A program made the position numbers and the translations under genes. Shown one piece after another: positions 1-64,000 of a stretch of DNA of 64,000 nucleotides (positions are counted from its first letter, which is position 1; every line of letters starts with the position of its first letter). Source of the DNA: Seramator thermalis (lineage in GTDB: Bacteria > Bacteroidota > Bacteroidia > Bacteroidales > Dysgonomonadaceae); assembly GCF_004138125.1 (NCBI RefSeq), contig NZ_RXHS01000002.1, forward strand, positions 1-64,000. The letters are read 5' to 3'. The notes under the pieces are model-generated. The model was not told the DNA's origin and searched no databases. It saw only the letters and a list, made by a program, of their open reading frames with translations.

Positions 1-9
1 AGAGAAATC

Positions 10-31
10 TAATAATACGCTAATAATACGC
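10..31. repeat. 11-bp tandem repeat (two copies)
   Basis: Two perfect adjacent copies of TAATAATACGC lie at 10-20 and 21-31, followed by a partial third (TAAC). They sit in the noncoding stretch 1-146 downstream of the mgsA stop. I see no gene or clear hairpin in the rest of that stretch. Confidence 0.6.
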
Positions 32-146
32 TAACGATTACCGGTAAAGTTTGGAATCTCTGCACCAAGATTATAAACGCCAAAGTTTATTAGGAATAAA
101 TCAAGGGGTATTTAATCGGGTGCTTACTATTTAATCAAAGAAGCCG

Positions 147-632
147 TTAAATATCGCTTTCCGAAACATTGTTCAAGAACGAATAAGCCTTTCTGTCAAA
201 TCTTTCGTAACGAGGAGGTGTCGGTACATACGAGTCGTCGTCCCACAATGTGCTGGTGATCATCAGATCGGCACTATAGCGATTGCATGCAATGGGCACA
301 TTGTGAATGCGACATTGCCGCAACAGCATCATGATGTCGGCCTCATGTGGCTGAGGATTCAAATCGTCGATGAGAAAAACAGCCAGATTGATTTCTTTGC
401 GGACAACCATTGCGGCTATTTCTGCATCTCCACCCATAGGTCCCGAATTCATGCACGTGATGTCGGGTTCGATTCCTTCGTTTAATAAGGCGCGTTTCAC
501 CAGGGATCCGGTAGTTCCGGTACAAACCAAGTGGTGGTGTGATAAAAATTCGGAGTTGTAAACTACCCAATCCACCATGTCGGCTTTCCTCCGATCGTGT
601 GCTACGAGAGCGATAGTTAATTTTTTATTCAT
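147..632 (-). CDS. mgsA: Methylglyoxal synthase
   Basis: Converts dihydroxyacetone phosphate to methylglyoxal and phosphate in the cytosol, a bypass of lower glycolysis under phosphate limitation. The 161-residue protein has the family length and its motifs: HDRRK near residues 12-16, the phosphate-binding GTTG near 39-42, and SGPMGGD near 63-69, whose Asp69 matches the catalytic aspartate. The C-terminal half contains PHEADIMMLLRQCRIHNVPI, typical of the family's subunit interface. The gene starts 15 nt after the stop of the phosphohexomutase gene, so the two are probably cotranscribed. The function is assigned from family motifs. Confidence 0.93.
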   Translation of the reverse strand: MNKKLTIALVAHDRRKADMVDWVVYNSEFLSHHHLVCTGTTGSLVKRALLNEGIEPDITCMNSGPMGGDAEIAAMVVRKEINLAVFLIDDLNPQPHEADIMMLLRQCRIHNVPIACNRYSADLMITSTLWDDDSYVPTPPRYERFDRKAYSFLNNVSESDI

Positions 633-647
633 TGGATACTGTTTGTT

Positions 648-2396
648 TTAAATTCCTAACTCTTTTCTGATAGCTCCTATTTTGGCGTTTGCACGCTCTT
701 CGGCCACTGCGATTTCATCACGTGATTTTACTATATCGTGAACTTCGATGTAAAATTTAATCTTTGGTTCGGTTCCGGATGGACGTATCGAAAGTTTGGT
801 TCCATCTTCGGTGAAATATTGCAAAACGTTTGATGTGGTAGGCATTTCGAGTGAAATATGTTCGTTGCGAACAAAATCTATTCCTTCAAGTTTTGCAAAA
901 TCCTTCATCAAAGTAACCTGCGATCCGGCCAATGTTTTTACAGGATTATTCCGAAAATTTTTCATCATGGCTTCTATTTCATCTGCGCCTTCTTTTCCTT
1001 TTCTTACGAGCGATACACTTACTTCTTTGGAATAGCCGTATTCCACGTAAATATCCTGCAATAATTGATACATCGTTTTACCCTGATCTTTGGCCCAAGC
1101 AGCTACTTCGGCAAATAGACAGCAAGCCGATATCGAATCTTTGTCGCGAACAAAATCGCCTGCCAAAAATCCATAGCTTTCTTCGCCTCCGCCGATGTAT
1201 TGTTTTATCCCTTCGTTTTTGCGAATGACGTCAGCAATCCATTTAAACCCGGTGTAGCAATCGTAAATTTCCACTCCGTTGCGCTTAGCTATTGTGGCTG
1301 CAAGTTCTGTGGTTACGATCGTTTTCACGGCGTAATCTTTCGACGATAACTTGTTGAGTTGGCGTCGCCGTGTAATCAGGTAATATACAAGAATGAGCAG
1401 CGTCTGATTGCCATTGACGAGAATAAAGTTGCCTTCGGCATCGCGTATTGCGGTTCCTATACGATCGGCATCGGGATCGGTTGCCATAATAATATCCGCA
1501 TCTGTTTCTATGCCTTTTTTAATTGCCAAATCGAGGGCGGCAGGTTCTTCGGGATTGGGTGAGATGACAGTCGGAAAATCGCCGCTGATTACATTCTGCT
1601 CCGGAACATCAATGATGTTCGAAAATCCAATAGCCTTCAATGCGTCGGGAACCATCGTGATGCCGGTACCATGAAGTGGAGTATATACGATTTTCAAATC
1701 TTTTTGATGTTCGATGGCTTCGGGGGAAAGAACCAGTTTTTTTACTTCATCGATGAACGCTTGGTCCATATCCTTGCCGAGTGTTTCGATCAGTTCTTTT
1801 TTGCCTGAAAATTTGATTTCGTCGTTCGATTTGATTCGATTTACTTCGGCGATGATTTGATGATCGTGAGGAGCCAATACCTGAGCACCGTCGTTCCAAT
1901 AGGCTTTGTAGCCGTTATACTCTTTCGGATTATGTGACGCGGTGATCATAATTCCGCTTTGACATCCCAGCTTTCGTATGGCGAAAGACACCTCGGGTGT
2001 AGGTCGCAAGCTTTCGAAAAGATAAACTTTAATGCCATTGGCGCTGAAAATATCGGCCGATATTTCGGCGAACTTACGGCTATTGTTTCGGCAATCGTGT
2101 CCGATAACCACTTTTATTTCGGGTTTGCTGGCGAATTCTTTTAGCAAATAATTAGCTAGTCCCTGTGTGGCTGCACCAACGGTATAAATATTCATCCGGT
2201 TGGTTCCTGCACCCATAATTCCGCGCAAACCGCCGGTTCCGAATTCCAAATCTTTATAAAATGCATCGATGAGGGTAGTCTTATCTTCGTCATCGAGCAT
2301 TTTCTGAACTTCGGCTTTCGTTTCGGCATCGTAGTTTCCGTTGAGCCATTCTTGAGCTCTTGCCGTAACGCGTGATAGCAATGTTTCGTTGTCCAT
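648..2396 (-). CDS. Phospho-sugar mutase (phosphoglucomutase/phosphomannomutase family)
   Basis: An alpha-D-phosphohexomutase that interconverts hexose 1-phosphates and 6-phosphates, probably glucose for glycogen, cell-wall and sugar-nucleotide supply. The 582 residues match the long PgcA/PGM2-like branch. Visible motifs in order are the phosphoserine loop TASHNPKEYNGYK (Ser near 153), the metal loop DPDADRIG (near 307), the sugar-binding GGEESYGF, and the C-terminal phosphate-binding loop RPSGTEPKIKFY. It lies 37 nt downstream of the C69 peptidase gene and 15 nt upstream of mgsA, all on the same strand, suggesting one operon. Glucose or mannose preference cannot be read from the motifs alone. 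Confidence 0.9.
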   Translation of the reverse strand: MDNETLLSRVTARAQEWLNGNYDAETKAEVQKMLDDEDKTTLIDAFYKDLEFGTGGLRGIMGAGTNRMNIYTVGAATQGLANYLLKEFASKPEIKVVIGHDCRNNSRKFAEISADIFSANGIKVYLFESLRPTPEVSFAIRKLGCQSGIMITASHNPKEYNGYKAYWNDGAQVLAPHDHQIIAEVNRIKSNDEIKFSGKKELIETLGKDMDQAFIDEVKKLVLSPEAIEHQKDLKIVYTPLHGTGITMVPDALKAIGFSNIIDVPEQNVISGDFPTVISPNPEEPAALDLAIKKGIETDADIIMATDPDADRIGTAIRDAEGNFILVNGNQTLLILVYYLITRRRQLNKLSSKDYAVKTIVTTELAATIAKRNGVEIYDCYTGFKWIADVIRKNEGIKQYIGGGEESYGFLAGDFVRDKDSISACCLFAEVAAWAKDQGKTMYQLLQDIYVEYGYSKEVSVSLVRKGKEGADEIEAMMKNFRNNPVKTLAGSQVTLMKDFAKLEGIDFVRNEHISLEMPTTSNVLQYFTEDGTKLSIRPSGTEPKIKFYIEVHDIVKSRDEIAVAEERANAKIGAIRKELGI

Positions 2397-2433
2397 AACT
2401 TTAAAAAGATTATAGTTGATTATTTCTTATGTC

Positions 2434-4080
2434 TTATTTTGTTGTTTCAGGTACCTTATAGCGGTCGCCCGTTTCTCTTATAACGGCTCGGCGATATTCT
2501 TCGGGGTAACCCGGTCGTGAGGGAAATTCGGGCAATCCGTGAGGATTTCTTTTAAATTTATCGTTTTCTTCTTTCTTTACCACTCCATCAATATATTTTA
2601 CGAGCAAGTATTCGCCAAGTTTTTTCCATTCCGATATACCGTTTGAGATTTGAGCGTTGGTATAATTGGTCAGATAATCAATGGATTCTGTCTCCGATTT
2701 TTTGTAAAGTTGCAAGGCCTCTTTTTCGATTTGAGGTTGTTGCTGACGAAAAGATTCTTCGAGCTTGCGTTGAACTTTTTCAACATCTTTAATCATATAA
2801 CTGTATTTGCCGTAAACCATGTTCGAAACCCAGTTGTGTATCCAAAAAGCCGAATTCCACGAGAAAGTGAGCAAATCGCCATTACCGACTCTCATTTCTT
2901 CGGCTACGGAAGTGTTTCCGCAGTAAACGGGATAATATACGTTTTGAGCGGCGTCGTCAACTCCGAACCACAAGATTCCGCCAATTTGGTTGGGCAGCCA
3001 CGATCGCATTTGTGCTACGAAAGAAAATCCGGTTTGCTGGGTTGCGATGGGGCGTTCGTTGAAATATTCGATCGAATCGACAGTCCACGTCAAAGGTGAC
3101 CACCGATACGGACACTGAAAAGGTCCGGCTCCAAGGTCGTTGCGCCAGTCGAGGTCGGTACCCTCATAATGATCACGCATGTAGGATTGTGCCTCTTCTA
3201 CAGAGATCAGCCGATCGGGTTTGATGTAGAGGGGCATGGGTTCTGTGGTTTCTCCTTTGGCATATGAAACATACTGTGCCATGTCTTTATTCACATGATT
3301 GAAAAACGACCACACGCGCGCTTCGCAAAATCGTTGTGCGCCGAAATCGAGTGGTGCGTATGCACGTGAAAAACTGAAATCGCTGTCGTTACCGTCGAAA
3401 TAACCTTTTTCGCGAGCGAAAGAGATGACATCGGGAGAGTAAAGACAGTTTTGAGGATCGTTGAGCGGAAACTGCTGAATGCGTGCCTGGTTGGCATGTG
3501 CTGAGACGCAGTCGTCGGGGATGCGGACGGCAACCCAAACCGCTCCTTTGTTTCCGGGCCCTTTCCCGATCATTTCCATGATCCATACTTCGTTGGGATC
3601 GGCTATCGAAAACGATTCGCCCGAACTGTAATAGCCGTATTGAGCAACCAGATCCGTCATCACTTTTATAGCTTCGCGAGCAGTTCTGGATCGTTGCAAT
3701 GCTATGTAAATCAAGCTGCCATAATCGATCATTGCGGTTGTGTCGACGAGCTCTTCGCGTCCGCCGAATGTGGTTTCTCCGATAGCTACCTGATATTCGT
3801 TAATATTCCCGATTACGTTGTATGTTTGTTGTACTTGATGGATTTCCCCCAGATATTTGCCCGTATCCCATTCATAAACTTTGAGCATTTCTCCCTCTCT
3901 ATGTGTCGAAGCAGGCCAATGATACAGTTCACCATAGAGTCCAAATGAATCGGCAGCATAAGAAATCATCGTTGAACCATCTTTTGAGGCCTTTTTGCCG
4001 ATTAAAAAATTGGTGCAGCTAAATGCTTGATTCGTACAAAATAAAATTGTAAAAAATGCGATAAGATTTTTTCGAGTCAT
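2434..4080 (-). CDS. C69-family dipeptidase (PepD-like, secreted)
   Basis: A cysteine-type peptidase of family C69 (U34), an Ntn-hydrolase that releases dipeptides or amino acids from short peptides. I start it at the ATG at 4080 because this gives a clean signal peptide (basic MTRK, then a hydrophobic stretch). A longer reading to 4110 would place ten polar residues in front. Right after the signal comes AFSCTNFLIGKKASKDGS. In this family that Cys becomes the N-terminal nucleophile after propeptide removal. The GSTMISYAADS region and the SFSIADPNEVWIMEMIGKGP segment are also typical. About 548 residues is normal for the family. It is probably periplasmic and may serve peptide catabolism in an asaccharolytic or mixed feeder. 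Confidence 0.85.
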   Translation of the reverse strand: MTRKNLIAFFTILFCTNQAFSCTNFLIGKKASKDGSTMISYAADSFGLYGELYHWPASTHREGEMLKVYEWDTGKYLGEIHQVQQTYNVIGNINEYQVAIGETTFGGREELVDTTAMIDYGSLIYIALQRSRTAREAIKVMTDLVAQYGYYSSGESFSIADPNEVWIMEMIGKGPGNKGAVWVAVRIPDDCVSAHANQARIQQFPLNDPQNCLYSPDVISFAREKGYFDGNDSDFSFSRAYAPLDFGAQRFCEARVWSFFNHVNKDMAQYVSYAKGETTEPMPLYIKPDRLISVEEAQSYMRDHYEGTDLDWRNDLGAGPFQCPYRWSPLTWTVDSIEYFNERPIATQQTGFSFVAQMRSWLPNQIGGILWFGVDDAAQNVYYPVYCGNTSVAEEMRVGNGDLLTFSWNSAFWIHNWVSNMVYGKYSYMIKDVEKVQRKLEESFRQQQPQIEKEALQLYKKSETESIDYLTNYTNAQISNGISEWKKLGEYLLVKYIDGVVKKEENDKFKRNPHGLPEFPSRPGYPEEYRRAVIRETGDRYKVPETTK

Positions 4081-4143
4081 ACATTCATTCAAATTGGTTT
4101 TTTGCAACAATTCGTAAAGGTACGTTTTTTTGATGTAATTTTA

Positions 4144-4151
4144 CAAATATA
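4144..4151 (-). promoter_or_regulatory. Candidate -7 box for the C69 peptidase gene
   Basis: The minus strand reads TATATTTG, a perfect match to the Bacteroidota -7 consensus TAnnTTTG, about 60 nt before the start codon at 4080. No TTTG is visible at the ideal -33 distance, so the call is tentative. Confidence 0.35.
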
Positions 4152-4205
4152 ACATCAATATCTTTATTTAATTGTCTGCAATTTCTGACGAGTGAAAAAT
4201 ATGAT

Positions 4206-4213
4206 TAATTTTG
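4206..4213 (+). promoter_or_regulatory. Candidate -7 box for the divic-like gene
   Basis: TAATTTTG matches TAnnTTTG, with a weaker TTTC 20 nt upstream in the -33 position. It lies 28 nt before the start at 4242, in the divergent region shared with the C69 peptidase gene. Confidence 0.4.
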
Positions 4214-4241
4214 TAGGATAACAAATATCACTACGTGACAA

Positions 4242-4544
4242 ATGGGGGAAAAAGAAACGAAAATGCGTTTTAGGTTGTTGGGAATGAATCACTATCAGTG
4301 GATAGTGATAGTGGTGTTGTTAGCTATGCTTTTTCTCTTTAGCGATAACAGTATTTTTAAAAGAATCGAGTATGATCGACAAATCAGAGATTTGAAATCG
4401 CAGATAGAATTTTACCGGGCGCAATCTGATACAAATCGGTTGAAATTGAATGAATTGCAATCCAATAAATACAATCTGGAAAAATTTGCACGCGAAAATT
4501 ATTTTATGAAAAAGGACAATGAAGAGGTTTTTATTATCGAATAA
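4242..4544 (+). CDS. Septum formation initiator (DivIC/FtsB-like)
   Basis: A small bitopic divisome protein. FtsB/DivIC proteins bridge the FtsL-FtsQ subcomplex to septal peptidoglycan synthesis. The 100 residues show the expected plan: a short cytoplasmic N-terminus, one membrane helix near residues 19-34 (IVIVVLLAMLFLF), then a periplasmic coiled coil from about 40 to 80 and the family tail KFARENYFMKKDNEEVFIIE. In this family the ARE(N/K)Y(F/G)M motif is the most recognisable. It is followed at 159 nt by a small membrane protein and then xerD. The order is consistent with a cell-division/chromosome-segregation cluster, though cotranscription is not shown. Confidence 0.82.
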   Translation: MGEKETKMRFRLLGMNHYQWIVIVVLLAMLFLFSDNSIFKRIEYDRQIRDLKSQIEFYRAQSDTNRLKLNELQSNKYNLEKFARENYFMKKDNEEVFIIE

Positions 4545-4702
4545 AATTTTTTTTTGGAAAAAGCAGCATTTTCATTTTAATAATTGCAGGTTTATCTCCG
4601 GATGCTTTGTTCCAAAATATTCCGTCTGTTTTTACGGGAGTATAAATTCATAGATACTGAATCTGTTAGTATTATTTTTAAATAGGTAAGATAAAAGAAT
4701 AG

Positions 4703-5062
4703 ATGTCAAAATCAAAGGAAATAATTTACGCCTTTTCGTGTGTGTTGATATTGGCTGCTGCTGCTATGTACATGGCTTTGCCTGAAGTTGCTACTTGGAT
4801 GATGGTTGTCGGCGTTGTTATTTTTTCTGCTGTCACGGCCAAAAATCCATATCCGGGCAAAAGTATCAGGGGCAAGCGTTTGTTTATGTTTCGGATATAT
4901 GCTTGCGTATTGATGGCTGTAGGAATCTATTTTATGTTTCGCCGGCAAAATATCTGGTTTTTAATGATGCTCATCGCATCGGTTTTTCTGATATATTCAG
5001 CTTTTTTGATGCCGCGGGTATGGGAGAAAGAGCAACTTGAACACACGGATAAAGAATCATAG
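4703..5062 (+). CDS. Small integral membrane protein of unknown function
   Basis: I do not recognise a characterised family. The 119 residues contain four hydrophobic stretches (about 8-25, 30-45, 62-79 and 83-102) and a basic loop near NPYPGKSIRGKR, with a charged C-terminal tail ending KEQLEHTDKES. The pattern predicts a four-helix inner-membrane protein. It ends 15 nt before xerD and is probably cotranscribed with it. Related small membrane proteins occur next to xerD in other Bacteroidales, to my recollection, but I cannot verify this here. No enzymatic motif is visible. Confidence 0.7.
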   Translation: MSKSKEIIYAFSCVLILAAAAMYMALPEVATWMMVVGVVIFSAVTAKNPYPGKSIRGKRLFMFRIYACVLMAVGIYFMFRRQNIWFLMMLIASVFLIYSAFLMPRVWEKEQLEHTDKES

Positions 5063-5077
5063 AATTCGATAGAAAAA

Positions 5078-5986
5078 ATGCCGGACAATAGGGTTGAAGA
5101 AAAATATAAAAGATATTTGCTGCTCGAAAAGGGATTGTCAAAAAATACCATCGAAGCATACATGACAGATTTGCATAAATTTTCGACCTACGTTGCACAA
5201 CACAATTTGTCTTATCGAGACATTTCGTATATACATCTCCAGGATTTTCTGTCTTCTCTTCACGATCAAAATATCTCGCCGAGGTCAGTTGCCCGAATTC
5301 TTTCAGGCGTAAAATCGTTTTTTAAGTTTATGCTACTTGATCAGTATATTGATCATGATCCGTCGGAACTACTCGATGCTCCCAAAATAGGATACAAACT
5401 ACCCCAAGTTTTGTCTGTCGAAGAAATCGATCGGATATTGAGCGTGATCGATGTTTCTACTGTCGAGGGTTCCCGAAATTATGCCATTATCGAAACGCTT
5501 TACAGTTGCGGGTTGCGTATTTCGGAACTCACATCACTCAAGTTTTCAAATTTGTATTTCGACGAAGGATTTATTCGTGTCGAAGGCAAAGGAAGTAAAC
5601 AACGTCTGGTACCTATCTCCGAAACCGCAATTCAAAAGATAAAAAATTATCTGCAGCATCGTCAATTGATAAATATCCGTAGGGGAAGCGAAGATGTATT
5701 ATTTGTAAGTACTCGCGGGCGATCAGCCGGATCGATGCTTTCGCGCTCGATGATATTTCAATTTATCAAAGAATATGCAGAGTTGGCGGGAATCAAGAAA
5801 GAAATAAGTCCGCATACATTTCGTCATTCATTTGCCACGCATTTGCTCGAAAGAGGGGCTAACATTCGGGTGATACAGGAAATGCTGGGTCACGAGAAAA
5901 TTACCACGACCGAAATCTATACACACATCGATCGGAATTTTTTGCGTCAGGAAATTATCGAACATCATCCTCGCAACCGAAAATAA
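5078..5986 (+). CDS. xerD: Site-specific tyrosine recombinase XerD
   Basis: Resolves chromosome dimers at dif together with XerC-like partners. The 302 residues fit the XerC/D length. An N-terminal SAM-like DNA-binding domain (about 1-95, LEKGLSKNTIEAYMTDLHKF) precedes the catalytic domain. The catalytic set is complete: Arg near 146 in YSCGLRISELT, Lys near 172 in EGKGSKQRLVP, His246-x-x-Arg249 in HTFRHSFATHLLERG, His in MLGHEKITTTEIYTH and the nucleophilic Tyr of that same block. The core location next to a DivIC-like gene favours the housekeeping XerD over a mobile-element integrase. A 209-nt gap to dnaN follows. Confidence 0.9.
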   Translation: MPDNRVEEKYKRYLLLEKGLSKNTIEAYMTDLHKFSTYVAQHNLSYRDISYIHLQDFLSSLHDQNISPRSVARILSGVKSFFKFMLLDQYIDHDPSELLDAPKIGYKLPQVLSVEEIDRILSVIDVSTVEGSRNYAIIETLYSCGLRISELTSLKFSNLYFDEGFIRVEGKGSKQRLVPISETAIQKIKNYLQHRQLINIRRGSEDVLFVSTRGRSAGSMLSRSMIFQFIKEYAELAGIKKEISPHTFRHSFATHLLERGANIRVIQEMLGHEKITTTEIYTHIDRNFLRQEIIEHHPRNRK

Positions 5987-6195
5987 GCTACATCTGCAAA
6001 AAAATCATTTTTCCTGCCTTCAATCTCCTTCAAAAAATTAGCCTGATTGGAGAAAATTACCTAAATTTGCTCAATTAATCATTTGCTGAAAATTAAGTTT
6101 TCCATTTACCAAATTATGTGTTTTTTAATATAGAGGAAAAATCTTTCTTTGGCATACATATCGTAGATCAAGAAAAATAATTAAAACATAATCGT

Positions 6196-7320
6196 ATGAA
6201 ATTTGTCGTATCAAGTTCCAACTTACTCAATCATTCGCAGGCAATCAGCAGGGTGATCAATTCGAAAAAGACCCTTTCTATCTTGGATTGTTTTTTACTG
6301 GAATTGAAAGGAAACGCATTGTCGTTGACGGCTGCAGATAACGAAAGCCGCCTTCAGACAACGATTGATGTTTCGAATGAAGGCAGCGATGGAAGTGTGG
6401 CTATTAATGCCAAAAACTTACTCGATCCGCTCCGTGAATTGCCGGATCAGCCATTGACTTTCGAGATAAACGATGACACATTGGAGGTAAATATTTTTTA
6501 CCACAACGGTAAATACAACTTTATAGGTTTGAAAAGTGAGGAATATCCTGAGCCTAAACAACTGAGCGATAATGTAATGACGTTTCGTATCAATGCACAG
6601 GATCTTTTCAATGGCATCAATCGAACGATTTTTGCTACGGCCGACGACGAATTACGACCGGTCATGAATGGTATCTTTTTTGATCTTACACCCGAGGGTC
6701 TGACCTTTGTGGGATCTGACGGCCACAAGTTGGTTCGATTTATTAATAAGGCTGTGAAAAGCGAAGGTCGATCTTCGTTCATTCTTTCCAAAAAACCGGC
6801 GAATCTGCTCAGGGCCCTGCTTCCACGCGAAACAGGCGAAATAGAAATACGATTTGACGAAGACCAGGCTTATGTTGTCATGCAGGATTATACCATGTTA
6901 TGCCGATTTACCGAAGGACGATATCCAAATTATAATTCGGTGATTCCCAAAAACAATCCCAATAGTGTTACCATCGATCGTTTGTCTTTACTGAATGCCC
7001 TAAAGCGCGTAGCCGTTTTTACTAATCCGGCTATTGGCCTGATCAAAATGCAATTCTCTGAAGACAGTATTGTGGTTTCGGCTCAAGATATCGATTTCCT
7101 TACTTCCGCCGAAGAAACAATTCCTTGCACTTATCACGGAAATGTGCTCAATATCGGATTTAAGGCTTTATTTTTGATTGATATACTCAACAACATCCCT
7201 TCGGCTGACGTTCGTATTGAGCTCTCTGATCCTTCGCGTGCAGGTGTCGTTTTTCCCGCCGAAAACGAAGAAAACGAAGATATGCTTGCATTGCTTATGC
7301 CCATGATGCTTAACGATTGA
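6196..7320 (+). CDS. dnaN: DNA polymerase III subunit beta (sliding clamp)
   Basis: The dimeric clamp that tethers replicative polymerase and many repair proteins to DNA. The 374-residue length and three repeated clamp domains (about 1-120, 125-245, 248-370) fit. Typical signatures are the N-terminal MKFVVSSSNLLNHSQAISRV, RPVMNGIFFDLTPEGLTFVGSDGHKL at the second-domain core, and the C-terminal LLMPMM where other clamps have the M-P-M-R motif. Its stop lies 26 nt before the chosen ATG of the downstream exonuclease gene, so the two are probably coupled. It is not next to dnaA here, which is common in Bacteroidota. Confidence 0.95.
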   Translation: MKFVVSSSNLLNHSQAISRVINSKKTLSILDCFLLELKGNALSLTAADNESRLQTTIDVSNEGSDGSVAINAKNLLDPLRELPDQPLTFEINDDTLEVNIFYHNGKYNFIGLKSEEYPEPKQLSDNVMTFRINAQDLFNGINRTIFATADDELRPVMNGIFFDLTPEGLTFVGSDGHKLVRFINKAVKSEGRSSFILSKKPANLLRALLPRETGEIEIRFDEDQAYVVMQDYTMLCRFTEGRYPNYNSVIPKNNPNSVTIDRLSLLNALKRVAVFTNPAIGLIKMQFSEDSIVVSAQDIDFLTSAEETIPCTYHGNVLNIGFKALFLIDILNNIPSADVRIELSDPSRAGVVFPAENEENEDMLALLMPMMLND

Positions 7321-7346
7321 TTGCCGAAGAAAAATTTTATCCACGA

Positions 7347-8117
7347 ATGAAATTGAATCTTAAAAATCCGTTGGTTTTTTTTGATCTCGAAACTACCGGT
7401 ATCAATATAACGAGAGACAGAATTGTAGAGATATCTTTCTTGAAAGTTTATCCGAACGGGAAGGAAGAAATTAAATCACGCAGAATAAATCCCGAAATGC
7501 CTATTCCTCCCGAAGCCACTGCTATTCATGGCATCTCCGACGAGGATGTAAAAGATTGCCCCACATTTAAGCAAATTGCCAAATCTTTGGCAGATCAATT
7601 AGAAGGTTGCGATTTGGCAGGTTTCAATTCGAGCCGTTTCGATGTGCCTCTGCTTGCAGAAGAGTTTTTGCGTGCCGGAATTGATTTCGATATGAGCAAG
7701 CGCAAGTTTGTGGATGTGCAAATTATTTTTCACAAAAAAGAACAACGTACGCTCGAGGCCGCTTACAGATTTTATTGCAATAAGGAGCTCGAAAATGCTC
7801 ACTCGGCCGAGGCCGATACCGTTGCAACATATGAGGTTCTGAAATCGCAACTCGATCGGTATCCCGATTTGGAAAATGATATCGAGAAGTTGTCCAACGA
7901 ATTTTCGAGCTTCAATAACAATGTCGATTTTGCCGGGAGAATCGTGCTCAACGAAAAAGGTATTGAAGTTTTTAATTTCGGAAAACACAAGGGTAAACCG
8001 GTTTCCGAAGTTTTCAAAAATGAACCCAGTTACTATTCATGGATTATGGATGGCGATTTTCCACTGAATACAAAACAGGTGGTTACGAAAATTCGTTTGC
8101 GCGAAATGAATAAATAG
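7347..8117 (+). CDS. DnaQ-like 3'-5' exonuclease
   Basis: A DEDD-superfamily exonuclease, either a polymerase III epsilon-like proofreader or a stand-alone repair exonuclease. I start it at the ATG at 7347. A TTG at 7317 is in frame but would overlap dnaN and add ten residues without motif content. The ExoI motif is FFDLETTGIN (Asp and Glu near 12-14), ExoII is LAGFNSSRFDVPLL (near 95-108), and ExoIII is the C-terminal part NAHSAEADTVATYEV with HxxxxD spacing. A C-terminal tail of about 80 residues contains FNFGKHKGKPVSEVF, resembling the DUF3820-type small domain found in related exonucleases. It lies in tandem with dnaN, which fits a replication or repair role. Confidence 0.85.
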   Translation: MKLNLKNPLVFFDLETTGINITRDRIVEISFLKVYPNGKEEIKSRRINPEMPIPPEATAIHGISDEDVKDCPTFKQIAKSLADQLEGCDLAGFNSSRFDVPLLAEEFLRAGIDFDMSKRKFVDVQIIFHKKEQRTLEAAYRFYCNKELENAHSAEADTVATYEVLKSQLDRYPDLENDIEKLSNEFSSFNNNVDFAGRIVLNEKGIEVFNFGKHKGKPVSEVFKNEPSYYSWIMDGDFPLNTKQVVTKIRLREMNK

Positions 8118-8138
8118 AGACTATCTTAAACCGATTGT

Positions 8139-8813
8139 ATGAAGTATTTTCAATGGCTGATAGTAATCGCGATGACCTTTGTTTTCACGGAATGTGGAAA
8201 AGGTAATGCCGAAAATGAGCACAAGACTAAAATGGATCCTATCGTCAGAGAACGCAAGGCTCGTTTTGTCGGAAACTACAATCGCGAATTCAACGATTTA
8301 CCTGATCTGCATTTGGAGGCCGCTATCCGCAACGGAATTGAACCATTGAAAAGTCGTGTTGATACTCTGCTGTTAAAGAACGATTTGGTGCGACTGCCTG
8401 TTGAACTCGAACTTTACAAAATGTACGATCTCAAACATTCCATCCCTTTTTTGGTTCCTTCGGCTGCAAGTTTGCTGATCGAAATTTCCCGAAATTTTCG
8501 CGATTCTCTTTATAGTAAGGATCTGCCGCTTTATCGATTGTATCTGACAAGCGTTACACGCACCGACGAGGATATTGCGGGTCTTACCAAAAAAAATATA
8601 AATGCTGTCGAAAACTCGTCGCATCGATATGGAACTACTTTCGATATTTCATGGAAGCGATTCGATCCCGTTGATCCGGATACGCTTCAATCATTACCTC
8701 CGGAGCGTTTGAAACTCGTCTTGGCACAGGTGCTTTTCGATTTGAGAAATCAGAATCGATGCTATGTGAAGCATGAGCGAAAACAAGCCTGTTTTCACAT
8801 TACAGTTCGTTAG
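8139..8813 (+). CDS. DUF5715-like lipoprotein with LAS-peptidase motifs
   Basis: A putative lipoprotein: after a short hydrophobic segment the sequence reads VFTECGKGN, with Cys near residue 19. The leader is close to a lipobox but T-E-C is atypical, so lipidation is uncertain. Near residue 162 it has SSHRYGTTFDISW, which fits the SxHxxGxxxD zinc-binding motif of LAS (VanY/MepA-type) D-Ala-D-Ala peptidases. The C-terminus has CFHI, where those enzymes carry a last zinc-binding His. Known of the family: DUF5715 is of unknown function. Inferred: a periplasmic peptidoglycan-trimming metallopeptidase. It sits 21 nt after the exonuclease gene and 11 nt before truA. Confidence 0.7.
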   Translation: MKYFQWLIVIAMTFVFTECGKGNAENEHKTKMDPIVRERKARFVGNYNREFNDLPDLHLEAAIRNGIEPLKSRVDTLLLKNDLVRLPVELELYKMYDLKHSIPFLVPSAASLLIEISRNFRDSLYSKDLPLYRLYLTSVTRTDEDIAGLTKKNINAVENSSHRYGTTFDISWKRFDPVDPDTLQSLPPERLKLVLAQVLFDLRNQNRCYVKHERKQACFHITVR

Positions 8814-8824
8814 TCGTTCATCCA

Positions 8825-9586
8825 ATGTCGCGTTTTTTTATCACTCTTGCATACAACGGAAAAGATTATGTGGGATGGCAAATTCAACCCAACGGAGAAA
8901 GTGTGCAGGAAGTGGTGCAAAATGCGTTGTCCATCATTTTGCGTGGTGAAATTGTTTTGGTGGGTGCCGGTCGGACCGATGCCGGTGTTCATGCCCGAAA
9001 AATGATCGCTCATTTCGATTGGAACGGCATAGCTTTCGATCCAAACGATTTAGTATTTAAGCTCAACGGATTTTTACCTCGAGATATTGCCGTTTACGCT
9101 ATCCGAGAAGTGGATGCTCGCGCTCACGCCCGATTTAGCGCTTCATCGCGAACATATAAGTATTTTATTACTCTTCGGAAGGACCCGTTTTTGTTCGATC
9201 TGAAATATCGAATTTTTTATACGCCGGATATCGAAAAAATGAATTGCTGCGCACAAATTTTGAAGGAATACACCGATTTTACCAGTTTCAGCAAATTGCA
9301 CACCGATGTAAAAACAAATTTTTGTAATATAACTGATGCTTATTGGGAGCGAGTAGGAGAATACGATTTGGTTTTCACGATCACTGCCGATCGTTTTCTT
9401 CGGAACATGGTACGCGCCATTGTGGGGACATTGCTTGAAGTGGGGCGAGGCCGACTTGACGAAAACGATTTCCGACGGATTATTGAAGCAAAAGACAGGC
9501 GATCGGCAGGAACATCTGCCCCCGGATATGGGCTATATCTTCACGATATAGTTTACCCCGAATGGGTGTTTCAAATCGGGGATTAA
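8825..9586 (+). CDS. truA: tRNA pseudouridine(38-40) synthase
   Basis: Isomerises uridines 38-40 of the tRNA anticodon arm. The 253 residues show the TruA pattern: ITLAYNGKDYVGWQIQPNG near 7-25, the catalytic aspartate in GAGRTDAGVHA near residue 52, and the C-terminal RFLRNMVRAIVGTLLEVGRGR near 193-213. It begins 11 nt after the DUF5715 gene and is the last gene of the cluster. It is closed by the hairpin at 9610-9643, which lies between it and the convergent rho gene. Confidence 0.93.
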   Translation: MSRFFITLAYNGKDYVGWQIQPNGESVQEVVQNALSIILRGEIVLVGAGRTDAGVHARKMIAHFDWNGIAFDPNDLVFKLNGFLPRDIAVYAIREVDARAHARFSASSRTYKYFITLRKDPFLFDLKYRIFYTPDIEKMNCCAQILKEYTDFTSFSKLHTDVKTNFCNITDAYWERVGEYDLVFTITADRFLRNMVRAIVGTLLEVGRGRLDENDFRRIIEAKDRRSAGTSAPGYGLYLHDIVYPEWVFQIGD

Positions 9587-9609
9587 TCGCGATTTGAATT
9601 TCAAAGAAA

Positions 9610-9643
9610 AAAGCAGCAATCGATTTTGTCGATCGCTGCTTTC
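9610..9643. terminator. Bidirectional hairpin terminator between truA and rho
   Basis: AAAGCAGC followed by AATCGA pairs with TCGATCGCTGCTTT across a TTTTG loop. The A-run on the left and T-run on the right let it work for both converging genes. Confidence 0.75.
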
Positions 9644-9671
9644 TGCATTTTTTAGAATGGATCGAATAAAT

Positions 9672-11570
9672 TCAATCGTTCATCGATATCAAGAATTCTT
9701 CATTGTTTTTGGTTCGTCTCAATCTGCCCAAAAGGAATTCCATAGCTTCAACCGAATTCATATCGGATAGGAAATTACGTAAAATCCACATTCTGTTCAG
9801 CACATCTTCCGATAGCAGCAGATCGTCGCGTCGTGTGCTGGATGCCATGATATCTACGGCGGGGAAAATGCGTTTGTTGGACAGTTTGCGATCGAGTTGC
9901 AATTCCATATTTCCTGTTCCTTTGAATTCTTCGAAAATCACGTCGTCCATCTTCGAACCAGTGTCGGTGAGAGCGGTAGCAATAATAGTGAGAGAACCAC
10001 CATTTTCGATATTTCGTGCAGCACCGAAAAAGCGTTTGGGCTTGTGGAGGGCATTGGCATCGACTCCTCCCGAAAGCACCTTGCCTGATGCCGGTTGAAC
10101 GGTATTGTATGCTCTTGCCAATCGGGTAATGGAATCGAGCAGGATAACCACATCGTGTCCGCATTCTACGAGACGACGGGCTTTATTGAGCACGATTTCG
10201 GCAATCTTTACGTGGCGATCAGCCGGTTCATCAAAGGTGGATGCAATTACTTCCGCGTTCACACTGCGTTCCATGTCTGTAACTTCTTCGGGTCGTTCGT
10301 CAATGAGCAGTATGATCATATATACTTCGGGGTGATTGTCGGCAATAGCGTTAGCTATATCTTTCAACAACATTGTTTTACCGGTTTTGGGTTGGGCAAC
10401 GATCAACCCACGTTGTCCCTTCCCAATAGGAGAAAACAAATCGACTATTCTACACGAAAGATTGTCGTTGTGCCCTTTTGTAAGATTAAATTTTTCGTTC
10501 GGGAACAAAGGCTTGAGATGATCAAAAGGAACTCGGTCGCGTACCTCTTCGGGATTGCGTCCGTTGATCATGTCCACTTTTACGAGCGGAAAAAATTTTT
10601 CACCTTCTTTTGGCGGACGGATCGGGCCCTCCACAACGTCGCCTGTCTTCAACCCGAAAAGGCGAATCTGCGATTGCGATACGTAAATATCGTCAGGCGA
10701 CGACATGTAGTTATAGTCCGAAGAACGCAGAAAACCATATCCTTCAGGCATAATTTCCAGCACTCCGGATGCTGTCAAAATTCCGTCGAAATCGAATAAA
10801 GGTTCTTTTTCGGTATCTTTCGGTGCGTTCGGAGTAGTCGTATTGGGTTTGTTTTGTTGATGTTGGCTTTGATTCTGATTTTTTGGGGCAGCAGGTTGAG
10901 GTCGAGCTTGCAAGGGAGCCGGGGTCACCAATTCCATTAATGAAGGTTTCTCTATTGCGGCAAGTTCATCTATTTCGGGTGTTAACGAGTTTTCTTCCGG
11001 TTTGTCTTCGGCTACAACCGGAGGAAGAGTAACAGGTGGAGGGGTATTTTGTTTTTCTTCAGTTCGCTGTTTTGAAGGCCTGAAAACGAGTTGAGTTGGT
11101 TTCGTAACCATCTTTTGTTCCGTTTTCGGATCTGCTTCTTTTTTTGCCTGACTTTCGTTTTCCGGTTGTGGACCCGGATCTTTTTTTGCGTCTTCCTTTT
11201 CCGGAACGGGAGTTGATTGATCGTCGCGAATTTCCGCTAAATCGGTAGCGGAGCTCGATATTTCTTTTTCCGATTCTTGTTGTGTCGCGACAGGATTTTT
11301 TGCGGGAGACTCAGAAACAGATCGTTTTTGAAGCGTATGTTTTCTTCCTGTTTTTTCTGATTTGGTTTCCGACTTTGTCGTTGGTGTCGGCACGGATGTT
11401 GATTGATTTTGTTTCGATTTCTTTGTTTCGGCAATCGCTTGCTCATCGAGTATTTTGTAGATGAGCTCTTCTTTTTTATAAGCGTCGGGACGCCTGATTC
11501 CCATTTCTTTGGCGAGTGCGCGTAATTCTGTTGTAAGCTTTTCGTTAAGCTCGATAATGTTATAAGCCAT
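9672..11570 (-). CDS. rho: Transcription termination factor Rho with extended N-terminal region
   Basis: A hexameric RNA-dependent ATPase that terminates transcription and limits antisense RNA. At 632 residues it is about 200 longer than E. coli Rho. In order: a SAP-like Rho_N domain (residues 1-45, [12 protein letters not shown]), a charged, proline- and glutamine-rich insertion of about 200 residues (about 48-255) that is probably disordered, an RNA-binding cold-shock domain (about 262-340), and the RecA-type motor with Walker [15 protein letters not shown] near 395 and Walker [17 protein letters not shown] near 470. The long insertion is a known trait of Bacteroidota Rho. A 394-nt leader region precedes it. 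Confidence 0.95.
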
Positions 11571-11964
11571 GTATAATGTATTGAATTCTCTGTATGGTTT
11601 AGTATAATAAATTATATGACAATTATCTACGGAATGTGATGTTTGGTGGAACTCAAATTAACAAACCTGAATAAATAAACTTAATTATAAAATGTGATGA
11701 ATAAAAAATAAACAAGAACAGTAGAATGTTCGAATACGTTTTTGAAGATTCTACCACAAAGGTAATATTTTTTTAAATATCAATACGCGCAGAATGATTT
11801 TTTTTGGATTTTGCCTGTAAAAATCTTTTCAGAAAATGATATTTTGCAAAACCGAACGTTTTTTCCTTTTCGATCATACTACAGCAATAGCAAAAAACAG
11901 TATTCCGGTTGTTGGGTTAATTGTATCGAAATTTTTTCTTGTTTATTGACTACGGTACGATAAA
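11571..11964. other. Noncoding region upstream of rho
   Basis: This 394-nt AT-rich gap separates rho from the DUF6340 gene, both on the minus strand. It holds a candidate promoter at 11757-11764. The implied rho leader of about 180 nt is long enough for autoregulation. No open frame or stable hairpin is evident otherwise. Confidence 0.5.
11757..11764 (-). promoter_or_regulatory. Candidate -7 box for rho
   Basis: The minus strand reads TACCTTTG, a perfect TAnnTTTG match. A TTG lies 16 nt upstream, a shorter spacing than the usual 19-21. Confidence 0.35.
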
Positions 11965-13017
11965 TCAATTCAATTTCATAGCATTCGATTTGTCGTAGTT
12001 GTCCTTTCTCCTCTGTATCTCATTTTTATAAAGTTCGGCTCGTTTGCGGTCGAGCGAATTATTTGTTGTCGATTGATCAAACAGTTGTTTTGAAATAGTG
12101 ATCCACTCGAGCGCCGAATTCAAGTCGTCGAGCATTTCATAAGCAAAAGCAATGTTGCTGGCCGCTTTAGCCTTATCCGGATTTTTTTTCGTCTTGTCAT
12201 AATAGGCTTTCCATTTCGAGATAGCTTCCGGCCATTTGTTCGATCGAGCAAAAACATCGGCCTCTTTCATCAGCGAATGATTTGACGTATAGTACCACCT
12301 GCTTTGAGTTTCCCAATGAGGAACAAATATGTAAGTCATTTTTTCTGCAGCATACAAGGCAAGTTCTTTCATGGCTTCTTCGTGGGTAGGGAGAATAAGA
12401 TCGGCATAGGCTTTCCCGTCCTGAATGTCGAATCCTTCCCATCTCAAACTGTCTGTGAATTCTACGGCGGGAAGTTTTCCTTCCATAGTAGGCATATAAA
12501 CTCGGATGATAGAATTAATCTTTCCCACCATAGCTCCATAAGGATAACCTTCTTGCTTGAAATAATCATTTCTTTCGGTCTGAAGCATCAATTTTTCGAG
12601 TGAAAGGATGGCATCTGCGCCGGTCTGCAAGCGTAGATCATTCATTGTTTCGGGGTTTAATCCGATTGTTTCCCAAAAACGGCGATCCGTTCGTAATGGT
12701 TTGTCATAGATCATCACTTTATCGAAGTAATTTTCCTCCGATAAAAATTGTGTCAAAGCTTCGGTGAAAATGATGGATATGCTGTCGGTTTTTGCTTCCA
12801 CTTTTTCAGCATCGCTTTTTCCAACTTGTTTCCACGTGTGTCCCACGTCGTTGGGTTGTTTCCCTGCATTGTCGATAATCAAAATATTGTTCACGGTTTC
12901 GGGAAGAGGTATTTGAGGGGGTTCGTTGGTTTGTATTGTTATTGTCCTGATTCCTGCACAACTAAATAACAATAATCCGACAATAGATGCAACGAATAGT
13001 TTGTATATATTTTCCAT
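11965..13017 (-). CDS. DUF6340-like lipoprotein with C-terminal TPR-like helices
   Basis: A probable outer-membrane or periplasmic lipoprotein. The N-terminus has a signal sequence ending in the lipobox LLFSC (Cys near residue 20). The 350 residues resemble the DUF6340 family of Bacteroidota, whose function is unknown. The first two thirds are mixed alpha/beta. From about residue 250 a helical stretch reads ADVFARSNKWPEAISKWKAY and continues in AASNIAFAYEMLDDLNSALE, matching the small/large residue pattern of two TPR units. It is a single gene with its own promoter candidate at 13057-13064. A role as a protein-protein scaffold is inference only. Confidence 0.75.
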   Translation of the reverse strand: MENIYKLFVASIVGLLLFSCAGIRTITIQTNEPPQIPLPETVNNILIIDNAGKQPNDVGHTWKQVGKSDAEKVEAKTDSISIIFTEALTQFLSEENYFDKVMIYDKPLRTDRRFWETIGLNPETMNDLRLQTGADAILSLEKLMLQTERNDYFKQEGYPYGAMVGKINSIIRVYMPTMEGKLPAVEFTDSLRWEGFDIQDGKAYADLILPTHEEAMKELALYAAEKMTYIFVPHWETQSRWYYTSNHSLMKEADVFARSNKWPEAISKWKAYYDKTKKNPDKAKAASNIAFAYEMLDDLNSALEWITISKQLFDQSTTNNSLDRKRAELYKNEIQRRKDNYDKSNAMKLN

Positions 13018-13056
13018 GCCGATAATTTGTATGAGTTTCGCCTTGCTTTAGACAAA

Positions 13057-13064
13057 CAAAATTA
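13057..13064 (-). promoter_or_regulatory. Candidate -7 box for the DUF6340 gene
   Basis: The minus strand reads TAATTTTG (TAnnTTTG) 40 nt before the start codon at 13017. A -33 element is not clear. Confidence 0.35.
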
Positions 13065-13186
13065 CAATATTTTTCAGTTCATCTTGCATATGAATGGAGA
13101 AATTATAAATTGTCTGAAGTAACGGGTTTTATAGTGAACTCAGTTTAGTTAATTAAATACAGGGAGTAGTAGAAAACATTATTCTG

Positions 13187-15664
13187 TCAATTCTTTAGCA
13201 ATTCTTCCACTCTCACAAGTTCGTATCCCCGATGTTTCAATTCCTTAATCAGATCATCCAATCGGTTGTATAACTTGTCAGTACGTTTCGGATCCGTTCC
13301 TATATGCATGAGCAGCAAAAAACCATTCAGCGTATTTTTCTCTTCATAAGCGAGAATATTTCGATAAATAGTTTGAGATGAACGATAGTTGTTCATGTCA
13401 GGCGTCGTGTAATCGGCATTGGATGTAGTTCCCGGTGTAAAATTTATTATTTGAACATGCATTGCTTTTGCCCAATTGCTAATTTGCCCGTTATACCATT
13501 CGTAAGGAGGTACAAAATATCGCTTTTGTTCCATTTTTAACCCGATATTTTCCATTGTTGCATAATTGTCTTTCAAATCTTTTTCGAATACATCCCGAGA
13601 AACCAATGTCGAATCCCGTTTCTCCCAATCGGCATACAACACATGAGTATCGGAATGAGGACCAAGATAATGACCATCATGTTGTAAATTTACGGCAAGA
13701 GAGGAAAATTTCCTGTAAAAATCTCCTGTCAGGAAAAAGGAAGCTTTCACCTTATTTTTTTTCAAAGTATTTCGAATCGCTTCTGCACCATCGGCAAATT
13801 CGTGTCCAGTAAAAATCAGTGCCAGTTTCTTTTTCGAAGGATTTCCCCGCACAATGCCACCCAAAACTTTTTCATTTACATTCGCTTGCGAGTTTAAGTA
13901 CCCCAGATAGAAACAAAGGGAAGCAGTGCCATCCATTGTCGGTTCATTCGTAGAATAATCGGCAAAATCATCATGATAAACCACATAATCCGACTGAAAA
14001 GGCGCATATTCATCCTCGTTGGCCAAATAAATTCCGATTAGACGATTAAAAATCGAAGTGTAAATAGGACCGTCAACCAATCCGCCTGTAATCGGCATTC
14101 CATGCAAATGCATAAAAGCAGAATGAGGGTCTTCGGGGGTATCCGCACCATCGGGATAACCGACAATCATGGAAGTTCCCCACGGATTGCACCCCAAAAG
14201 CCAGTCGCGCATGGCGGTCTCCATTTCAAGAAATGTATTGTCATCGGTAAGTTCATGATAAAGGCGGCACTGAGTAATAAATCCCACGGTAAGATTATTT
14301 GAGCACCAGATAAATGGAATGCCATTCAAAAAAGCATCGCCAAGATCCCGGGCACGGTCTTTTACTCGCTGCAAGCCGGTTCGTATATTTCGAATAAATT
14401 CGGTTCTCGCCGCCGGATGATCGTTTTGCAGTGCCAGGTGATAATTTCCAAGGTTAACGAACGGATACCATTGATAATGACGGGCAGAATCGGCACCCAT
14501 CCATGGCGTTACAGGTTCCAGACGTCCGTAATGCACAGCGTGATTCAGGTATTCACTATTCCGGAGAACGTTATACATTTCGGCAGCAGCCAACTGCATA
14601 TCGTCAGCCCAGTTATCCTCTTCGTAAAAATAAGGTGCGCCACCGGGCGCTGTCTGACAAACTCCCGGATTTTCCGATCCTTTGCAATAAGCATCCTGAG
14701 CCTTTTGAAGCAACATTTCCGAAAATTCGGGATAATAGGGTGCTAAAAGTTTAGCTCCCAAGGTAAACGACGAAGCATATTTACCCAACGTAGAGGCCAA
14801 TCCTGTACTGCGGTTTTTATAGTTGAAAAGTCCTTGCGGTTTCGGACTGCAAAAATACACCGAACGCTCTTTTCCTGCGCCCCAGCCATAATCCACCTTT
14901 TGCCGGGTAGGCAAAACCATTCCCGCATGATCCCGATCATCGGCCACCTGATTGAAGTAAGTATCTTTATCGGGATTCATTTTCACCAGCCAATCGAGTC
15001 CCCATTTTGCTTCGTCCAAAATATCAGGAATACCATTTGCCCCCTCGTCTCCGTTTGCCTGATAATGATCGCCAAATACATCGGGATATTGACTGTAAGC
15101 GAACAATAGTTGATAGACAGCATTTGCCGAAGTGGTAACATACTGCAAGTAATCCGAAGCATCGTGCCATCCGCCAACTACGTCATAATATCTTCCATCA
15201 CGTTTGCCGTCAGGATCGCCTACCGTAATTCCGTCATATACATGACAGGAATCCCTCAAAAACGGATTATAGCCGCAACGTTGCTGGCGCATATACTTCA
15301 ATGGGATTTCCGATGCTCCGGCATAAATATCGTTGCCAATTTTAAAAGGGACTGATTTTCTTTCGCCTATTTTTATTAAATAAGTTCCGGGAGCTGAAAA
15401 ATCGGAAAAATCCAAACGAGCCGATGATTCAAAAGCCGGTTGTTTGCCCATATTCCTGATTTTATTGCCCGAATAAACCACTTTCCCGCTTTGAACATCA
15501 ATGACTTCAAAACGTGAGACGTTTTTTTTCTCCTTGCTCACCCATACTGCTACCTTAATATCATTTTGTAGATACCCCACCTGATTCACCCGAATCCATT
15601 GTGTTTGTGAGAATCCGAAAATTGGTGTGAGCAAAATAAGTAAAACAACTGAAATTTTTTTCAT
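13187..15664 (-). CDS. GH9 endoglucanase fused to a NodB-like (CE4) domain
   Basis: A secreted glycan hydrolase of about 825 residues. I start it at 15664 because MKKISVVLLILL begins a clean signal peptide; the in-frame ATG at 15700 would add twelve non-signal residues. Domains: signal (1-20), an Ig-like CelD_N domain (about 22-110), the GH9 (alpha/alpha)6 barrel (about 115-590), and a polysaccharide-deacetylase-like domain (about 605-825). GH9 residues seen are the catalytic base region GGWHDASDY (near 168), the HSAFMHLHG motif (near 515) and the acid glutamate in STNEPTMDG (near 571). In the CE4-like part PHSDTH fits the metal-binding motif. The usual TFDDG is replaced by FTGHEFADG, so deacetylase activity is uncertain. 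It follows susD and probably hydrolyses beta-1,4-glucan. Confidence 0.9.
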   Translation of the reverse strand: MKKISVVLLILLTPIFGFSQTQWIRVNQVGYLQNDIKVAVWVSKEKKNVSRFEVIDVQSGKVVYSGNKIRNMGKQPAFESSARLDFSDFSAPGTYLIKIGERKSVPFKIGNDIYAGASEIPLKYMRQQRCGYNPFLRDSCHVYDGITVGDPDGKRDGRYYDVVGGWHDASDYLQYVTTSANAVYQLLFAYSQYPDVFGDHYQANGDEGANGIPDILDEAKWGLDWLVKMNPDKDTYFNQVADDRDHAGMVLPTRQKVDYGWGAGKERSVYFCSPKPQGLFNYKNRSTGLASTLGKYASSFTLGAKLLAPYYPEFSEMLLQKAQDAYCKGSENPGVCQTAPGGAPYFYEEDNWADDMQLAAAEMYNVLRNSEYLNHAVHYGRLEPVTPWMGADSARHYQWYPFVNLGNYHLALQNDHPAARTEFIRNIRTGLQRVKDRARDLGDAFLNGIPFIWCSNNLTVGFITQCRLYHELTDDNTFLEMETAMRDWLLGCNPWGTSMIVGYPDGADTPEDPHSAFMHLHGMPITGGLVDGPIYTSIFNRLIGIYLANEDEYAPFQSDYVVYHDDFADYSTNEPTMDGTASLCFYLGYLNSQANVNEKVLGGIVRGNPSKKKLALIFTGHEFADGAEAIRNTLKKNKVKASFFLTGDFYRKFSSLAVNLQHDGHYLGPHSDTHVLYADWEKRDSTLVSRDVFEKDLKDNYATMENIGLKMEQKRYFVPPYEWYNGQISNWAKAMHVQIINFTPGTTSNADYTTPDMNNYRSSQTIYRNILAYEEKNTLNGFLLLMHIGTDPKRTDKLYNRLDDLIKELKHRGYELVRVEELLKN

Positions 15665-15719
15665 GAAAATTGGATTTTGATTATGCGTGTAAAACTGCAA
15701 AATGATCGTTCCGAAAAAA

Positions 15720-15752
15720 CAACAAGCAGCCCTGTTTTTAGGCTGCTTGTTG
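15720..15752 (-). terminator. Hairpin terminator or attenuator between susD and the GH9 gene
   Basis: A perfect 12-bp stem, CAACAAGCAGCC with GGCTGCTTGTTG, is followed on the minus strand by GTTTTTTCGG. It lies 14 nt after the susD stop and 56 nt before the GH9 start. It should end most susCD transcripts while allowing some readthrough. Confidence 0.75.
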
Positions 15753-15766
15753 CGTATTTGACAGAA

Positions 15767-17602
15767 TTATTCCCACCCGGGGGTTTGTGTGAGAATATAG
15801 CCTTTGTCTTTGTATTGATCGATCTGAGCTTTTCCTACGGGTGCAAGATATACTCGATCATCAAAAGTTTGTCTGTCGACAGCTTTTTCAATCATATAAA
15901 AGCCCACCATCTCGTCAGCATTAGTTCCATCATAAGTCACGATTGTTCCATCTGCTTTTCTCACCTTCAGTATTCCTTTTTTGCTGGCAGTTAAGAAAGA
16001 TGGTAATTCTTCCTTGATGTTTATCCATAGGCCAAACAAATTGTCGGGGTGTGTAGTTGCACTCATGTATTGAATTTTTTTCCAGCGTTTAATGTCAAGC
16101 AAGCGCGAATATTCGAAAACAAATTCCATTCTTCGTTCTCTTCTTATTTCCCAGATCAATGCAGGTACGTCTGGATCGCGATCCGGATCATCAGGTAATG
16201 AAGCCAATGTCATAGGTTCCGTTTTTTTCACCCCTTTAGCTATTGCAACAGCATCTAAGGGGCGATTCCGTATTTTATTAATAGATTTGTCAATATCGGC
16301 CTGTGTAACAGCTCCTCCGCCCAACGTAGCCAATTCTGCTTTCGCTTCAATCCAGTTTAGTAACACTTCCGAATAACGCATTACAGGAGCATCGTTTGTA
16401 TTGGTATTGCTTCCATACATAGGGGGGATGTTACCAGAATCCCAAAATGTGGGACCTGTTCTGTCGATAAATTTGCTAGCGTATAATAACGTCGAGGATT
16501 GTACTTTTGGAACATCTTGAAACGTTGCTTCAAAACGCGGGTCACGTGTTTTGATCATATTTTTGATGTTCAATGAATCTGCATATTGAACCGAAGAAAG
16601 TTGATATGGCATTCCGTCGTTGCAAAGGAAAGCTTTAGCCAGCGATAAATTTGGTGCAGTGGGTTGAGCTTCATATCCGTTAGAATAAGAAGCAATATGG
16701 TGGGTTACATTTTGTGCAGCATCGTAGTGGCGATACATTAACATCTCTTTATTTCCTTTTAAATCTTGAGAGCCGAAAAGTGAACGGAAATCGGTATCGA
16801 TATCATATTTTCCACTGTTAATCACAAAGTCTCCTGCTTCTATGGCGAATTGCAGATATTTTTGCGCTCTTGCTGCATCATTGTTGTGATATTTCTGCCA
16901 TGTCCCTTCGAAAAGCATGATGCGTGTAATGAATCCTGCGGCAATATACTTGTTCAATACATTGTCTCCATCGTTCAAACGAATGTTTTCGTAAGCATAC
17001 TTTAAATCGTCGTAAACGTTATCCATCACTTCGCCACGTGGTGTTCTATCCTTATACATTTCGTCGTAATCTTTTTCGGAAAAAAGTTTATCGTAATAAG
17101 GTACATCTCCGAAAACACTCACGAGCCGATGGTATTCGAATCCTTTGAAAAAACGGGCCACTCCCATCCAATGCTTATATTGTTCGTCTGTGATTAGTGG
17201 CTTTGCTTCGTTTTCAATTCTGTCGATAAACAGGTTACTTTTTCTAACCCATGCGAAATTCCATGTTGGACCGGCATATTGTGTGAGCATATCGGGAGTT
17301 TCAGATGTACTTCCTCTGCTTGAAGGTACACTCGACTCAAAATTCGATTGCACGTTGGCATTCGAGAAATCGTCACTAAAATAATATCCTCTTAAAGGAG
17401 CATAAGCCACTCCCCAGGTATTATTATACCCTACAAAATAGTTCATATAGAAACCGTTTGCGAACAATCTTAAGTCGGACTCGTTGCGCCAATAAGTATC
17501 GTCGTTCATATCATTCAACTGTGGTCTGTCCAATACATCCGAACAGCTTCCCAGCAAAAGGACTACCGAAAATAGAATACTATAATATATATTTTTTTTC
17601 AT
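15767..17602 (-). CDS. SusD/RagB-family glycan-binding lipoprotein
   Basis: The outer-membrane surface lipoprotein that caps a SusC transporter and binds the incoming substrate. The 611 residues begin with a lipoprotein signal, VVLLLGSCSDVLDRP, with the lipidated Cys near residue 20. The N-terminal helices contain DDTYWRNESDLRLFANGFYMNYF, the usual start of the TPR scaffold. The RGEVMDNVYDDLKYAYENI and NDAPVMRYSEVLLNWIEAKAEL segments are also family hallmarks. The gene is 12 nt downstream of susC, so the pair is translationally close. A strong hairpin follows at 15720-15752. The ligand cannot be read from sequence. The GH9 neighbour suggests beta-glucan or a cello-oligosaccharide-containing polymer. 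Confidence 0.92.
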   Translation of the reverse strand: MKKNIYYSILFSVVLLLGSCSDVLDRPQLNDMNDDTYWRNESDLRLFANGFYMNYFVGYNNTWGVAYAPLRGYYFSDDFSNANVQSNFESSVPSSRGSTSETPDMLTQYAGPTWNFAWVRKSNLFIDRIENEAKPLITDEQYKHWMGVARFFKGFEYHRLVSVFGDVPYYDKLFSEKDYDEMYKDRTPRGEVMDNVYDDLKYAYENIRLNDGDNVLNKYIAAGFITRIMLFEGTWQKYHNNDAARAQKYLQFAIEAGDFVINSGKYDIDTDFRSLFGSQDLKGNKEMLMYRHYDAAQNVTHHIASYSNGYEAQPTAPNLSLAKAFLCNDGMPYQLSSVQYADSLNIKNMIKTRDPRFEATFQDVPKVQSSTLLYASKFIDRTGPTFWDSGNIPPMYGSNTNTNDAPVMRYSEVLLNWIEAKAELATLGGGAVTQADIDKSINKIRNRPLDAVAIAKGVKKTEPMTLASLPDDPDRDPDVPALIWEIRRERRMEFVFEYSRLLDIKRWKKIQYMSATTHPDNLFGLWINIKEELPSFLTASKKGILKVRKADGTIVTYDGTNADEMVGFYMIEKAVDRQTFDDRVYLAPVGKAQIDQYKDKGYILTQTPGWE

Positions 17603-17614
17603 CGTAGTATATCG

Positions 17615-20600
17615 TTAAAATGTTATTTGTAAACCAATGGATCCGCTTTTGAAAGTAGGAGCGCCTACTCCCGTACGGCCGGAGTTATAATTCGTTTCGT
17701 TAAACATCGAATATCCGGAAATAACCTCGGGATCAATGGGGAGACCTCTTAATTTGTCGAAGGTAAAAAAGTTCTCCAACGACACATAGATTCGTGCCTG
17801 TTTAAGCAAAATATGATTGATCACTTGTTGAGGAAGAGAATATCCCAATGTAATGTTCTTCACGCGCAAATATGCCATATTCAGCAGATATCTCGATTGT
17901 TTCTGCATATTATTTGCTTCATTTGTTCCATTCAAATTATAAGGAGCAGGATAAAAAGCATCTGTTCTGTCGGGACGCCAAAAGTCTCCGGCTATTGCCT
18001 GTGGCATGGCCCCGTCAGACGATTGAAATCCCGGCGTAGTTAAGAATCCCACACCCCATATTTGCCTACTGCCTACTCCTTGTAGAAAAACTGATAAATC
18101 AAGACCTTTGTAATCGGCTCCTAATCGGAGACCGTATTCATAACGTGGTGTCGAATTGCCGATAATCTCCAAATCGCCATGATCATCCAATAATCTGCTA
18201 CCCGCGTCAATTTCGCCATCACCGTTCAAATCGACAAACTTCACATCGCCCGGTCCAAAGAAGAAATTGGAACTATTTTGCAAAAATACCTGATATATTG
18301 GTTTTCCGTCTGCATCAGATAGTTTATTTGCGACTTTTCCTTTGTATTTTTCACTTTCATTTTCGGTTAAGGTAATTCTCTGTAGATTTCCGTCCGCATC
18401 CAAAACAAAATCTTCTTTTTGATATAATCGATCGGTTCTATAACCCCAGATTTCACCATATTTTTTCCCCACATACCAACCATCAATACTTTGGGTATCA
18501 CCATATTTCAAAATGGTTGTTACAGCATCGGATAATGTACCCATGATATTGATGCCGATTCCGTTTTCAAATCGATGATTGTAGTCCAGAGCTATTTCCC
18601 ATCCGTCGGTTCTCATCGAACCGAAATTTCCTTTAGGTGCACCTGCTCCAAAGGTGAAGGAAACGCCTTCACCCGGAACTATCATGTTCTTAGTGTCACG
18701 TCGATACCAATCGAAAGTCAACCCGAGACTGTTGTCGATGAAACGAAAATCGACTCCGAAGTTCGTACTTTCCAAATCTTGCCAGGTGATATCTCTTGTA
18801 ACAGCACCGGGGGTACCGACTGCTACTACTTTTTTGCCACCCGGATCGAGCCAGTTGATTTGATTGGTTGACATGGAAGGAACGTATAAACCGTTGGGAA
18901 CAGTTTGATCTCCTATGATACCCCACGAACCTCTTATTTTCATCGAGGTCACAGCCGGAGTTATCCATTGCATCCATGGTTCTTCGGTCACCCGCCATCC
19001 TGCCGAGAAAGATGGGAACCAACGCCACCACAATCTTTCAGGAAATTTAGAACTTCCGTCGTATCGAAGGTTTGCCTCCAACAGGTATTTATCTTTGAAG
19101 GCGTAATTGAGACGCCCGAAAAATCCAAGCTGTGCGTCCCAATAGGTATTGCCTCCGGAAGTTTGTGTCCCGACGGCTTTCCCGAACTGGGGATCGGTGA
19201 TGTCTGCCAGGTCCGTTATCTGCGACCAGTTATTTTTTGCATCATACGTTACACGATTCATTCCCACCATAAATTTAAACGCATGGGTATCTTTTAATCG
19301 AAGGTTATACGTGGTATAAACATTCATTGTATTTGTAACTGCATTTTGTACATTCCTGTAAATATGGTCGGGGTTTGCTCCATGTGCTGTATATTCAACC
19401 AGGGCAAGTTGATAGGCAGGCAAAGCACCTTGAGTGGTAGGTGGAACTTGTTCTCCTTTATCGTTCACGTAAATTCTTGTGCCTGATGCGTCGTTTAGGG
19501 GTATTGCACCTCCCCAGGAGTTAAGAGCTGTATAACGAGTTCCCGGCCTATTGTTTATGAAGGTCAGATTCGCATTCGTAAAATCAAAGTCTAATGTCCA
19601 GTCTTTTGTGAAATTAACTAAGGCACCTATATTCACATTGTAATATTTGTCCTGCAAATTTGCCGTATTTGCCTGCATGGTTTCAGAATGAGGGCTTCTT
19701 ATAATATTTCCGTTTTCGTATCCCATTGGCTGGATAGGCCCCCAACGATAGAGATATAACCACGGATCGGCGGTTGTGCTATTTGTTGCATAGGGATATC
19801 TTTTGTTTCGATCAGAGTAAATCGCTCCGGCTCTCAAGGTTACATATTTGTTGATTTCCGTATTTAATCTAAGGGTTCCGTTGTATCGAGTAAAATCATC
19901 TTTCTTAGCGGGTTTCATCATACCGTTCTGATACAAATATCCTAACCCGATATTGTAAGAAGTTTTTCCGCTTTTTCCATTTACCGACAAGTCGTGATTA
20001 GTTGATGGTGCCCATTCGCGAATCATATAATCGTAAGGATCATAAGTCCTTAACCCTAATTTTCGATTATTTGCATCTACATACCAATCTCGCCCATAAA
20101 CCATAGGTTCATTGGGTCCCATTGATCCGTAAGTTTGATGCCATTTTTGGGATTTTTCAAAACTTTCAGGTGTTATCTGCCAAAAAGCGCCGGTTACTGT
20201 AGAGCCGACTCTTTGGGCTGCTAAAATAGAATATTCCATAGCGTCCAATCGTCCCATTTCCATTTGTTTCGATATGTTCTGCCATGCTACATTGGAGGAA
20301 TATTGAACATCTACGCGTTCTTGTTGTGCTCCCTTCTTCGTTGTAATAAGCACTACACCAAAGGCTCCTTTTGCACCGTATATAGAAGCTGATGCAGCAT
20401 CTTTGAGTATCGATATCGACTCGATGTCATTCGGATTTACTATCTGTATGCTTGGAATCTCAACATTATCCAATAGAATCAAGGGCTTAGATCCTCCTTC
20501 GAAAGAAGCGATTTGTCCTCGGATTTTTATTAAGGGATCAGAACCTATCTCTCCACTTGGAATTATAACCGATAGTCCCGGCGTAGATCCCTGTAACCCT

Positions 20601-21010
20601 CGTCCCACGTCCGGAATGGGACGACTATTGAGTGTTTTGGCAACATCAACCGAAGATACTGCTCCTGTCAGATTTTCCTTTCTTTGGGTTCCGTAACCAA
20701 CCACTACCACTTCCTCAAGAAGTTCGCTTGCCGATTGCATAACAATCTGTAAATTTGGAGCAACGGATACCTCCTGAGTTTTCATCCCGACATACGAAAT
20801 CACTAACGTCCCATCTGCAGGGGCAGAAAGTGTAAAGTTTCCATCTAAATCGGTTACAGTTCCTTGTCCTGTCCCTTTTATCTGGATAGTTGCTCCGATT
20901 ATCGGATCTCCATTTTCATCAATAACTTTCCCCGAAACTCGGGTTTGAGCAATTGATGCTCCCGCACATAATAGTAGCAGGAAGAATAAAAAAAACGATT
21001 TTTTTTTCAT
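17615..21010 (-). CDS. SusC/RagA-family TonB-linked outer membrane transporter
   Basis: The TonB-dependent beta-barrel that imports oligosaccharides captured by SusD. Its 1131 residues contain a signal peptide (1-21), a carboxypeptidase-regulatory-like domain (about 23-110, KVIDENGDPIIGATIQIKGT), the SusC-specific linker EEVVVVGYGTQRKENLTGAV near 105, a plug domain (about 115-225), and the barrel, which ends in the aromatic LQITF that outer-membrane insertion requires. No STN domain is evident, so sensing through an anti-sigma factor is not supported. It is the first gene of the susC-susD-GH9 unit, with a promoter at 21108-21140. Confidence 0.93.
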   Translation of the reverse strand: MKKKSFFLFFLLLLCAGASIAQTRVSGKVIDENGDPIIGATIQIKGTGQGTVTDLDGNFTLSAPADGTLVISYVGMKTQEVSVAPNLQIVMQSASELLEEVVVVGYGTQRKENLTGAVSSVDVAKTLNSRPIPDVGRGLQGSTPGLSVIIPSGEIGSDPLIKIRGQIASFEGGSKPLILLDNVEIPSIQIVNPNDIESISILKDAASASIYGAKGAFGVVLITTKKGAQQERVDVQYSSNVAWQNISKQMEMGRLDAMEYSILAAQRVGSTVTGAFWQITPESFEKSQKWHQTYGSMGPNEPMVYGRDWYVDANNRKLGLRTYDPYDYMIREWAPSTNHDLSVNGKSGKTSYNIGLGYLYQNGMMKPAKKDDFTRYNGTLRLNTEINKYVTLRAGAIYSDRNKRYPYATNSTTADPWLYLYRWGPIQPMGYENGNIIRSPHSETMQANTANLQDKYYNVNIGALVNFTKDWTLDFDFTNANLTFINNRPGTRYTALNSWGGAIPLNDASGTRIYVNDKGEQVPPTTQGALPAYQLALVEYTAHGANPDHIYRNVQNAVTNTMNVYTTYNLRLKDTHAFKFMVGMNRVTYDAKNNWSQITDLADITDPQFGKAVGTQTSGGNTYWDAQLGFFGRLNYAFKDKYLLEANLRYDGSSKFPERLWWRWFPSFSAGWRVTEEPWMQWITPAVTSMKIRGSWGIIGDQTVPNGLYVPSMSTNQINWLDPGGKKVVAVGTPGAVTRDITWQDLESTNFGVDFRFIDNSLGLTFDWYRRDTKNMIVPGEGVSFTFGAGAPKGNFGSMRTDGWEIALDYNHRFENGIGINIMGTLSDAVTTILKYGDTQSIDGWYVGKKYGEIWGYRTDRLYQKEDFVLDADGNLQRITLTENESEKYKGKVANKLSDADGKPIYQVFLQNSSNFFFGPGDVKFVDLNGDGEIDAGSRLLDDHGDLEIIGNSTPRYEYGLRLGADYKGLDLSVFLQGVGSRQIWGVGFLTTPGFQSSDGAMPQAIAGDFWRPDRTDAFYPAPYNLNGTNEANNMQKQSRYLLNMAYLRVKNITLGYSLPQQVINHILLKQARIYVSLENFFTFDKLRGLPIDPEVISGYSMFNETNYNSGRTGVGAPTFKSGSIGLQITF

Positions 21011-21107
21011 AACAGATATAATTAAATATTAGGCCACAGGCAATTTTCGAGAAAAGTACGCGGGGAAAACGAATGTGGCATTTTTACATTAATTTAAATC
21101 ACGTCTG

Positions 21108-21140
21108 CAAATATACAGAAAATACTATTATATTTACAAA
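21108..21140 (-). promoter_or_regulatory. susC promoter
   Basis: On the minus strand TTTG (21137-21140) is followed by 21 nt and then TATATTTG (21108-21115), a full match to the Bacteroidota TTTG-N19-21-TAnnTTTG form. The predicted leader is about 90 nt. Confidence 0.6.
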
Positions 21141-21360
21141 ATTTACAAATTTTAATTTTGAATAAATAACATCGAGGTTATATTCACTTCGTTACAAGTA
21201 TTTATATTTGCTTGTGCCATTATTGGTAATGGAACAGATGAATATCTGTGCCGACAAAAAGTGACAAACAGAAATGCAATTTGTAATTCGTAACTTGCAA
21301 TTCCCATTTCTCCACTTCAAACTTCTTTTTAATACTCCATTGTTCGAATCATACTATCTC

Positions 21361-21382
21361 CGTATTTGCGTCGTATTTGCGT
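21361..21382. repeat. 11-bp tandem repeat between direct repeats
   Basis: Two perfect copies of CGTATTTGCGT are followed by a partial third (CGTACTTG). They are flanked by identical GTTCGAATCA copies at 21342-21351 and 21391-21400. This could be the remnant of a small insertion or duplication. Confidence 0.55.
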
Positions 21383-21585
21383 CGTACTTGGTTCGAATCA
21401 ACGCTACTTCGCTTGGGGCAAATATTTACTTGTGGCCTACATAGAGTAAGTTTCCGAACTTGTGCCGGAAAACAATCGCAATTTTAAACTGCTTTTTGTT
21501 TTTCATGCTTCACACAAAATAATAATTCCATGCCCGTTATTAGCGGTCGAGATCCAATACCTATTTTATCTTATCTAAAACAATA

Positions 21586-21610
21586 AAGAGTGCCCATTTG
21601 GAGCACTCTT
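21586..21610 (-). terminator. Hairpin terminator after the first PorT-like gene
   Basis: AAGAGTGC (21586-21593) pairs with GCACTCTT (21603-21610). Read on the minus strand it is followed by an AT-rich TATTG. It lies 32 nt after the gene's stop at 21642. Confidence 0.6.
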
Positions 21611-21641
21611 CTTCTCTGATTTTATTACAAAAAGATTCTTT

Positions 21642-22280
21642 TCAAAAATTAAAACCTATAGCGACGTATCCGTTTTGAGTTTTCACTGAAGTCCCATCAA
21701 TTCGTGAAATATTGGCCAATCCAAAATCCCAACCGGCATCGATGGTGAAACTGTTGAACTCTAATCCGGCTCCCAGACCTATTCCTCCATCGAAGTTTCT
21801 GAATCCGATGCCTGCTGCGTTTACATCGCCGGCACCTGAAAATGTATCGTATTTAACAACATTGTCGCCCGAACCCACTTTGGTTTTTCCGGCAATTCCC
21901 ACTGCAACATAAGGTCCGGCATTCACATTGAAACGGACTGATCCCGAAATCGGAATTTTGTAGGAAAAATGCAAAGGAAATTGCAGATAATACATGTCGG
22001 CATCGACCGGAACCGATTGTTGATCTCCGCTTGTAGTGGAATATGTTGCTCCTTTCATAAAAAAATAGGCACCGGTCTGAACGGACATATTGCTGATAAA
22101 TTCATAATCGACCGTTAAGGCACCCATTCCTCCGAATTTACCGGACAGATCGGATAAATCGTTGCTCGTCAATCTTGTGAATGATCCGCCTCCCTTAATT
22201 CCCACATACACACTTTGCGATTTCGCCGAAATGTTTAAAAACAATGTCAGAATGATTACCAAACTTGTTATTTTACTCAT
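21642..22280 (-). CDS. PorT-like outer membrane beta-barrel protein
   Basis: A small outer-membrane barrel of 212 residues. It has a signal peptide (about 1-20, ending at SAKSQS). Alternating hydrophobic strands run throughout, such as VYVGIKGGGSF, LTVDYEFISNMSVQTGAYF and FPLHFSYKIP, and the C-terminal strand is NGYVAIGFNF, ending in Phe. It is a close paralogue of the neighbouring gene at 22442-23062: both contain strands of the type VDYEF...MAVQTG, QLPVHFAYK and DLGWDMGL(V/A)NISRIDG. The family (PF13568) includes PorT of the type IX secretion system, but most members have no known role. Each gene has its own terminator. Confidence 0.8.
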   Translation of the reverse strand: MSKITSLVIILTLFLNISAKSQSVYVGIKGGGSFTRLTSNDLSDLSGKFGGMGALTVDYEFISNMSVQTGAYFFMKGATYSTTSGDQQSVPVDADMYYLQFPLHFSYKIPISGSVRFNVNAGPYVAVGIAGKTKVGSGDNVVKYDTFSGAGDVNAAGIGFRNFDGGIGLGAGLEFNSFTIDAGWDFGLANISRIDGTSVKTQNGYVAIGFNF

Positions 22281-22388
22281 AATCTATGATTTTAATAGCA
22301 GTAAATTTTCAAAAGCAGGCTTTTGAAAAACAAAGATAAAGGATTCTTTCCGTTTTAACAACTTCAAATCAATGGAAATATTTACAAA

Positions 22389-22418
22389 AAAAGCGTTCCG
22401 ATGTCCCGAAACGCTTTT
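22389..22418 (-). terminator. Hairpin terminator after the second PorT-like gene
   Basis: AAAAGCGTT and AACGCTTTT form a stem around a GC-rich centre, followed on the minus strand by a T-run. It sits 24 nt after the stop at 22442. Confidence 0.7.
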
Positions 22419-22441
22419 GGAAGATTCATTTTCCGACATAA

Positions 22442-23062
22442 TTAGTTAAATCGATATCCTATCGAAAGGTAAGCATTTTGATTTTTAATATTGCCATCAT
22501 CGATTCTCGAAATATTTACCAATCCCATATCCCAGCCAAGGTCCAGCAAAAATTGTCCAAACTCGGCACCTACACCAAGTCCCAAACCGGCATCGAATGG
22601 TTTATACTGATAGTTTTCATCCCCGAATACATTATCGTTGGTTATTGAAACTGAGCCCGAAGTAACTTCCGATTTTCCGCCTACTCCATAAGCAATATAG
22701 GGACCTGCGTGAAATACCAGACGAGTGGCGGGCATTACTTCATATTTGTAAGCGAAATGAACAGGGAGTTGCAAATAGTTGAGGGTTTGCGTGAAATCGC
22801 CATTGAGGTCACCAATTTCTCTTGTTACCTTCGAACCTTTCGTGGTAAAAAACAATCCTGTCTGAACCGCCATTGCCGGTTGAAACTCGTAGTCTAAAGC
22901 CAACCCCAGGTTAAATCCGAATTTCACATTTTCGTCCGTCAGTTCGTCACCATAAAGGTTCGACATGTTTAATCCGCCTTTGGCGCTTAACGAAACTTGT
23001 GCTTTTACGGTGATTGTCGCAATTAGCATAAGTGCTAATAAAGATACTGTCAATTTTTTCAT
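22442..23062 (-). CDS. PorT-like outer membrane beta-barrel protein (paralogue)
   Basis: A 206-residue barrel with a signal peptide (about 1-21, IATITVKAQ). It begins with VSLSAKGGLNMSNL and ends with the strand NAYLSIGYRFN. The domain plan and several strands match the 21642-22280 protein, for example LALDYEFQPAMAVQTGLFF and DLGWDMGLVNISRIDDG. The two arose by tandem duplication. They are 161 nt apart with a terminator between, so independent expression is likely. The function is unknown; it may be a small porin or a structural barrel. Confidence 0.8.
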   Translation of the reverse strand: MKKLTVSLLALMLIATITVKAQVSLSAKGGLNMSNLYGDELTDENVKFGFNLGLALDYEFQPAMAVQTGLFFTTKGSKVTREIGDLNGDFTQTLNYLQLPVHFAYKYEVMPATRLVFHAGPYIAYGVGGKSEVTSGSVSITNDNVFGDENYQYKPFDAGLGLGVGAEFGQFLLDLGWDMGLVNISRIDDGNIKNQNAYLSIGYRFN

Positions 23063-23261
23063 TGTTCTGATTTTTTTTTAATGATTTTGTTTTAATAATA
23101 AATATGAATAAACGCTTTTTTTTTAAGCGAATTGGGGTACAATTCTGCTGATCAAATATTTTGTAACCGTTTAAATTTTTTAAAGTTCAACGGATGAATC
23201 TTCTTCATGCAATTTTAACGGTTTTTTTAATAGTTTGATAAAAGCATTTATTGCAATCTGT

Positions 23262-24497
23262 TTACTTCGATCGAAAATGAGAGGAATAGTTTAATTGAGA
23301 CATCTCCGAAATATCGAGAAATTCATCCACAAGGGTTTGAATTTCTATGCTTGAGACAGCATCAATCTTCTCAAACATTTCTTCAAATGAAAGATAATCA
23401 TTGAAATGCAAGAAACTTTTGGCCATTGCCAAAGCTACGTTTTCGTGATTCTCGGACGAAATACCCCATTGTCCTTTCAATTGACGCTTGGCCAAAAGAA
23501 GCTGCTTTTCCGTAATCGGCTGTTGATGAATACGCGTAAATTCCTTATCAATCAACTCTATGCATCTATCGATATCTTTTGAATCGCAAGCAAAATAAAT
23601 ATAAAAAACTCCCGTATCGGTGTAGAAAGTGACATTTGATTCCACCTGATATACCAACCCGTTTTTTTCGCGAAGCGAATTATTCAACCGACTGCTCATG
23701 CCTCCACTTAAAATGTGGTTGAGCAAATAAAACGCATAGCATCGCGAATCGAACATGTCGATTGTTTGCCGTCCGATAATGGTATGAGCTTGAGCCGATT
23801 TTTTGTTAATTATTTTCCGGATGGGAATGTTTTTAGTCGGTTTAATTCTTTCCTTGAAAGGAAGAGCCTCAAATGATTGACTGAAATACTTTTCGACCAA
23901 TCCGGCCACTTTGGCGAAAGGGGTACTGCCGAACGAAAAAAACACCATTCGGTCGGGTCTGTATTGCCGATTGACAAATCGTTTGACAGTGGCTGAATCA
24001 AATGAAGAAACAGATTTTGGCGTTCCCAGAATGTAATGACCAAGTTCATTCCCATCGAAAACAAGATTTTCGAAATCATCATATATCTGCTCGGATGGTG
24101 TATCGATATAGGAGTTAATTTCGTCGAGAACCACGTCACGCTCGCGTTCAATTTCGTGCTGTCGAAACTCGGAATGGAAAACCACATCGCTCAACAGCTC
24201 AACGGCGCGGGCAAAATAAGGTTCGAGAAAGGTGGAGTAAATGTAGGTTTCTTCTTTTGTTGTATAGGCATTCGTTTCGCCGCCAACGCTTTCCATGCGA
24301 TTGGCAATATGATATGCCCGACGGTGCTCAGTTCCTTTGAACAACATGTGTTCGACAAAATGTGCCAACCCTATTTCATCCGGATACTCATCTCGCGATC
24401 CGGCATTTACCACAATTCCACAATACGAAATATTCGATGAAAAAGGTTGATGAATGATTCTCAGCCCGTTAGAAAGTGTATAGGATTGATAGTGCAT
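23262..24497 (-). CDS. M16-family zinc metallopeptidase
   Basis: A pitrilysin/insulinase-like peptidase of about 411 residues, one M16A/M16B half-unit, so it probably dimerises or pairs with another half. I start it at the ATG at 24497; an in-frame TTG at 24509 would add four residues. The inverted zinc motif HFVEHMLFKGTEHR (HxxEH) is near residues 45-58, with the downstream glutamate in TKEETYIYS. The C-terminal half shows the inactive-domain pattern. No signal peptide is seen, so it probably acts in the cytoplasm. It starts 13 nt after the alkylation-repair gene, in one operon with it and the dehydrogenase. Confidence 0.88.
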   Translation of the reverse strand: MHYQSYTLSNGLRIIHQPFSSNISYCGIVVNAGSRDEYPDEIGLAHFVEHMLFKGTEHRRAYHIANRMESVGGETNAYTTKEETYIYSTFLEPYFARAVELLSDVVFHSEFRQHEIERERDVVLDEINSYIDTPSEQIYDDFENLVFDGNELGHYILGTPKSVSSFDSATVKRFVNRQYRPDRMVFFSFGSTPFAKVAGLVEKYFSQSFEALPFKERIKPTKNIPIRKIINKKSAQAHTIIGRQTIDMFDSRCYAFYLLNHILSGGMSSRLNNSLREKNGLVYQVESNVTFYTDTGVFYIYFACDSKDIDRCIELIDKEFTRIHQQPITEKQLLLAKRQLKGQWGISSENHENVALAMAKSFLHFNDYLSFEEMFEKIDAVSSIEIQTLVDEFLDISEMSQLNYSSHFRSK

Positions 24498-24510
24498 GAC
24501 TTCCCCCAAA

Positions 24511-25209
24511 TTATCGTTTCATATATTCGATTCGCTTTTCGGGCGAAAACCGCTCGATGGCATAACGAAGCATGGTTCGCGGCATTTGCCGGTAATATTG
24601 ATCGAGAAATTCGGTCAAAACCGGTTCATTCCGCTTCCCAACTTCACGCAACATCCATCCACAAGCCTTGTGCATCAAATCGTGACGATGATCGAAAAAT
24701 TGCACTGACAGTTGTAAAGTATCCGCAAAATCGTTTTTACGGATAAAAGCCAAAGTCGAAACAACAGAGATACGTTCTTTCCACAGACTTCTGCCGGCGG
24801 CCAGATCATATAAAACAGTTCTGTTTTTGTCGAACAACCATTCGCCCACAATATAAGGCGCCGACAAATCTACCAAATCCCAATTATTCACCGCATGGAT
24901 ATGATCGCAATAAAAATCGAAAATCGACTTTTGTTTTTCGGCATCCGCCTTTTTGAATTGTTCTACGAGTAGGATAAGACCGCAGAGACGACATTCGTGC
25001 ATTTCATCATCGAGTAGTTTTTCAATCTCGTCAAACGACATATTTCTATAAGTTTTGGCTATGCTTCGTGTCTCAGGAACTGTACATCCAATGAAACGAT
25101 CACCTTCGCCATATTGACCTTTGCCGGTTTTAAAGAAATAGGCTGCATGCTCCGCTTTTTGCGGACTGCCCATCGATAACAATTCATTTTTTATAAGTTG
25201 TGCTGTCAT
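24511..25209 (-). CDS. DNA alkylation repair protein (AlkD-like HEAT repeats)
   Basis: A HEAT-repeat DNA glycosylase of the AlkD family, which removes positively charged alkylpurines without flipping the base. The 232 residues match COG4912-type proteins. Recognisable segments are GQYGEGDRFIGCTVPETRSI near 34-53, VNNWDLVDLSAPYIVGEW near 107-124, and the KACGWMLREVGKRN helix near 184-197. It is embedded between a D-2-hydroxyacid dehydrogenase gene (24 nt upstream) and an M16 peptidase gene (13 nt downstream). The combination has no obvious single pathway and may only reflect shared transcription. Confidence 0.85.
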   Translation of the reverse strand: MTAQLIKNELLSMGSPQKAEHAAYFFKTGKGQYGEGDRFIGCTVPETRSIAKTYRNMSFDEIEKLLDDEMHECRLCGLILLVEQFKKADAEKQKSIFDFYCDHIHAVNNWDLVDLSAPYIVGEWLFDKNRTVLYDLAAGRSLWKERISVVSTLAFIRKNDFADTLQLSVQFFDHRHDLMHKACGWMLREVGKRNEPVLTEFLDQYYRQMPRTMLRYAIERFSPEKRIEYMKR

Positions 25210-25233
25210 GCCTGTAAAAAAAAAATGGGAATC

Positions 25234-26190
25234 TTAGTTCACCCTTTGTACGGGAAATGTTCCCTCATAAAATCCAACGATATTTTGGACCATTTCTGTC
25301 GTCATCTTCAGTCGATCATCGATGGTTTTTGTGGCTGCATGAGGAGCGAGTACCACATTGTCCAACTGAAGCAAATCAGGCAAAATATGTGGTTCGTTTT
25401 CGAACACATCCAAGCCGGCAGCCCATATTTTCCCCTCTTTCAGGGCATTGGCAAGCGCCTTTTCGTCCACCAAATTACCTCGTGCCGTATTCACAAAGAC
25501 GGCAGTTGGTTTCATCAACGCAAATTCCTTTTCGCCAATCATATGATAATTTTCGGGACTTGATGGAGCATTAAGTGAAATGTAATCGGCGGTTTTGAGC
25601 AACGCTTCGAGAGAGACATATCGAGCATTATACAATTTTTCAATAGATTCGTCCAGTCTGTTTCTATTGTGATAAATGGTATTCATCCCCGAAGCGACAG
25701 CTCTGCGAGCCAAAGACTGCCCGATTCGTCCCATTCCGATGATTCCGAGCGTTCGACCATGAACGGGAAGTCCCGATTCGGCATAAACGCCCCAACTCAC
25801 ACCCTGAGGCGTGCGAAGTTTGCGATCGTAATACCCAATGCGACGGCCGGCTGCCAGCAACAAGGCAAAAGCAAATTCGGCCGTAGGCTCTTGTGTCGAA
25901 CGAGGTGTATTGGTTACGACAATTCCTTTTTGTGTGGCGTATGCTACATCAATATTATCGAATCCAACGCCGAAATTTGAAATCAACTCAAGTTTCGAAC
26001 CTTTATCCATAATTTCGGAATCGGTATAAAATCCAAAATTGGGAACTAAGACTTCGAATTCGGGAATCATTTCGAGTACTTCGTTTCGCGTGAAATGCGA
26101 TTTATCTTTAGGAAGAACTATTTCATACTTTCCTTCCAAATCTTTCAAGTATTCTTCTTTGAATCGGTATGCCATCAATATTTTTTTCAT
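25234..26190 (-). CDS. D-2-hydroxyacid dehydrogenase (NAD-dependent)
   Basis: An NAD(P)-dependent oxidoreductase of the 2-hydroxyacid dehydrogenase family (glyoxylate/hydroxypyruvate reductase or phosphoglycerate dehydrogenase-like). The 318 residues carry the dinucleotide loop LGIIGMGRIGQSLARR near 147-162. The catalytic triad regions are NTARGNLVDE (Arg), GLDVFENEP (Glu) and VVLAPHAAT (His). It lacks the regulatory ACT domain of SerA, so a role in catabolism or detoxification is more likely than serine synthesis. It is the first gene of a three-gene minus-strand operon. The substrate cannot be fixed from motifs. Confidence 0.85.
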   Translation of the reverse strand: MKKILMAYRFKEEYLKDLEGKYEIVLPKDKSHFTRNEVLEMIPEFEVLVPNFGFYTDSEIMDKGSKLELISNFGVGFDNIDVAYATQKGIVVTNTPRSTQEPTAEFAFALLLAAGRRIGYYDRKLRTPQGVSWGVYAESGLPVHGRTLGIIGMGRIGQSLARRAVASGMNTIYHNRNRLDESIEKLYNARYVSLEALLKTADYISLNAPSSPENYHMIGEKEFALMKPTAVFVNTARGNLVDEKALANALKEGKIWAAGLDVFENEPHILPDLLQLDNVVLAPHAATKTIDDRLKMTTEMVQNIVGFYEGTFPVQRVN

Positions 26191-26261
26191 AACAATGCCT
26201 GTTTAGTTTGTCTATCGAAAATATTAAATAATCGAATGGGCAATGCGAATGTTTTTGACAC

Positions 26262-26292
26262 AAAAAAAGCGAGTATCAAACCCGCTTTTTTT
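26262..26292 (-). terminator. Hairpin terminator after tRNA-Asn
   Basis: AAAAAAAGCG (26262-26271) pairs with CGCTTTTTTT (26283-26292). It sits directly downstream of the first tRNA on the minus strand and is followed by T-rich sequence. Confidence 0.65.
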
Positions 26293-26294
26293 GC

Positions 26295-26367
26295 TCTTCA
26301 GGTTGGACTTGAACCAACGACCCTCTGATTAACAGTCAGATGCTCTAACCGACTGAGCTACTGAAGA
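26295..26367 (-). tRNA. tRNA-Asn (GTT anticodon), copy 1
   Basis: The 73-nt cloverleaf on the minus strand begins TCTTCAG and ends CTGAAGA, a perfect 7-bp acceptor stem. It has the D-loop GTCGGTTA, the anticodon loop CTGTTAA (anticodon GTT), the T-arm GTTGG-TTCAAGT-CCAAC, and no encoded CCA. It is identical to the copy at 26404-26476. Confidence 0.95.
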
Positions 26368-26403
26368 ATTCTTTTTGTTATTCGAACCTTTCGATTTTTT
26401 TGC

Positions 26404-26476
26404 TCTTCAGGTTGGACTTGAACCAACGACCCTCTGATTAACAGTCAGATGCTCTAACCGACTGAGCTACTGAAGA
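26404..26476 (-). tRNA. tRNA-Asn (GTT anticodon), copy 2
   Basis: Identical 73-nt sequence to the copy at 26295-26367. The repeat period is 109 nt and includes flanking TTTTTGCT and GAATTC, so this is a recent tandem duplication. Both copies are probably cotranscribed from the region right of 26476. Confidence 0.95.
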
Positions 26477-26601
26477 ATTCTGTATTTTGTGTAATCGAAA
26501 AGTGTTGCAAAAGTAGTATATTTTTCGATATAAACCAATATCCATCCCAAAAAAAGTTGTCCAATAACAAAACTCCATTCACTTTCCACAATTTATTGTA
26601 G

Positions 26602-26640
26602 TTTGTATCTTAAAATTTTTCCAAAACTTTATTATCTTTG
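26602..26640 (+). promoter_or_regulatory. Candidate promoter of the pRiA4b-like/miaA pair
   Basis: TATCTTTG at 26633-26640 fits TAnnTTTG. A TTTG at 26602-26605 is further upstream than ideal (27 nt). The start codon follows at 26674. Confidence 0.4.
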
Positions 26641-26673
26641 AAGTGTCAATGCCCATAATAAAACAAAAATATT

Positions 26674-27231
26674 ATGATTTACAGATTTTTAATTTTATCG
26701 GATGAAGTCGACGATTTCAAAAGAGAGATCAAAATAGATGCAGATAATACTTTTTACGACCTCTACGAGGCAATTATCCAATCTACGGGTTACAGCGAAA
26801 AGGAAATGGCATCGTTCTTTCTCTGCGACGATAATTGGCGCAGAGAAAAGGAAATCACACTGGTGGAAATGAATACCGATTTCGATGAGGATTCATACAT
26901 CATGAAAGATTGTGTGCTGTCCGATTTTCTGGAAGACGAAAAACAAAAAATCATGTTCGTCTTCGATTATATGAATGATCGTGCACTTTATATCGAATTA
27001 TCCGAAATCATAACCGGTAAAACGCTCAAAAAACCCGTATGTACAGTGTCTGAAGGCGAACCGCCCGTTCAAATAAAAGATATCGATGAAACCAAACAAG
27101 ACTCGATATCAAGCGACTTGGATGAAAATTTTTATGGCGATGACGGATTCGATTTGGATGAACTCGATCGGGAAGGGTTCGACGGATTGGACGATCTGCC
27201 GGTCGATCTCGATGAAAATGATCTGTATTGA
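26674..27231 (+). CDS. pRiA4b ORF-3-like protein (acidic)
   Basis: A 185-residue protein of the plasmid pRiA4b ORF-3-like family (PF07929), some of which are labelled IS1096 passenger TnpR-like. It contains the family segments DNTFYDLYEAIIQSTGY near 25-41 and FLCDDNWRREKEITL near 48-62. The last 50 residues are extremely acidic (DLDENFYGDDGFDLDELD). The function is unknown. Its stop codon is directly adjacent to the miaA start (27232), so the two are certainly cotranscribed, a linkage I recall from other Bacteroidota. Confidence 0.75.
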   Translation: MIYRFLILSDEVDDFKREIKIDADNTFYDLYEAIIQSTGYSEKEMASFFLCDDNWRREKEITLVEMNTDFDEDSYIMKDCVLSDFLEDEKQKIMFVFDYMNDRALYIELSEIITGKTLKKPVCTVSEGEPPVQIKDIDETKQDSISSDLDENFYGDDGFDLDELDREGFDGLDDLPVDLDENDLY

Positions 27232-28140
27232 ATGAAATCGCTCCTCGTCATGCTCGGCCCGACAGGTGTGGGCAAAACAGAATGGAGCATTCACATTGCA
27301 CAAAAACTTGGATGTCCGATTCTCTCGGCCGATTCTCGGCAAATTTATCGGGGAATGACTATCGGAACTGCGGCGCCTACCGAGGAACAACTTCAATGTG
27401 TTGAGCATTTTTTTGTAGGCTCTCTTCCACCTGAAACTTATTTTAGTGCGAGCGAATATGAGCAGCAAGCATTGCAGCTCTTACAACAATTGCATGAAAA
27501 ACACGATACCGTTATTCTTTGTGGTGGCTCAATGATGTATATTGATGCCCTGTGCAGGGGAATCGACGATATTCCCACCATAGACGAATCACTTCGTAAT
27601 GACATTCAAAACCTTTATCGTAGAGAAGGACTCGACCCGATTCGGCAGCAACTCAAAATACTCGATCCCGTTTTTTATAACCAGGTCGATTTAAAAAATC
27701 CGAAGCGTGTCATCCATGCGCTCGAAGTCTGCCTTATGGCAGGAGTGCCATATTCTTCGCTTCGCACTAATTCTGCGAAAGAAAGACCTTTCCGAATCGT
27801 TAAAATCGGGTTTACTCGCGATCGGGAAGAGTTGTATGAACGCATCAACCAACGCGTGGATAAAATGGTTGCTGATGGCCTGGAGGAAGAAGCTCGAAGT
27901 TTTTATTCGAAACGCCATCTCAATTCGCTCAATACGGTGGGGTACAAAGAATGGTTCGATTTTTTCGACGGAAAATATTCGAGAGAAGCAGCTATAGACA
28001 AAATAAAGCAACACTCACGCAATTATGCACGCAAACAACTCACCTGGTTCAAAAAAGATCAGGAGATTCGCTGGATAAACCTTTCGGATAAAAATATAGA
28101 TGTTGAGCACGTTGTTTTATCGGTTTTATCCGAGAGATAG
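27232..28140 (+). CDS. miaA: tRNA dimethylallyltransferase
   Basis: Transfers a dimethylallyl group to N6 of A37 in tRNAs reading UNN codons. The 302 residues include the P-loop MLGPTGVGKTEWS (residues 5-17), the DSRQIYRGM signature near 36-44, the substrate-binding CGGSMMYIDALCRG near 98-111, and GYKEWFDFFDGK near 238-249. The length is normal. It starts immediately after the preceding gene's stop. Confidence 0.93.
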   Translation: MKSLLVMLGPTGVGKTEWSIHIAQKLGCPILSADSRQIYRGMTIGTAAPTEEQLQCVEHFFVGSLPPETYFSASEYEQQALQLLQQLHEKHDTVILCGGSMMYIDALCRGIDDIPTIDESLRNDIQNLYRREGLDPIRQQLKILDPVFYNQVDLKNPKRVIHALEVCLMAGVPYSSLRTNSAKERPFRIVKIGFTRDREELYERINQRVDKMVADGLEEEARSFYSKRHLNSLNTVGYKEWFDFFDGKYSREAAIDKIKQHSRNYARKQLTWFKKDQEIRWINLSDKNIDVEHVVLSVLSER

Positions 28141-28192
28141 GCTGCTCAATTCTTTCGGGCGAAAAATTCCGGATGAAAAACGAATCAAAATT

Positions 28193-28576
28193 TTATTCTT
28201 TTGCAACCTGTTTTTGTCGTTCGGCTTTCAAATCCATCGCACCTTGCGACCAATATGCCTGCCCCGACATTTTAGCTCCTTCTATTTTTGCATTCACATT
28301 CACAAGTTCGCCTTGGATGTATGCCGAAACGTTTATCGAATCGTTTTTCGAAGTAATTTTATTCAATTTAAACGATTCTCCCGAGTCCATCTTAAGCTCT
28401 CCGGTCAACGAATCGCCCTGCTGAATGATGAGAATTATACCTTTATCATAACCATAAGGTGCTTGAGGAACTTCAAATTTCCAGCTGCCGATTGCGGACT
28501 TCTTTGTTTGTGCATTTGCAGTAAAAGTAATTCCCACTGCGATAATTAGTACAAAAAATAACAACGGCTTTTTCAT
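28193..28576 (-). CDS. Small secreted protein of unknown function
   Basis: About 127 residues from the ATG at 28576; an in-frame ATG seven codons earlier (28597) is less likely, because MKKPLLFF begins the signal peptide. The signal ends near TANAQ. The mature part reads AIGSWKFEVPQAPYGYDKG and then alternating strands, including DSLTGELKMDSGE and NVSAYIQGELVNVNAKIEG. This resembles a small lipocalin-like or DUF-type beta barrel. It diverges from rpoN. I do not recognise a characterised family. Confidence 0.6.
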   Translation of the reverse strand: MKKPLLFFVLIIAVGITFTANAQTKKSAIGSWKFEVPQAPYGYDKGIILIIQQGDSLTGELKMDSGESFKLNKITSKNDSINVSAYIQGELVNVNAKIEGAKMSGQAYWSQGAMDLKAERQKQVAKE

Positions 28577-28751
28577 AACATACTTTTTTTGTGTCATCTG
28601 ATTGATATCGAATCGATTTTTAAATAACCATGCACCTATTATAACAGATGGTGAAGTCTTTTTGTTTTGCCGTCAGATAAATTGATGGAAAAGTCTTATT
28701 ACAATCGAATTATTCTTACACAGCTTTTCAAAAATATTATACGAAAATCAT

Positions 28752-28759
28752 TATCTTTG
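28752..28759 (+). promoter_or_regulatory. Candidate -7 box for rpoN
   Basis: TATCTTTG fits TAnnTTTG and lies only 12 nt before the ATG at 28771. The rpoN leader would be a few nucleotides long with that start, or about 15 nt with the in-frame ATG at 28780. Confidence 0.4.
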
Positions 28760-28770
28760 TCAATAAATAC

Positions 28771-30243
28771 ATGTATTATATGGCTCTCAGGCAACAGCAA
28801 GAACTAAAACAGATACAAAAACTATCGCCACTGCAAATGCAGGTGATTAAGCTTGTAGAGCTTAACACGGTTGAGCTGGAAGACAAAATAAAACAGGAGC
28901 TGGAAGAAAATCCCGCATTGGAAGCCGGCGACGAAGAAATGCCCCAAGATCCTGACGATAGCGATATCACACTCGACAATGAGGACGAAAGCGAAAATGT
29001 TTCGCAAGAAGATATCATACTCGGCGATTATGCTTCTGAAGAAGACATTCCCGATTATCGCATCAACGGAACTCCCGATTACGATCCATATTATAGACAA
29101 ACAAACTATTCGGATGAAAAATCGCTGATAGAATCTCTTGAAGAACAGATTGCACTGCAAAATTTGGATGAGCGGAAACAAAAAATAGCTCAATATATCA
29201 TTGGAAATCTCGACGAAAACGGATATTTGCAACGCGATCTGAAATCAATTTCCGACGATTTACTCTTTCACGAACATATCGATGTTTCGTCTCTCGAAAT
29301 GGAAGATGTGCTTTATGAAATCCAAGATCTCGATCCCCCCGGCGTGGGTGCCCGTGATCTGCAGGAGTGCCTATTGTTGCAACTTCAGCGCAAGCTGCCT
29401 ACACATTCTACCAAACTGGCCATGCAAATTCTTACAGAGTACTTCGAGGAGTTTTCACGCAAGCATTATGACAAAATTCTCAATAAATTGAATATTTCCG
29501 AGGACGAATTGCGATCTGCGATTGACGAAATCGTTTCCCTCAATCCTAAACCGGGAAATGCCTGGAGCAATTCACTCGAGATCTCGATGAGCAACATAAC
29601 TCCCGATTTTATTGTCGAATCGGAAAATGGACAAGTTGTGATGTATCTCAACAATCAGAATATTCCCTCACTCAATGTCAGTCGCGATTTTGCTGAGATG
29701 TTGCAAGGCTACAATCAGAATAAAGATAGCATGTCGGCCAACGACAAGCAAACCGTGCTTTTTATAAAGCAGAAGGTAGATTCGGCAAAATGGTTTATAG
29801 ATGCTGTCAAGCAACGACAGAATACGCTCTATAAAACTATGCAGGCAATTATAGAACTGCAATACGATTTTTTTCTGACGGGTAACGAGGGTGCGCTCAA
29901 ACCGATGATTTTGAAAGATGTTGCCGTAAAAACGGGATTCGACATTTCTACTATTTCACGCGTAAGCAATAGCAAATATGTTCAAACAGCAAGTGGAATT
30001 TATCCGTTGAAATTTTTCTTTTCTGAAGCCATGCAGACCGATTCGGGAGAAGATGTTTCTTCTCGCGAAATCAAAATTATTTTAAAAGAAAGCATCGATG
30101 GTGAAGATCCGTCAAAACCATTGACGGACGATCAACTTACAAGCATTCTCAATGAGAAGGGATACAAGATTGCTCGTCGTACGGTTGCAAAATATCGAGA
30201 GCAATTAAATATTCCGGTAGCCAGATTAAGAAAAAAAATTTAA
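28771..30243 (+). CDS. rpoN: RNA polymerase sigma-54 factor
   Basis: The alternative sigma factor that needs enhancer-binding ATPases. The 490 residues show the three regions: an N-terminal glutamine-rich activator-binding region (about 10-50, QKLSPLQMQVIKLVELNT), an acidic linker (about 50-110), the core-binding region (about 120-300), and the C-terminal DNA-binding region with the RpoN box ARRTVAKYRE near 467. ATG codons at 28771 and 28780 are both usable. No sigma-54 activator lies nearby. The next gene, a PAP2-like protein, starts 32 nt after the stop. Confidence 0.93.
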   Translation: MYYMALRQQQELKQIQKLSPLQMQVIKLVELNTVELEDKIKQELEENPALEAGDEEMPQDPDDSDITLDNEDESENVSQEDIILGDYASEEDIPDYRINGTPDYDPYYRQTNYSDEKSLIESLEEQIALQNLDERKQKIAQYIIGNLDENGYLQRDLKSISDDLLFHEHIDVSSLEMEDVLYEIQDLDPPGVGARDLQECLLLQLQRKLPTHSTKLAMQILTEYFEEFSRKHYDKILNKLNISEDELRSAIDEIVSLNPKPGNAWSNSLEISMSNITPDFIVESENGQVVMYLNNQNIPSLNVSRDFAEMLQGYNQNKDSMSANDKQTVLFIKQKVDSAKWFIDAVKQRQNTLYKTMQAIIELQYDFFLTGNEGALKPMILKDVAVKTGFDISTISRVSNSKYVQTASGIYPLKFFFSEAMQTDSGEDVSSREIKIILKESIDGEDPSKPLTDDQLTSILNEKGYKIARRTVAKYREQLNIPVARLRKKI

Positions 30244-30275
30244 CTTTGGGTATTGTAAACAAAAAAACAGTGCAA

Positions 30276-30884
30276 ATGAAAACAATGGCTCATATTTTTT
30301 CGACGGTTTTTCAGCCTTTGCTAATGCCTATTTATGGAATAGCGCTCTTGTTTGTATATACGCATTTTCGATATACTTACAGCCAAAGTTTTTGGCAGAT
30401 TATGTTCCCTGTTTTTTTATTCTCTTTCGCCCTTCCCAGTATATCTATATTCGTGATGTACAAACTAAAGTTAGTCTCGGATTTGTCCCTCAGTATCCGG
30501 CGCGAGCGTTTCATACCGTATGTGTTGGCTTTACTGTCATATACTTTCATGATTTTTCATTACTATCGCATTGGAATGCCTTCCTGGTTTTTGATGTTGA
30601 CTGTTGCGCCTGTCATTGTGATGATTTTTGCCATCATCATCACCATTTGGTGGAAGATAAGCGCACACATGTTCGGCGTCGGAAGTCTTGTGGGTGGAGT
30701 GATGGGAGTAAGCTATTTCGTCGAACACACCAATTCTTCTTTTCTGATTATGATCCTTTTCATTTTATCCGGTTTTGTTGGAACTTCGCGCTTAATCCTC
30801 AGACGGCATACTCCCGGACAAGTATATGCGGGTTTTTTGCTGGGATTTGGTGTTACTTTCGCCTGCATCGGTATAGGTGCATGA
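30276..30884 (+). CDS. PAP2-superfamily-like membrane protein
   Basis: An integral membrane protein of about 202 residues. I start it at the ATG at 30276; a TTG at 30246 is in frame but less likely. At least five hydrophobic helices are visible. Two blocks resemble the phosphatidic acid phosphatase type 2 motifs: KISAHMFG (usual form SGH) and SRLILRRHTPGQVYAG (usual form SRxxxxxHxxxD). The last Asp is replaced by Gln, and a standard first motif (KxxxxxxRP) is not obvious. It may be a lipid phosphatase or an inactive relative. Cotranscription with rpoN is likely. Confidence 0.7.
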   Translation: MKTMAHIFSTVFQPLLMPIYGIALLFVYTHFRYTYSQSFWQIMFPVFLFSFALPSISIFVMYKLKLVSDLSLSIRRERFIPYVLALLSYTFMIFHYYRIGMPSWFLMLTVAPVIVMIFAIIITIWWKISAHMFGVGSLVGGVMGVSYFVEHTNSSFLIMILFILSGFVGTSRLILRRHTPGQVYAGFLLGFGVTFACIGIGA

Positions 30885-30891
30885 CAAATGA

Positions 30892-30924
30892 TTTGATTGA
30901 AATAAATTTCAAACACTAATTTTG
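30892..30924 (+). promoter_or_regulatory. gcvH promoter
   Basis: TTTG (30892-30895), 21 nt, then TAATTTTG (30917-30924): a full match to the Bacteroidota consensus. It lies about 60 nt before the gcvH start at 30985. Confidence 0.6.
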
Positions 30925-30984
30925 AAATAAAGAGATAACGTATTAATTTTACTTCTTTAAATAACTCCTTAAAACAGAAGAATT

Positions 30985-31365
30985 ATGAATTTCCCCGAAA
31001 ATGTAAAGTACTCTAATGATCACGAATGGATCAGAATAGAAGGTGATACGGCCTTTGTAGGCATCAGCGATTACGCTCAAAGCGAATTGGGCGAAATTGT
31101 TTATGTTGATGTGACTACAGTTGGAGAAACACTCCAAGCAGGCGAAGTTTTTGGTAGTATAGAGGCAGTGAAAACTGTTTCGGATCTGATGATGCCGGTG
31201 TCGGGAAAAATATTGGAACTCAATGCCGATTTAGATGCAACGCCCGAGCTTGTCAATTCCGATCCTTATGGTAAGGGTTGGATTGTGAAAATAGAAATTA
31301 CACGGCCTGATGAAATCGACAGCTTGCTTTCGGCCGATCAATACAAGCAACTTTTAGGAAAATAA
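30985..31365 (+). CDS. gcvH: Glycine cleavage system H protein
   Basis: The lipoylated shuttle protein of the glycine cleavage complex, moving the aminomethyl group between P and T and L proteins. The 126 residues match the family length. The lipoylation site is Lys63 in [18 protein letters not shown]. The N-terminal [18 protein letters not shown] and the C-terminal [11 protein letters not shown] segments are standard. gcvP, gcvT and lpd are not in the window, so the other components lie elsewhere. A terminator follows at 31384-31412 before purE. Confidence 0.94.
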
Positions 31366-31383
31366 TTCATTGCAAATCAATCA

Positions 31384-31412
31384 GGGGAGATCGAAATTCG
31401 GTCTCCTTTTTA
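31384..31412 (+). terminator. Hairpin terminator after gcvH
   Basis: GGAGATCGAA pairs with TTCGGTCTCC (one G-T wobble) and is followed by TTTTT. purE begins 16 nt later, so its transcription depends on readthrough or its own promoter. Confidence 0.7.
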
Positions 31413-31427
31413 ATTCCGAGATAAATT

Positions 31428-31934
31428 ATGAAACCCATTGTCAGCATTATTATGGGAAGTACATCCGATCTTCCCGTGATGGAAAAAGCAGCCAAATTTT
31501 TCGATGAAATGGAAATTCCCTTCGAAATAAATGCTCTTTCAGCTCATCGTACACCCGAAATGGTCGAAGAATTTGCAAAAAATGCACATTTGCGGGGGAT
31601 CAAAGTGATTATTGCAGCCGCAGGGATGGCTGCTCATCTCCCGGGCGTTATAGCATCGATGACCCCGCTTCCCGTAATCGGAGTACCGATAAATTCTACA
31701 CTCGAAGGGATAGATGCCTTGCTCGCCATCGTGCAAATGCCTCCCGGAATACCGGTGGCAACTGTCGGTGTCAATGGAGCTCTCAATGCCGCAATCCTCT
31801 CTCTACAGATGATTTCTACCGGCGATGAAGGAGTGCAGCAAAAACTCATCAACTATAAAAAAGATTTGAAAAACAAGATTGTTAAAGCAAATGAAGAGCT
31901 TGCCGAGATTCGCTACAAATATAAGACCAACTAA
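31428..31934 (+). CDS. purE: N5-carboxyaminoimidazole ribonucleotide mutase
   Basis: Class I PurE, which moves the carboxylate of N5-CAIR to give CAIR in purine synthesis. The 168 residues contain the phosphate-binding [12 protein letters not shown] near 6-17, the active-site SAHRTPEMV near 39-47, and [15 protein letters not shown] near 64-78. No purK gene lies in the window. The location close behind gcvH, which also feeds one-carbon units, may be coincidental. Confidence 0.94.
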
Positions 31935-32050
31935 ATGCTCTCTTTTTTTGTTGTGCGAATGAGTGTTTTTTCTTTAAATTTCTCAAAGAGGTGGGCAGTT
32001 AGTCCCGATCTTTTTGGGGAATAATTTGTTTTCGGTTTGTCATAATGATT

Positions 32051-32128
32051 GCGCTTACTCAAAACAATTATTACAAACGTTGATATATAACGATATTCCA
32101 TCTTCGTTTGTAACGCTTTTTTGAGCGC
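32051..32128. repeat. Nested inverted repeat (about 78 bp)
   Basis: The outer arms, GCGCTTACTCAAAA (32051-32064) and TTTTGAGCGC (32119-32128), pair apart from a TTA bulge. The inner arms, TTACAAACG (32071-32079) and CGTTTGTAA (32105-32113), pair perfectly. It lies between convergent purE and the GH16 gene. It may be a compound bidirectional terminator, a structured RNA or a small palindromic mobile element. Confidence 0.6.
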
Positions 32129-32190
32129 ATTGGCATATATCTCAATGTTTCATTAGTGATACTAATTCTGTGTTTATTTGTTGGCTGGAA

Positions 32191-33006
32191 TTATTTTCTT
32201 TGCCGAACTTCTTTATCTTTGAAAGAATAAAATCTGACCCAATCAATCTCCATTTCTACCGGCAGATTATGAGAATGAATATTACCTACCCACGGACCCC
32301 CTAATTGCATGTCGATTAACAGGTAGTATTGATGTTTGTCAAATGGGTATTGACCGTCCTTGTCGGTATCGATTCGTGGATAAGAAAATGTTTGTTGATG
32401 ATTTATGAAAAAGACTAGGCTGTCAGGGTGTACTTCAACTGCATAAGTGTTGAAATCTTCAGAATCAATGACTGCTGTGGTGCCTTGTTTTGGATTTTCA
32501 CGCTCATCGAGAACGTATGTATAATGGCTATGAACAGTTTGATATGCAATAGAGTCGAAATTCAAATGTTCCATTATATCGATTTCGCCGTCATCCGGCC
32601 ATTTTCCGCCTTGAGGAAGCAACCAGATTGCAGGCCAGGCACCTTGTGCTCCATTTAGTTTAGCTCGAATTTCCCATCTTCCAAATCCGAAATATCGTTT
32701 GTCTTTGCTGTAGATGCCGCCGGTTAAATAATGTGCCGTATCGATCTCCGAATTTGTATTTTCAATACCTCGCAGAATCAATTTTCCTTCACGTATTTCA
32801 TAACAACGCTCATCATTAGTCATATACTTGTTCCATTCGGATTTTCCGCGAGGGATTTTTGTCCAGGAAGTTTCATCGAAGGTTTTTGACTGATCGAAAT
32901 TATCTTCCCATGTCAGTGGATATTTGTTACCGAGGAAACGGGTATTGCACCCACTTGACAAACAGATTGCAAGTACCAAAAATATAAAAGGTTTTATGAA
33001 ACTCAT
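32191..33006 (-). CDS. GH16 family lipoprotein (beta-glucanase-like)
   Basis: An extracellular or surface beta-1,3(4)-glucanase-like enzyme of about 271 residues. I start it at the ATG at 33006 (MSFIKPF...); the in-frame ATG at 33045 would place thirteen extra residues before the signal sequence. A lipobox LSSGC (Cys near 20) predicts a lipoprotein. The fold has the GH16 catalytic signature GEIDIMEH (E-x-D-x-x-E; nucleophile and acid glutamates) near residue 134, preceded by GAQGAWPAIWLLPQG. Activity on laminarin, lichenan or mixed-linkage glucan is inference. It could work with the GH9 locus near 13-21 kb, but it is unlinked. Confidence 0.88.
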   Translation of the reverse strand: MSFIKPFIFLVLAICLSSGCNTRFLGNKYPLTWEDNFDQSKTFDETSWTKIPRGKSEWNKYMTNDERCYEIREGKLILRGIENTNSEIDTAHYLTGGIYSKDKRYFGFGRWEIRAKLNGAQGAWPAIWLLPQGGKWPDDGEIDIMEHLNFDSIAYQTVHSHYTYVLDERENPKQGTTAVIDSEDFNTYAVEVHPDSLVFFINHQQTFSYPRIDTDKDGQYPFDKHQYYLLIDMQLGGPWVGNIHSHNLPVEMEIDWVRFYSFKDKEVRQRK

Positions 33007-33120
33007 CCCAAATTTATAATTAAGCTCGTACGATATAGATATCAAGGCATAAGAGCAATTGTCGCAAGGTTTCGCGAGGAAATTATCATTATCATCGAAC
33101 CAGACTTGTTTAGAACTAAA

Positions 33121-33159
33121 AAAGCTTCAAGAAGCCATTATGTAACCCCTTGAAGCTTT
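33121..33159. terminator. Inverted repeat (possible terminator) left of the island
   Basis: AAAGCTTCAAG (33121-33131) pairs with CTTGAAGCTTT (33149-33159) over an 18-nt loop. No T-run follows on the plus strand; on the minus strand the sequence continues into TTTTTTAG. It may terminate leftward transcription or mark a boundary. Confidence 0.45.
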
Positions 33160-33234
33160 GCGGTATGGACGGGAAAGCCACCTTTGTAAGATAATCTGCT
33201 TTCTTTCAGCATCTTACTCCCTCATTTTTTCTTA

Positions 33235-33409
33235 GGGGGTACAGTTTAGGTTAGGAACTCCTAACTAACTGTATTTAAGTGCTTCCACCACTGTATTTCC
33301 AAACTTCCTATTTTGGCAGTCAGACTAATTTTGAATTAAATTTGTCAGACCACTAATATTCAGTGTTTTATTATTTCAAAGACCTTTATGGGGGTACAAA
33401 TTAGGTTAG
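33235..33409. repeat. Imperfect 20-bp direct repeat pair (candidate recombinase sites)
   Basis: GGGGGTACAGTTTAGGTTAG (33235-33254) and GGGGGTACAAATTAGGTTAG (33390-33409) differ at two positions and are 155 nt apart, centre to centre. They may be arm-type sites or att remnants of the element. No further copy was found by eye to the right. Confidence 0.5.
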
Positions 33410-33539
33410 CGTCTTCTTCTGCTTTACTTTTGGCAATCTTGGCTGCTATTGGCACTAATCTGTCGTCATAAAATTCAAGTTCAAAGTTACAACTTATTTT
33501 CAAATCAACAACTATTTTGAATCACAATGTTTTAAGTTT

Positions 33540-33586
33540 GGTGCAAGGTGCAAGATATCTATATAGATATACTTGCACCTTGCACC
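33540..33586. repeat. 15-bp perfect inverted repeat with palindromic centre
   Basis: GGTGCAAGGTGCAAG (33540-33554) and CTTGCACCTTGCACC (33572-33586) flank the palindrome ATATCTATATAGATAT plus one extra A. Each arm is itself a tandem repeat of GGTGCAA. It lies 114 nt before the XRE gene and upstream of its promoter box, so it may be an operator or a hairpin. Confidence 0.7.
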
Positions 33587-33651
33587 TCTGATTCGTTATT
33601 TTATGATTGAAATTATTGTCTTTTTTCTGTGTTTAGTTTAAATGAAAACCG

Positions 33652-33659
33652 TATATTTG
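33652..33659 (+). promoter_or_regulatory. -7 box upstream of the XRE regulator
   Basis: TATATTTG is a perfect TAnnTTTG match 41 nt before the XRE start codon. No clear TTTG is seen at the ideal -33 spacing; the closest is TTTA. Confidence 0.45.
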
Positions 33660-33699
33660 CGATTAATAGCGTCAAATATTTGATGAAAATAATCATAAT

Positions 33700-33912
33700 A
33701 TGACCGATAAAAAAGTAATCAATAGAATTAAGGTTGTTTTAGCGGAGAACGATAGAACAAATCGCTGGCTTGCCGAAGCAATAGGAAAGAATGAAGCAAC
33801 TGTTTCAAGATGGTGTTCCAATAAGGCGCAGCCCTCTATTGACGTTTTTCGTCAGATTGCAGAAGCTTTGGATGTGGATGTTCGAGAGTTACTTCATACA
33901 ACTAAAAAGTAG
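33700..33912 (+). CDS. XRE-family HTH regulator
   Basis: A 70-residue Cro/C1-type repressor with five helices: RIKVVLAENDRTNRWLAEAIGKNEATVSRWCSN carries the helix-turn-helix (residues about 20-42), and VFRQIAEALDVDVRELL completes the fold. It starts 15 nt upstream of the helicase gene, so it is the first gene of the defence operon. Regulators of this type often delay restriction until methylation is established (controller-type logic). Whether it does so here is inference. Candidate operators are the inverted repeats at 33540-33586. Confidence 0.85.
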   Translation: MTDKKVINRIKVVLAENDRTNRWLAEAIGKNEATVSRWCSNKAQPSIDVFRQIAEALDVDVRELLHTTKK

Positions 33913-33927
33913 CAAGCAACCAAGCGT

Positions 33928-36900
33928 ATGGAAATATTAGATAACAAACAGGGCCGAACAGTTGAGCATGAGATAGCTAAACGGTTAGATTCAAACACTT
34001 CGGTGTCTGTCAGTACCGGAATGTTTAGCATCTATGCCTTTTATCTTTTGCGGGAAAAAATGAAACACACAAAAGGATTAAAAATCCTGCTTTTATCAAA
34101 CCCGCAAACAAAAAATCCTCAAGGGGTATCCATTGCCTTGGATAATACTTTTTGGGGAACCGCCGAAGAGGGAGGACTGAAAAGGCAACTCTTACTACGA
34201 TATGCAGCAGAAGAATGTACCCACATACTTGAAAGAAGTCGTATTCGTGCTTTGAGAGTTCCTAATTCATTCGGATTTAAGTTAATATTTATCCAAAATG
34301 AGCACGATAGCTGTGTAATCAATCCCGGTATGGCAGACTTCTGTGCAGATTCATTGGGTTTTATCAACTCGGAGAAACCACAGCTACATATTCTTCACAA
34401 CAAAAAAGAAGAGGTGGCGCAATACAAACAAATGTTTGACGGAATATGGTCGGATACTTCCATGTCCAAAGAGATTACAAAACTGGCTTTGGATGAGTTA
34501 AAAAAAGGGTTTAAGGACTACTCTCCCGATGCTGTGTATTACATGATTTTGCATCATCTTTTTCATTATTCCATTGTTGATTTTGCCGACGATAAGATTT
34601 TTAAATCAAGAACCGGATTTAAAGATAAAGAAATTTGGAATAAACTTTACAAGTTCCAGAAAGATGGTGTAATGGGGGCTATCGAGAAAATTGAAAAATA
34701 TGGCGGTTGTATTATTGCCGATAGTGTGGGGCTCGGAAAAACATTCGAAGCACTTGCCGTTATCAAATATTACGAATTGCGAAATGACCGTGTATTGGTA
34801 CTTTGCCCCAAGAAGTTGCGTGACAACTGGACAGTTTATACGCAAAACGACAAGCGCAACATTCTGATTAACGACCGTTTCAATTACGATGTGCTTAGCC
34901 ATACTGATTTAACTCGTGTGCGGGGTAAATCGGGGGATATTGACTTGGCGACAATTAATTGGTCAAATTATGATTTGGTCGTAATAGACGAATCGCATAA
35001 CTTCAGAAACAGCTATCCCTCTAAAGGCGAAATGACCCGTTATGCCCGCATGATGAATGAAGTCATCAAAAAGGGTGTAAAAACAAAACTGTTGATGCTT
35101 TCGGCGACACCGGTGAACAACCGGATGAATGATCTCAAAAACCAAATATCGTTTATCACGGAAGGCGACGACAGCGTGTTCGAAGAAGAGGGCATAGATA
35201 ATATATCCAACGTAATGAAGCTGGCGCAGCGGCAGTTTTCCGATTGGGCAAAATATTCGGATCGGAATATAAACGAGTTGTTCGACCGGTTGGATAATCG
35301 TTATTTCAAACTATTGGACATGCTTACTATCGCCCGTTCACGCAAGCATATCGTGAAATATTACGATTCGGCGGATGTGGGAAGGTTTCCGACCCGTTTG
35401 AGACCGATAAACGAGAAAACCGATATCGACAGTCAGCGATTATTTCCATCTTTAAGAAACATCAACAATGCTATTCGGAAGCTGAATCTGGCAAATTACT
35501 CGCCCGTATCTTCACTGAAAGAGGAGAAAAAAGCGGAATATGCGGCAAAATATGACTATCAGTTAAGTACGGGAAGTGTTTTTACGCAGTCCGACCGGGA
35601 AAAGAATCTGGTTGACCTTATGCGGGTGAATTACTTGAAGCGGATGGAGAGTTCCATCTATTCTTTTTATTTGAGTGTAAAAGCCCTATTAGAACAAGTC
35701 AATCAGAATTTATACAAGATAGAACATATAGCCGAATTGTCGGATAAATCCATTACCATAGACAGCATTGATTTAGAAGAGGATGAAAGTGACTACCTGA
35801 TTGGTAACAAGGTAAAAGTATTGCTTCAAGATATTGATTTGGTAAAATGGCGACAAGAGTTGGAATACGACCGCGATACACTTACAAAGCTAATGGAGAG
35901 TGCCGCCACCATATCGGCTGCTCGTGATGAAAAACTGACACGACTGAAAGAGGTCATCGCCCGCAAAATAGAAAACCCGATCAACGAAGACAATAAAAAA
36001 GTCATTGTTTTTACCGCTTTTGCGGATACGGCTACCTATCTTTATCAAGAATTGTCAGAATGGATATTGGATGAATATGGCTTATTTACCGCTTTGATAA
36101 AAGGAAGCGGGACAAATAAGACAAACTTCCCCGATATAGAAAGGAAAGAGATGAACGAACTGCTTACGCATTTCTCGCCTTATTCAAAAGAGCGTGATAA
36201 AACCTATCCGAATGTCAAAAGAGAAATAGACCTGCTCATTGCTACCGATTGCATTTCGGAAGGGCAAAACCTGCAAGATTGTGACTATTTGGTAAACTAT
36301 GATATCCATTGGAATCCGGTGCGTATCATTCAACGTTTCGGTCGTATCGACCGCTTAGGCTCCAAGAATGAACAGATCCAGTTAGTCAATTTCTGGCCGA
36401 ATATGGAGCTGAATGAATATATCAACTTAGAGAGCCGGGTGAAAGGGAAGATGGTCTTACTCGACATTTCCGCTACCGGAGAGGAGAATCTCATAGAGAT
36501 GAACGAAAACGACGAAATGACCGATTTGGAATATCGTCGCAAGCAGTTGGAGCAACTCCAAAGTACAGTACTCGATTTGGAAGACATTCAAGGTGGAATA
36601 ACCATTACGGATACCAATATGAACGATTTCCGAATGGATATTATGGAATACGAAAAAAAACACCTTGCTGATTTGCAGGATATTCCGTTGGGCATCCATA
36701 CCGTGGTCGAAACAGACGATGAAGAGATACCTCCCGGAACTATTTTCTGTATGCGTAGCTCTGTACAACAAAAAGGGCAAAGCCTGTTGGCTCCTTATTA
36801 TTTGGTTTATATGGGCGAAGGTGGAGAACCTGTTTTGGGCTATATGCAGGGAAAACGTTGTTTGGATTATCTGAAAAAACTGTGTCAGGGCAAAACGGAA

Positions 36901-37128
36901 GTACTGGCAGAGTTGGCGCAAAACCTAAAAAAAGAGACAAAGAACTATGCCAATATGAAAGCCTATTCGTCCGCTTTTCAGTTAGCCATTGAGAGTGTCA
37001 TCGGTAAATCGCAAGAGGTAGGTGCTGCTTCGTTTTTCTCTACAGAGTTAGTTTCGCTCAATGCCGAAGGGGTTACCTCACAAAGCGATTTTGATATTGT
37101 GGCATTTGTTGTTGTCAAGCGGAAATAA
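33928..37128 (+). CDS. SNF2-type helicase of the defence operon
   Basis: A superfamily 2 ATPase of 1066 residues. The N-terminal ~210 residues (RLDSNTSVSVSTGMFSIYAF) resemble the PLD-like or sensor domain of related helicases, but no HxK(x)4D catalytic motif is visible. The motor begins near 255: Walker A DSVGLGKTFEA near 266, DESH near 353, SATP near 392, motif V with SEGQNLQDCD near 778, and motif VI QRFGRIDRLG near 801. It is not a HsdR-like subunit, since no PD-(D/E)XK motif is seen. DISARM and related systems use SNF2 proteins of this sort with a methylase. A role in translocating on or sensing foreign DNA is inferred. It is followed at 56 nt by the AbiEi-like gene. Confidence 0.85.
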   Translation: MEILDNKQGRTVEHEIAKRLDSNTSVSVSTGMFSIYAFYLLREKMKHTKGLKILLLSNPQTKNPQGVSIALDNTFWGTAEEGGLKRQLLLRYAAEECTHILERSRIRALRVPNSFGFKLIFIQNEHDSCVINPGMADFCADSLGFINSEKPQLHILHNKKEEVAQYKQMFDGIWSDTSMSKEITKLALDELKKGFKDYSPDAVYYMILHHLFHYSIVDFADDKIFKSRTGFKDKEIWNKLYKFQKDGVMGAIEKIEKYGGCIIADSVGLGKTFEALAVIKYYELRNDRVLVLCPKKLRDNWTVYTQNDKRNILINDRFNYDVLSHTDLTRVRGKSGDIDLATINWSNYDLVVIDESHNFRNSYPSKGEMTRYARMMNEVIKKGVKTKLLMLSATPVNNRMNDLKNQISFITEGDDSVFEEEGIDNISNVMKLAQRQFSDWAKYSDRNINELFDRLDNRYFKLLDMLTIARSRKHIVKYYDSADVGRFPTRLRPINEKTDIDSQRLFPSLRNINNAIRKLNLANYSPVSSLKEEKKAEYAAKYDYQLSTGSVFTQSDREKNLVDLMRVNYLKRMESSIYSFYLSVKALLEQVNQNLYKIEHIAELSDKSITIDSIDLEEDESDYLIGNKVKVLLQDIDLVKWRQELEYDRDTLTKLMESAATISAARDEKLTRLKEVIARKIENPINEDNKKVIVFTAFADTATYLYQELSEWILDEYGLFTALIKGSGTNKTNFPDIERKEMNELLTHFSPYSKERDKTYPNVKREIDLLIATDCISEGQNLQDCDYLVNYDIHWNPVRIIQRFGRIDRLGSKNEQIQLVNFWPNMELNEYINLESRVKGKMVLLDISATGEENLIEMNENDEMTDLEYRRKQLEQLQSTVLDLEDIQGGITITDTNMNDFRMDIMEYEKKHLADLQDIPLGIHTVVETDDEEIPPGTIFCMRSSVQQKGQSLLAPYYLVYMGEGGEPVLGYMQGKRCLDYLKKLCQGKTEVLAELAQNLKKETKNYANMKAYSSAFQLAIESVIGKSQEVGAASFFSTELVSLNAEGVTSQSDFDIVAFVVVKRK

Positions 37129-37141
37129 TTCTTTATCTTTG
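37105..37141 (+). promoter_or_regulatory. Promoter before the AbiEi-like antitoxin gene
   Basis: TATCTTTG (37134-37141) matches TAnnTTTG. TTTG/TTG elements at 37105-37114 lie 19-25 nt upstream. It overlaps the end of the helicase gene and places the start site inside the inverted repeat at 37141-37167. Confidence 0.55.
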
Positions 37142-37167
37142 TCCGAAATCTACCGAATATTTCGGAC
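37141..37167. promoter_or_regulatory. Inverted-repeat operator for the AbiE-like module
   Basis: GTCCGAAAT (37141-37149) and ATTTCGGAC (37159-37167) form a perfect 9-bp inverted repeat with a 9-nt spacer. It covers the predicted transcription start and ends 17 nt before the antitoxin ATG. AbiEi antitoxins bind inverted repeats to repress their own promoter, so this fits an autoregulatory operator. Confidence 0.6.
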
Positions 37168-37184
37168 AATATTATTGGGGTTTA

Positions 37185-37805
37185 ATGATGGAAGAGAATA
37201 TTTCACAAAAAGTTAGAGATCGAGTAACTCGCTTTAAGAAAGGCGATTTGTTCACTGTGCGTGATTTTGAAGATTTAAATAATGATAGCCTTGTTACCCG
37301 AACGTTATCCCGTCTGCAAAATGAAGGCATCATTGTTCGTGTGGCAACCGGCATCTATATGAATCCCATAAAAACGCAATTTGGTGTTCTGCACCCTACG
37401 ATTGACCAAATTGCCCACAAAATAGCCGAACGAGACAGGGCTCAGATTATGCCAACCGGTGATACTGCCTTAAATATTTTGGGCTTTTCTACTCAAGTAC
37501 CGATGAACGCCGTATATATTACCAACGGAGCTAAGCGAAAAGTGCAAGTTGGCGAAAGAAATATTATTTTCAAAAATGTTGTTCAGAAAAACTTTCAATT
37601 CAAGGGTAAGCTTCTGCCATTGATAATTATTGCACTAAAAGAACTTGGAGAAAATCAGGTAACGGACGAAATAAAGGACAAAATAAGTAAGCTTCTTTCG
37701 GAGAGTGATGCCGAAGAGCGAGCAACAATGATGCACGATTTATACCTGTCGCCGGTATGGATGAAAGAATTGCTATTACCAATCATAAAAACAGTAACAG
37801 AATGA
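37185..37805 (+). CDS. DUF6088 / AbiEi-like antitoxin
   Basis: A 206-residue type IV antitoxin-like protein. The N-terminal winged helix (about 1-60, GDLFTVRDFEDL...VTRTLSRLQNEGIIVRV) is for DNA binding. The rest (AERDRAQIMPTGDTALNILG and GAKRKVQVGERNIIF) matches DUF6088 proteins, which are often encoded beside AbiEii toxins. Its stop overlaps the toxin start (ATGA at 37802-37805), a hallmark of coupled translation. It has its own promoter and operator. In AbiE systems the antitoxin represses the operon and counters the toxin without stable binding. That behaviour is known for the family and inferred here. Confidence 0.85.
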   Translation: MMEENISQKVRDRVTRFKKGDLFTVRDFEDLNNDSLVTRTLSRLQNEGIIVRVATGIYMNPIKTQFGVLHPTIDQIAHKIAERDRAQIMPTGDTALNILGFSTQVPMNAVYITNGAKRKVQVGERNIIFKNVVQKNFQFKGKLLPLIIIALKELGENQVTDEIKDKISKLLSESDAEERATMMHDLYLSPVWMKELLLPIIKTVTE

Positions 37806-38794
37806 GTATTTGGCTGAATTATAGCGAAGATGAAAAAATGGTTTTGCTACAACAAACAGCAGTGGCCAGAAAAATTTCAGCAGAACAGGCAATTGAAAAG
37901 GATTGGTGGGTAACGGCCATTTTGGTAGCATTGTCAAAATCTTCGTGGGCGGATTTTCTGCAATTCAAAGGAGGAACTTCGCTCAGCAAAGCGTGGGGAT
38001 TGATTAGTCGCTTCAGTGAAGATATAGATTTGACTATAAGTCGTTCGTTTTTCGATCTACCTGAAGAAACCAATCAGCAACGAACAAAAATTCGCCGAGA
38101 AGCTTTCCATTACATAGAAGAGAAGTTGCTCCCCGAGTTAGATAGCATACTTTCTTCAGAAGGAATAACAGGTTATAAAGTTGAGCTTGTTACAAAAAAC
38201 AGTAGCGATATGGTAACTTTAGTAGAAGTAAAATACAAAAGTATTCTTCCGACTAAAATAGATTACCTCCTTCCGGTTGTCAAGATTGAGTTCAGTGCCA
38301 TGTCTCTTGACGAGCCGTTTGAAAATCGAGAAATTGCAACGCTTATCCATTCCCGGTTTCCTGAAATTGATAGCGAAATAAAGTCACTTTTTAAGTCTGT
38401 ATTGCCTGAACGCACCTTTTTGGAAAAAATATTCTTGTTGCACGAGGAGTATCAAAAGGAAAATCCACGCACGGATAGGATGTCAAGACATTTATACGAT
38501 TTGGAAAAGATGATGGATAGCTCTTTCGCTCAATCAGCGTTGCAAGATACGGACTTATACAAAGCCGTTGTCAATCATCGTCAAAAGTTCAACAGCATAA
38601 AGGATGTTGACTATACAACACACGAACCTGCTCAGATCCGGATTTGTCCTCCCGACCACTTGATGGGGAGTTGGAGAAAAGATTACGAAAACATGAAAGA
38701 GAGTTTCATTTATGATAAAGACAAAAAAACATTCGATAAACTTATCGAGAGGATGGAAGAGCTTACCGACAGGATAAGAAAAATCAACCTATAA
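37802..38794 (+). CDS. AbiEii/AbiGii-family nucleotidyltransferase toxin
   Basis: A 330-residue nucleotidyltransferase-fold toxin. I start it at the ATG at 37802, which overlaps the antitoxin stop; an upstream ATG at 37757 is in frame but inside the antitoxin gene. The catalytic motif is complete: FKGGTSLSKAWGLISRFSEDIDL (GG-T/S near 57, D-x-D near 74). Enzymes of this family add nucleotides to tRNA acceptor ends or other targets and cause growth arrest. The stop overlaps the DUF4391 start (TAATG at 38792-38796). That tight linkage inside a restriction operon is unusual. Confidence 0.88.
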   Translation: MSIWLNYSEDEKMVLLQQTAVARKISAEQAIEKDWWVTAILVALSKSSWADFLQFKGGTSLSKAWGLISRFSEDIDLTISRSFFDLPEETNQQRTKIRREAFHYIEEKLLPELDSILSSEGITGYKVELVTKNSSDMVTLVEVKYKSILPTKIDYLLPVVKIEFSAMSLDEPFENREIATLIHSRFPEIDSEIKSLFKSVLPERTFLEKIFLLHEEYQKENPRTDRMSRHLYDLEKMMDSSFAQSALQDTDLYKAVVNHRQKFNSIKDVDYTTHEPAQIRICPPDHLMGSWRKDYENMKESFIYDKDKKTFDKLIERMEELTDRIRKINL

Positions 38795-39537
38795 TGATAG
38801 AGTACTTCAACATACCGTCTGGGGCATTAATCAATACGCCTATCAGCAAAAAACTTTTTGCCGAGAAAGCGCCTTTGTCTGCTGGGGAAAAACGGTTGTT
38901 GCGTGAAGAGATAGAAAAGCTCACGATGAAAGGTTTATTGCAGACCCGCACCATTGGATTGGCTGCATACATGGATGATGAACAGGCTTACGACCAAATC
39001 ATCATTGCCGAAGCAAGTATCAAGAATCCGGCTAAAGCGATGCCGGTAGCTACCTTGGTACAGAAAGCCTTTCCTGCTCCGATGTTTTTAGTTATTCATT
39101 GCGACGAAAGTTTTTCTGTGAATTGGTGCGTAAAACGAATCAATCAGGCGGATAAAACAAGGCGGGTGATGGAAGAACAACAAATAACCCGTTTCTTTGT
39201 ACCTGAAGGCGACGATAGCATTATTCGTGCTTGGTTGCCTTCGTTAGATATAGCACGCATCCGCTGTAATTCACTGAAAGAACTATTCGAAGCCTTGGCA
39301 AACCGCCTGTTGATGCTGGCAGTTTCCGACGAGGCAGGTATCTATCTCGAAAGCGACAGGCAGAAAACAGAGCAATACCGTGTCTTGCTGGAACAGTTAA
39401 ATACCAACCGCATGGAACAAAAACGAATAACCGCTGAAGTAAAAGCGGAAACGCAATTCAACCTCCGTTTAAAGCTGACAACAAAACTGAAAGAGTTACA
39501 ACAACAAGAAAAAATATTGAAAAATCAATTGATATAG
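38794..39537 (+). CDS. DUF4391 protein between toxin and Mod genes
   Basis: A 247-residue protein of the DUF4391 family, of unknown function, typically encoded next to type III-like modification genes. The globular part (about 1-190) contains TIGLAAYMDDEQAYDQIIIA and LVIHCDESFSVNWCVKRIN. The last ~50 residues (EQLNTNRMEQKRITAEVK and following) form a coiled coil suited to bind a partner. It overlaps the toxin stop and ends 2 nt before the Mod start, so its level is locked to both. It may be an assembly factor for Mod-Res or a link to the helicase; neither is demonstrated. Confidence 0.8.
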   Translation: MIEYFNIPSGALINTPISKKLFAEKAPLSAGEKRLLREEIEKLTMKGLLQTRTIGLAAYMDDEQAYDQIIIAEASIKNPAKAMPVATLVQKAFPAPMFLVIHCDESFSVNWCVKRINQADKTRRVMEEQQITRFFVPEGDDSIIRAWLPSLDIARIRCNSLKELFEALANRLLMLAVSDEAGIYLESDRQKTEQYRVLLEQLNTNRMEQKRITAEVKAETQFNLRLKLTTKLKELQQQEKILKNQLI

Positions 39538-39539
39538 CT

Positions 39540-41480
39540 ATGCAAAAGACAAACATACCGCAAGCCGAGAGCAAAAGTGCCGACTTGGTGGCACAAAATC
39601 TGGAGCAACTGAAACAGATTTTGCCTGAAGTGATAAAAGAAGGTCGTGTGGACTTTGAAGCACTAAATGACCTGTTGGGCAACTATGGCGACACCGCCGA
39701 AGAGCGTTTCTGTCTCAACTGGGCAGGCAAAGCCAACGCACGGCGTGAAGCACAAAAGCGAAGCACGGGAACACTCCGCCCTTGCCCCGAAGAGAGTGTG
39801 GATTGGGATACGACCGATAATCTCTACATTGAGGGCGACAACTTGGAGGTGTTGAAACTTTTGCAAAAGAGCTACCACAGCCGTGTTAAGATGATCTACA
39901 TTGACCCGCCCTACAACACCGGGAAGGACTTCGTGTATAAGGATAACTATGCGGATAACATGAAGAACTATCTGGAGCTGACGGGGCAGGACAAAAAACT
40001 CTCCACCAATACCGAAAGTGACGGGCGCTACCATTCCAACTGGCTGAATATGATGTATCCGAGACTGAAACTTGCTCGCAACCTGTTGACGGATGATGGG
40101 GTGATATTTATTTCGATTGATGATAATGAGGTGGCAAATTTACGGAAAGTTTGTGATGAGATTTTTGGGGAGGAGAATTTTGTGGCACAACTTGTTTGGA
40201 CTAATAAAGAAGGAGGAGGAAGCTCTGATAGCAAATTATTTAGGTTAAAACACGAATATATATTATGTTATTGTAAACAGATAGAACTTGTAGAGGTCAT
40301 AGGATTGCCTGTTGGAAATGAAGACAGGTATAAATCTGAAGATGAATATGTTTCTATTAGAGGGAAGTATTATTTGCAGAAAATGGGCATGGGGTCTATA
40401 CAATACTCTGAATCATTAGATTATCCTATAAAAGCTCCTGATGGAACATTAATAAATCCAATAGATAATAACAATGGGCGAAAAGCTTGTTGGAGATGGT
40501 CAAAGCCTAAATATGATTGGGGAGTAGAAAATGGTTTCATTGTTATAAAGAAAGACAGGGATGGTATCTGGACTGTATATTCTAAACAATATTTGAACTG
40601 CGATAATGAAGGAAATATTATATCAAGGACACAAAGACCAATGGGAGTTATTGATGAATTTTCCAGTACTCAAGGAGCCAAGTTATTGTATAATTTAGGA
40701 TTAGGGGATTACTTTGATTATTCAAAACCAAAAGAACTAATGGAATATTTAATAAATCGATTATCCAACAAAGACTCTCTCATTCTCGACTTCTTCTCCG
40801 GCTCTGCTACCACCGCCCATGCAGTGATGCAACTCAACGCCGAAGATGGAGGTAACCGCAAATACATCTGTGTACAAATACCCGAACCTACGCCTGAAGA
40901 TAGCGAAGCTCGCAAAGCTGGATATACCACCATTCCCGAAATAGCCAAGGAGCGTATCCGCCGTGCAGGTAAAAAAATAATGGAAGAGCAAAAAGCAAAA
41001 GCCGAAAAAGAAGGCGGACTATTTGCTGAAGAAGAGAAGAAATTAGACATCGGTTTCAAAGTATTTAAACTCGACAGCTCAAATATTAATGCTTGGGATA
41101 GCGATCCCGAAAATCTGGAAGCAAGCCTGAGCAACTCGCTGTTTAATATCAAAATAGATAGAAGTGAAGATGATCTGTTGTATGAGATACTGATCAAATA
41201 CGGCATTGAGTTGACCGAAAAGATTAATCGTCACACCATAGATGGAAAAACCGTGTATGAAATGGGTGCCGGTTCGTTGATTGTCTGCTTGGCAGAAAGC
41301 CTATCCACGGCAGTTGCCGACGGTATCGGTAAACTCTACAAAGAGGTAAGCCCCGAAGGAGTGGATGCCAATTGCCGTGTGGTATTCAAAGAAGCCGGGT
41401 TTAATGGTTCGGACGAAGTGAAAACCAATACGCTGCTGATCTTGAAACAGCACGGCATTACGAATGTGGCAACCGTTTAA
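39540..41480 (+). CDS. Type III DNA methyltransferase (Mod)
   Basis: An N6-adenine methyltransferase of beta order, the specificity and modification subunit of type III restriction. At 646 residues it is a typical Mod. The DPPYNTGKDF catalytic motif (DPPY near 122) precedes the AdoMet motif LDFFSGSATTAHAV (near 415), as in beta MTases. The target recognition domain lies between them, about residues 195-410. That stretch (about 40,130-40,785) is clearly more AT-rich than the flanks, pointing to recombinational exchange of specificity. It begins 2 nt after the DUF4391 gene and is followed at 14 nt by Res. Confidence 0.93.
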   Translation: MQKTNIPQAESKSADLVAQNLEQLKQILPEVIKEGRVDFEALNDLLGNYGDTAEERFCLNWAGKANARREAQKRSTGTLRPCPEESVDWDTTDNLYIEGDNLEVLKLLQKSYHSRVKMIYIDPPYNTGKDFVYKDNYADNMKNYLELTGQDKKLSTNTESDGRYHSNWLNMMYPRLKLARNLLTDDGVIFISIDDNEVANLRKVCDEIFGEENFVAQLVWTNKEGGGSSDSKLFRLKHEYILCYCKQIELVEVIGLPVGNEDRYKSEDEYVSIRGKYYLQKMGMGSIQYSESLDYPIKAPDGTLINPIDNNNGRKACWRWSKPKYDWGVENGFIVIKKDRDGIWTVYSKQYLNCDNEGNIISRTQRPMGVIDEFSSTQGAKLLYNLGLGDYFDYSKPKELMEYLINRLSNKDSLILDFFSGSATTAHAVMQLNAEDGGNRKYICVQIPEPTPEDSEARKAGYTTIPEIAKERIRRAGKKIMEEQKAKAEKEGGLFAEEEKKLDIGFKVFKLDSSNINAWDSDPENLEASLSNSLFNIKIDRSEDDLLYEILIKYGIELTEKINRHTIDGKTVYEMGAGSLIVCLAESLSTAVADGIGKLYKEVSPEGVDANCRVVFKEAGFNGSDEVKTNTLLILKQHGITNVATV

Positions 41481-41494
41481 AGAGAGGACGCAGT

Positions 41495-44400
41495 ATGGCT
41501 AAAAATATGACATTAAAATTCGAGAGTCACCTCGAATATCAGGACGACGCAGTAAATAGTATCTGCGATATATTTGAAGGCGAAGAGATTTTCCAAAGCA
41601 ATTTCTCTATCACGCCCATCAAGGGAGAAGAAAGTTCGCTATGGAAAAGCGCTACTATCGGTATCGGCAACTCTTTAAAAATGATTGAGGAAGATATGCT
41701 TGCCAATATGCAGCGCATCCAATTGCGTAACGGCGTGCCGCAATCGACCGCCGAGAGTTTCAAGAAAGAGGGAATGAACTTCTCCGTAGAAATGGAGACC
41801 GGTACAGGTAAAACCTACGTCTATTTGAAAACGATTTTTGAACTCAATAAGCGTTACGGTTTTACCAAGTTTATCATTGTAGTGCCGAGCATCGCCATCA
41901 AAGAGGGTACATACAAATCCTTACAGATCACCAAAGAGCACTTCAAAAGCGAATACGAGAATGTAGTGTACGATTATTTTGTGTACGATGCCGCCAAATT
42001 AGAGCAAGTACGCTCGTTTGCCACGGGTGACAGTATTCAGATTATGGTGATCAATATTGATGCATTCCGCAAAAGTTTCGAAAGTGAAGATGAAAACAGC
42101 AAGTCAAACATTATCCACCGTTACAACGATAAGTTGGGCTACAAACCCATCGACCTGATTAAAGAAACGAATCCGATAGTGATTATCGACGAACCGCAAA
42201 GTGTGGATAATACCGACAAAGCGAAAGAAGCTATCGCTGCGCTCAATCCGCTCTGCTGTTTGCGCTATTCTGCCACACACCGCACACCTTACAACATGAT
42301 GTATAAGCTCGATTCGGTGGATGCTTACGAACTGAAATTAGTAAAACAGATTGAAGTGGCGACTGCTACTGTGGAAGGTTTCCAAAACGATGCGTATATC
42401 GACCTGATAAAAGTGGACAATAAAGCCGGAATTAAAGCACAGGTAGAATTGGATTTTCAAAACAAAGGAAAAGTTAACCGCAAGAAAACGTGGGTAAAGC
42501 AAGGACAGGATTTATTTGATATCACCAAGCGCGAGCAATACGAAGGGTATATCGTGGAAGATATTTGGTACGATGGCGAACGCTGGAATATGTCGTTTAC
42601 AAGCAATGATAAGATTATAGAACAAGGCGTTGTGTCGGGGAGTTTGAGTGACGACCTGCTGAAACGAGAGCAAATACGCATGACCATCGAGGCGCATCTT
42701 GACAAAGAAATAGTGCTCAATCCGCAAGGAATAAAAGTGCTGAGCCTGTTCTTTATCGACAAAGTCGCCAACTACCGGGAGTACGATGCTGAAGGGAATC
42801 GCCAAAACGGGAAGTATGCCCGTATTTTTGAAGAAGAATATAACAACCTGATACAGAAACCGAAATACCGTTCTTTATTTAATGAAATGAAGGACAAGGA
42901 TGTGGATGTTAGCCAGATCCACGATGGATATTTCTCGGTGGATAAGAAAGGGAAAGCCTCGAACAATAAAGATAAATTTGAAGTTTTTGTAGACACCTCC
43001 GGGAAAACGGCTAAAGACGATGATGCGTTCAATCTGATTATGCGCGATAAGGAACGACTGCTGAGCTTCGAAACGCCACTCCGCTTTATTTTCTCCCACT
43101 CCGCCTTGCGTGAGGGTTGGGACAATCCGAATGTGTTCCAAATCTGTACGCTTAACGAAACAACCAAAGAGATAAAGAAACGGCAAGAGATTGGGCGGGG
43201 ACTTCGTTTGTGTGTCAATCAGGACGGCGAACGGGTAAAAGGTTTTGACGTAAACACACTTACTGTGATGGCAAACGAAAGCTATGAAGAGTTCGCCAAA
43301 GCGTTGCAGAATGAAATAGAGGAAGATACCGGAATTAAGTTCGGTTACCTGCATAAACATTCTTTCGCCCGTATTGAAGTAGGTGCGGATCAGGACAAAG
43401 CGATGTATCTGAACGAAGAAAAATCGGTTCGACTTTACGACTATTTCGTGGAGAAAGGCTATGTCAGAGAAGAAGTTGTCAACAAGAAAACCAAAGAGAT
43501 TGCCGCTAAAGTGCAGGAAAAACTGAAAATAGACTTGCGCGACAATCGGGTAGCTATTCCCGAAGAATTTGACTATATTAAAACACCGATTCTGAAAGTA
43601 TTGAAGCGTATCAGCGGAAACTTTATGAATATCAAAAACCGGGACGATGTGCGTCGGGTAACATTCAAGAAAGAGTTTTTTATCAATAACGAAGATTTCA
43701 AGAATCTATGGGATCGGATAAAATACAAAACGACGTACTCCGTAAAAATTGATTCGGACAAATTGATCGATCAATGCGCTCAACGGATATACGAAGAGGT
43801 GGTGGTAGGCAAAGGACGCTTTGTTACCCGCAAAATAAAATTAGCGATTACCGAAGGGGGCGTTCTGGAGGGAGAAGATTCTCCTCGTGAATCGACACGG
43901 ATTATGGACGATACGGTTTCGATACTGCCGGATATTGTTACTTACCTGCAAAACGAGACCGGACTGACCCGTCAATCCATCGTTTCCATCTTGATTGGGA
44001 GCAAACGCCTGGAAGCGTTTAAGAAAAATCCTCAAGCCTTTATCGAATCGGTTATTGATATCATTCGTAACGAGATGCGCCTCTTATTGGTTGATGGCAT
44101 CAAATACAAGCGGATAGATAAGGATATGTGGTGTCAGGAACTGTTTGAAAACAAAGAGCTGCAAGGTTATCTAAGCAGCAACTTACTGGAAAGTAACAAA
44201 TCACCCTACGATTATGTGATTTATGATTCGGAAACAGAGCGCAGTATGGCACAACGATTTGAAAGCTCCGATAATGTTAAGGTGTTTACCAAACTACCCT
44301 CCTGGTTTAAGATTGATACGCCATTGGGAGCCTATAATCCCGACTGGGCACTTGTTTGGGATGACGGTCACGAGCAGAAACTTTATTTTGTTGTAGAGAC

Positions 44401-44548
44401 TAAGGGCGGTTTGTTTGAAGACGCTATAAAACCAACCGAGAGAGCAAAAATAACCTGTGGCAAGAAACACTTCGCTGCCCTTGAAACCGGAATAAAATTA
44501 GAATTAGCAGATACATTTGATACATTGCAGGGGAAGATCACCTCTTAA
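41495..44548 (+). CDS. Type III restriction subunit (Res)
   Basis: The ATP-dependent helicase-nuclease of the type III system. The 1017 residues contain Walker A METGTGKTYVYLK near 100, the DEAD-box-like IIDEPQSVD near 231, motif VI-like KRQEIGRGLRLCVNQDGE near 565-582, and a C-terminal PD-(D/E)XK site: NPDWALVWDD near 948 and VVETKGG near 967. It forms a complex with Mod and cuts after ATP-driven communication between two head-to-head sites. It is the last gene of the operon. The length and motifs are complete, so it is probably active. Confidence 0.92.
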   Translation: MAKNMTLKFESHLEYQDDAVNSICDIFEGEEIFQSNFSITPIKGEESSLWKSATIGIGNSLKMIEEDMLANMQRIQLRNGVPQSTAESFKKEGMNFSVEMETGTGKTYVYLKTIFELNKRYGFTKFIIVVPSIAIKEGTYKSLQITKEHFKSEYENVVYDYFVYDAAKLEQVRSFATGDSIQIMVINIDAFRKSFESEDENSKSNIIHRYNDKLGYKPIDLIKETNPIVIIDEPQSVDNTDKAKEAIAALNPLCCLRYSATHRTPYNMMYKLDSVDAYELKLVKQIEVATATVEGFQNDAYIDLIKVDNKAGIKAQVELDFQNKGKVNRKKTWVKQGQDLFDITKREQYEGYIVEDIWYDGERWNMSFTSNDKIIEQGVVSGSLSDDLLKREQIRMTIEAHLDKEIVLNPQGIKVLSLFFIDKVANYREYDAEGNRQNGKYARIFEEEYNNLIQKPKYRSLFNEMKDKDVDVSQIHDGYFSVDKKGKASNNKDKFEVFVDTSGKTAKDDDAFNLIMRDKERLLSFETPLRFIFSHSALREGWDNPNVFQICTLNETTKEIKKRQEIGRGLRLCVNQDGERVKGFDVNTLTVMANESYEEFAKALQNEIEEDTGIKFGYLHKHSFARIEVGADQDKAMYLNEEKSVRLYDYFVEKGYVREEVVNKKTKEIAAKVQEKLKIDLRDNRVAIPEEFDYIKTPILKVLKRISGNFMNIKNRDDVRRVTFKKEFFINNEDFKNLWDRIKYKTTYSVKIDSDKLIDQCAQRIYEEVVVGKGRFVTRKIKLAITEGGVLEGEDSPRESTRIMDDTVSILPDIVTYLQNETGLTRQSIVSILIGSKRLEAFKKNPQAFIESVIDIIRNEMRLLLVDGIKYKRIDKDMWCQELFENKELQGYLSSNLLESNKSPYDYVIYDSETERSMAQRFESSDNVKVFTKLPSWFKIDTPLGAYNPDWALVWDDGHEQKLYFVVETKGGLFEDAIKPTERAKITCGKKHFAALETGIKLELADTFDTLQGKITS

Positions 44549-44617
44549 TTGAGGATTATATACAGGCATAAGAAAGACTTTGTATGTCTATCACATAACG
44601 TCTAACATTAAAAAATT

Positions 44618-44851
44618 ATGTCTATGAATGATTTAACAACCAAGGAGTTTTTCAGACTATTGTCTGAACCTTCGCAAGTATCGAACAAAGAAATCCAAAC
44701 TTCGTATGAATCTTTTGTTAAGCAGATTACAGAAACAAGCAACTCAGAGGCAGATTACTCGAAAGTGTTTCGTCTATTGAATCACTCCCGTATCGAGATA
44801 GATTCAATAAAAACATCATCACTTTACGAGTCGGGGGGGGGATATGATTAA
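44618..44851 (+). pseudogene. 5' part of an RteC-like gene, split at a G9 tract
   Basis: A 77-residue frame that ends just after a run of nine Gs (44833-44841). Its last codons read through the G-run and stop at 44849-44851. Removing one G would put this frame in phase with the next gene, giving one protein of about 215 residues, close to the size of RteC regulators. It has no motif of its own (EFFRLLSEPSQVSNKEIQTS). It is either a true frameshift, a phase-variable switch or a sequencing error in the homopolymer. Confidence 0.5.
44833..44841 (+). repeat. G9 homopolymer at the split between two frames
   Basis: Nine consecutive Gs lie two nucleotides before the ATG at 44844. Runs of this length slip during replication and are a common basis of phase variation. 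The frame arithmetic is -1 G (or +2) to fuse the upstream and downstream frames. Confidence 0.8.
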
Positions 44852-45263
44852 GTTTAATTACATCCGAAAGGCTTTGAGCTTTCTACATTCTGAAATGGAA
44901 TTGCTAAAACTAAAGATACAATACCCGGAAAGATTTTCTCTAACAGAAGAACTATCGTTTAAGTCGGAACTCTATGTAATCCCCAAAGCAAAAGGACTGG
45001 GAATTATCGGGTTGGCGGAATTAGTGATGAGTATTTTTCTTTCAAAAGAAATAAAAAACCGAAACGGTAAACCTGCATCTTTGGTGCAATTGGCAAGAGC
45101 TTTTGAATATGTTTTCAATTGCAATTTTGGAAGCATATACGATAAGCAGGCAGAGATTTATAATCGAAAATCTTGTAACCTGACAAAATCATTAGATTTC
45201 CTCAAAGGAAGCTTGGAACGAAGTCGGAAAATCAAGCCTTTGAAACAAAATGAAAAAGAATGA
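44844..45263 (+). CDS. RteC-like C-terminal domain protein
   Basis: A 139-residue protein whose second half resembles the C-terminal domain of RteC, the regulator of excision genes in CTnDOT-type elements: SLVQLARAFEYVFNCNFGSI and RKSCNLTKSLDFLKGSLERS follow the family pattern. The start is 2 nt after the G9 run, which could also serve as a purine-rich leader. It lacks the N-terminal part unless fused to the upstream frame by a slip at the G-run. It precedes the HTH/primase genes, the expected place for an excision regulator. The match is by motif memory, not alignment. Confidence 0.55.
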   Translation: MIKFNYIRKALSFLHSEMELLKLKIQYPERFSLTEELSFKSELYVIPKAKGLGIIGLAELVMSIFLSKEIKNRNGKPASLVQLARAFEYVFNCNFGSIYDKQAEIYNRKSCNLTKSLDFLKGSLERSRKIKPLKQNEKE

Positions 45264-45305
45264 TTTTATAATTAACTGAATTACTTGTAATTATATTCTA
45301 AACTT

Positions 45306-45336
45306 GGGGGAGTAGTTAACTACTCCCCCTGTTTTT
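45306..45336 (+). terminator. Perfect palindromic terminator before the HTH gene
   Basis: A perfect 24-nt palindrome (45306-45329; GGGGGAGTAG arm) is followed by TGTTTTTG. It lies 42 nt after the RteC-like gene and separates it from the excisionase-like gene. Confidence 0.8.
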
Positions 45337-45383
45337 GTATTATTCTTTCCCCGAACTTTGCAGCGAATTAAATAGTTACGAAT

Positions 45384-45743
45384 ATGGATGTCATAACAAT
45401 AGAATCGCAGGCGTATAAAGATTTAGTCACAAAGATTAATGCCATAGCAAAGTTTGTCGTAGATCATCAGGATGATGATACAGTCAACCCTGATGAAATG
45501 TGGGTGGATAGTTACGAAGTTTGCACCTTTCTCAAAATCAGTGAGAGAACACTTCAACGCTTACGAAGCAATCGACTGATCTCATATTCAATCATTTCAG
45601 GAAAATCATATTACACCATTGCGGAAATTAAGCGAATGCTTAATGAGAAGAGAATCCGCAGTACCGAAGAATGTATGAATGACCTCATAAATAATCATAA
45701 ACTATATGCTCAACAAAGACGAACTATTAAGACAGACAAATAA
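45384..45743 (+). CDS. Excisionase-like HTH protein (copy 1)
   Basis: A 119-residue helix-turn-helix protein of the HTH_17/excisionase type. The core reads DSYEVCTFLKISERTLQRLR near 51-70 and SYYTIAEIKRMLNE near 83-96. It is related to the product of 47761-48069 across that core. Proteins of this kind control excision or mobilisation in Bacteroides transposons. Its 3' end overlaps the primase gene start by 38 nt. Confidence 0.8.
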   Translation: MDVITIESQAYKDLVTKINAIAKFVVDHQDDDTVNPDEMWVDSYEVCTFLKISERTLQRLRSNRLISYSIISGKSYYTIAEIKRMLNEKRIRSTEECMNDLINNHKLYAQQRRTIKTDK

Positions 45744-47748
45744 CGGTCTGAATGTATTCAAGCACTATATTTCGGTACAATGGAAAACAGGTCGTAATTT
45801 TCTGAATCCATTGTATGAAGACCGTAAGGCTTCGTGTAATGTGTATTTTGACCGTCGTAACAATATCTATCGCATAAAAGATTTCGGCAATGATAATTAC
45901 AGCGGAGATTGCTTCTTTTTCGTTGGGCAGTTGAAAGGTTTGGATTGCAACAATGGTGCTGACTTCGTTGAAATACTGAAAACCATAAACAGGGATATGT
46001 CTTTAGGATTGGATAGTTCGGACTATGCAACTCATATTCCGCAGTCAGTTCCACAAAAGAATAATTCGACGATCCCGGAACTACCCAAAATCAAACCCTA
46101 TAATATCACACAACAGAAGTTTACTCAAAAGGAACTGGATTTTTGGTTAAGGTCAGGTATCACTCCCGAAATACTGAAACTATACAGAGCCGTATCCCTG
46201 AAAGAGTTTAGAAGCGAAAATAAGGACGGAAAATCGTTCTCTTACACTTCATCGGAGAATGAGCCGCTATTTGGGTACATAGGTAAACGATATGTAAAAA
46301 TCTACCGTCCATTTTCGGAAGTACGTTTCTTGTATGGCGGGAATATCGGAGATAGTTATTGTTTCGGACTGGAACAATTACCCGCCAAAGGAGATACATT
46401 GTTTATTACCGGTGGAGAAAAAGATGTGATGACACTTGCCGCACATGGCTTCCATGCTATCTGTTTCAACAGCGAAACATCGACCATTCCGACAGGAATA
46501 ATCTATAAACTCACTTTCCGATTCAAACATATTGTACTGCTCTATGATGCGGATAAAACAGGAATAGACAGTGCAATGAAGCATGAAAAAGCCTTGTCGG
46601 AGTATGGCGTTAAACGGCTCGTCTTACCATTGTCAGGCGAAAAGACCGACAAGGATATAACCGATTATTTCCGCAAAGGGAATAACCGCAAAGAGCTTCG
46701 ACAACTATTCATCGACTTTCTTGATAACCTATATAATGAAACAATGACCATGCTTAAATCCTGCGAAATTGATTTCAACAATCCTCCGGCAAAAGCTGAA
46801 GAAGTTATATCTGCCGGCGACGTACCTCTGGGAACACAGGGAAACATCCTTTGCATTACGGGCGGGGAAGGTACGGGGAAAAGCAACTATGTTGCCGCCC
46901 TGATTGCAGGTTCAATCATAAAAGACAACCGTACCATTGATACGTTAGGCGTGAATGTCCGTGATAATTCCGACGGCAAGGCGGTTTTGCTTTACGATAC
47001 TGAACAATCCGAAGTACAGCTTTTCAAAAACGTTTCCAATCTTTTGAAACGAGCCAAACTGAACGAAAAACCGGAAGAACTACGGGCTTTCTCCCTTACT
47101 GGAATGTCCCGGAAAGAACGATTGCAAGCCATAGTTCAGAGTATGGACAAATACCATTATGAATACGAGGGCATACGCTTGGTTGTTATCGACGGTATTG
47201 CGGATTTGGTATCATCAGCCAATGATGAAGTAGAAAGCATCCGTATTATGGACGAACTGTATCGTTTGGCGGGAATATACCGTACTTGTATCGTTTGTGT
47301 GCTTCATTATGTGCCAAATGGATTGAAATTAAGAGGGCATCTCGGTTCGGAATTACAGCGAAAAGCTGCTGCTATCCTAAGTATAGAACTCGATTCGGAA
47401 CCGTCGATATCGGTTGTTAAGGCTCTCAAAGTAAGGGACGGAAGCCCTCTCGACGTTCCTTTGATGCAGTTCTCTTGGGATAAGGAACTGGGAATGCACA
47501 TTTATATCGGTGAAAAGCCACGAGAGGAAAAGGAAAAACGGAAAGAAAAAGAGTTGGCGACAGTTGCCCGTGAGATATTTGGCGTACAAAAGCACTTGAC
47601 TTATATCGACCTGTGCGACCGGATTCAGCAGATTATGGATGTAAAAGAGCGTACTGCCAAAAGCTATATCAAGTATATGCGAGAAAAAGAAATAATCATC
47701 AAAGATCCGTCCAGTCAGAATTATTTTATGATAGGGCATATTATATAA
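45706..47748 (+). CDS. Toprim-primase/RecA-like helicase of a mobile element
   Basis: A 680-residue replication-type protein. The N-terminal ~100 residues (KTGRNFLNPLYEDRKASCNV) resemble a primase zinc-binding/CHC2-like region. A Toprim domain follows: ITGGEKDVMTLAAHG near 235 and LLYDADKTGIDS near 280, with the acidic residues needed for metal binding. The C-terminal part is a RepA/DnaB-like ATPase with Walker A CITGGEGTGKSNYVAAL near 383 and VVIDGIADLVSSAND near 494 as Walker B. Such proteins act in plasmid or transposon replication after transfer. It is flanked by related HTH genes on both sides. Confidence 0.85.
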   Translation: MLNKDELLRQTNNGLNVFKHYISVQWKTGRNFLNPLYEDRKASCNVYFDRRNNIYRIKDFGNDNYSGDCFFFVGQLKGLDCNNGADFVEILKTINRDMSLGLDSSDYATHIPQSVPQKNNSTIPELPKIKPYNITQQKFTQKELDFWLRSGITPEILKLYRAVSLKEFRSENKDGKSFSYTSSENEPLFGYIGKRYVKIYRPFSEVRFLYGGNIGDSYCFGLEQLPAKGDTLFITGGEKDVMTLAAHGFHAICFNSETSTIPTGIIYKLTFRFKHIVLLYDADKTGIDSAMKHEKALSEYGVKRLVLPLSGEKTDKDITDYFRKGNNRKELRQLFIDFLDNLYNETMTMLKSCEIDFNNPPAKAEEVISAGDVPLGTQGNILCITGGEGTGKSNYVAALIAGSIIKDNRTIDTLGVNVRDNSDGKAVLLYDTEQSEVQLFKNVSNLLKRAKLNEKPEELRAFSLTGMSRKERLQAIVQSMDKYHYEYEGIRLVVIDGIADLVSSANDEVESIRIMDELYRLAGIYRTCIVCVLHYVPNGLKLRGHLGSELQRKAAAILSIELDSEPSISVVKALKVRDGSPLDVPLMQFSWDKELGMHIYIGEKPREEKEKRKEKELATVAREIFGVQKHLTYIDLCDRIQQIMDVKERTAKSYIKYMREKEIIIKDPSSQNYFMIGHII

Positions 47749-47760
47749 AATTCAACAGTT

Positions 47761-48069
47761 ATGTATATAAGTAAAGAAGATTTTGAAGCCTGGATGGAGC
47801 GAATTATGTATCGATTCGACAAACAAGATAAAACTCTCGATAAAATGAGTAAACACAGGAATATATTAGACGGAGAACTCCTGCTTGATAATCAGGATTT
47901 GTGTATGTTGCTTAATGTCAGCAAACGAACTTTGCAACGGTATCGTGCCACGGGAGAATTGCCGTTTCAAACGCTATATCACAAAACTTATTATAAAGAA
48001 AGTGATGTTCATGCTTTTATTAGAACAAACTTCAACAAAAAAAGGGGAGATAATAACTCTAGCAAGTGA
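47761..48069 (+). CDS. Excisionase-like HTH protein (copy 2)
   Basis: A 102-residue HTH protein, related to the one at 45384-45743: DNQDLCMLLNVSKRTLQRYR corresponds to the HTH of copy 1, and TYYKESDVHAFIRTN to its wing. It begins 12 nt after the primase stop. The two copies probably arose by an old duplication. One may be an excisionase and the other a regulator of the primase gene. Confidence 0.75.
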   Translation: MYISKEDFEAWMERIMYRFDKQDKTLDKMSKHRNILDGELLLDNQDLCMLLNVSKRTLQRYRATGELPFQTLYHKTYYKESDVHAFIRTNFNKKRGDNNSSK

Positions 48070-48094
48070 GTGTTGAAAAGTATCTAAAGTAGAA

Positions 48095-48126
48095 TTTGGC
48101 TATCAGCTACTTTCTTTGTAATTTTG
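48095..48126 (+). promoter_or_regulatory. Promoter of the AT-rich methyltransferase operon
   Basis: TTTG (48095-48098), 20 nt, then TAATTTTG (48119-48126) match the Bacteroidota consensus exactly. The start codon is at 48165, giving a leader of about 35 nt. Confidence 0.65.
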
Positions 48127-48164
48127 CCACATTGGGCATCTCATGTCTAATGCTTTGATTTTAA

Positions 48165-51100
48165 ATGCATATGAGTACAAATTTTTTCTATAAAGAATTA
48201 GGATATGAGCATTTGATAGAATGTTCTGACATATCAGACTCCTACCCTGAATATCAGGAGTTAGAAAAAATTGGAGCAGACAAAATCTATTTTTCAGATA
48301 ATTTCCCTGCAATTCTCTTTAAAGAAGTAGATTCTTTTAATAAAAATGCCCTTAAACAAATTGCAGAAATTCAACATAAGGCATGGAATTACCGAAAGAT
48401 AATGTTTCTTTTTGTTGTATCAGATACGGAAATCAGGATATATAACTGCTACGAGAAACCTCAATATATAAAAGCAGAATCCAGCTATACAAATGAGCTT
48501 AAAGAATATGAAATATTCAGTTGCATTAAGACTGATGAAGATAACTTAAAAGTTCTGATTGAATTATTTTCACGAATAGGAGTAGATTGTGGGCTACTAT
48601 GGACAAGCGATTATGATCTCCGTGAAAAAATCAATATTCAAAAAAGGATAGATAAATATCTGGTTCAAAGTCTTCTTGCGACTTCCAATGCATTAAAGAA
48701 AGATATCTTGGATATCAATATTATTCATGGGCTTCTCATGCGCTCTCTTTTTATTCTTTATTTAGAAGATAAAGGGGCAGCAGAAGAAGCTGGATTATAC
48801 ACAAAGATAAAAAAAGGAGCAAAAAGTTATTTTGATATTTTAGATGACGTTGATGCTACTTATCGTTTATTTATAGAACTGCAAGAACACTTCAATGGTA
48901 ATGTATTCCCAATTATAGAGAATGAACAAAATTTCGTCAATAAAGATCATCTTTCCTTGATAAAGAGATGTTTTATTGATGGTGATATTTCAGGTCAGCC
49001 TAAATTTTTTGATGATTGGCGAATTTTCAAATTTGATTTTATTCAAATTGAATTACTAAGTGAAGTATATGAAAATTTTTTGGGAGAGTTCGCCTCAAAA
49101 AAAGAAAAAGGACAATTCTATACTCCATATACATTAGTTGAACTAATTTTAAACGACAAACTACCAATCAAGAATGAGGTTAATTATAACATTAAGACGT
49201 TAGATATAGCATGTGGTTCGGGGATTTTTTTAGTTGAAAGTTATAAGCGATTAATTCGAAGATGGCAAAATGCAAACCCCGAAAAAGACATCACATTTAA
49301 AGAACTTAAGAATATTCTTGTTGATAATATTTTTGGTATAGAAATCGATCCTTTAGCAATTAAAGTTGCTGCATTTAGTTTATATTTGGCACTTGTCGAA
49401 TATCTTAATCCAAAAACATTATGGATAGACAAACACAATAAATTTCCATATCTAATCAATAATCCTAAAGATAAATCACTGAAAGATAAAGGAGGAAATA
49501 ATCTTTGGTGTAGAGATACTATTGGCGAAGTTAATCCTGATGATTTTACAAAAGTGGATTTAGTTGTGGGCAACCCGCCATTTGGAACTAAAAAACTATC
49601 AAAATCAATAATGGATTATTGTTCCAAATTTGATTTTGGGAAAGAGATGGTTTTGCCATTTATTCATAAATCTGTTGATTTTTGTCCAGCAGGGAGTATT
49701 GCTTTAATTTTCAATACAAAAGTTTTAACTAATACAGAAACCCCTTTTCAGAATTTTAGGAAATGGTTATTTAATGAGAACTATGTAGAAAAAGTTTACA
49801 ACCTATCTATTTTTAGAAAGGTTCCTAAAAATTTTGGTGGACAACTATTTACTTCTGCCGTTGGCCCCATCTGTATTGCATATTTTCAAAATAAACAGCC
49901 CCAAAAGCCTTCTGCCACAATTGAATATTGGGCTCCAAAAACGTATATAAAATCTAATCTAATAGATGGTGTTGTAATAGATAGTACAGATGTAAAATTC
50001 CTTCCGCGTGCTGAATGCCAAATTCCAAATACAAAGATTTGGAAAATTGCAATGTGGGGAAATATTGGTGATTTCTATTTGATAAATAGATTGTCAAATA
50101 TGTCAAATAATGTAAAGAATTTTATTAAAACTAATAGTATAGACTTTGGCGTAGGATTACAGCCTCTAAATAAATCAACAATTAAGCCTATCGTAGATGA
50201 TGAAATCTCCAAATTGCGATTTATTCGTCCAGAAAGGATTCGAAAATATCTAACATTAGAAACGACATTCACAGAACTTAATTCATTACTAAGAGATAAA
50301 GATACAATTAATGAGTATTTAAAATATTACGGTAAAAAAAGCATCACAGAATTACCAACTATAAATGTTTTCAGAAGATTAGGAAACAAAAAGGTATATA
50401 AAGGACCTATATTGCTAATTAAAGAAGGATTTAAGGATAATGAGTTTTGCTCTGGAATTGTTAAATCAAAAGTAGCTTTTAACAGTACAGTTCTTGGATT
50501 ACATTCTGAAAATATAAATAGTTTACGAGTACTATCAGCTATTTTAAACTCAGATTTTGCAGCTTATTTTTTACTAATGATTTCCAGTTCATGGGGGATA
50601 GAGAGAGAACGTATAAAACCTAATGAAGTTTATTTATTACCATTGCAAAATAGAGAATCTGAATATAAAGAATTCATATCTCTACACAAGGAAATAGAAA
50701 ATATTATTGAGTCAGATACACTGTTCCAAGATAGTTTATTAGAAATAGAGGAAAAAATTAAAACTGTAGTTCTCTCTTCTTTGGATATTTCTGTCAGGGA
50801 AAAGTTTATGATAGAGGATTTCCTAAATATTTCAGTAGACCTGTTTTATAAAAAAGAAAAATCAATAGCATTTAACAAGGTATTTCTTGACGAAAATAAA
50901 GCTTATGCTCAAATACTTGCCAATGAGCTAAATGAATTTTATTCTGAAACCAATCATAAGATAAATATAAGTGTTTATGACATACAACGTTCAGAACCAT
51001 TAAATTTGATAGTTATACATTTCGGCAAAATACAAAAAGAAATCGAAGTCAGAGAATCAAAAGAACTAGCTCCTTTGCTAAAAGAATTAGATAAATATTC

Positions 51101-51272
51101 TATCCAAGAAAAGGGTAAAAACATTTATGTACAAAAACAATTTCGTTATTATGACACAGATAAGATTTATTTGATAAAACCTAATCAAAAACGTTTTTGG
51201 ACACGGTCACAAGCAATAGATGATGCTCTTTCTTTAGTCATGGAAATAGCAAATATGGGAGGACAGAAATGA
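48165..51272 (+). CDS. N6-adenine DNA methyltransferase (Eco57I/type IIG-like)
   Basis: A large gamma-type MTase of 1035 residues. The N-terminal ~150 residues (IYFSDNFPAILFKEVDSF and MFLFVVSDTEIRIYN) resemble the REase/helper region of type IIG enzymes but show no clear D-ExK. The MTase region has KGQFYTPYTLVELIL near 315, AdoMet motif I LDIACGSGIFLVES near 346, and NPPFGTKK near 469. A target recognition region follows, up to ~880, then a C-terminal helical part. It overlaps the next gene (ATGA at 51269-51272). The base composition is far more AT-rich than the neighbouring type III operon, so it was acquired separately. ATG codons at 48165 and 48171 are both possible. Confidence 0.85.
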   Translation: MHMSTNFFYKELGYEHLIECSDISDSYPEYQELEKIGADKIYFSDNFPAILFKEVDSFNKNALKQIAEIQHKAWNYRKIMFLFVVSDTEIRIYNCYEKPQYIKAESSYTNELKEYEIFSCIKTDEDNLKVLIELFSRIGVDCGLLWTSDYDLREKINIQKRIDKYLVQSLLATSNALKKDILDINIIHGLLMRSLFILYLEDKGAAEEAGLYTKIKKGAKSYFDILDDVDATYRLFIELQEHFNGNVFPIIENEQNFVNKDHLSLIKRCFIDGDISGQPKFFDDWRIFKFDFIQIELLSEVYENFLGEFASKKEKGQFYTPYTLVELILNDKLPIKNEVNYNIKTLDIACGSGIFLVESYKRLIRRWQNANPEKDITFKELKNILVDNIFGIEIDPLAIKVAAFSLYLALVEYLNPKTLWIDKHNKFPYLINNPKDKSLKDKGGNNLWCRDTIGEVNPDDFTKVDLVVGNPPFGTKKLSKSIMDYCSKFDFGKEMVLPFIHKSVDFCPAGSIALIFNTKVLTNTETPFQNFRKWLFNENYVEKVYNLSIFRKVPKNFGGQLFTSAVGPICIAYFQNKQPQKPSATIEYWAPKTYIKSNLIDGVVIDSTDVKFLPRAECQIPNTKIWKIAMWGNIGDFYLINRLSNMSNNVKNFIKTNSIDFGVGLQPLNKSTIKPIVDDEISKLRFIRPERIRKYLTLETTFTELNSLLRDKDTINEYLKYYGKKSITELPTINVFRRLGNKKVYKGPILLIKEGFKDNEFCSGIVKSKVAFNSTVLGLHSENINSLRVLSAILNSDFAAYFLLMISSSWGIERERIKPNEVYLLPLQNRESEYKEFISLHKEIENIIESDTLFQDSLLEIEEKIKTVVLSSLDISVREKFMIEDFLNISVDLFYKKEKSIAFNKVFLDENKAYAQILANELNEFYSETNHKINISVYDIQRSEPLNLIVIHFGKIQKEIEVRESKELAPLLKELDKYSIQEKGKNIYVQKQFRYYDTDKIYLIKPNQKRFWTRSQAIDDALSLVMEIANMGGQK

Positions 51273-51934
51273 CAGGAAGTTTAAATCCCATATATATAAA
51301 TACCACGATTCAGGTTTTAGAAAAACGTTGCTTCATTTTATTAAGTGAAGTCTATGCAGACATAAAATCTAAAAAGACTATCTCTATCAATTGGGTTGAA
51401 GAAGATATTTCCAAAGAATTGACAAATTGTCTTCAATCTAATAGAAAACGGATTGCGTGGAAAATTAGAGTTGAACCCGAACATAGATTATACAAAGAAG
51501 ACAATTTATCAGCAAATAAATCTCCAAGAATTGATTTTTGTTTTTCCACTTGGACAGATACTGAATGGGAGTTTTTTGCAGAAGCCAAAAACTTGATAGA
51601 GTCAGATTGTGAAACAAATAGAATAGGTAAAAATGGAAAGATAAGTATTAATGCACATAGCTTATATAAGCGATATATAGAAACAGGCATTGATAACTTT
51701 ATCTCTGGAAAATATCCACCTAATGGCTGTTTAATAGGCTATATTCTCCAAGGCAAAGCAGAAAATATTATTTCAGCACTAAATTCATGTTTGTATAATC
51801 TTAATAGAGAATCGGAAAGATTAAATCAACACTCATTTGGGCTAATTGATTTTGAATCATGCTATATTTCTACTCATAATAGTCCCTCATTAATGAAACA
51901 TTTAATGTTTGACTTTACGTCAAATATAGTTTGA
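51269..51934 (+). CDS. Putative PD-(D/E)XK restriction nuclease
   Basis: A 221-residue protein that I do not match to a named family. It contains SPRIDFCFSTWTDTEW near 84-99 followed by FFAEAKNLIES near 101-111. The D...E-x-K arrangement (Asp near 88, Glu and Lys near 104-106) is the classical PD-(D/E)XK nuclease core. Together with the four-base overlap with the MTase gene, this suggests the cutting partner of that enzyme. The start at 51269 is fixed by that overlap. It could also be a nuclease effector rather than a specific endonuclease. Confidence 0.65.
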   Translation: MTGSLNPIYINTTIQVLEKRCFILLSEVYADIKSKKTISINWVEEDISKELTNCLQSNRKRIAWKIRVEPEHRLYKEDNLSANKSPRIDFCFSTWTDTEWEFFAEAKNLIESDCETNRIGKNGKISINAHSLYKRYIETGIDNFISGKYPPNGCLIGYILQGKAENIISALNSCLYNLNRESERLNQHSFGLIDFESCYISTHNSPSLMKHLMFDFTSNIV

Positions 51935-51964
51935 TTATTTTTGTTTACAACCAATGATAGAACT

Positions 51965-52996
51965 ATGTATGAAATAGATGAAATCAGTGAACTTTCAAAG
52001 AAAAATCAAAAACTGTTCAATAGAATACAAGGGCAAATAGAGTATTGCTATAATTGTCAGCCTTATGACGAGGGGGAACCTGTTTGGATACATGGAGACC
52101 GTACAGAAATTAGCGAGCTATTATATGATTATAATGTTCCAGAAAACTTACATGAATTATTTGCCAGAAATTTATCATGCAGATGTGGAACATCAGATTT
52201 TTATCCATTTTCAGAAATTGGTCTAAAGACTAAATATGAAATAGAATTAGATAGACATTTTGAATTTGCTAAACGCAAATATGGAAAACCATTAAGCGAA
52301 TTTAAGAACTTAATAATCAAGCATCCTTTTTTATCATTAGATTGTAAAATAGCGAGAGATATTAAGAAAGAAATTGAAGCAAAAAAACTGCCTGTTGAAA
52401 CTGTATCAGGAGAATTTTATCGTTGTCGTAAAGTAGAAAATGACATTGCCTTTGAGACGAAAGATTTAATGCTTGCTCCTATAGGAATACCCAAAGAGGG
52501 ACGCTTCAATCATTCTGGTCAAAGTCATTTATACTTATCTAAAGAAAAAGATACTGCAAAAGCAGAAATCTTAGGAGATACTGAAAAAAGCCGTTTAGTT
52601 TGGATACAAAAAATTGATATTAAAAAACCTATTGAGAACATCCTTGATTTAACTTTCGATTGGACAATGATGACGTTATCTACGCATGCTTTGCTCATTG
52701 CATTGCATACAGGAGGATATTTATCTTGCATAAAAGATAACGAAGGAAATTGGAGACCTGATTACTTCATTACAAGGTTCATCATGGATTGTGCGAAAAA
52801 GGCAGGCTATAACGGAATTAAATATGAATCTGCGCGTAGTTACATCGGCGACAATATTGTACTATTTCATTATTCTGCAGAGAATATTATTTCAGAAGAA
52901 CCTCCTGTTATTGAAACATTTGTTCCTGATTCCAATGAATATCCTATTTTATATAACGGCGATTTATTTGAAGATAAAAGTTTTGGCGATATATAA
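51965..52996 (+). CDS. RES-domain protein with an N-terminal HEPN/zinc-like domain
   Basis: A 343-residue protein. I start it at the ATG at 51965, 30 nt after the nuclease stop; a TTG at 51941 is in frame but weaker. The N-terminus has a zinc-ligand-like CYNCQPYDEG (near 28) and SCRCGTSDFY (near 71), as in HEPN/RES-N proteins. The RES domain spans about 150-315: GEFYRCRKVEND, GRFNHSGQSHLYLSKEKDTA, and FIMDCAKKAGYNGIKYESAR. RES toxins break down NAD+. In isolated RES/Xre modules an antitoxin precedes them; none is here. This suggests an abortive-infection effector coupled to the restriction pair. The domain call is strong, the role inferred. Confidence 0.8.
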   Translation: MYEIDEISELSKKNQKLFNRIQGQIEYCYNCQPYDEGEPVWIHGDRTEISELLYDYNVPENLHELFARNLSCRCGTSDFYPFSEIGLKTKYEIELDRHFEFAKRKYGKPLSEFKNLIIKHPFLSLDCKIARDIKKEIEAKKLPVETVSGEFYRCRKVENDIAFETKDLMLAPIGIPKEGRFNHSGQSHLYLSKEKDTAKAEILGDTEKSRLVWIQKIDIKKPIENILDLTFDWTMMTLSTHALLIALHTGGYLSCIKDNEGNWRPDYFITRFIMDCAKKAGYNGIKYESARSYIGDNIVLFHYSAENIISEEPPVIETFVPDSNEYPILYNGDLFEDKSFGDI

Positions 52997-52999
52997 AAA

Positions 53000-53026
53000 T
53001 GGTTGTGAATTATACACTCACAACCA
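53000..53026 (-). terminator. Hairpin between convergent genes (mainly for the minus-strand gene)
   Basis: TGGTTGTGA (53000-53008) pairs with TCACAACCA (53018-53026). On the minus strand it is followed by TTTTTAT, so it ends the methylase-helicase transcript. The RES gene stops four bases before it. Confidence 0.65.
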
Positions 53027-53033
53027 CTCTATA

Positions 53034-56000
53034 CTATAACTTAAAAGCTTTACTTTCTTTCTTCTCCACTTTCGGCGGACTACCACCCACCGAAGCAATA
53101 ACAAGCCTGTCGCCCATGATTTCTTTCACTCCTTGTAAAGTGTTTGGAGGTGGAGTGTCCTGGACAAATGAAGTTTCGGGCTTCCCTTGTGATTGGCTTT
53201 GATTGCTTGCCGAAACGCTATTGTCCTGCACGCTCTCCTGCCCCTCACTCTCTTCGATTGGTTTAAGCGAGAGTTGGATTTCACGGTCTAACTTAACCAA
53301 ATCGTCTTTCAGGGCTTTCAGTTCCGGTTCCTTTCGCCAAGTTCCTTCGACTACTTCTTTAAGAACGGGAATATCCTTTTGCAATTTCTCGTTATCTGCC
53401 TGATACCTTTCCAAAAGTTTCGGCATGGTATCAAGAGCATTCAGGAAATTTTGTGCTGCCGTCTTCGGATCGGTCGCCATTACCCCATGATTGTAGTTGT
53501 AGAGAATGTCGCCTTCGCCTTTAATGAAGAAGCGGTTTTGTATTACATCGAAGCCGTCTTTAGCTGTGGTTTCTGACTTTACCATTAAATCAAATCCGTA
53601 AAGCGTACCGATTTTCTCATGTGCTCCATGTGTACGAGCTTTTTCTGCTATTTCATTCAGCTTTGTGCCGACTTCTTTCGGGTTACTACCCTGTAATCCG
53701 TCCAACTGAACGGGATTCAGACGGGTAACACCGTCAGGTTGGTACTGCACACGGGAATTGAACGCTTCAATATCCTTAGATATACGGTTAATAAAGCCAT
53801 TGTTCTTCTCCACATCAGAAACAATGCTCTCTAATTTGTAACGTGATGAAGACTTACCACGCATGAACGCCTGCCGTTCGGATTCCAACGAAGCAATTTT
53901 CTTTTCCAAACGTGCTTTTTCCAACAGTTCGGTATTACCCGAAAGAATTGCCACATATTCGGAAAAGTTCATACCGCCTTTTTCGTCCATGCTGCCCTCG
54001 TCGATGGTACGGCTACCCAGTGAATTGTTCTTCAACTGGCGAATGAAAAGCTGCTTGTTGTGGAGCAAGCCAAACTTGTACGCATCCAATGATTTTTCAA
54101 CCGCATAAATCAGTACATCTACTTTGTTATTAGCATACAATTTTGCTATATCATTACCTTTGCGAATGCCCCGACCGTCCCGTTGCTCCAAATCTGATGG
54201 TCGCCAAGGCGCATCTAAATGATGAATAGCAACGCAACGTTTCTGTGCATTTACACCTGTTCCTAACATTTCGGTAGAGCCGAACAATACACGGATTTTG
54301 CCCTCGTTCATATCCTTAATCATGGTTTTGCGAGCCTTGTCGGTCTTGGCTTCCTGAATAAAGCGTATTTCGTGAGCCGGGATTCCGTAGTCATCCACCA
54401 GTTTACGCTTTATCTCGGAGCATGGGTTCCATTCTCCGGGTTTGTAAGTACCCAAATCAGAGAAAATAAACTGGGTTGCTTTATGGTCTTTAAATTTTGT
54501 ATAGTAATCTGAAACCATTTTAGCAACGTGCGAAGCCTTATTATCCACATGGTCTCCGTACTTAACAGGATCAATCAGCCGCATATCGAGCGACATTTTT
54601 CGGGCGTAGTCCGTAGCAATCAACATTTTGGCTTTCTCTTCCTTTTCGGATAGTGGGGCACGTCCCAATATTTCGCCTTTACCTGTTTTGGCAAACTCTA
54701 CTAACTTCTGAATAAACTCCTGTTGGTCGGGCGTAGGCGGAATATTGTGTAGGATTTCGTTTTTAACAGGTCGGTCGATACCAATATCTACAGCAGAACG
54801 ATAGTCCGTAATTTCGGCATAAAAAGCCGCCAATTCAGGTACTTTGATAAAATACCGGAAGCGTTCTTTTTGTACAATTTCATTCGTTACAGAAAATTCG
54901 TAGTCTATCGACTTTTTGGCGAAAATAGCTGCCCACGCATCAAATGTATTAATGCCCTGTCTTTCCAGTTCGTTTGGCCGGAGATACTTGAAAAGTAAAT
55001 ATAACTCCGTCAGCGAATTGGAAATAGTTGTTCCTGAAAGGAAAGTTGCTCCTAAATCTTTGCCCGTCCTGTCCTGAATGGTACGCAAGGCGAAAAGCAT
55101 ATTCAGGGCACGTTGTGAGCCTTCGGCATTACCCAGACCTGCAACCCTGTCGTGCCGAGTGGTAAAGGTCAGGTTCTTGAAACGGTGGCTCTCATCGACG
55201 TACAAATGGTCGATACCCATTAAACGGAAATCTACCGTATCATCTTTTCGGTTTTCAATCTGATAGGCGATATTACTTAACTTAGCTTCAAGATTAAGCT
55301 GCCGTTTAACCAAACCCTTCTCCATTGCACGGGAAATCTCCTTGCCCTGTGCCCGTAATACTTCCAGATTTTCTTCAACCGAATCCAGTTCTGCCTGTAA
55401 TATCCGTTGCTGAATTTCGGGCGACTGGGGTATCATGCCAAATTGTTCGTGTGTTAAAATGATAGCATCCCAGTTGTTGTTTTTCATTTCGTTGAAGATC
55501 TTCGACCGTTTTGCGGGGGTAAAATCTTCTTTGCCCGGATACAGCACTTTAGCATTTGGGTAAGCCGTACAGAAAGTTTGGGCTATCTCATGCACATTGG
55601 CTTTGAGAGCCATAATGAGAGGTTTGTTTACCAATCCCAAACGTTTTTTCTCGTAGGCGCTTACACACATAATGAGGGTTTTACCGCCGCCCACCTCATG
55701 GTCAATTATGCCCCCACCATTGAGTTTATCCATCCAAATCGCATCCTTTTGGCTTTTGTATAAATCGGGAATACCCAAGCCTTTCAAATCAAGTCCCGGA
55801 AACTCTTGCTGGCTTCCATCATACTCCGGACGGACGAAACAATTAAACGTGCGGTTGTATTTATCTGCCAGCCGGTCTTTGAACTCCGGCGACTGCTCGT
55901 TAAGCCATTCTACAAAACCGTTCCGTATCTCGTCAATCTTAGAATTGGCGAGTTGGATTGATTCGGAATCACGCACTTTGACCTCTTTGATTTCCCCGTC

Positions 56001-58742
56001 AATCAACTTATTGACTTTCTTCGTAATATCGGGAGAAGTGTTGTGCAGGGCGTGTTTCATCAGGGCGATACCGTCGAAAGTCCGGTTTGTTGATTTAACA
56101 GCGTACTGATCCCATATCTTGATATTTTTGCTGTCGGCTTTGAGTGTGTATTCATCCCGGCTTTGTGCGTAATGTACCGATACATTGGTATCAAATAAAT
56201 GCGAAGCATATTTGCTGTAAATACCTGACGGAATCCACCGTTCCCCAAAATTAAAATCCAAATCCTCGAACGGTATCGGACGGGGTATTGCTTCTTTGAG
56301 AGCCTTTAAGGATTCTTTTGCCGCTTCGTGGTCGGGGTGGTTCTCTATATACCGCTCGACGTGTTCCGCTTTGGATATGACGTTACCGCTTATGAACTTG
56401 TCTTTAATTTCATAAGCCCCTATCATCGGATTGAAAAATACCTGCCCTTTCAGTTCCTCCAGTATTTCGTCCGAAGTACTGCCTGTAAGCCCTGCCATAT
56501 ATTCAAGGTTTACTGTTGCATACTTATTAAGCGAAGCAGTTAGGGCTTCCCGTGCATTGTCGGCAGAAGTTATCTCGTTTGGATTGAAAGCAACCGGCTG
56601 CCCAAAAATATCGGCTTTGACCGCTTTGCCGTTTACATAGCGTTCAAGGGACAGAATTTCTGTTCCTCCGGCATCCATTTTTATAAGGCTTAGATTTTTT
56701 GCATCGTTTATATTTCCAAAACGACGGGTAAAATCGTCATAAAGCCTGTTTAGCATATCCCTCAATGCGGGATTAGCTTCCAACCTTGTTGCTTCGTTAT
56801 TATACAGGTGGTGGTAAGTGTCCCGAATTTCAATGTAAAGGGACGCTTTCGCCTGCTGTGTTCCTGTGAGCTGAAGCGGATGGAACATCGGCTGAAATCC
56901 ATTCAAATCACGCAAATAACCGATACGATTATTTTCGTCTGTTACGAGCGAGCCTTCACGATAATGGGATGGCATATCTTCCGCATTGAAGTAGGGAATC
57001 GGTTTCATACGTTCCTGCTGTTCCCGTTCGGCTTCTTCTTTCAGCCGTTCCAGTTGTTCCTCCCGACGGGCATCAAATACGGGATAGGCTGCCGCAGTTT
57101 CCTCTTGTAGCTTTTCCCGTTCCTGTGCTGTGTTATGCGCCATTTCTTCCCGCCAGTCCATAAAGGGTAGTTCTTTTGGCTTACTGACTTTTGATTTAGA
57201 CTTTCGACCTCGTTTTTTAGGCTTGCTTACCTGACTGCGTTCCTCTTGGGTAAAACCGAAAAGGTCATAGAGCGTAATTAAAGGTTGCTCTGTAACAGAC
57301 TTCGGTTTTGCCTCCGGAGTCGGCTCTTTCTTAATGGCAAGATCGTCCATATCGAAAAGCGTACCCGAATAATTTTGTTGTTGTTTGGGTGGTTCGGGTT
57401 TGCTTTCAATCGCAGGTTTTATCATTTCGGATTGATTCTTGCCGGGAAACCAGTCGTCTTCAATAGCTTGCCAAAATGGATCGAGTTCTTCTGCTTGCCA
57501 AAGAGGATTGAGGTCATTGGTATTTGATTCAAGTGTCGGTTTAACTTCTACGGCGGTTGCTACCTGTCGTTCCGCTGTGTTCTGTGCATAGGTTTGGTAA
57601 CGCTGTAAATCCAAATGTTGGGAGAAATCTTCTTTCAACATTTGTCGCAGGTCTTTGGCAATACCCTCTACTCCGCCCTCGTGAGTAAAGACAATCGCAG
57701 GTTTGCCGTAAGGGTCGGTATCAATCTTAGAACTGGTTTGTATAACCCTGTCGAAATCACGGAACAGGTTGTTAATGGAAATACCGTTCGACAATTTTCG
57801 GGATTCTATAAAATCCTGCTGCCTTTGGCTTGGAACGATACTTTTATTGTTCCGTTGCAGGATTATCAGGTCGCTGCCGACTTCTGTTCCGGCATGGTCG
57901 GAAAAGAGGTTGTTTGGCAAACGGATAGCCGATACCACATCACAGGTGTTCATCAGGTATTCCCGTATCGGCTTGTTCTGTTCCGAATTGAGTACGCCCT
58001 GACTGGTAATAAACGCAATTATTCCACCCTCTCTGGCCGACATAACGCTTTTTACAAAAAAGTAGTTGTGTATCGCCTGTGTTGATTGTTTGACAGCGGG
58101 TATCTCATGGTTGGATAATAGTGGATCGAATATCGAAATATCGCCAAAAGGAATATTGGATGCAATCACATCAAAATGCTGTGAGTAGCGTCCTTCCATT
58201 TTCTCGTAACCCTCAATCCGAACTTTGTCATCGGGATAAAGGTGTGAGAGGATTTTACCTGTCAATAGGTCTTTTTCAAATCCGGTTACTTTTGCTTCAG
58301 GAGCGGTTTCTTTGAAAGAAGAAATAAAAGCACCTGTTCCGGCACTGGGTTCTAAAAAGCGTATCGGGGTTATTCCGCTATCTTTTAATGCATCCGCCAA
58401 CGTATCAATGACAGGCTTCGGCGTATAGAATGCGGTCAGGATAGAACTTTTCAGGGAACTGACATAGCGTTTGTAAACTTCCGGTGTGGGAGAACTTTCA
58501 CGGAGTACCTCGTGGAGTTCCTGCACCAACGTAAAAAGCTCGACTTCGGATTTTGACCACCGCTCAATATCTTCGGGTTTGTCGGCTGGGTTAAGAATTG
58601 CCTTTATTCCTCCGAATCCTGAATATTTAGCGAGTATTTCCCGTTCTTCGGGAGTTGCTTTTCTATGTTCCTTATCGAGCCTTAACGCTAACTTAATTGC
58701 ATCAATGTTTTGACGCAAATGAGTTCGCTTATTGTAACTCAT
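53034..58742 (-). CDS. Giant methylase-helicase (DarB-like, mobile element)
   Basis: A 1902-residue fusion typical of Bacteroidota integrative elements. The N-terminal part (about 1-330) is an N6-adenine MTase: [10 protein letters not shown] near 41, [14 protein letters not shown] near 106, motif [12 protein letters not shown] near 129, and NIPFGD near 196 in place of NPPY. The middle (about 400-960) is charged and low in complexity, with [20 protein letters not shown]. The SF2 helicase part has [11 protein letters not shown] near 1017, VDESHRFKN near 1182, and [11 protein letters not shown] near 1521. Phage P1 DarB and related plasmid proteins have this architecture and protect incoming DNA from host restriction. 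That role is inferred here. It overlaps the DUF1896 gene by 14 nt. Confidence 0.88.
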
Positions 58743-59175
58743 TTTCGAGTAGTATCAAGATTGTGCCGACAAGCTCCGTATAGAGCGACTGGTACTCGGT
58801 CGTTTCGGCATAATCATCATTCAGGTTGTATTTAGAAAATACCGCCTGACATTCGGGCAATAGTTCTTTTGCCTTTGCGTGGGCTTCGCTTGGCGAAACT
58901 TCGTCGAAAAATTCATTCCAAAGGATTTCAACGATTACGTTATAAAAAGAGAAGTGCAAGCCTTTGAATAAGGCTTCGTTGGCAATTTCGGCTGCCTGAA
59001 TATGGTCTAAGCCGCTTTTAATGGCTTCGCTGTATGCTTCGGCTGCCATATCTCCACGCCCTGCAATAAAGGAAAGGTCATTGGCTTTGTCAGGGAGGGA
59101 ATCTCGCAGGTAAGAAAGCAGGTTGAGCCGGAAATAAGACATTTCCGCTGGATCTAAATTTGAATTGTATTTCAT
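58729..59175 (-). CDS. DUF1896 protein
   Basis: A 148-residue mostly helical protein of the DUF1896 family ([20 protein letters not shown] near 8-27, [11 protein letters not shown]-type helices). The family is of unknown function and is commonly encoded directly upstream of the giant methylase-helicase in Bacteroides conjugative elements. The stop overlaps the helicase start by 14 nt, so the two are coupled. It contains no catalytic motif. A stabilising or loading partner for the helicase is a plausible but untested role. Confidence 0.85.
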
Positions 59176-59480
59176 ATTGATTACTTATTTGGTTCCGCAT
59201 CTCTATTAATGCAGAATAAAATTAAGCGTAATCTGTAGGTTGAGAGAGGGTTTTGGAATGGGTGGTAGTGTGTGGCTCCGGTTTGGCAGTATGTGGCGTT
59301 TATGGGAAGATATTTTCCTGTATCTTAAATGTTTGCTAAATTTGTAGGCTGATATAATTATCCTTTTTATGCATTGCGTATTTCGGATAACTGTTGCGTA
59401 TATTTAACGTTGAACTAAACCTGTCGGTAAATTAGAATAGTGATAATTTTGAAGCGTAATAACTTCAATTAATTATCATT
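59176..59480. other. Divergent noncoding region before the recombinase gene
   Basis: A 305-nt, AT-rich region between the DUF1896 gene and the tyrosine recombinase gene, which point away from each other. TAATTTTG at 59444-59451 is a TAnnTTTG-like box before the recombinase. No inverted repeat of terminator size is obvious. The left end of the IS91-like element could lie here, but IS91 elements have no terminal inverted repeats, so I cannot place it. Confidence 0.45.
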
Positions 59481-60332
59481 ATGAATCTAAACAAAACATT
59501 CGAGAGTTTGCAGATCAAGGAGATGCAAATTCGCAATTACAGTCCCCGTACAATTAAGACGTATTGCAGCCTGCTCATAAAACTTGAAAAAGACTTGGGT
59601 AAATCGCTGTATGAGGTTACCACCGAAGACTTTAAAAACTGGTTACATTACCTGATTACCAAAAAAGGAATTTCCGTTTCCACGGTAAACCAGCTTATAA
59701 GTGCTTTCAAGATTTTTCATGTAGACGTCTGCCATCGCAAATGGGAAGAGTTCCATGTAAGACGGCCTCGCAAGGAGAAAAAACTCCCCATAGTTTTGTC
59801 ATTGCAGGAAGTGCAACGCATGATCACGGTAACAAACAACATAAAGCACAGAGCCATTCTAATGCTTACTTATTCTGCGGGACTTCGCAGGATGGAAGTA
59901 TTACAAATCAAACCACGCGACATTGATTCACAGCGTATGCAAGTACGTATCGTGCAAGGAAAGGGGAAGAAGGACAGATATACCATTCTTTCGTGGAAAA
60001 CACTCGAAGTGCTGCGAATGTATTATAAATTGGAACGACCAAGCACTTATCTATTCGAACCGATGGGGCGTAAAGGACAACCCTTGTCGGAAAGAACTGT
60101 AGAGTATATTGTGAAAAACAGTGCTAAAAATGCCGGAATAAAAAAAGAGGTATCGTTTCATACATTGCGTCATTGTTTTGCCACCCATTTATTGGAAGCC
60201 GGTGTAAACCTGAGACAGATACAGCAGTTCATGGGTCATACTTCATTGAAGACCACAGCTGTTTACCTGCATGTAGCCCATATCAAAACCAGCGAGTTTA
60301 CTTCTCCATTGGATGATATAACACTTTTCTGA
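59481..60332 (+). CDS. Tyrosine recombinase associated with an IS91-type transposase
   Basis: A 283-residue integrase-fold protein. An N-terminal SAM-like domain (about 1-95, QIRNYSPRTIKTYCSLLIKLEK) precedes the catalytic domain. Active residues seen are Arg in YSAGLRRMEVLQIKP, Lys in GKGKKDRYTIL, HTLRHCFATHLLEAG (H-x-x-R), and His and Tyr in MGHTSLKTTAVYLH. It ends 9 nt before the HUH transposase gene, with which it is clearly cotranscribed. Some IS91-family elements carry such a recombinase in front of the transposase. Its role there is unknown, possibly resolution of circular intermediates. Confidence 0.88.
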   Translation: MNLNKTFESLQIKEMQIRNYSPRTIKTYCSLLIKLEKDLGKSLYEVTTEDFKNWLHYLITKKGISVSTVNQLISAFKIFHVDVCHRKWEEFHVRRPRKEKKLPIVLSLQEVQRMITVTNNIKHRAILMLTYSAGLRRMEVLQIKPRDIDSQRMQVRIVQGKGKKDRYTILSWKTLEVLRMYYKLERPSTYLFEPMGRKGQPLSERTVEYIVKNSAKNAGIKKEVSFHTLRHCFATHLLEAGVNLRQIQQFMGHTSLKTTAVYLHVAHIKTSEFTSPLDDITLF

Positions 60333-60341
60333 TCTATCATT

Positions 60342-61502
60342 ATGGAGAATAAAAAGCAAATCATAGAGATTGCTGACATTTTCCGGGATAAGAGACACGA
60401 TTTCCTGACCGAGAACACACTTTGTGCCGTACAGCAAAAAGCAATGGAAGATATTATTGCCTGTCGTACTTCAGAACTTGGCGGGCATACATTGAGTTGC
60501 AATCATTGCGGTCACAAGGTTCAATCCTATAACTCGTGTCGTAATCGCAATTGTCCCAAATGCCAGTACATAAAACGGATGCAATGGGTGGATAAACTTG
60601 CGGCTGATCTCCCCCCGGTAAAACATTTTCACATTGTTTTCACAATACCCGCGTGTCTGCACAAACTGTTTTATATCAATCAGAGGATTGCTTATTCCTT
60701 GCTCTTCAAAGCAGCCGGACAAACACTGATGCAATGTGCCAGAAACACGCATTATTTAGGCGCAGAGGCCGGAGCTGTTGCCCTGTTACACACCTGGGGT
60801 CAAACAATGACCTATCACCCGCATATTCATACCATTGTTCCTGCCGGAGGAGTATCCGATGATGGAATGGAATGGGTACCAAGTGCTAAAAAGTTTTTTG
60901 TCCCGGTAAAAGTGCTCAGCACCGTTTTCAGGGGTATTTTATGTCGGCTACTGCAGGAGTCAGTATTCAGGAAGGAGATCAAACTTCCGGATGATACACC
61001 CGATTTTCAGACCATAAAAGCAAAATGCTACGCTAAAAAATGGGTGGTTTATGCAGAAAAACCGTTTGCTTCACCCGATAATCTGGTCCGTTATCTGGGC
61101 AACTACACACACCGTGTGGCAATTAGCAACCACCGTATGGTAGGTTACAAAGATGATAAGGTTACTTTCAGCTATAGGGATAACAAGGCAGGAGGTGCAA
61201 GAAAAACAATGACCCTGGAAACTATGGAGTTTATACGGCGATTCATGCAGCATGTCCTTCCATGTGGATTTAGCAAAATACGTTACTTCGGATTCATGGC
61301 TATCTGCAAAAGGAAAACAAAGCTCAATTTATGCTATTCACTGTTGCCCACCCCAACCTGTTTTTCAAGACTTACAGGACTGCTTGCAATGGAAGTTTTA
61401 CAAATAATATCCGGTAAGGACCCGATTATTTGCGCAAAGTGCAAAAAAGGGAAATTAATGGTAAGCCCGGCATGCAATGTTTTACACATGGAACCAGGAT
61501 AA
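60342..61502 (+). CDS. IS91-family HUH transposase
   Basis: A 386-residue Y1-type replicative transposase. The N-terminal zinc-binding region has LSCNHCGHKVQSYNSCRNR and CPKC near residues 50-75. The HUH motif HPHIHTIVPAGG is near 160, and the catalytic tyrosine is in NYTHRVAISNHR near 251. A C-terminal CAKCKKGKLMV zinc ribbon follows near 366. Length and motifs appear complete, so the gene is probably active. Confidence 0.9.
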   Translation: MENKKQIIEIADIFRDKRHDFLTENTLCAVQQKAMEDIIACRTSELGGHTLSCNHCGHKVQSYNSCRNRNCPKCQYIKRMQWVDKLAADLPPVKHFHIVFTIPACLHKLFYINQRIAYSLLFKAAGQTLMQCARNTHYLGAEAGAVALLHTWGQTMTYHPHIHTIVPAGGVSDDGMEWVPSAKKFFVPVKVLSTVFRGILCRLLQESVFRKEIKLPDDTPDFQTIKAKCYAKKWVVYAEKPFASPDNLVRYLGNYTHRVAISNHRMVGYKDDKVTFSYRDNKAGGARKTMTLETMEFIRRFMQHVLPCGFSKIRYFGFMAICKRKTKLNLCYSLLPTPTCFSRLTGLLAMEVLQIISGKDPIICAKCKKGKLMVSPACNVLHMEPG

Positions 61503-61891
61503 TTCTGATAATTAACAAAAGCGTTCTTTCCATTTAATGACAAAACTCGTATAGATGATGAGCAAAATCATACAGGGAGAATTATGCATTTACGTGGACG
61601 GTCTAAGATTAAAAAACAATCATGTACTTGAAAAAAAGCTTTTATAGGAACTTATTAACACAAATCAAGCAAAAACGCCAACCTCCCATAAATACTTTTC
61701 CCATAGCAATAGGTTCCGTTCAACTAGTTTTATTTGCCATTATTGATATCATATTAAATTAATCTTTGTGAAAATTTGCGAATCAACTTCTTTTCAATAA
61801 CTTTGGTGGGCTATAACGGCGAATAAAACACTAAGATGTTAGCGGTCATGCTAAAACAACACCCAAAACAATAGATTAACAAACAAAAAAT
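61503..61891. other. Noncoding region between transposase and P-type ATPase genes
   Basis: This 389-nt AT-rich gap should contain the right end of the IS91-like element. The ATPase promoter is at 61775-61805. GAAC, GTTC and CAAG tetranucleotides, which IS91 prefers at its insertion sites, occur here, but none can be singled out by eye. No open frame is convincing. Confidence 0.45.
61775..61805 (+). promoter_or_regulatory. Promoter of the metal-transporting ATPase gene
   Basis: TTTG (61775-61778), 19 nt, then TAACTTTG (61798-61805) match the Bacteroidota consensus exactly. The implied leader is about 80 nt. Confidence 0.65.
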
Positions 61892-63913
61892 ATGGAACAC
61901 TCAGAGCATAATCATACCGAAAGCACCCACACACATAACCACCATTCCGAACACAGTGGCTCTGGACACGATAAACACGCAGGACATAATATTGCCGATT
62001 TTTGGAAGCGATTTGTAATCTGTTCGATTGTATCCATTCCTGTACTTGCCTTGTCGCACATGATACAGCAGTGGTTAGGATTTGAAGTCACTTTTGAAGG
62101 CGACAAATATGTGTTAGCCCTTCTTTCCACTTTCATATTCTTATATGGCGGTTACCCTTTTCTAAAAGGGCTGTATGACGAAGTAAAAGATAAGGCCATT
62201 GGTATGATGACACTGATTGGCGTTGCAATTACAGTTGCCTGGGCTTACAGTGTTGCTATCACTTTTGGTTTGCAGGGTATGGACTTTTATTGGGAAATGG
62301 TGACTCTGATAGACATCATGCTCATTGGCCATTACTTTGAGATGAAGTCGGTTATGGGTGCTTCTCGCTCATTGGAATTGCTCGTAAAAATGATGCCTTC
62401 CACTGCACACCATATTAAGGACGGGAACATTCACGATATGCCGGTCAGTCAATTGAAAATTGACGATATGGTACTGGTGAAGCCGGGCGAGAAAGTTCCG
62501 GTAGACGGTATAGTAATAGAAGGGGAAAGTTATGTGGACGAGAGTATGCTCACAGGTGAGAGCAAACCTGTAAAGAAAGAAAAAGACAGCAAAGTAATAG
62601 GTGGGGCAGTAAATAGTAATGGGTCTTTAACCATTAGAGTGGTAAGCATTGGAAAAGACAGTTACCTAAACAAAGTAGTGAAACTCGTTGAAGATGCACA
62701 AAAAATAAAATCCAAGACACAAAACTTTGCCGACCGTGCCGCAAAGGTTTTGACTTTCGTTGCCCTGGGCGGTGGTGTCATTACGTTTGTTGTTTGGTTG
62801 CTGTTAGGGTTTCCTTTTGTATTTGCATTGGAAAGGATGGTTACGGTAATGGTTATTTCCTGCCCGCATGCCTTAGGTTTGGCAGTGCCTTTGGTGGTTG
62901 CCATTTCAACATCCATTTCTGCACAAAAAGGTTTGCTCATTCGCAACAGAACTGCTTTTGAAAATGCTCGATTGATAACAACCATTATTTTCGACAAGAC
63001 AGGAACACTTACAAAAGGTTCTCATGAATTGCAGGAAGTGAAGGTATTGGGTAATGGATTTGATAAAAACGAGTTACTCCGTTTGGCATCAGGTGTTGAA
63101 CAACATTCTGAACATTATATCGCTGCGGGTTTTTTGCGAAAAGTAAAGGAATTGAAAATCAAAATTCCAAAAGCAGAAAATTTCAATTACTTGCCTGGAA
63201 AAGGATTAGAAGGAAATGTGGAAGGAAAAGAAATAAAAGTAGTCGGACCAAATTACCTGAAAGAACAAAACATTAGCGTGACCGATACAATCAATGATTT
63301 TACAGGAACAGTTGTTTATATTCTGATTGACAAAGAAGTAGCAGGATATTTTACCTTCTCTGACAAAATTAGGGAAAGCTCTTTTGAAGCCATTCAAATA
63401 TTAAAAGAAGCAAGCATTAAAAATTTGCTTCTTACTGGGGACAATGAAAAAGTAGCCAAGAAAGTGTGTGATGAATTGAAAATGGACGGCTACATAGCCA
63501 ACGTATTACCTCACGATAAATTAGAGAAAGTAAAAGAATTACAAACCAAAGGGGAATATGTTGCCATGACAGGCGATGGAGTGAATGATGCACCTGCACT
63601 GGCACAAGCAGATGTGGGAATTGCTGTTGGTTCAGGAACAGATGTGGCAGCAGAAACAGCAGACATTATACTTGTAAACTCCGACCCAAAAGACATTGCC
63701 AACCTGATATTATTTGGTAAGGCTACGTATAATAAAATGATACAAAACCTCTGGTGGGCTGCGGGTTATAATATACTTGCAATCCCTTTAGCAGCAGGTG
63801 TATTATACAAGTGGGGATTTATGTTAAGTCCTGCAATTGGTGCTGTTTTGATGAGTTTAAGCACTATTGTAGTAGCAATAAATGCACAGCTATTAAAAAG
63901 ACGACTGACATGA
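61892..63913 (+). CDS. copB: CopB-type heavy metal P-type ATPase (P1B, CPH motif)
   Basis: A copper (Cu+/Cu2+) or silver efflux ATPase of 673 residues. The N-terminus is histidine-rich (MEHSEHNHTESTHTHNHHSE), a metal-binding feature of CopB-like pumps in place of a CxxC domain. Hydrophobic helices come before about residue 150. The actuator loop has MLTGESKPV near 219, the membrane metal site is SCPHALGLAVPLV near 322 (CPH, the P1B-3 signature), the phosphorylated Asp is in DKTGTLT near 366, and ATP-binding TGDNEKVAKK and GDGVNDAPALAQAD follow. The length is close to CopB-type pumps. No copper-sensing regulator lies in the window. The symbol follows family usage and the metal is inferred. Confidence 0.88.
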   Translation: MEHSEHNHTESTHTHNHHSEHSGSGHDKHAGHNIADFWKRFVICSIVSIPVLALSHMIQQWLGFEVTFEGDKYVLALLSTFIFLYGGYPFLKGLYDEVKDKAIGMMTLIGVAITVAWAYSVAITFGLQGMDFYWEMVTLIDIMLIGHYFEMKSVMGASRSLELLVKMMPSTAHHIKDGNIHDMPVSQLKIDDMVLVKPGEKVPVDGIVIEGESYVDESMLTGESKPVKKEKDSKVIGGAVNSNGSLTIRVVSIGKDSYLNKVVKLVEDAQKIKSKTQNFADRAAKVLTFVALGGGVITFVVWLLLGFPFVFALERMVTVMVISCPHALGLAVPLVVAISTSISAQKGLLIRNRTAFENARLITTIIFDKTGTLTKGSHELQEVKVLGNGFDKNELLRLASGVEQHSEHYIAAGFLRKVKELKIKIPKAENFNYLPGKGLEGNVEGKEIKVVGPNYLKEQNISVTDTINDFTGTVVYILIDKEVAGYFTFSDKIRESSFEAIQILKEASIKNLLLTGDNEKVAKKVCDELKMDGYIANVLPHDKLEKVKELQTKGEYVAMTGDGVNDAPALAQADVGIAVGSGTDVAAETADIILVNSDPKDIANLILFGKATYNKMIQNLWWAAGYNILAIPLAAGVLYKWGFMLSPAIGAVLMSLSTIVVAINAQLLKRRLT

Positions 63914-64000
63914 GAAAATCAAGTTACATAGACGCAGAAAAGAAGCACGAACCGCTAACAGGCGTTTGGCTCAATGGCGGGTGACGTGGTTAATTGAACA

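Follow-up and report, generated by a model that had tools for sequence, protein, structure and literature searches.

A type III restriction cassette with SNF2 and DUF4391 genes that holds an AbiE toxin-antitoxin pair in Seramator thermalis

The window, the whole 64,000-nucleotide stretch of Seramator thermalis DNA analysed here, contains an intact seven-gene operon, which we read, with a probability of about three in four, as a mobile variant of type III restriction-modification (RM) with an embedded, autonomous AbiE pair that serves as a second-line, stabilising module. A gene-order search across phyla, as suggested in a preliminary description of this DNA, found that SNF2-DUF4391-Mod-Res is a recurrent unit in Bacteroidota, Pseudomonadota and other phyla, plasmids included, but that the order bearing AbiE is confined to one lineage. 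The preliminary description had proposed that restriction and toxin form one combined system, with SNF2 and DUF4391 as its coupling parts. The evidence does not support this proposal: AbiE is absent from 71 of 76 readable SNF2/DUF4391 junctions and from 51 of 55 complete four-gene cassettes, and the two supposed coupling parts accompany Mod-Res in genomes without AbiE there. The description had named absence of the pair from most homologous loci, with insertion in this genome only, as evidence against itself; the absence is borne out in our sample, although the pair is found beyond this genome, in a lineage of at least five records. The description's alternative, that the toxin stabilises the operon, may still apply. 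The framing moves away from a new RM-toxin hybrid.

Table 1. Features of the operon and their positions in the window.
Feature	Position	Strand	Evidence
XRE/Cro-type HTH regulator, 70 aa, operon head	33700..33912	+	HTH_3 40 bits
SNF2-family translocase/helicase, 1066 aa, N-terminal PLD fold	33928..37128	+	Pfam, PADLOC, AF2 + Foldseek
Promoter-like -7 box match (TAnnTTTG), TATCTTTG, SNF2/AbiEi gap	37134..37141	+	sequence; scan upstream of AbiEi
Perfect 11-bp inverted repeat, TTGTCCGAAAT-N9-ATTTCGGACAA, which overlaps the -7 box match	37139..37169	.	sequence
AbiEi-like antitoxin/repressor (DUF6088)	37185..37805	+	DUF6088 175.8 bits; PADLOC AbiEi 216 bits
AbiEii nucleotidyltransferase toxin	37757..38794	+	Pfam 109.6 bits; PADLOC 316.7 bits; GG-x15-DID
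DUF4391 protein, 247 aa, alpha/beta domain + C-terminal helical hairpin	38794..39537	+	Pfam 155 bits; AF2
Mod, type III DNA methyltransferase	39540..41480	+	PADLOC MTase_III 708 bits; N6_N4_Mtase 129.8 bits
Variable Mod segment	40190..40780	+	blastn alignments break in L056, L057, L058
Res, type III restriction subunit (helicase + PD-ExK)	41495..44548	+	PADLOC REase_III 1058 bits; RE_endonuc 122.9 bits

On layout the preliminary description was accurate. All genes lie on the plus strand in the order XRE, SNF2, AbiEi, AbiEii, DUF4391, Mod and Res, and from AbiEi onward the junctions are an ATGA overlap, a TAATG overlap, 2 nt and 14 nt; the first requires AbiEii to begin at the ATG at 37802, which is likely its start rather than the first ATG at 37757. 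The parts are also intact with their core motifs, as had been claimed (FKGG-x15-DID in AbiEii, and the Mod and Res motifs given below). Pfam cut-offs are exceeded by six of the seven operon proteins, XRE being matched separately to HTH_3, and the PADLOC labels within the operon are AbiEi, AbiEii, MTase_III and REase_III. A small XRE gene like that of the window also stands 5' of SNF2 in L056-L059, L084, L094, L137, L144 and L149. The literature searches listed no described system with the set SNF2-DUF6088-AbiEii-DUF4391-Mod-Res, in agreement with the earlier view that the exact set is uncharacterised, and DUF4391 came up in one paper, in a row of a table.

In the type III family, Mod marks host DNA at a single asymmetric site, and Res acts with Mod to cut unmarked incoming DNA; cleavage requires two unmodified sites that are inversely oriented. 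The window Mod matches the structures Mod 6k0w and EcoP15I Mod 4zcf, contains the motifs DPPYNTG and DFFxGS, and has the beta order that type III RM requires, with DPPY ahead of the FxGxG-type motif. Across an alignment of 59 rows, D122-P-P-Y is conserved at 98-100% and D417, F418, F419, G421 and S422 at 93-100%. Res matches EcoP15I Res 4zcf_C (E=4.2e-67), C-terminal stretch included, and combines the SF2 helicase motifs (ETGTGKT, DEPQ) with a C-terminal PD...ExK in a gene adjoining Mod, as is characteristic of type III RM. Homologous Mod and Res, with core motifs and a PD-ExK end, are what the cassette shares with EcoP15I, from which it differs by two added genes 5' of Mod, DUF4391 and the SNF2 gene with its PLD-fold N-terminus. 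Within the variable Mod segment, identity falls to 48-57% in the 200-nt intervals at 40300 and 40500, and the segment is taken to be a putative target-recognition region, swapped between otherwise similar cassettes.

The SNF2 protein scores 43.1 bits against Pfam SNF2 and 53.6 bits against Helicase_C, and its AF2 model matches SauUSI, NgoAVII R and BfiI in Foldseek, with the PLD fold kept. It also matches the PADLOC candidate C3a139 'HKD+Snf2' across residues 152-1062 (408.7 bits) but differs from it in the HKD motif, HxKx4D being absent from the window protein. Among 72 aligned SNF2 rows, HxKx4D occurs in three, at three different places, of which only that in L138 falls near window residue 121, a plausible position for a PLD motif, and HxK tripeptides occur at scattered positions in 23 N-termini; on these grounds a conserved active PLD nuclease is rejected. 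As a helicase, the protein further matches the PADLOC models DrmD (136.6 bits) and DrmA (77.4 bits). The partners of DrmD in DISARM are DrmA, DrmB and DrmC, and membership of DISARM is rejected because no Drm model appears among the PADLOC matches listed for the other operon proteins scanned.

The DUF4391 protein is modelled by AF2 with a mean pLDDT of 93.3. It has no match in PADLOC, Foldseek with the model returns nothing at E<=0.001, and a PDB sequence search gives nothing but a coiled coil at E=0.39; in VIA-align, the matches listed cover mainly the helical hairpin at 187-247, with a best Z of 8.2. Because SNF2 and DUF4391 are kept with Mod-Res with or without AbiE, they are probably helper subunits of the restriction variant, SNF2 as a DNA translocase and DUF4391 as an adaptor, and both become candidate type III restriction subunits that are as yet unstudied.

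The core loci were all found through DUF4391, so that SNF2-Mod-Res loci without it would be missed, and they are not a random sample. A scan of genome contigs gave 166 pattern matches, from which 40 loci were confirmed by similarity to the window protein. Plasmids gave five matches; four were examined (L002-L005), all with the core and without AbiE, and an unannotated Persicobacter record was left out. The phylum search found 35 places in 27 of 395 genomes, from which 20 near-full-length loci besides that of the window were taken, several of them cut by contig ends, with L116 added later. In the order search, 21 of 393 genomes gave 23 places. Of these, 16 were taken, in 15 stretches; the window, one decayed frame and five matches within long frames, one of which narrowly passed the cut-off and four of which fell short of it, were excluded. 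L155 and L156 are identical to L057 and L058 and were counted once.

All five loci with AbiE at the SNF2/DUF4391 junction belong to one lineage, in which DUF4391 is 92-98% identical, and as such they say nothing on independent gain of AbiE. Junction counts include near-duplicates: grouping DUF4391 at 90% identity reduces 74 junctions to 57 groups, with AbiE in one of them (L157 and L158 left out), and the 55 complete cassettes to 45. Of the 66 insert-free loci, 34 have a 4-nt overlap between SNF2 and DUF4391, and 51 a gap of 0 or less. The surroundings of AbiEii relatives with 31-43% identity, 19 loci in all (18 in other genomes and one decayed copy in the window's own genome), show no core gene within the 6-11 kb seen.

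Of the 55 complete cassettes, 33 carry inserted genes, taken as open frames of at least 85 aa (28 of 45 once dereplicated), those of L054 and L149 being sole inserts of 92 and 88 aa that may be spurious. Nearest to the window, the AbiE-free relatives L059 and L158 hold other cargo, a Septu-like pair and a GajA/OLD-like gene, respectively. The cargo families are numerous and unrelated, are spread over three cassette junctions, and include GmrSD, DUF1016/YhcG, ORF6N, RhuM, Fic, Abi_2, Septu-like, OLD-like and HEC-01; many are defence or abortive-infection families, and several match PADLOC PDC and HEC models. The core acts as a platform for cargo, with defence genes variably present inside another defence operon. 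Embedded defences, or guilt-by-embedding, are reportedly the subject of a bioRxiv preprint by Payne et al. from 2024. This preprint is cited in PMC12255303 and PMC12988326; as far as the available parts of these papers convey it, the likeness lies in one defence module being nested in another, and those parts do not name the SNF2-DUF4391-Mod-Res host cassette. The cargo comprises 70 genes in 40 clusters, with Pfam run on 37 representatives (not L054 o92, L063 o95 or L149 o88) and PADLOC on 17 cargo proteins, the L158 gene and the two genes flanking in L157; two of the 17, both in L046, are on the far side of a strand break and outside the counted set.

The AbiEi gene has a further ATG at 37188, and its product reaches 23.0 bits against Pfam AbiEi_4, below the cut-off of 25. 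Coordinates, Pfam and PADLOC agree on a bicistronic AbiEi-then-AbiEii arrangement, as is required of AbiE, a type IV system in which the antitoxin neutralises without binding the toxin. AbiEii carries the AbiE-type hG[G/S]x15DhD motif as FKGGTSLSKAWGLISRFSEDID (compared with PMC3985639), and R-H-x-Y-D stands at the likely place of motif IV, an assignment of our own, in 18 of 18 aligned rows. According to the available parts of Dy et al. 2014 (PMC3985639), AbiEi binds promoter inverted repeats and autoregulates, and stabilisation of mobile elements is also published. The window pair resembles the system described there in its bicistronic order, its GG-x15-DhD nucleotidyltransferase motif and a perfect 11-bp promoter inverted repeat, but differs in the repeat spacer (N9 versus N27), in its likely motif IV (RHLYD, not +DxxD) and in its position within an RM operon.

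The 56-nt gap between SNF2 and AbiEi, which went unmentioned in the preliminary description, contains both the promoter-like box and the 11-bp inverted repeat. The box matches TAnnTTTG, which we take to be the Bacteroidota -7 box consensus. The -33 box is weak (GTTG, 19 nt from the -7 box match), and the strict pattern TTTGN17-23TAnnTTTG has no match in the gap and six in the window versus 3.6 expected. The dyad is identical in L056-L058, and none of 200 shuffles reaches it. AbiEii matches occur in 88 of 395 genomes, with contexts read for L116 and the 19 further loci, of which L127 had too little sequence to be tested for a dyad. Among the 18 loci tested, the same class of dyad precedes AbiEi in 12, five have no significant dyad and L126 has a different one. 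In the window, the box and the dyad's left arm overlap; of the 12 similar loci, 10 have a TAnnTTTG that overlaps the right arm, and in the other two, L117 and L134, it stands clear of the dyad. The dyad is probably the AbiEi operator, and the AbiE pair looks self-contained, with its own promoter and operator. The recurrence of the dyad before DUF6088-AbiEi offers a direct handle on AbiE regulation in Bacteroidota.

Divergence suggests that AbiE was inserted recently. Each of three pairs shows 94-100% identity over the AbiE block, and dS to L056 and L058 is 0.59 and 0.76 for SNF2, 0.023 and 0.007 for AbiEi, and 0.10 and 0.03 for AbiEii. AbiE is less diverged than most of the backbone; DUF4391 is just as close, SNF2 shows 100% identity with L056 over 35500-36700, and the Res 3' end (44100-44600) is 99-100% identical in the two pairs covering it. 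On sequence comparison the cassette is a mosaic; because of this, and because other parts diverge as little as AbiE does, the recency of AbiE is something that we infer. As for element ends, simple repeats were rejected, there being no exact repeat of 14-24 nt, on either strand, between 33051-33400 and the remaining window.

According to the preferred reading, the core stands behind a small XRE gene and the AbiE pair was inserted at the SNF2/DUF4391 junction. Mod would mark host DNA, and Res with Mod would cut unmarked incoming DNA. AbiEi would repress the AbiE promoter through the inverted repeat and neutralise AbiEii; should infection or loss of the element lower AbiEi, the AbiEii nucleotidyltransferase would halt growth, providing second-line abortive defence and element stabilisation. 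We infer all of these biochemical and phage-defence steps. True coupling, in which SNF2 and DUF4391 sense restriction status and AbiEii is released when restriction is lost or subverted, is very improbable. The tight spacing between AbiEii, DUF4391 and Mod-Res would suit it, as would the precedent of DarTG2, a toxin-antitoxin system between type I RM genes with a small regulator, the repressor RptR, at the operon head, for which the available parts of PMC12255303 report measured phage defence. That system differs in RM type, toxin and regulator. Coupling is opposed by the missing AbiE at most junctions, by AbiE having its own cognate antitoxin and probable operator, and by the other cargo of the nearest relatives. 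Moreover L157, with full-length SNF2, AbiEi and AbiEii and a DUF4391 cut at residue 171, retains AbiE while Mod-Res is absent from the 18.5 kb read, and obligate toxin guarding by Mod-Res is rejected for this reason.

The tight packing of AbiE (TAATG into DUF4391) makes read-through and co-regulation likely. It is conceivable, at odds well short of even, that the AbiEi-repressed promoter now drives DUF4391-mod-res, such that a drop in AbiEi raises toxin and restriction alike. The box and dyad upstream of AbiEi and the continuity from AbiEi through Res, with gaps of at most 14 nt, agree with this, and since SNF2 and DUF4391 overlap or abut in 51 of 66 insert-free loci, those loci offer no intergenic space for a promoter of this kind; however, transcription may come mainly from a promoter at the operon's XRE end, and many cassettes have codirectional cargo. 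It is doubtful that AbiE has rewired the platform to the extent that AbiEi represses DUF4391, Mod and Res as well as the toxin through the internal promoter, but if so, any phage event lowering AbiEi would launch toxin and restriction together. The multiplicity of unrelated cargo at three junctions might also suggest that AbiE is a chance neighbour, a defence-island member whose effect on the cassette is limited to co-transfer. This is unlikely, as inserts sit within the operon and in its orientation rather than beside it, and AbiEi and AbiEii are intact, with an identical AbiEi protein and, on few substitutions, an AbiEii dN/dS of 0.04-0.11 in three pairs.

Elsewhere, in L116, a diverged AbiE pair stands 5' of a DUF4391 gene that is truncated, possibly a second AbiE-DUF4391 association. 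Candidate defence genes among the uncharacterised cargo include L079 6017, L080 11070, L083 10755, L084 12699 and L059 12745.

The seven genes of the operon (XRE, SNF2 helicase, AbiEi of the DUF6088 family, AbiEii, DUF4391, Mod and Res) have the order, direction and junctions that had been described for them, as borne out by a check of the sequence, except that the ATGA overlap at AbiEii holds with the ATG at 37802 as the start and fails with the first ATG, at 37757. In profile searches every operon protein passes the curated cut-off of a family that fits it, and catalytic motifs are found in AbiEii, Mod and Res, in agreement with the earlier view that each part looks functional. The seven-gene operon is real and, judged by its sequence, looks intact. 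A 15-bp perfect inverted repeat, GGTGCAAGGTGCAAG, lies 5' of the XRE gene and is a possible regulatory or integration site.

Coordinates of the features discussed (L-numbers are comparison stretches)
Feature	Stretch	Positions
Perfect 15-bp inverted repeat	window	33540-33586
SNF2	window	33928-37128
Perfect 11-bp dyad	window	37139-37169
AbiEi	window	37185-37805
Swapped Mod segment	window	about 40190-40780
RteC-like regulator, two HTH_17 proteins, Toprim/AAA replication-type protein	window	44844-48069
Type IIG-like restriction-methylase	window	48165-51272
AT-rich stretch (29-31% GC)	window	50000-52000
RES-domain protein	window	51941-52996
Tyrosine recombinase, then directly IS91-type Y2 transposase	window	59481-61502
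728-aa cargo gene	L078	10762-12948
728-aa cargo gene	L085	10763-12949
Second AbiE pair	L117 (contig C17 of the window's genome)	3311-4916
Truncated DUF4391 overlapping an RHS-repeat gene	L157	8602-11606

Four of these genes, SNF2-DUF4391-Mod-Res, recur together as a core. One genome per species was scanned across 84,980 species, and 40 DUF4391 loci were confirmed; all 40 have SNF2 upstream in the same orientation, in 37 of them as the direct neighbour, and 39 have Mod after DUF4391, the exception being L095. The helicase-DUF4391-Mod-Res order is also found, without AbiE, on all four plasmids opened out of five plasmid hits (Acinetobacter, Shewanella, Acetobacter and Providencia); an IS1380 element interrupts Res on the Acetobacter plasmid. 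The profile-HMM map comprises 81 loci altogether, namely the 40 scan loci, 20 places from a phylum sample of 395 genomes, 15 stretches from an order sample of 393 genomes, the four plasmids, L116 and the window. All mapped core loci were found through DUF4391, and the counts therefore cover DUF4391-bearing loci. The collinear core is complete in 55 of the 81, with no gene between core members in 22 of these, and in a few loci of the order sample, including L138 and L140, Mod-Res precede SNF2-DUF4391. Relatives of Res (E<=1e-20) occur in 62 of the 393 order genomes, whereas DUF4391 exceeds its cut-off in 16, so that in this sample the four-gene form makes up a minority of type III restriction systems.

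The junctions of the core harbor a variety of cargo. Inserts are present at 8/74 readable SNF2/DUF4391 junctions, 22/71 DUF4391/Mod junctions and 23/59 Mod/Res junctions, and the 70 genes inserted there fall into 40 clusters. Their representatives match GmrSD, the DUF1016/YhcG nuclease (PADLOC PDC-S02), ORF6N (PDC-S05), 23S IVP, Schlafen/AlbA, RhuM, PDC-M59A, Fic, OLD/AAA_15, PDC-S46, Abi_2, HEC-01A/B, AbiH/DUF4917, Abi_C, HerA, KAP NTPase and SIR2-like families, among others. Some matched families, such as DUF4143 and pentapeptide repeats, are not known defences, and eight scanned clusters had no match (in Pfam for all eight, in PADLOC also for five). A 728-aa gene occupies DUF4391/Mod in two Pseudoalteromonas cassettes, and the L078 copy matches PDC-S46 (877 bits). 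The nesting of one defence module inside another has been published as "guilt-by-embedding", as cited in the accessible portions of PMC12255303 and PMC12988326; the cargo of the core cassettes follows the same pattern, and the insertion of AbiE is an example of this known phenomenon. Among the analogues found, the nearest tested one is DarTG2 within a type I restriction system with a head-of-operon repressor (PMC12255303, accessible portion). In the literature searched, which excluded bioRxiv preprints such as that of Payne et al., no account of the four-gene core acting as a cargo platform was found, and DUF4391 appears in one paper, as a table row. The preliminary description knew of no characterised system with this gene set; likewise, no paper on a system pairing type III restriction with AbiEii, SNF2 or embedding was among those listed there, nor was one described in the accessible portion of PMC12707154.

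AbiEi-AbiEii is found at SNF2/DUF4391 in 4 of the 74 readable loci: the window, L056 (Bacteroidaceae bacterium HV4-6-C5C), L057 (uncultured Proteiniphilum) and L058 (Bacteroidales bacterium 45-6 MAG). A search of the window's family detected DUF4391 in 5/101 genomes, comprising the window itself, two hits identical to L057 and L058, and two further loci. One of these, L157, carries AbiE and brings the total to 5/76 readable junctions; the other, L158 (DUF4391 57% identical to the window's), lacks AbiE and has a GajA/OLD-like gene following DUF4391. DUF4391 is 92-98% identical to the window's in all five carriers (L157: 92%, over residues 1-171), and clustering at 90% identity places AbiE in 1 of 57 groups. 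The next relative, L059 (60%), has a Septu-like pair (AAA ATPase and PtuB) and one unknown gene at DUF4391/Mod. In L116 a distant AbiE pair lies 5' of a truncated DUF4391, with SNF2 not in the stretch viewed. The one-contig genome of L157 encodes full-length SNF2, AbiEi and AbiEii, then a DUF4391 ending at residue 171; neither Mod nor Res was found in the 18.5 kb read, and L157 keeps AbiE without Mod-Res. For AbiEii relatives (31-43% identity) the surroundings were read at 19 loci, and the 6-11 kb seen there held no core gene. These include a decayed second copy in the window's own genome, in which AbiEii is split into two frames and a dyad is kept 5' of AbiEi.

In the gap 5' of AbiEi lie the promoter-like box TATCTTTG and a perfect dyad, TTGTCCGAAAT-N9-ATTTCGGACAA, and dyad and box are unchanged in L056-L058. 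No 11-bp arm was reached in 200 dinucleotide shuffles of the sequence upstream. At 18 other AbiE loci the upstream sequence was long enough for this test: 13 have a dyad reached by <=3/200 shuffles and five have none; 12 of the 13 share the window's class, with half-sites like GTCn[C/G]AAAT and equal centre-to-centre spacing, and L126 has a different dyad. A TAnnTTTG box overlaps the right arm in 10 of these 12 but the left arm in the window, a similar though not identical layout. In one published AbiE system, AbiEi binds an 11-bp promoter inverted repeat (PMC3985639, accessible portion). Synonymous divergence (dS) between the window and L056 is 0.59 for SNF2, 0.33 for Res, 0.023 for AbiEi and 0.10 for AbiEii, and against L058 it is 0.76, 0.007 and 0.03 for SNF2, AbiEi and AbiEii. 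The AbiE block is 94-100% identical in all three pairs (window against L056, L057 and L058), within a mosaic in which SNF2 falls to 66-85% over 33900-35300 (L056, L058) and 78-86% over 35500-36500 (L057). Other parts of the cassette speak against AbiE being special: DUF4391 is just as close, the stretch 35500-36700 of SNF2 is 100% identical to L056, and the Res end is 99-100% identical in the two pairs covering it.

Structure prediction gives the N-terminus of SNF2 a PLD fold (mean pLDDT 73); at E<=0.001 the structure search matched this region only to restriction enzymes, namely SauUSI, NgoAVII R and BfiI. The HxKx4D motif is absent from the window's SNF2 and was found in 3/72 relatives, at three different places, and in most relatives the domain probably acts in binding, not cutting. 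In the distant relative L138 (order Mod-Res-SNF2-DUF4391) the motif lies near residue 129, alone of the three near the expected strand, and an active nuclease site may survive in this protein. The structure predicted for DUF4391, with high confidence, is an alpha/beta domain with a helical hairpin, and structure comparison of this model yields no assignable fold; the protein's conserved KR...AD segment, together with the position of its gene between those of SNF2 and Mod, suggests an adaptor. A segment of Mod is swapped between otherwise similar cassettes, so that specificity probably changes while AbiE stays.

Most likely, Mod and Res would restrict with help from SNF2 and DUF4391, and AbiE, as an independent module, would halt growth once AbiEi fails and would favour retention of the element. 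Coupling at the level of regulation is possible, because the TAATG overlap joins AbiEii to DUF4391 and a promoter under AbiEi control would read into DUF4391-mod-res. The tighter link proposed earlier, in which restriction status guards the toxin, receives no support in this analysis.

The window shares the genes directly 3' of Res with L056 and L057 as far as about 48045; the sequences diverge beyond this point. This suggests an integrative mobile element with its left end near 33157. Farther downstream, the Type IIG-like gene (PADLOC 161 bits), around which the sequence is AT-rich, adjoins an unknown 221-aa gene and the RES-domain protein, and with these neighbours it possibly forms a second cluster of defence genes within this element. 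The recombinase and transposase genes follow beyond.

Follow-up and report, generated by a model that had tools for sequence, protein, structure and literature searches.

Introduction

In the IS630 element of Roseiflexus, a TTTTTCCCCC run lies directly 3' of a stem-loop and RNA polymerase omits exactly one C there, one rU:dG pair being tolerated and rC:dA not, as reviewed in PMC5009743. XmYn runs and A/T runs have been described as the slippage-prone types, with adjacent stem-loops noted, and IS1447 of the IS3 family carries a stem-loop with its slippage at A9U (PMC6211511). FseA (msi172/msi171), the excision activator of ICEMlSymR7A, is also made by frameshifting, which was reported to be ribosomal (PMC5009743). 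At the DNA level, replication slippage was demonstrated for the G-tracts of the Bifidobacterium breve pili (PMC9187656).

Here we describe a split gene in a window of 64,000 nucleotides of Seramator thermalis (contig NZ_RXHS01000002.1), the whole stretch of DNA that was analysed, in which two reading frames, ORF1 and ORF2, meet at a run of nine Gs. Judging from the sequences of the locus and its relatives, ORF1 and ORF2 probably form one gene whose product would be made via programmed frameshifting, most likely by slippage of RNA polymerase. This family shares with the T5C5 site of the Roseiflexus transposase a 10-nt two-letter run, a hairpin immediately 5' of it, a (here predicted) loss of one nucleotide and a direction set by mismatches. 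It differs in that the run is purine (G then A) and drifts in composition, G(n)A(m) being the purine counterpart of T5C5, and in that the gene is a Bacteroidales mobile-element regulator with a 24-nt hairpin loop. Like FseA, it consists of two ORFs on an integrative element, a +1 shift would make the regulator, and the logic would be that of rare excision; on the other hand, FseA is of an unrelated DUF2285-type family (PMC10359603) and its shift is reported to be ribosomal, whereas our gene is RteC-like in its C-terminal part and its shift is probably transcriptional. IS1447 similarly combines a run, an adjacent stem-loop and transcriptional slippage to a fused product, although its run is homopolymeric A, its slippage is +1 and its product is a transposase. 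The B. breve pili resemble the window in that a G tract lies between two ORFs and its length sets their fusion, but a conserved out-of-frame state is not reported in the part of that work considered here. No mention of RteC frameshifting was found in the main text of the GeneTack survey and other open papers.

The split gene in Seramator thermalis

The sequence at 44833-44841 reads exactly G9 (GGGGGGGGG), followed by A and T, which confirms the joint at which the initial annotation had placed a G9 tract splitting an RteC-like frame. This is the sole G run of seven or more in the window and the sole 9-G run of the 3.0-Mb assembly, in which the remaining sites of eight or more Gs are all 8-mers. 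Six other G8 tracts lie in the genome at G000:C6:12032, C23:25878, C32:164109, C32:281809, C33:224769 and C37:40071. Read with one base fewer, ORF1 and ORF2 give 214 aa, in agreement with the roughly 215 residues that had been expected from a fusion by loss of one G. From its ATG, ORF2 spans 44844-45263 (139 aa) and overlaps ORF1 at the run. The features considered below are as follows.

44618 to 44851, forward strand: ORF1, N-terminal half (77 aa), residues 1-75 of which would be part of the fused protein; kept in 49 relatives
44787 to 44796, forward strand: 5' arm of the conserved stem (alignment A3, columns 19-28), weakened, with 6 of 10 pairs left in the window
44811 to 45263, forward strand: open frame of ORF2, C-terminal half with the RteC domain (Pfam RteC), +1 relative to ORF1
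44821 to 44830, forward strand: 3' arm of the conserved stem (alignment A3, columns 53-62), ending 2 nt before the run
44833 to 44842, forward strand: putative slippery run GGGGGGGGGA (ten purines, G9A1), which is the form that the conserved G(n)A(10-n) takes in the window
45306 to 45329, no strand assigned: 24-bp perfect palindrome GGGGGAGTAGTTAACTACTCCCCC, seen in the sequence as a self-match, then T-rich TGTTTTTG
45384 to 45743, forward strand: HTH_17 (excisionase-like) gene, Pfam HTH_17 4.4e-7
45706 to 47748, forward strand: Toprim / AAA_25 replication-type protein by domain match, a conserved neighbour
47761 to 48069, forward strand: second HTH_17 (excisionase-like) gene by domain match, a conserved neighbour
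59481 to 60332, forward strand: tyrosine recombinase (Phage_integrase) of the island by domain match

The palindrome after ORF2 is kept in the four close relatives introduced below (slightly shorter in L015) and is likely the intrinsic terminator of the transcript. A search of the locus against Rfam gave just weak sub-threshold matches, the best of them over this palindrome.

Close relatives

Four close relatives emerged from a single scan across contigs of bacterial genomes: Bacteroidaceae bacterium HV4-6-C5C (L012), an uncultured Proteiniphilum (L013), Bacteroidales bacterium 45-6 (L014) and Dysgonomonas sp. Marseille-P4361 (L015, about 70% protein identity). The tract is G9 in the window, L013 and L015 and G10 in L012 and L014, and the two lengths occur among relatives that are 90-95% identical across shared DNA, which bears out the idea that tract length varies in nature. 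Since G9 or G10 stands at the same joint in four independently sequenced relatives, the tract is real and its length varies by one. None of these five homopolymer copies has a length that puts the two ORFs in frame.

Between the window and the close relatives, dN/dS is 0.26-0.33 for ORF1 (L014 and L015) and 0.05-0.13 for ORF2 where changes were countable; between L014 and L015 it is 0.42 and 0.12, respectively. ORF2 is thus under purifying selection even though it is out of frame in every close relative. An untranslatable C-terminal half would not show such constraint. The initial annotation had pointed out that a sequencing or assembly error in the homopolymer would look the same. Homopolymers are indeed error-prone, and one wider relative (L102) has a second frame break downstream, though it is +1 at the run itself. 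Nevertheless, a decayed gene or a homopolymer assembly error is hardly credible here: the tract is common to independent isolates and assemblies, ORF2 is strongly constrained, and most relatives are split in the same pattern without a long homopolymer. An artefact or pseudogene was accordingly rejected on the basis of the independent copies and dN/dS.

Frame and run in the wider family

Besides plasmid records, the search covered 101 genomes from the family and several hundred from the wider order and phylum. The census contains 48 distinct split loci (49 split relatives with L179, which came from the covariance model described below), distributed over Dysgonomonadaceae, other Bacteroidales and human-gut Bacteroides elements. 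Among the copies from the human gut are one on the tetQ-carrying conjugative transposon CTn214 of B. fragilis (L074) and one on a B. thetaiotaomicron plasmid (L075); in both, the annotation shows two hypothetical proteins. The viral contigs contained a single copy, which was damaged.

ORF2 is in the +1 frame in 44 of the 48 split loci, in +2 in three (the two G10 sisters L012 and L014, and L094) and degenerate in one (L102). When the loci were clustered at 80% DNA identity, 26 of the 29 groups were purely +1. No in-frame allele at the DNA level was found among the 49 split homologues. At the joint, 41 of the 48 loci have a 10-nt run of the form G(n)A(10-n), which is a two-letter XmYn run at the frame joint. 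G5A5 is the commonest composition, G1A9, G2A8, G4A6 and G6A4 also occur, and G9A1 is found in the window's clade. G always precedes A, the end of the run is a codon boundary of ORF1, and the typical context is TACGAGCA-GGGGGAAAAA-TGCC. Runs of this kind and length are nearly absent elsewhere within these split loci, and the coincidence of tract and split is thus not a matter of chance. Codons at the shift point vary (GGG GGG GGA; GGG GAA AAA; GAA AAA AAA; AAA AAA AAA). In most relatives the run closes with the zero-frame codon AAA and UGC comes next; in the window these two codons are GGA and UAU; a stop codon (TAA, TGA) stands 3' of the run in some. Over the first 30 nt 3' of the run, codon constraint has already shifted to the frame of ORF2 (third-position mismatch 0.42 versus 0.27 and 0.25).

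The initial annotation proposed a candidate phase switch, in which slippage in the G tract could turn excision of the element on and off in a population. The G9 and G10 tracts of relatives that are otherwise so similar would suit such replicative phase variation, with the fused regulator on (in frame) or off according to the length of the tract in the DNA, and there is a precedent in B. breve pili, where replication slippage in a G tract joins two ORFs (PMC9187656). However, both lengths are out of frame and an ON allele was seen neither in the five homopolymer copies nor in the 49 homologues, the run is in most homologues a G/A mixture, on which replication slips less readily than on a homopolymer, and both frame offset and run length hold constant between deeply diverged homologues. 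We therefore regard replicative phase variation as improbable, and as the main mechanism it was rejected by the absence of an in-frame allele together with the like behaviour of mixed-sequence runs. A replicative length change may be superimposed in the window's own clade.

Two separate proteins, with ORF2 beginning at its own start and giving a free C-terminal domain whose translation is coupled to ORF1, would be suggested by an ATG in the ORF2 frame just 3' of the run in the window, L012, L013 and L014, and by small Bacteroidales plasmids that carry the ORF1 part alone. On the other hand, this ATG is ATA in L015, and 28 of the 48 split loci lack a start codon (ATG, GTG or TTG) for ORF2 close to the joint; many reach their first ATG more than 100 nt downstream. 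Moreover, unsplit relatives are a single protein, and a fixed +1 offset with a 10-nt run would be needless for two genes. Separate genes are thus very improbable and were ruled out by the missing start codons. The comparison with homologues that the initial annotation had offered as a refutation came out otherwise, as the close relatives fit neither separate genes (ORF2 being often startless) nor a fused gene lacking the homopolymer.

The upstream hairpin

Compared with dinucleotide shuffles, the 60 nt on the 5' side of the run have a more stable fold (mean z -2.0, 40 loci); no structure was found in the downstream RNA by this comparison (z about 0). For the upstream 55 nt, the mean z is -2.19 in split loci versus +0.75 in unsplit relatives, which have no hairpin at the site. 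An ungapped alignment of 32 loci contains a 10-bp stem, CTCGTATTGA ... TCAGTACGAG, with a 24-nt loop, which ends 2 nt before the run; 90% of its cells are paired, compared with 25-47% when the partner is slid. The covariation score of the stem is 0.233 versus 0.166 +/- 0.012, a value reached by none of 500 shuffles. Columns 26 and 55 covary (p 0.00075 on 80% clusters) with the pairs U-A, A-U, C-G and U-G. Because column 26 is a free, synonymous third position of an Ile codon, the matching of these two columns is not due to protein constraint. The stem sequence largely encodes conserved residues (TRIE, YEQ), so its conservation is partly at the protein level; the covarying pairs alone escape this reservation. 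Covariation at the RNA level also counts against a switch acting on DNA length.

The distant split clades L125/L127 and L076/L105 have a different stem in the same place, and in the distant split relatives L126 and L094 the hairpin is weak or absent. A covariance model of the cassette recovered the known copies and one unseen locus, L179 (E 0.35, a weak match on E-values that are rough), which turned out to be a diverged split relative carrying GGGAAAAAAA, with ORF2 in +1. The RNA model R1 matches the window at 44769-44845 (E 2.4e-10, likewise a rough value). In the window's clade, 6-7 of the 10 stem pairs are left and the run has turned into a homopolymer; the upstream folding of the window itself is unremarkable (z about -0.9). 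Thus, a stem-loop directly 5' of the run is a property of the family that is weakened in the window.

A hairpin 2 nt upstream of the run would lie inside the ribosome while the run is decoded, and at the RNA exit side of RNA polymerase during transcription. This matters for programmed +1 frameshifting by the ribosome on the purine run of an unedited mRNA, which we consider unlikely, though less so than the other alternatives. The +1 relation and the kind of host element are those of FseA of ICEMlSymR7A (PMC5009743), and the AAA-UGC of most relatives and the stop after the run in some could favour such a shift. Against it, the shift-point codons change freely while the length stays 10, re-pairing from AAA to AAU is poor, and the 3' arm of the hairpin would fall within the decoding ribosome but fits the exit side of the polymerase.

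Unsplit relatives and a possible module boundary

At least eight homologues (206-243 residues) are unsplit: a single frame covers both halves, and the purine run is missing from the joint site. The split or unsplit state switches at least four times on the tree. A single frame thus goes with absence of the run and a split frame with its presence, as is predicted if the fusion product is required.

Several loci combine the halves differently. L122 (G478:C22) has a split-type N half and a C half near the unsplit clade; L077 and other Bacteroidales plasmids of about 7 kb (hits H5-H10) have only the N half and the run; and in L073, a contig from a viral collection, the C half follows an N side of foreign origin. 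On the sequence contig G230:C16 (L158, L119, L120), the N half with hairpin and run is at 98679-98755 and the C half at 68214-68600. This distance of 30 kb on one strand would fit either the insertion of a large element into the gene or the presence of two partial copies. The putative slippery site looks like a module boundary.

Proposed mechanism of RNA polymerase slippage

In the mechanism that we favour, RNA polymerase on G(n)A(10-n) would let the nascent transcript realign on the template and would omit one nucleotide in some transcripts, driven in most relatives by the nascent-RNA hairpin that ends 2 nt before the run. On a G-then-A run, forward realignment by one would need a single tolerated rG:dT wobble and insertion would require an rA:dC mismatch, and because of this the shift would be one-directional. 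Shortened mRNAs would then give the full N+C regulator of about 214 aa, and unslipped mRNAs the short N-terminal protein alone. The regulator may thereby be held at a low, set level that keeps excision and transfer of the element rare. Since the run is constant in length, drifts in composition and has a hairpin 2 nt upstream, RNA polymerase would suit the data better than the ribosome. The sequences themselves show a conserved split with its frame, run and hairpin, selection on ORF2, and unsplit relatives that lack the run; the polymerase as the slipping machine, the efficiency of its slippage and the role in excision go beyond them as inferences.

The G10 sisters and L094 would need the opposite direction of shift or two bases, which speaks against the model, as do the weakened stem and unremarkable folding of the window and the weak or absent hairpin of L126 and L094. 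In the window's clade with its G9 and G10 members, slippage may rest on the homopolymer, with either direction possible and the hairpin weakened, and occasional length changes in the DNA may come on top of transcriptional slippage. As neither length restores the frame, and as the family has kept the two ORFs out of frame, G9 and G10 may be read as variants of the recoding site, replication slippage being at most a second layer. Thus, the on/off DNA switch first proposed for this tract is not upheld as the main mechanism, in view of the 49 homologues lacking an in-frame allele, the mixed runs, the conserved +1 offset, the covarying hairpin and the unsplit genes that lack the run.

A broader reading seems to us evenly balanced: the hairpin and G(n)A(10-n) run may be a portable cassette at which the polymerase drops exactly one base in a fixed share of transcripts, acting as a built-in limiter on an excision-type regulator of Bacteroidales mobile elements including human-gut conjugative transposons; N and C modules may be exchanged at this same cassette, which in the lineage of the window may have become a pure G tract subject to both transcriptional and replicative slippage.

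Relation to RteC and genomic neighbourhood

ORF2 matches Pfam RteC (PF09357) with E 2.4e-7 and 31.1 bits against a cut-off of 25.3; ORF1 has no Pfam match. The profile is matched by 6 of 13 fused relatives. The fused window protein covers just profile positions 147-213 of 219, leaving the N-terminal part of the model uncovered, whereas a canonical RteC member checked in full matches 1-219. By hhalign, homology to the canonical profile extends over the C-terminal 75 or so residues (probability 97.5%, E 8e-12, 73 columns). The assignment as an RteC-like regulator therefore holds for the C-terminal domain, which is homologous to that of RteC of CTnDOT-type elements, and fails for the N-terminal half, which is not alignable. 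The canonical RteC relatives compared are unsplit and about 255-290 aa long, unlike the split window gene with its fused 214 aa. Solved structures gave no sequence match to the fused protein, and its AlphaFold model (mean pLDDT 55) was too poor for a fold search; residues 11-100 were moderately modelled, with helices on either side of the joint, which falls between predicted helices.

Housekeeping genes (rpoN, gcvH, purE) occupy 26000-33000 of the window, up to about 33 kb, and an island at 33900-61500 contains a helicase-methylase of 1902 aa, a DUF1896 protein, the tyrosine recombinase and an IS91-type transposase. Transfer genes were not recognised among the genes scanned in the window. Upstream of the split gene (33928-44548) lies a defence-like cluster with an SNF2-type helicase, DUF4391, a type III restriction-modification pair (Mod and Res) and an AbiE-type pair (DUF6088/AbiEi-like and AbiEii). 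Downstream, 48165-51272 encodes a large methyltransferase with weak PglX/MAD2 similarity, and 51941-52996 a RES-domain protein with TTG as its listed start. The HTH_17 gene at 45384-45743 is the next gene downstream in the window and in L012-L015. From the tyrosine recombinase island, this adjoining HTH_17 gene and the RteC-like C-terminal domain, we infer an excision function: the split gene product may regulate excision or transfer of the element in an RteC-like role. Because the RteC match is limited to the C-terminal domain, this role is a presumptive one. By comparison with the frameshifted FseA of ICEMlSymR7A (PMC5009743), the purpose of the frameshift is likely the rationing of this regulator of excision.

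Implications

If the proposed mechanism is correct, a regulator of Bacteroidales mobile elements, including the copy on CTn214, would be made at full length only through molecular slippage, and it would have been missed because databases list two unrelated hypothetical proteins in its place. The principle of FseA, an excision regulator made by frameshifting, would then extend to another phylum and another protein family. Moreover, the G(n)A(10-n) runs, some with a hairpin and some without, would form a natural series for probing slippage of RNA polymerase.
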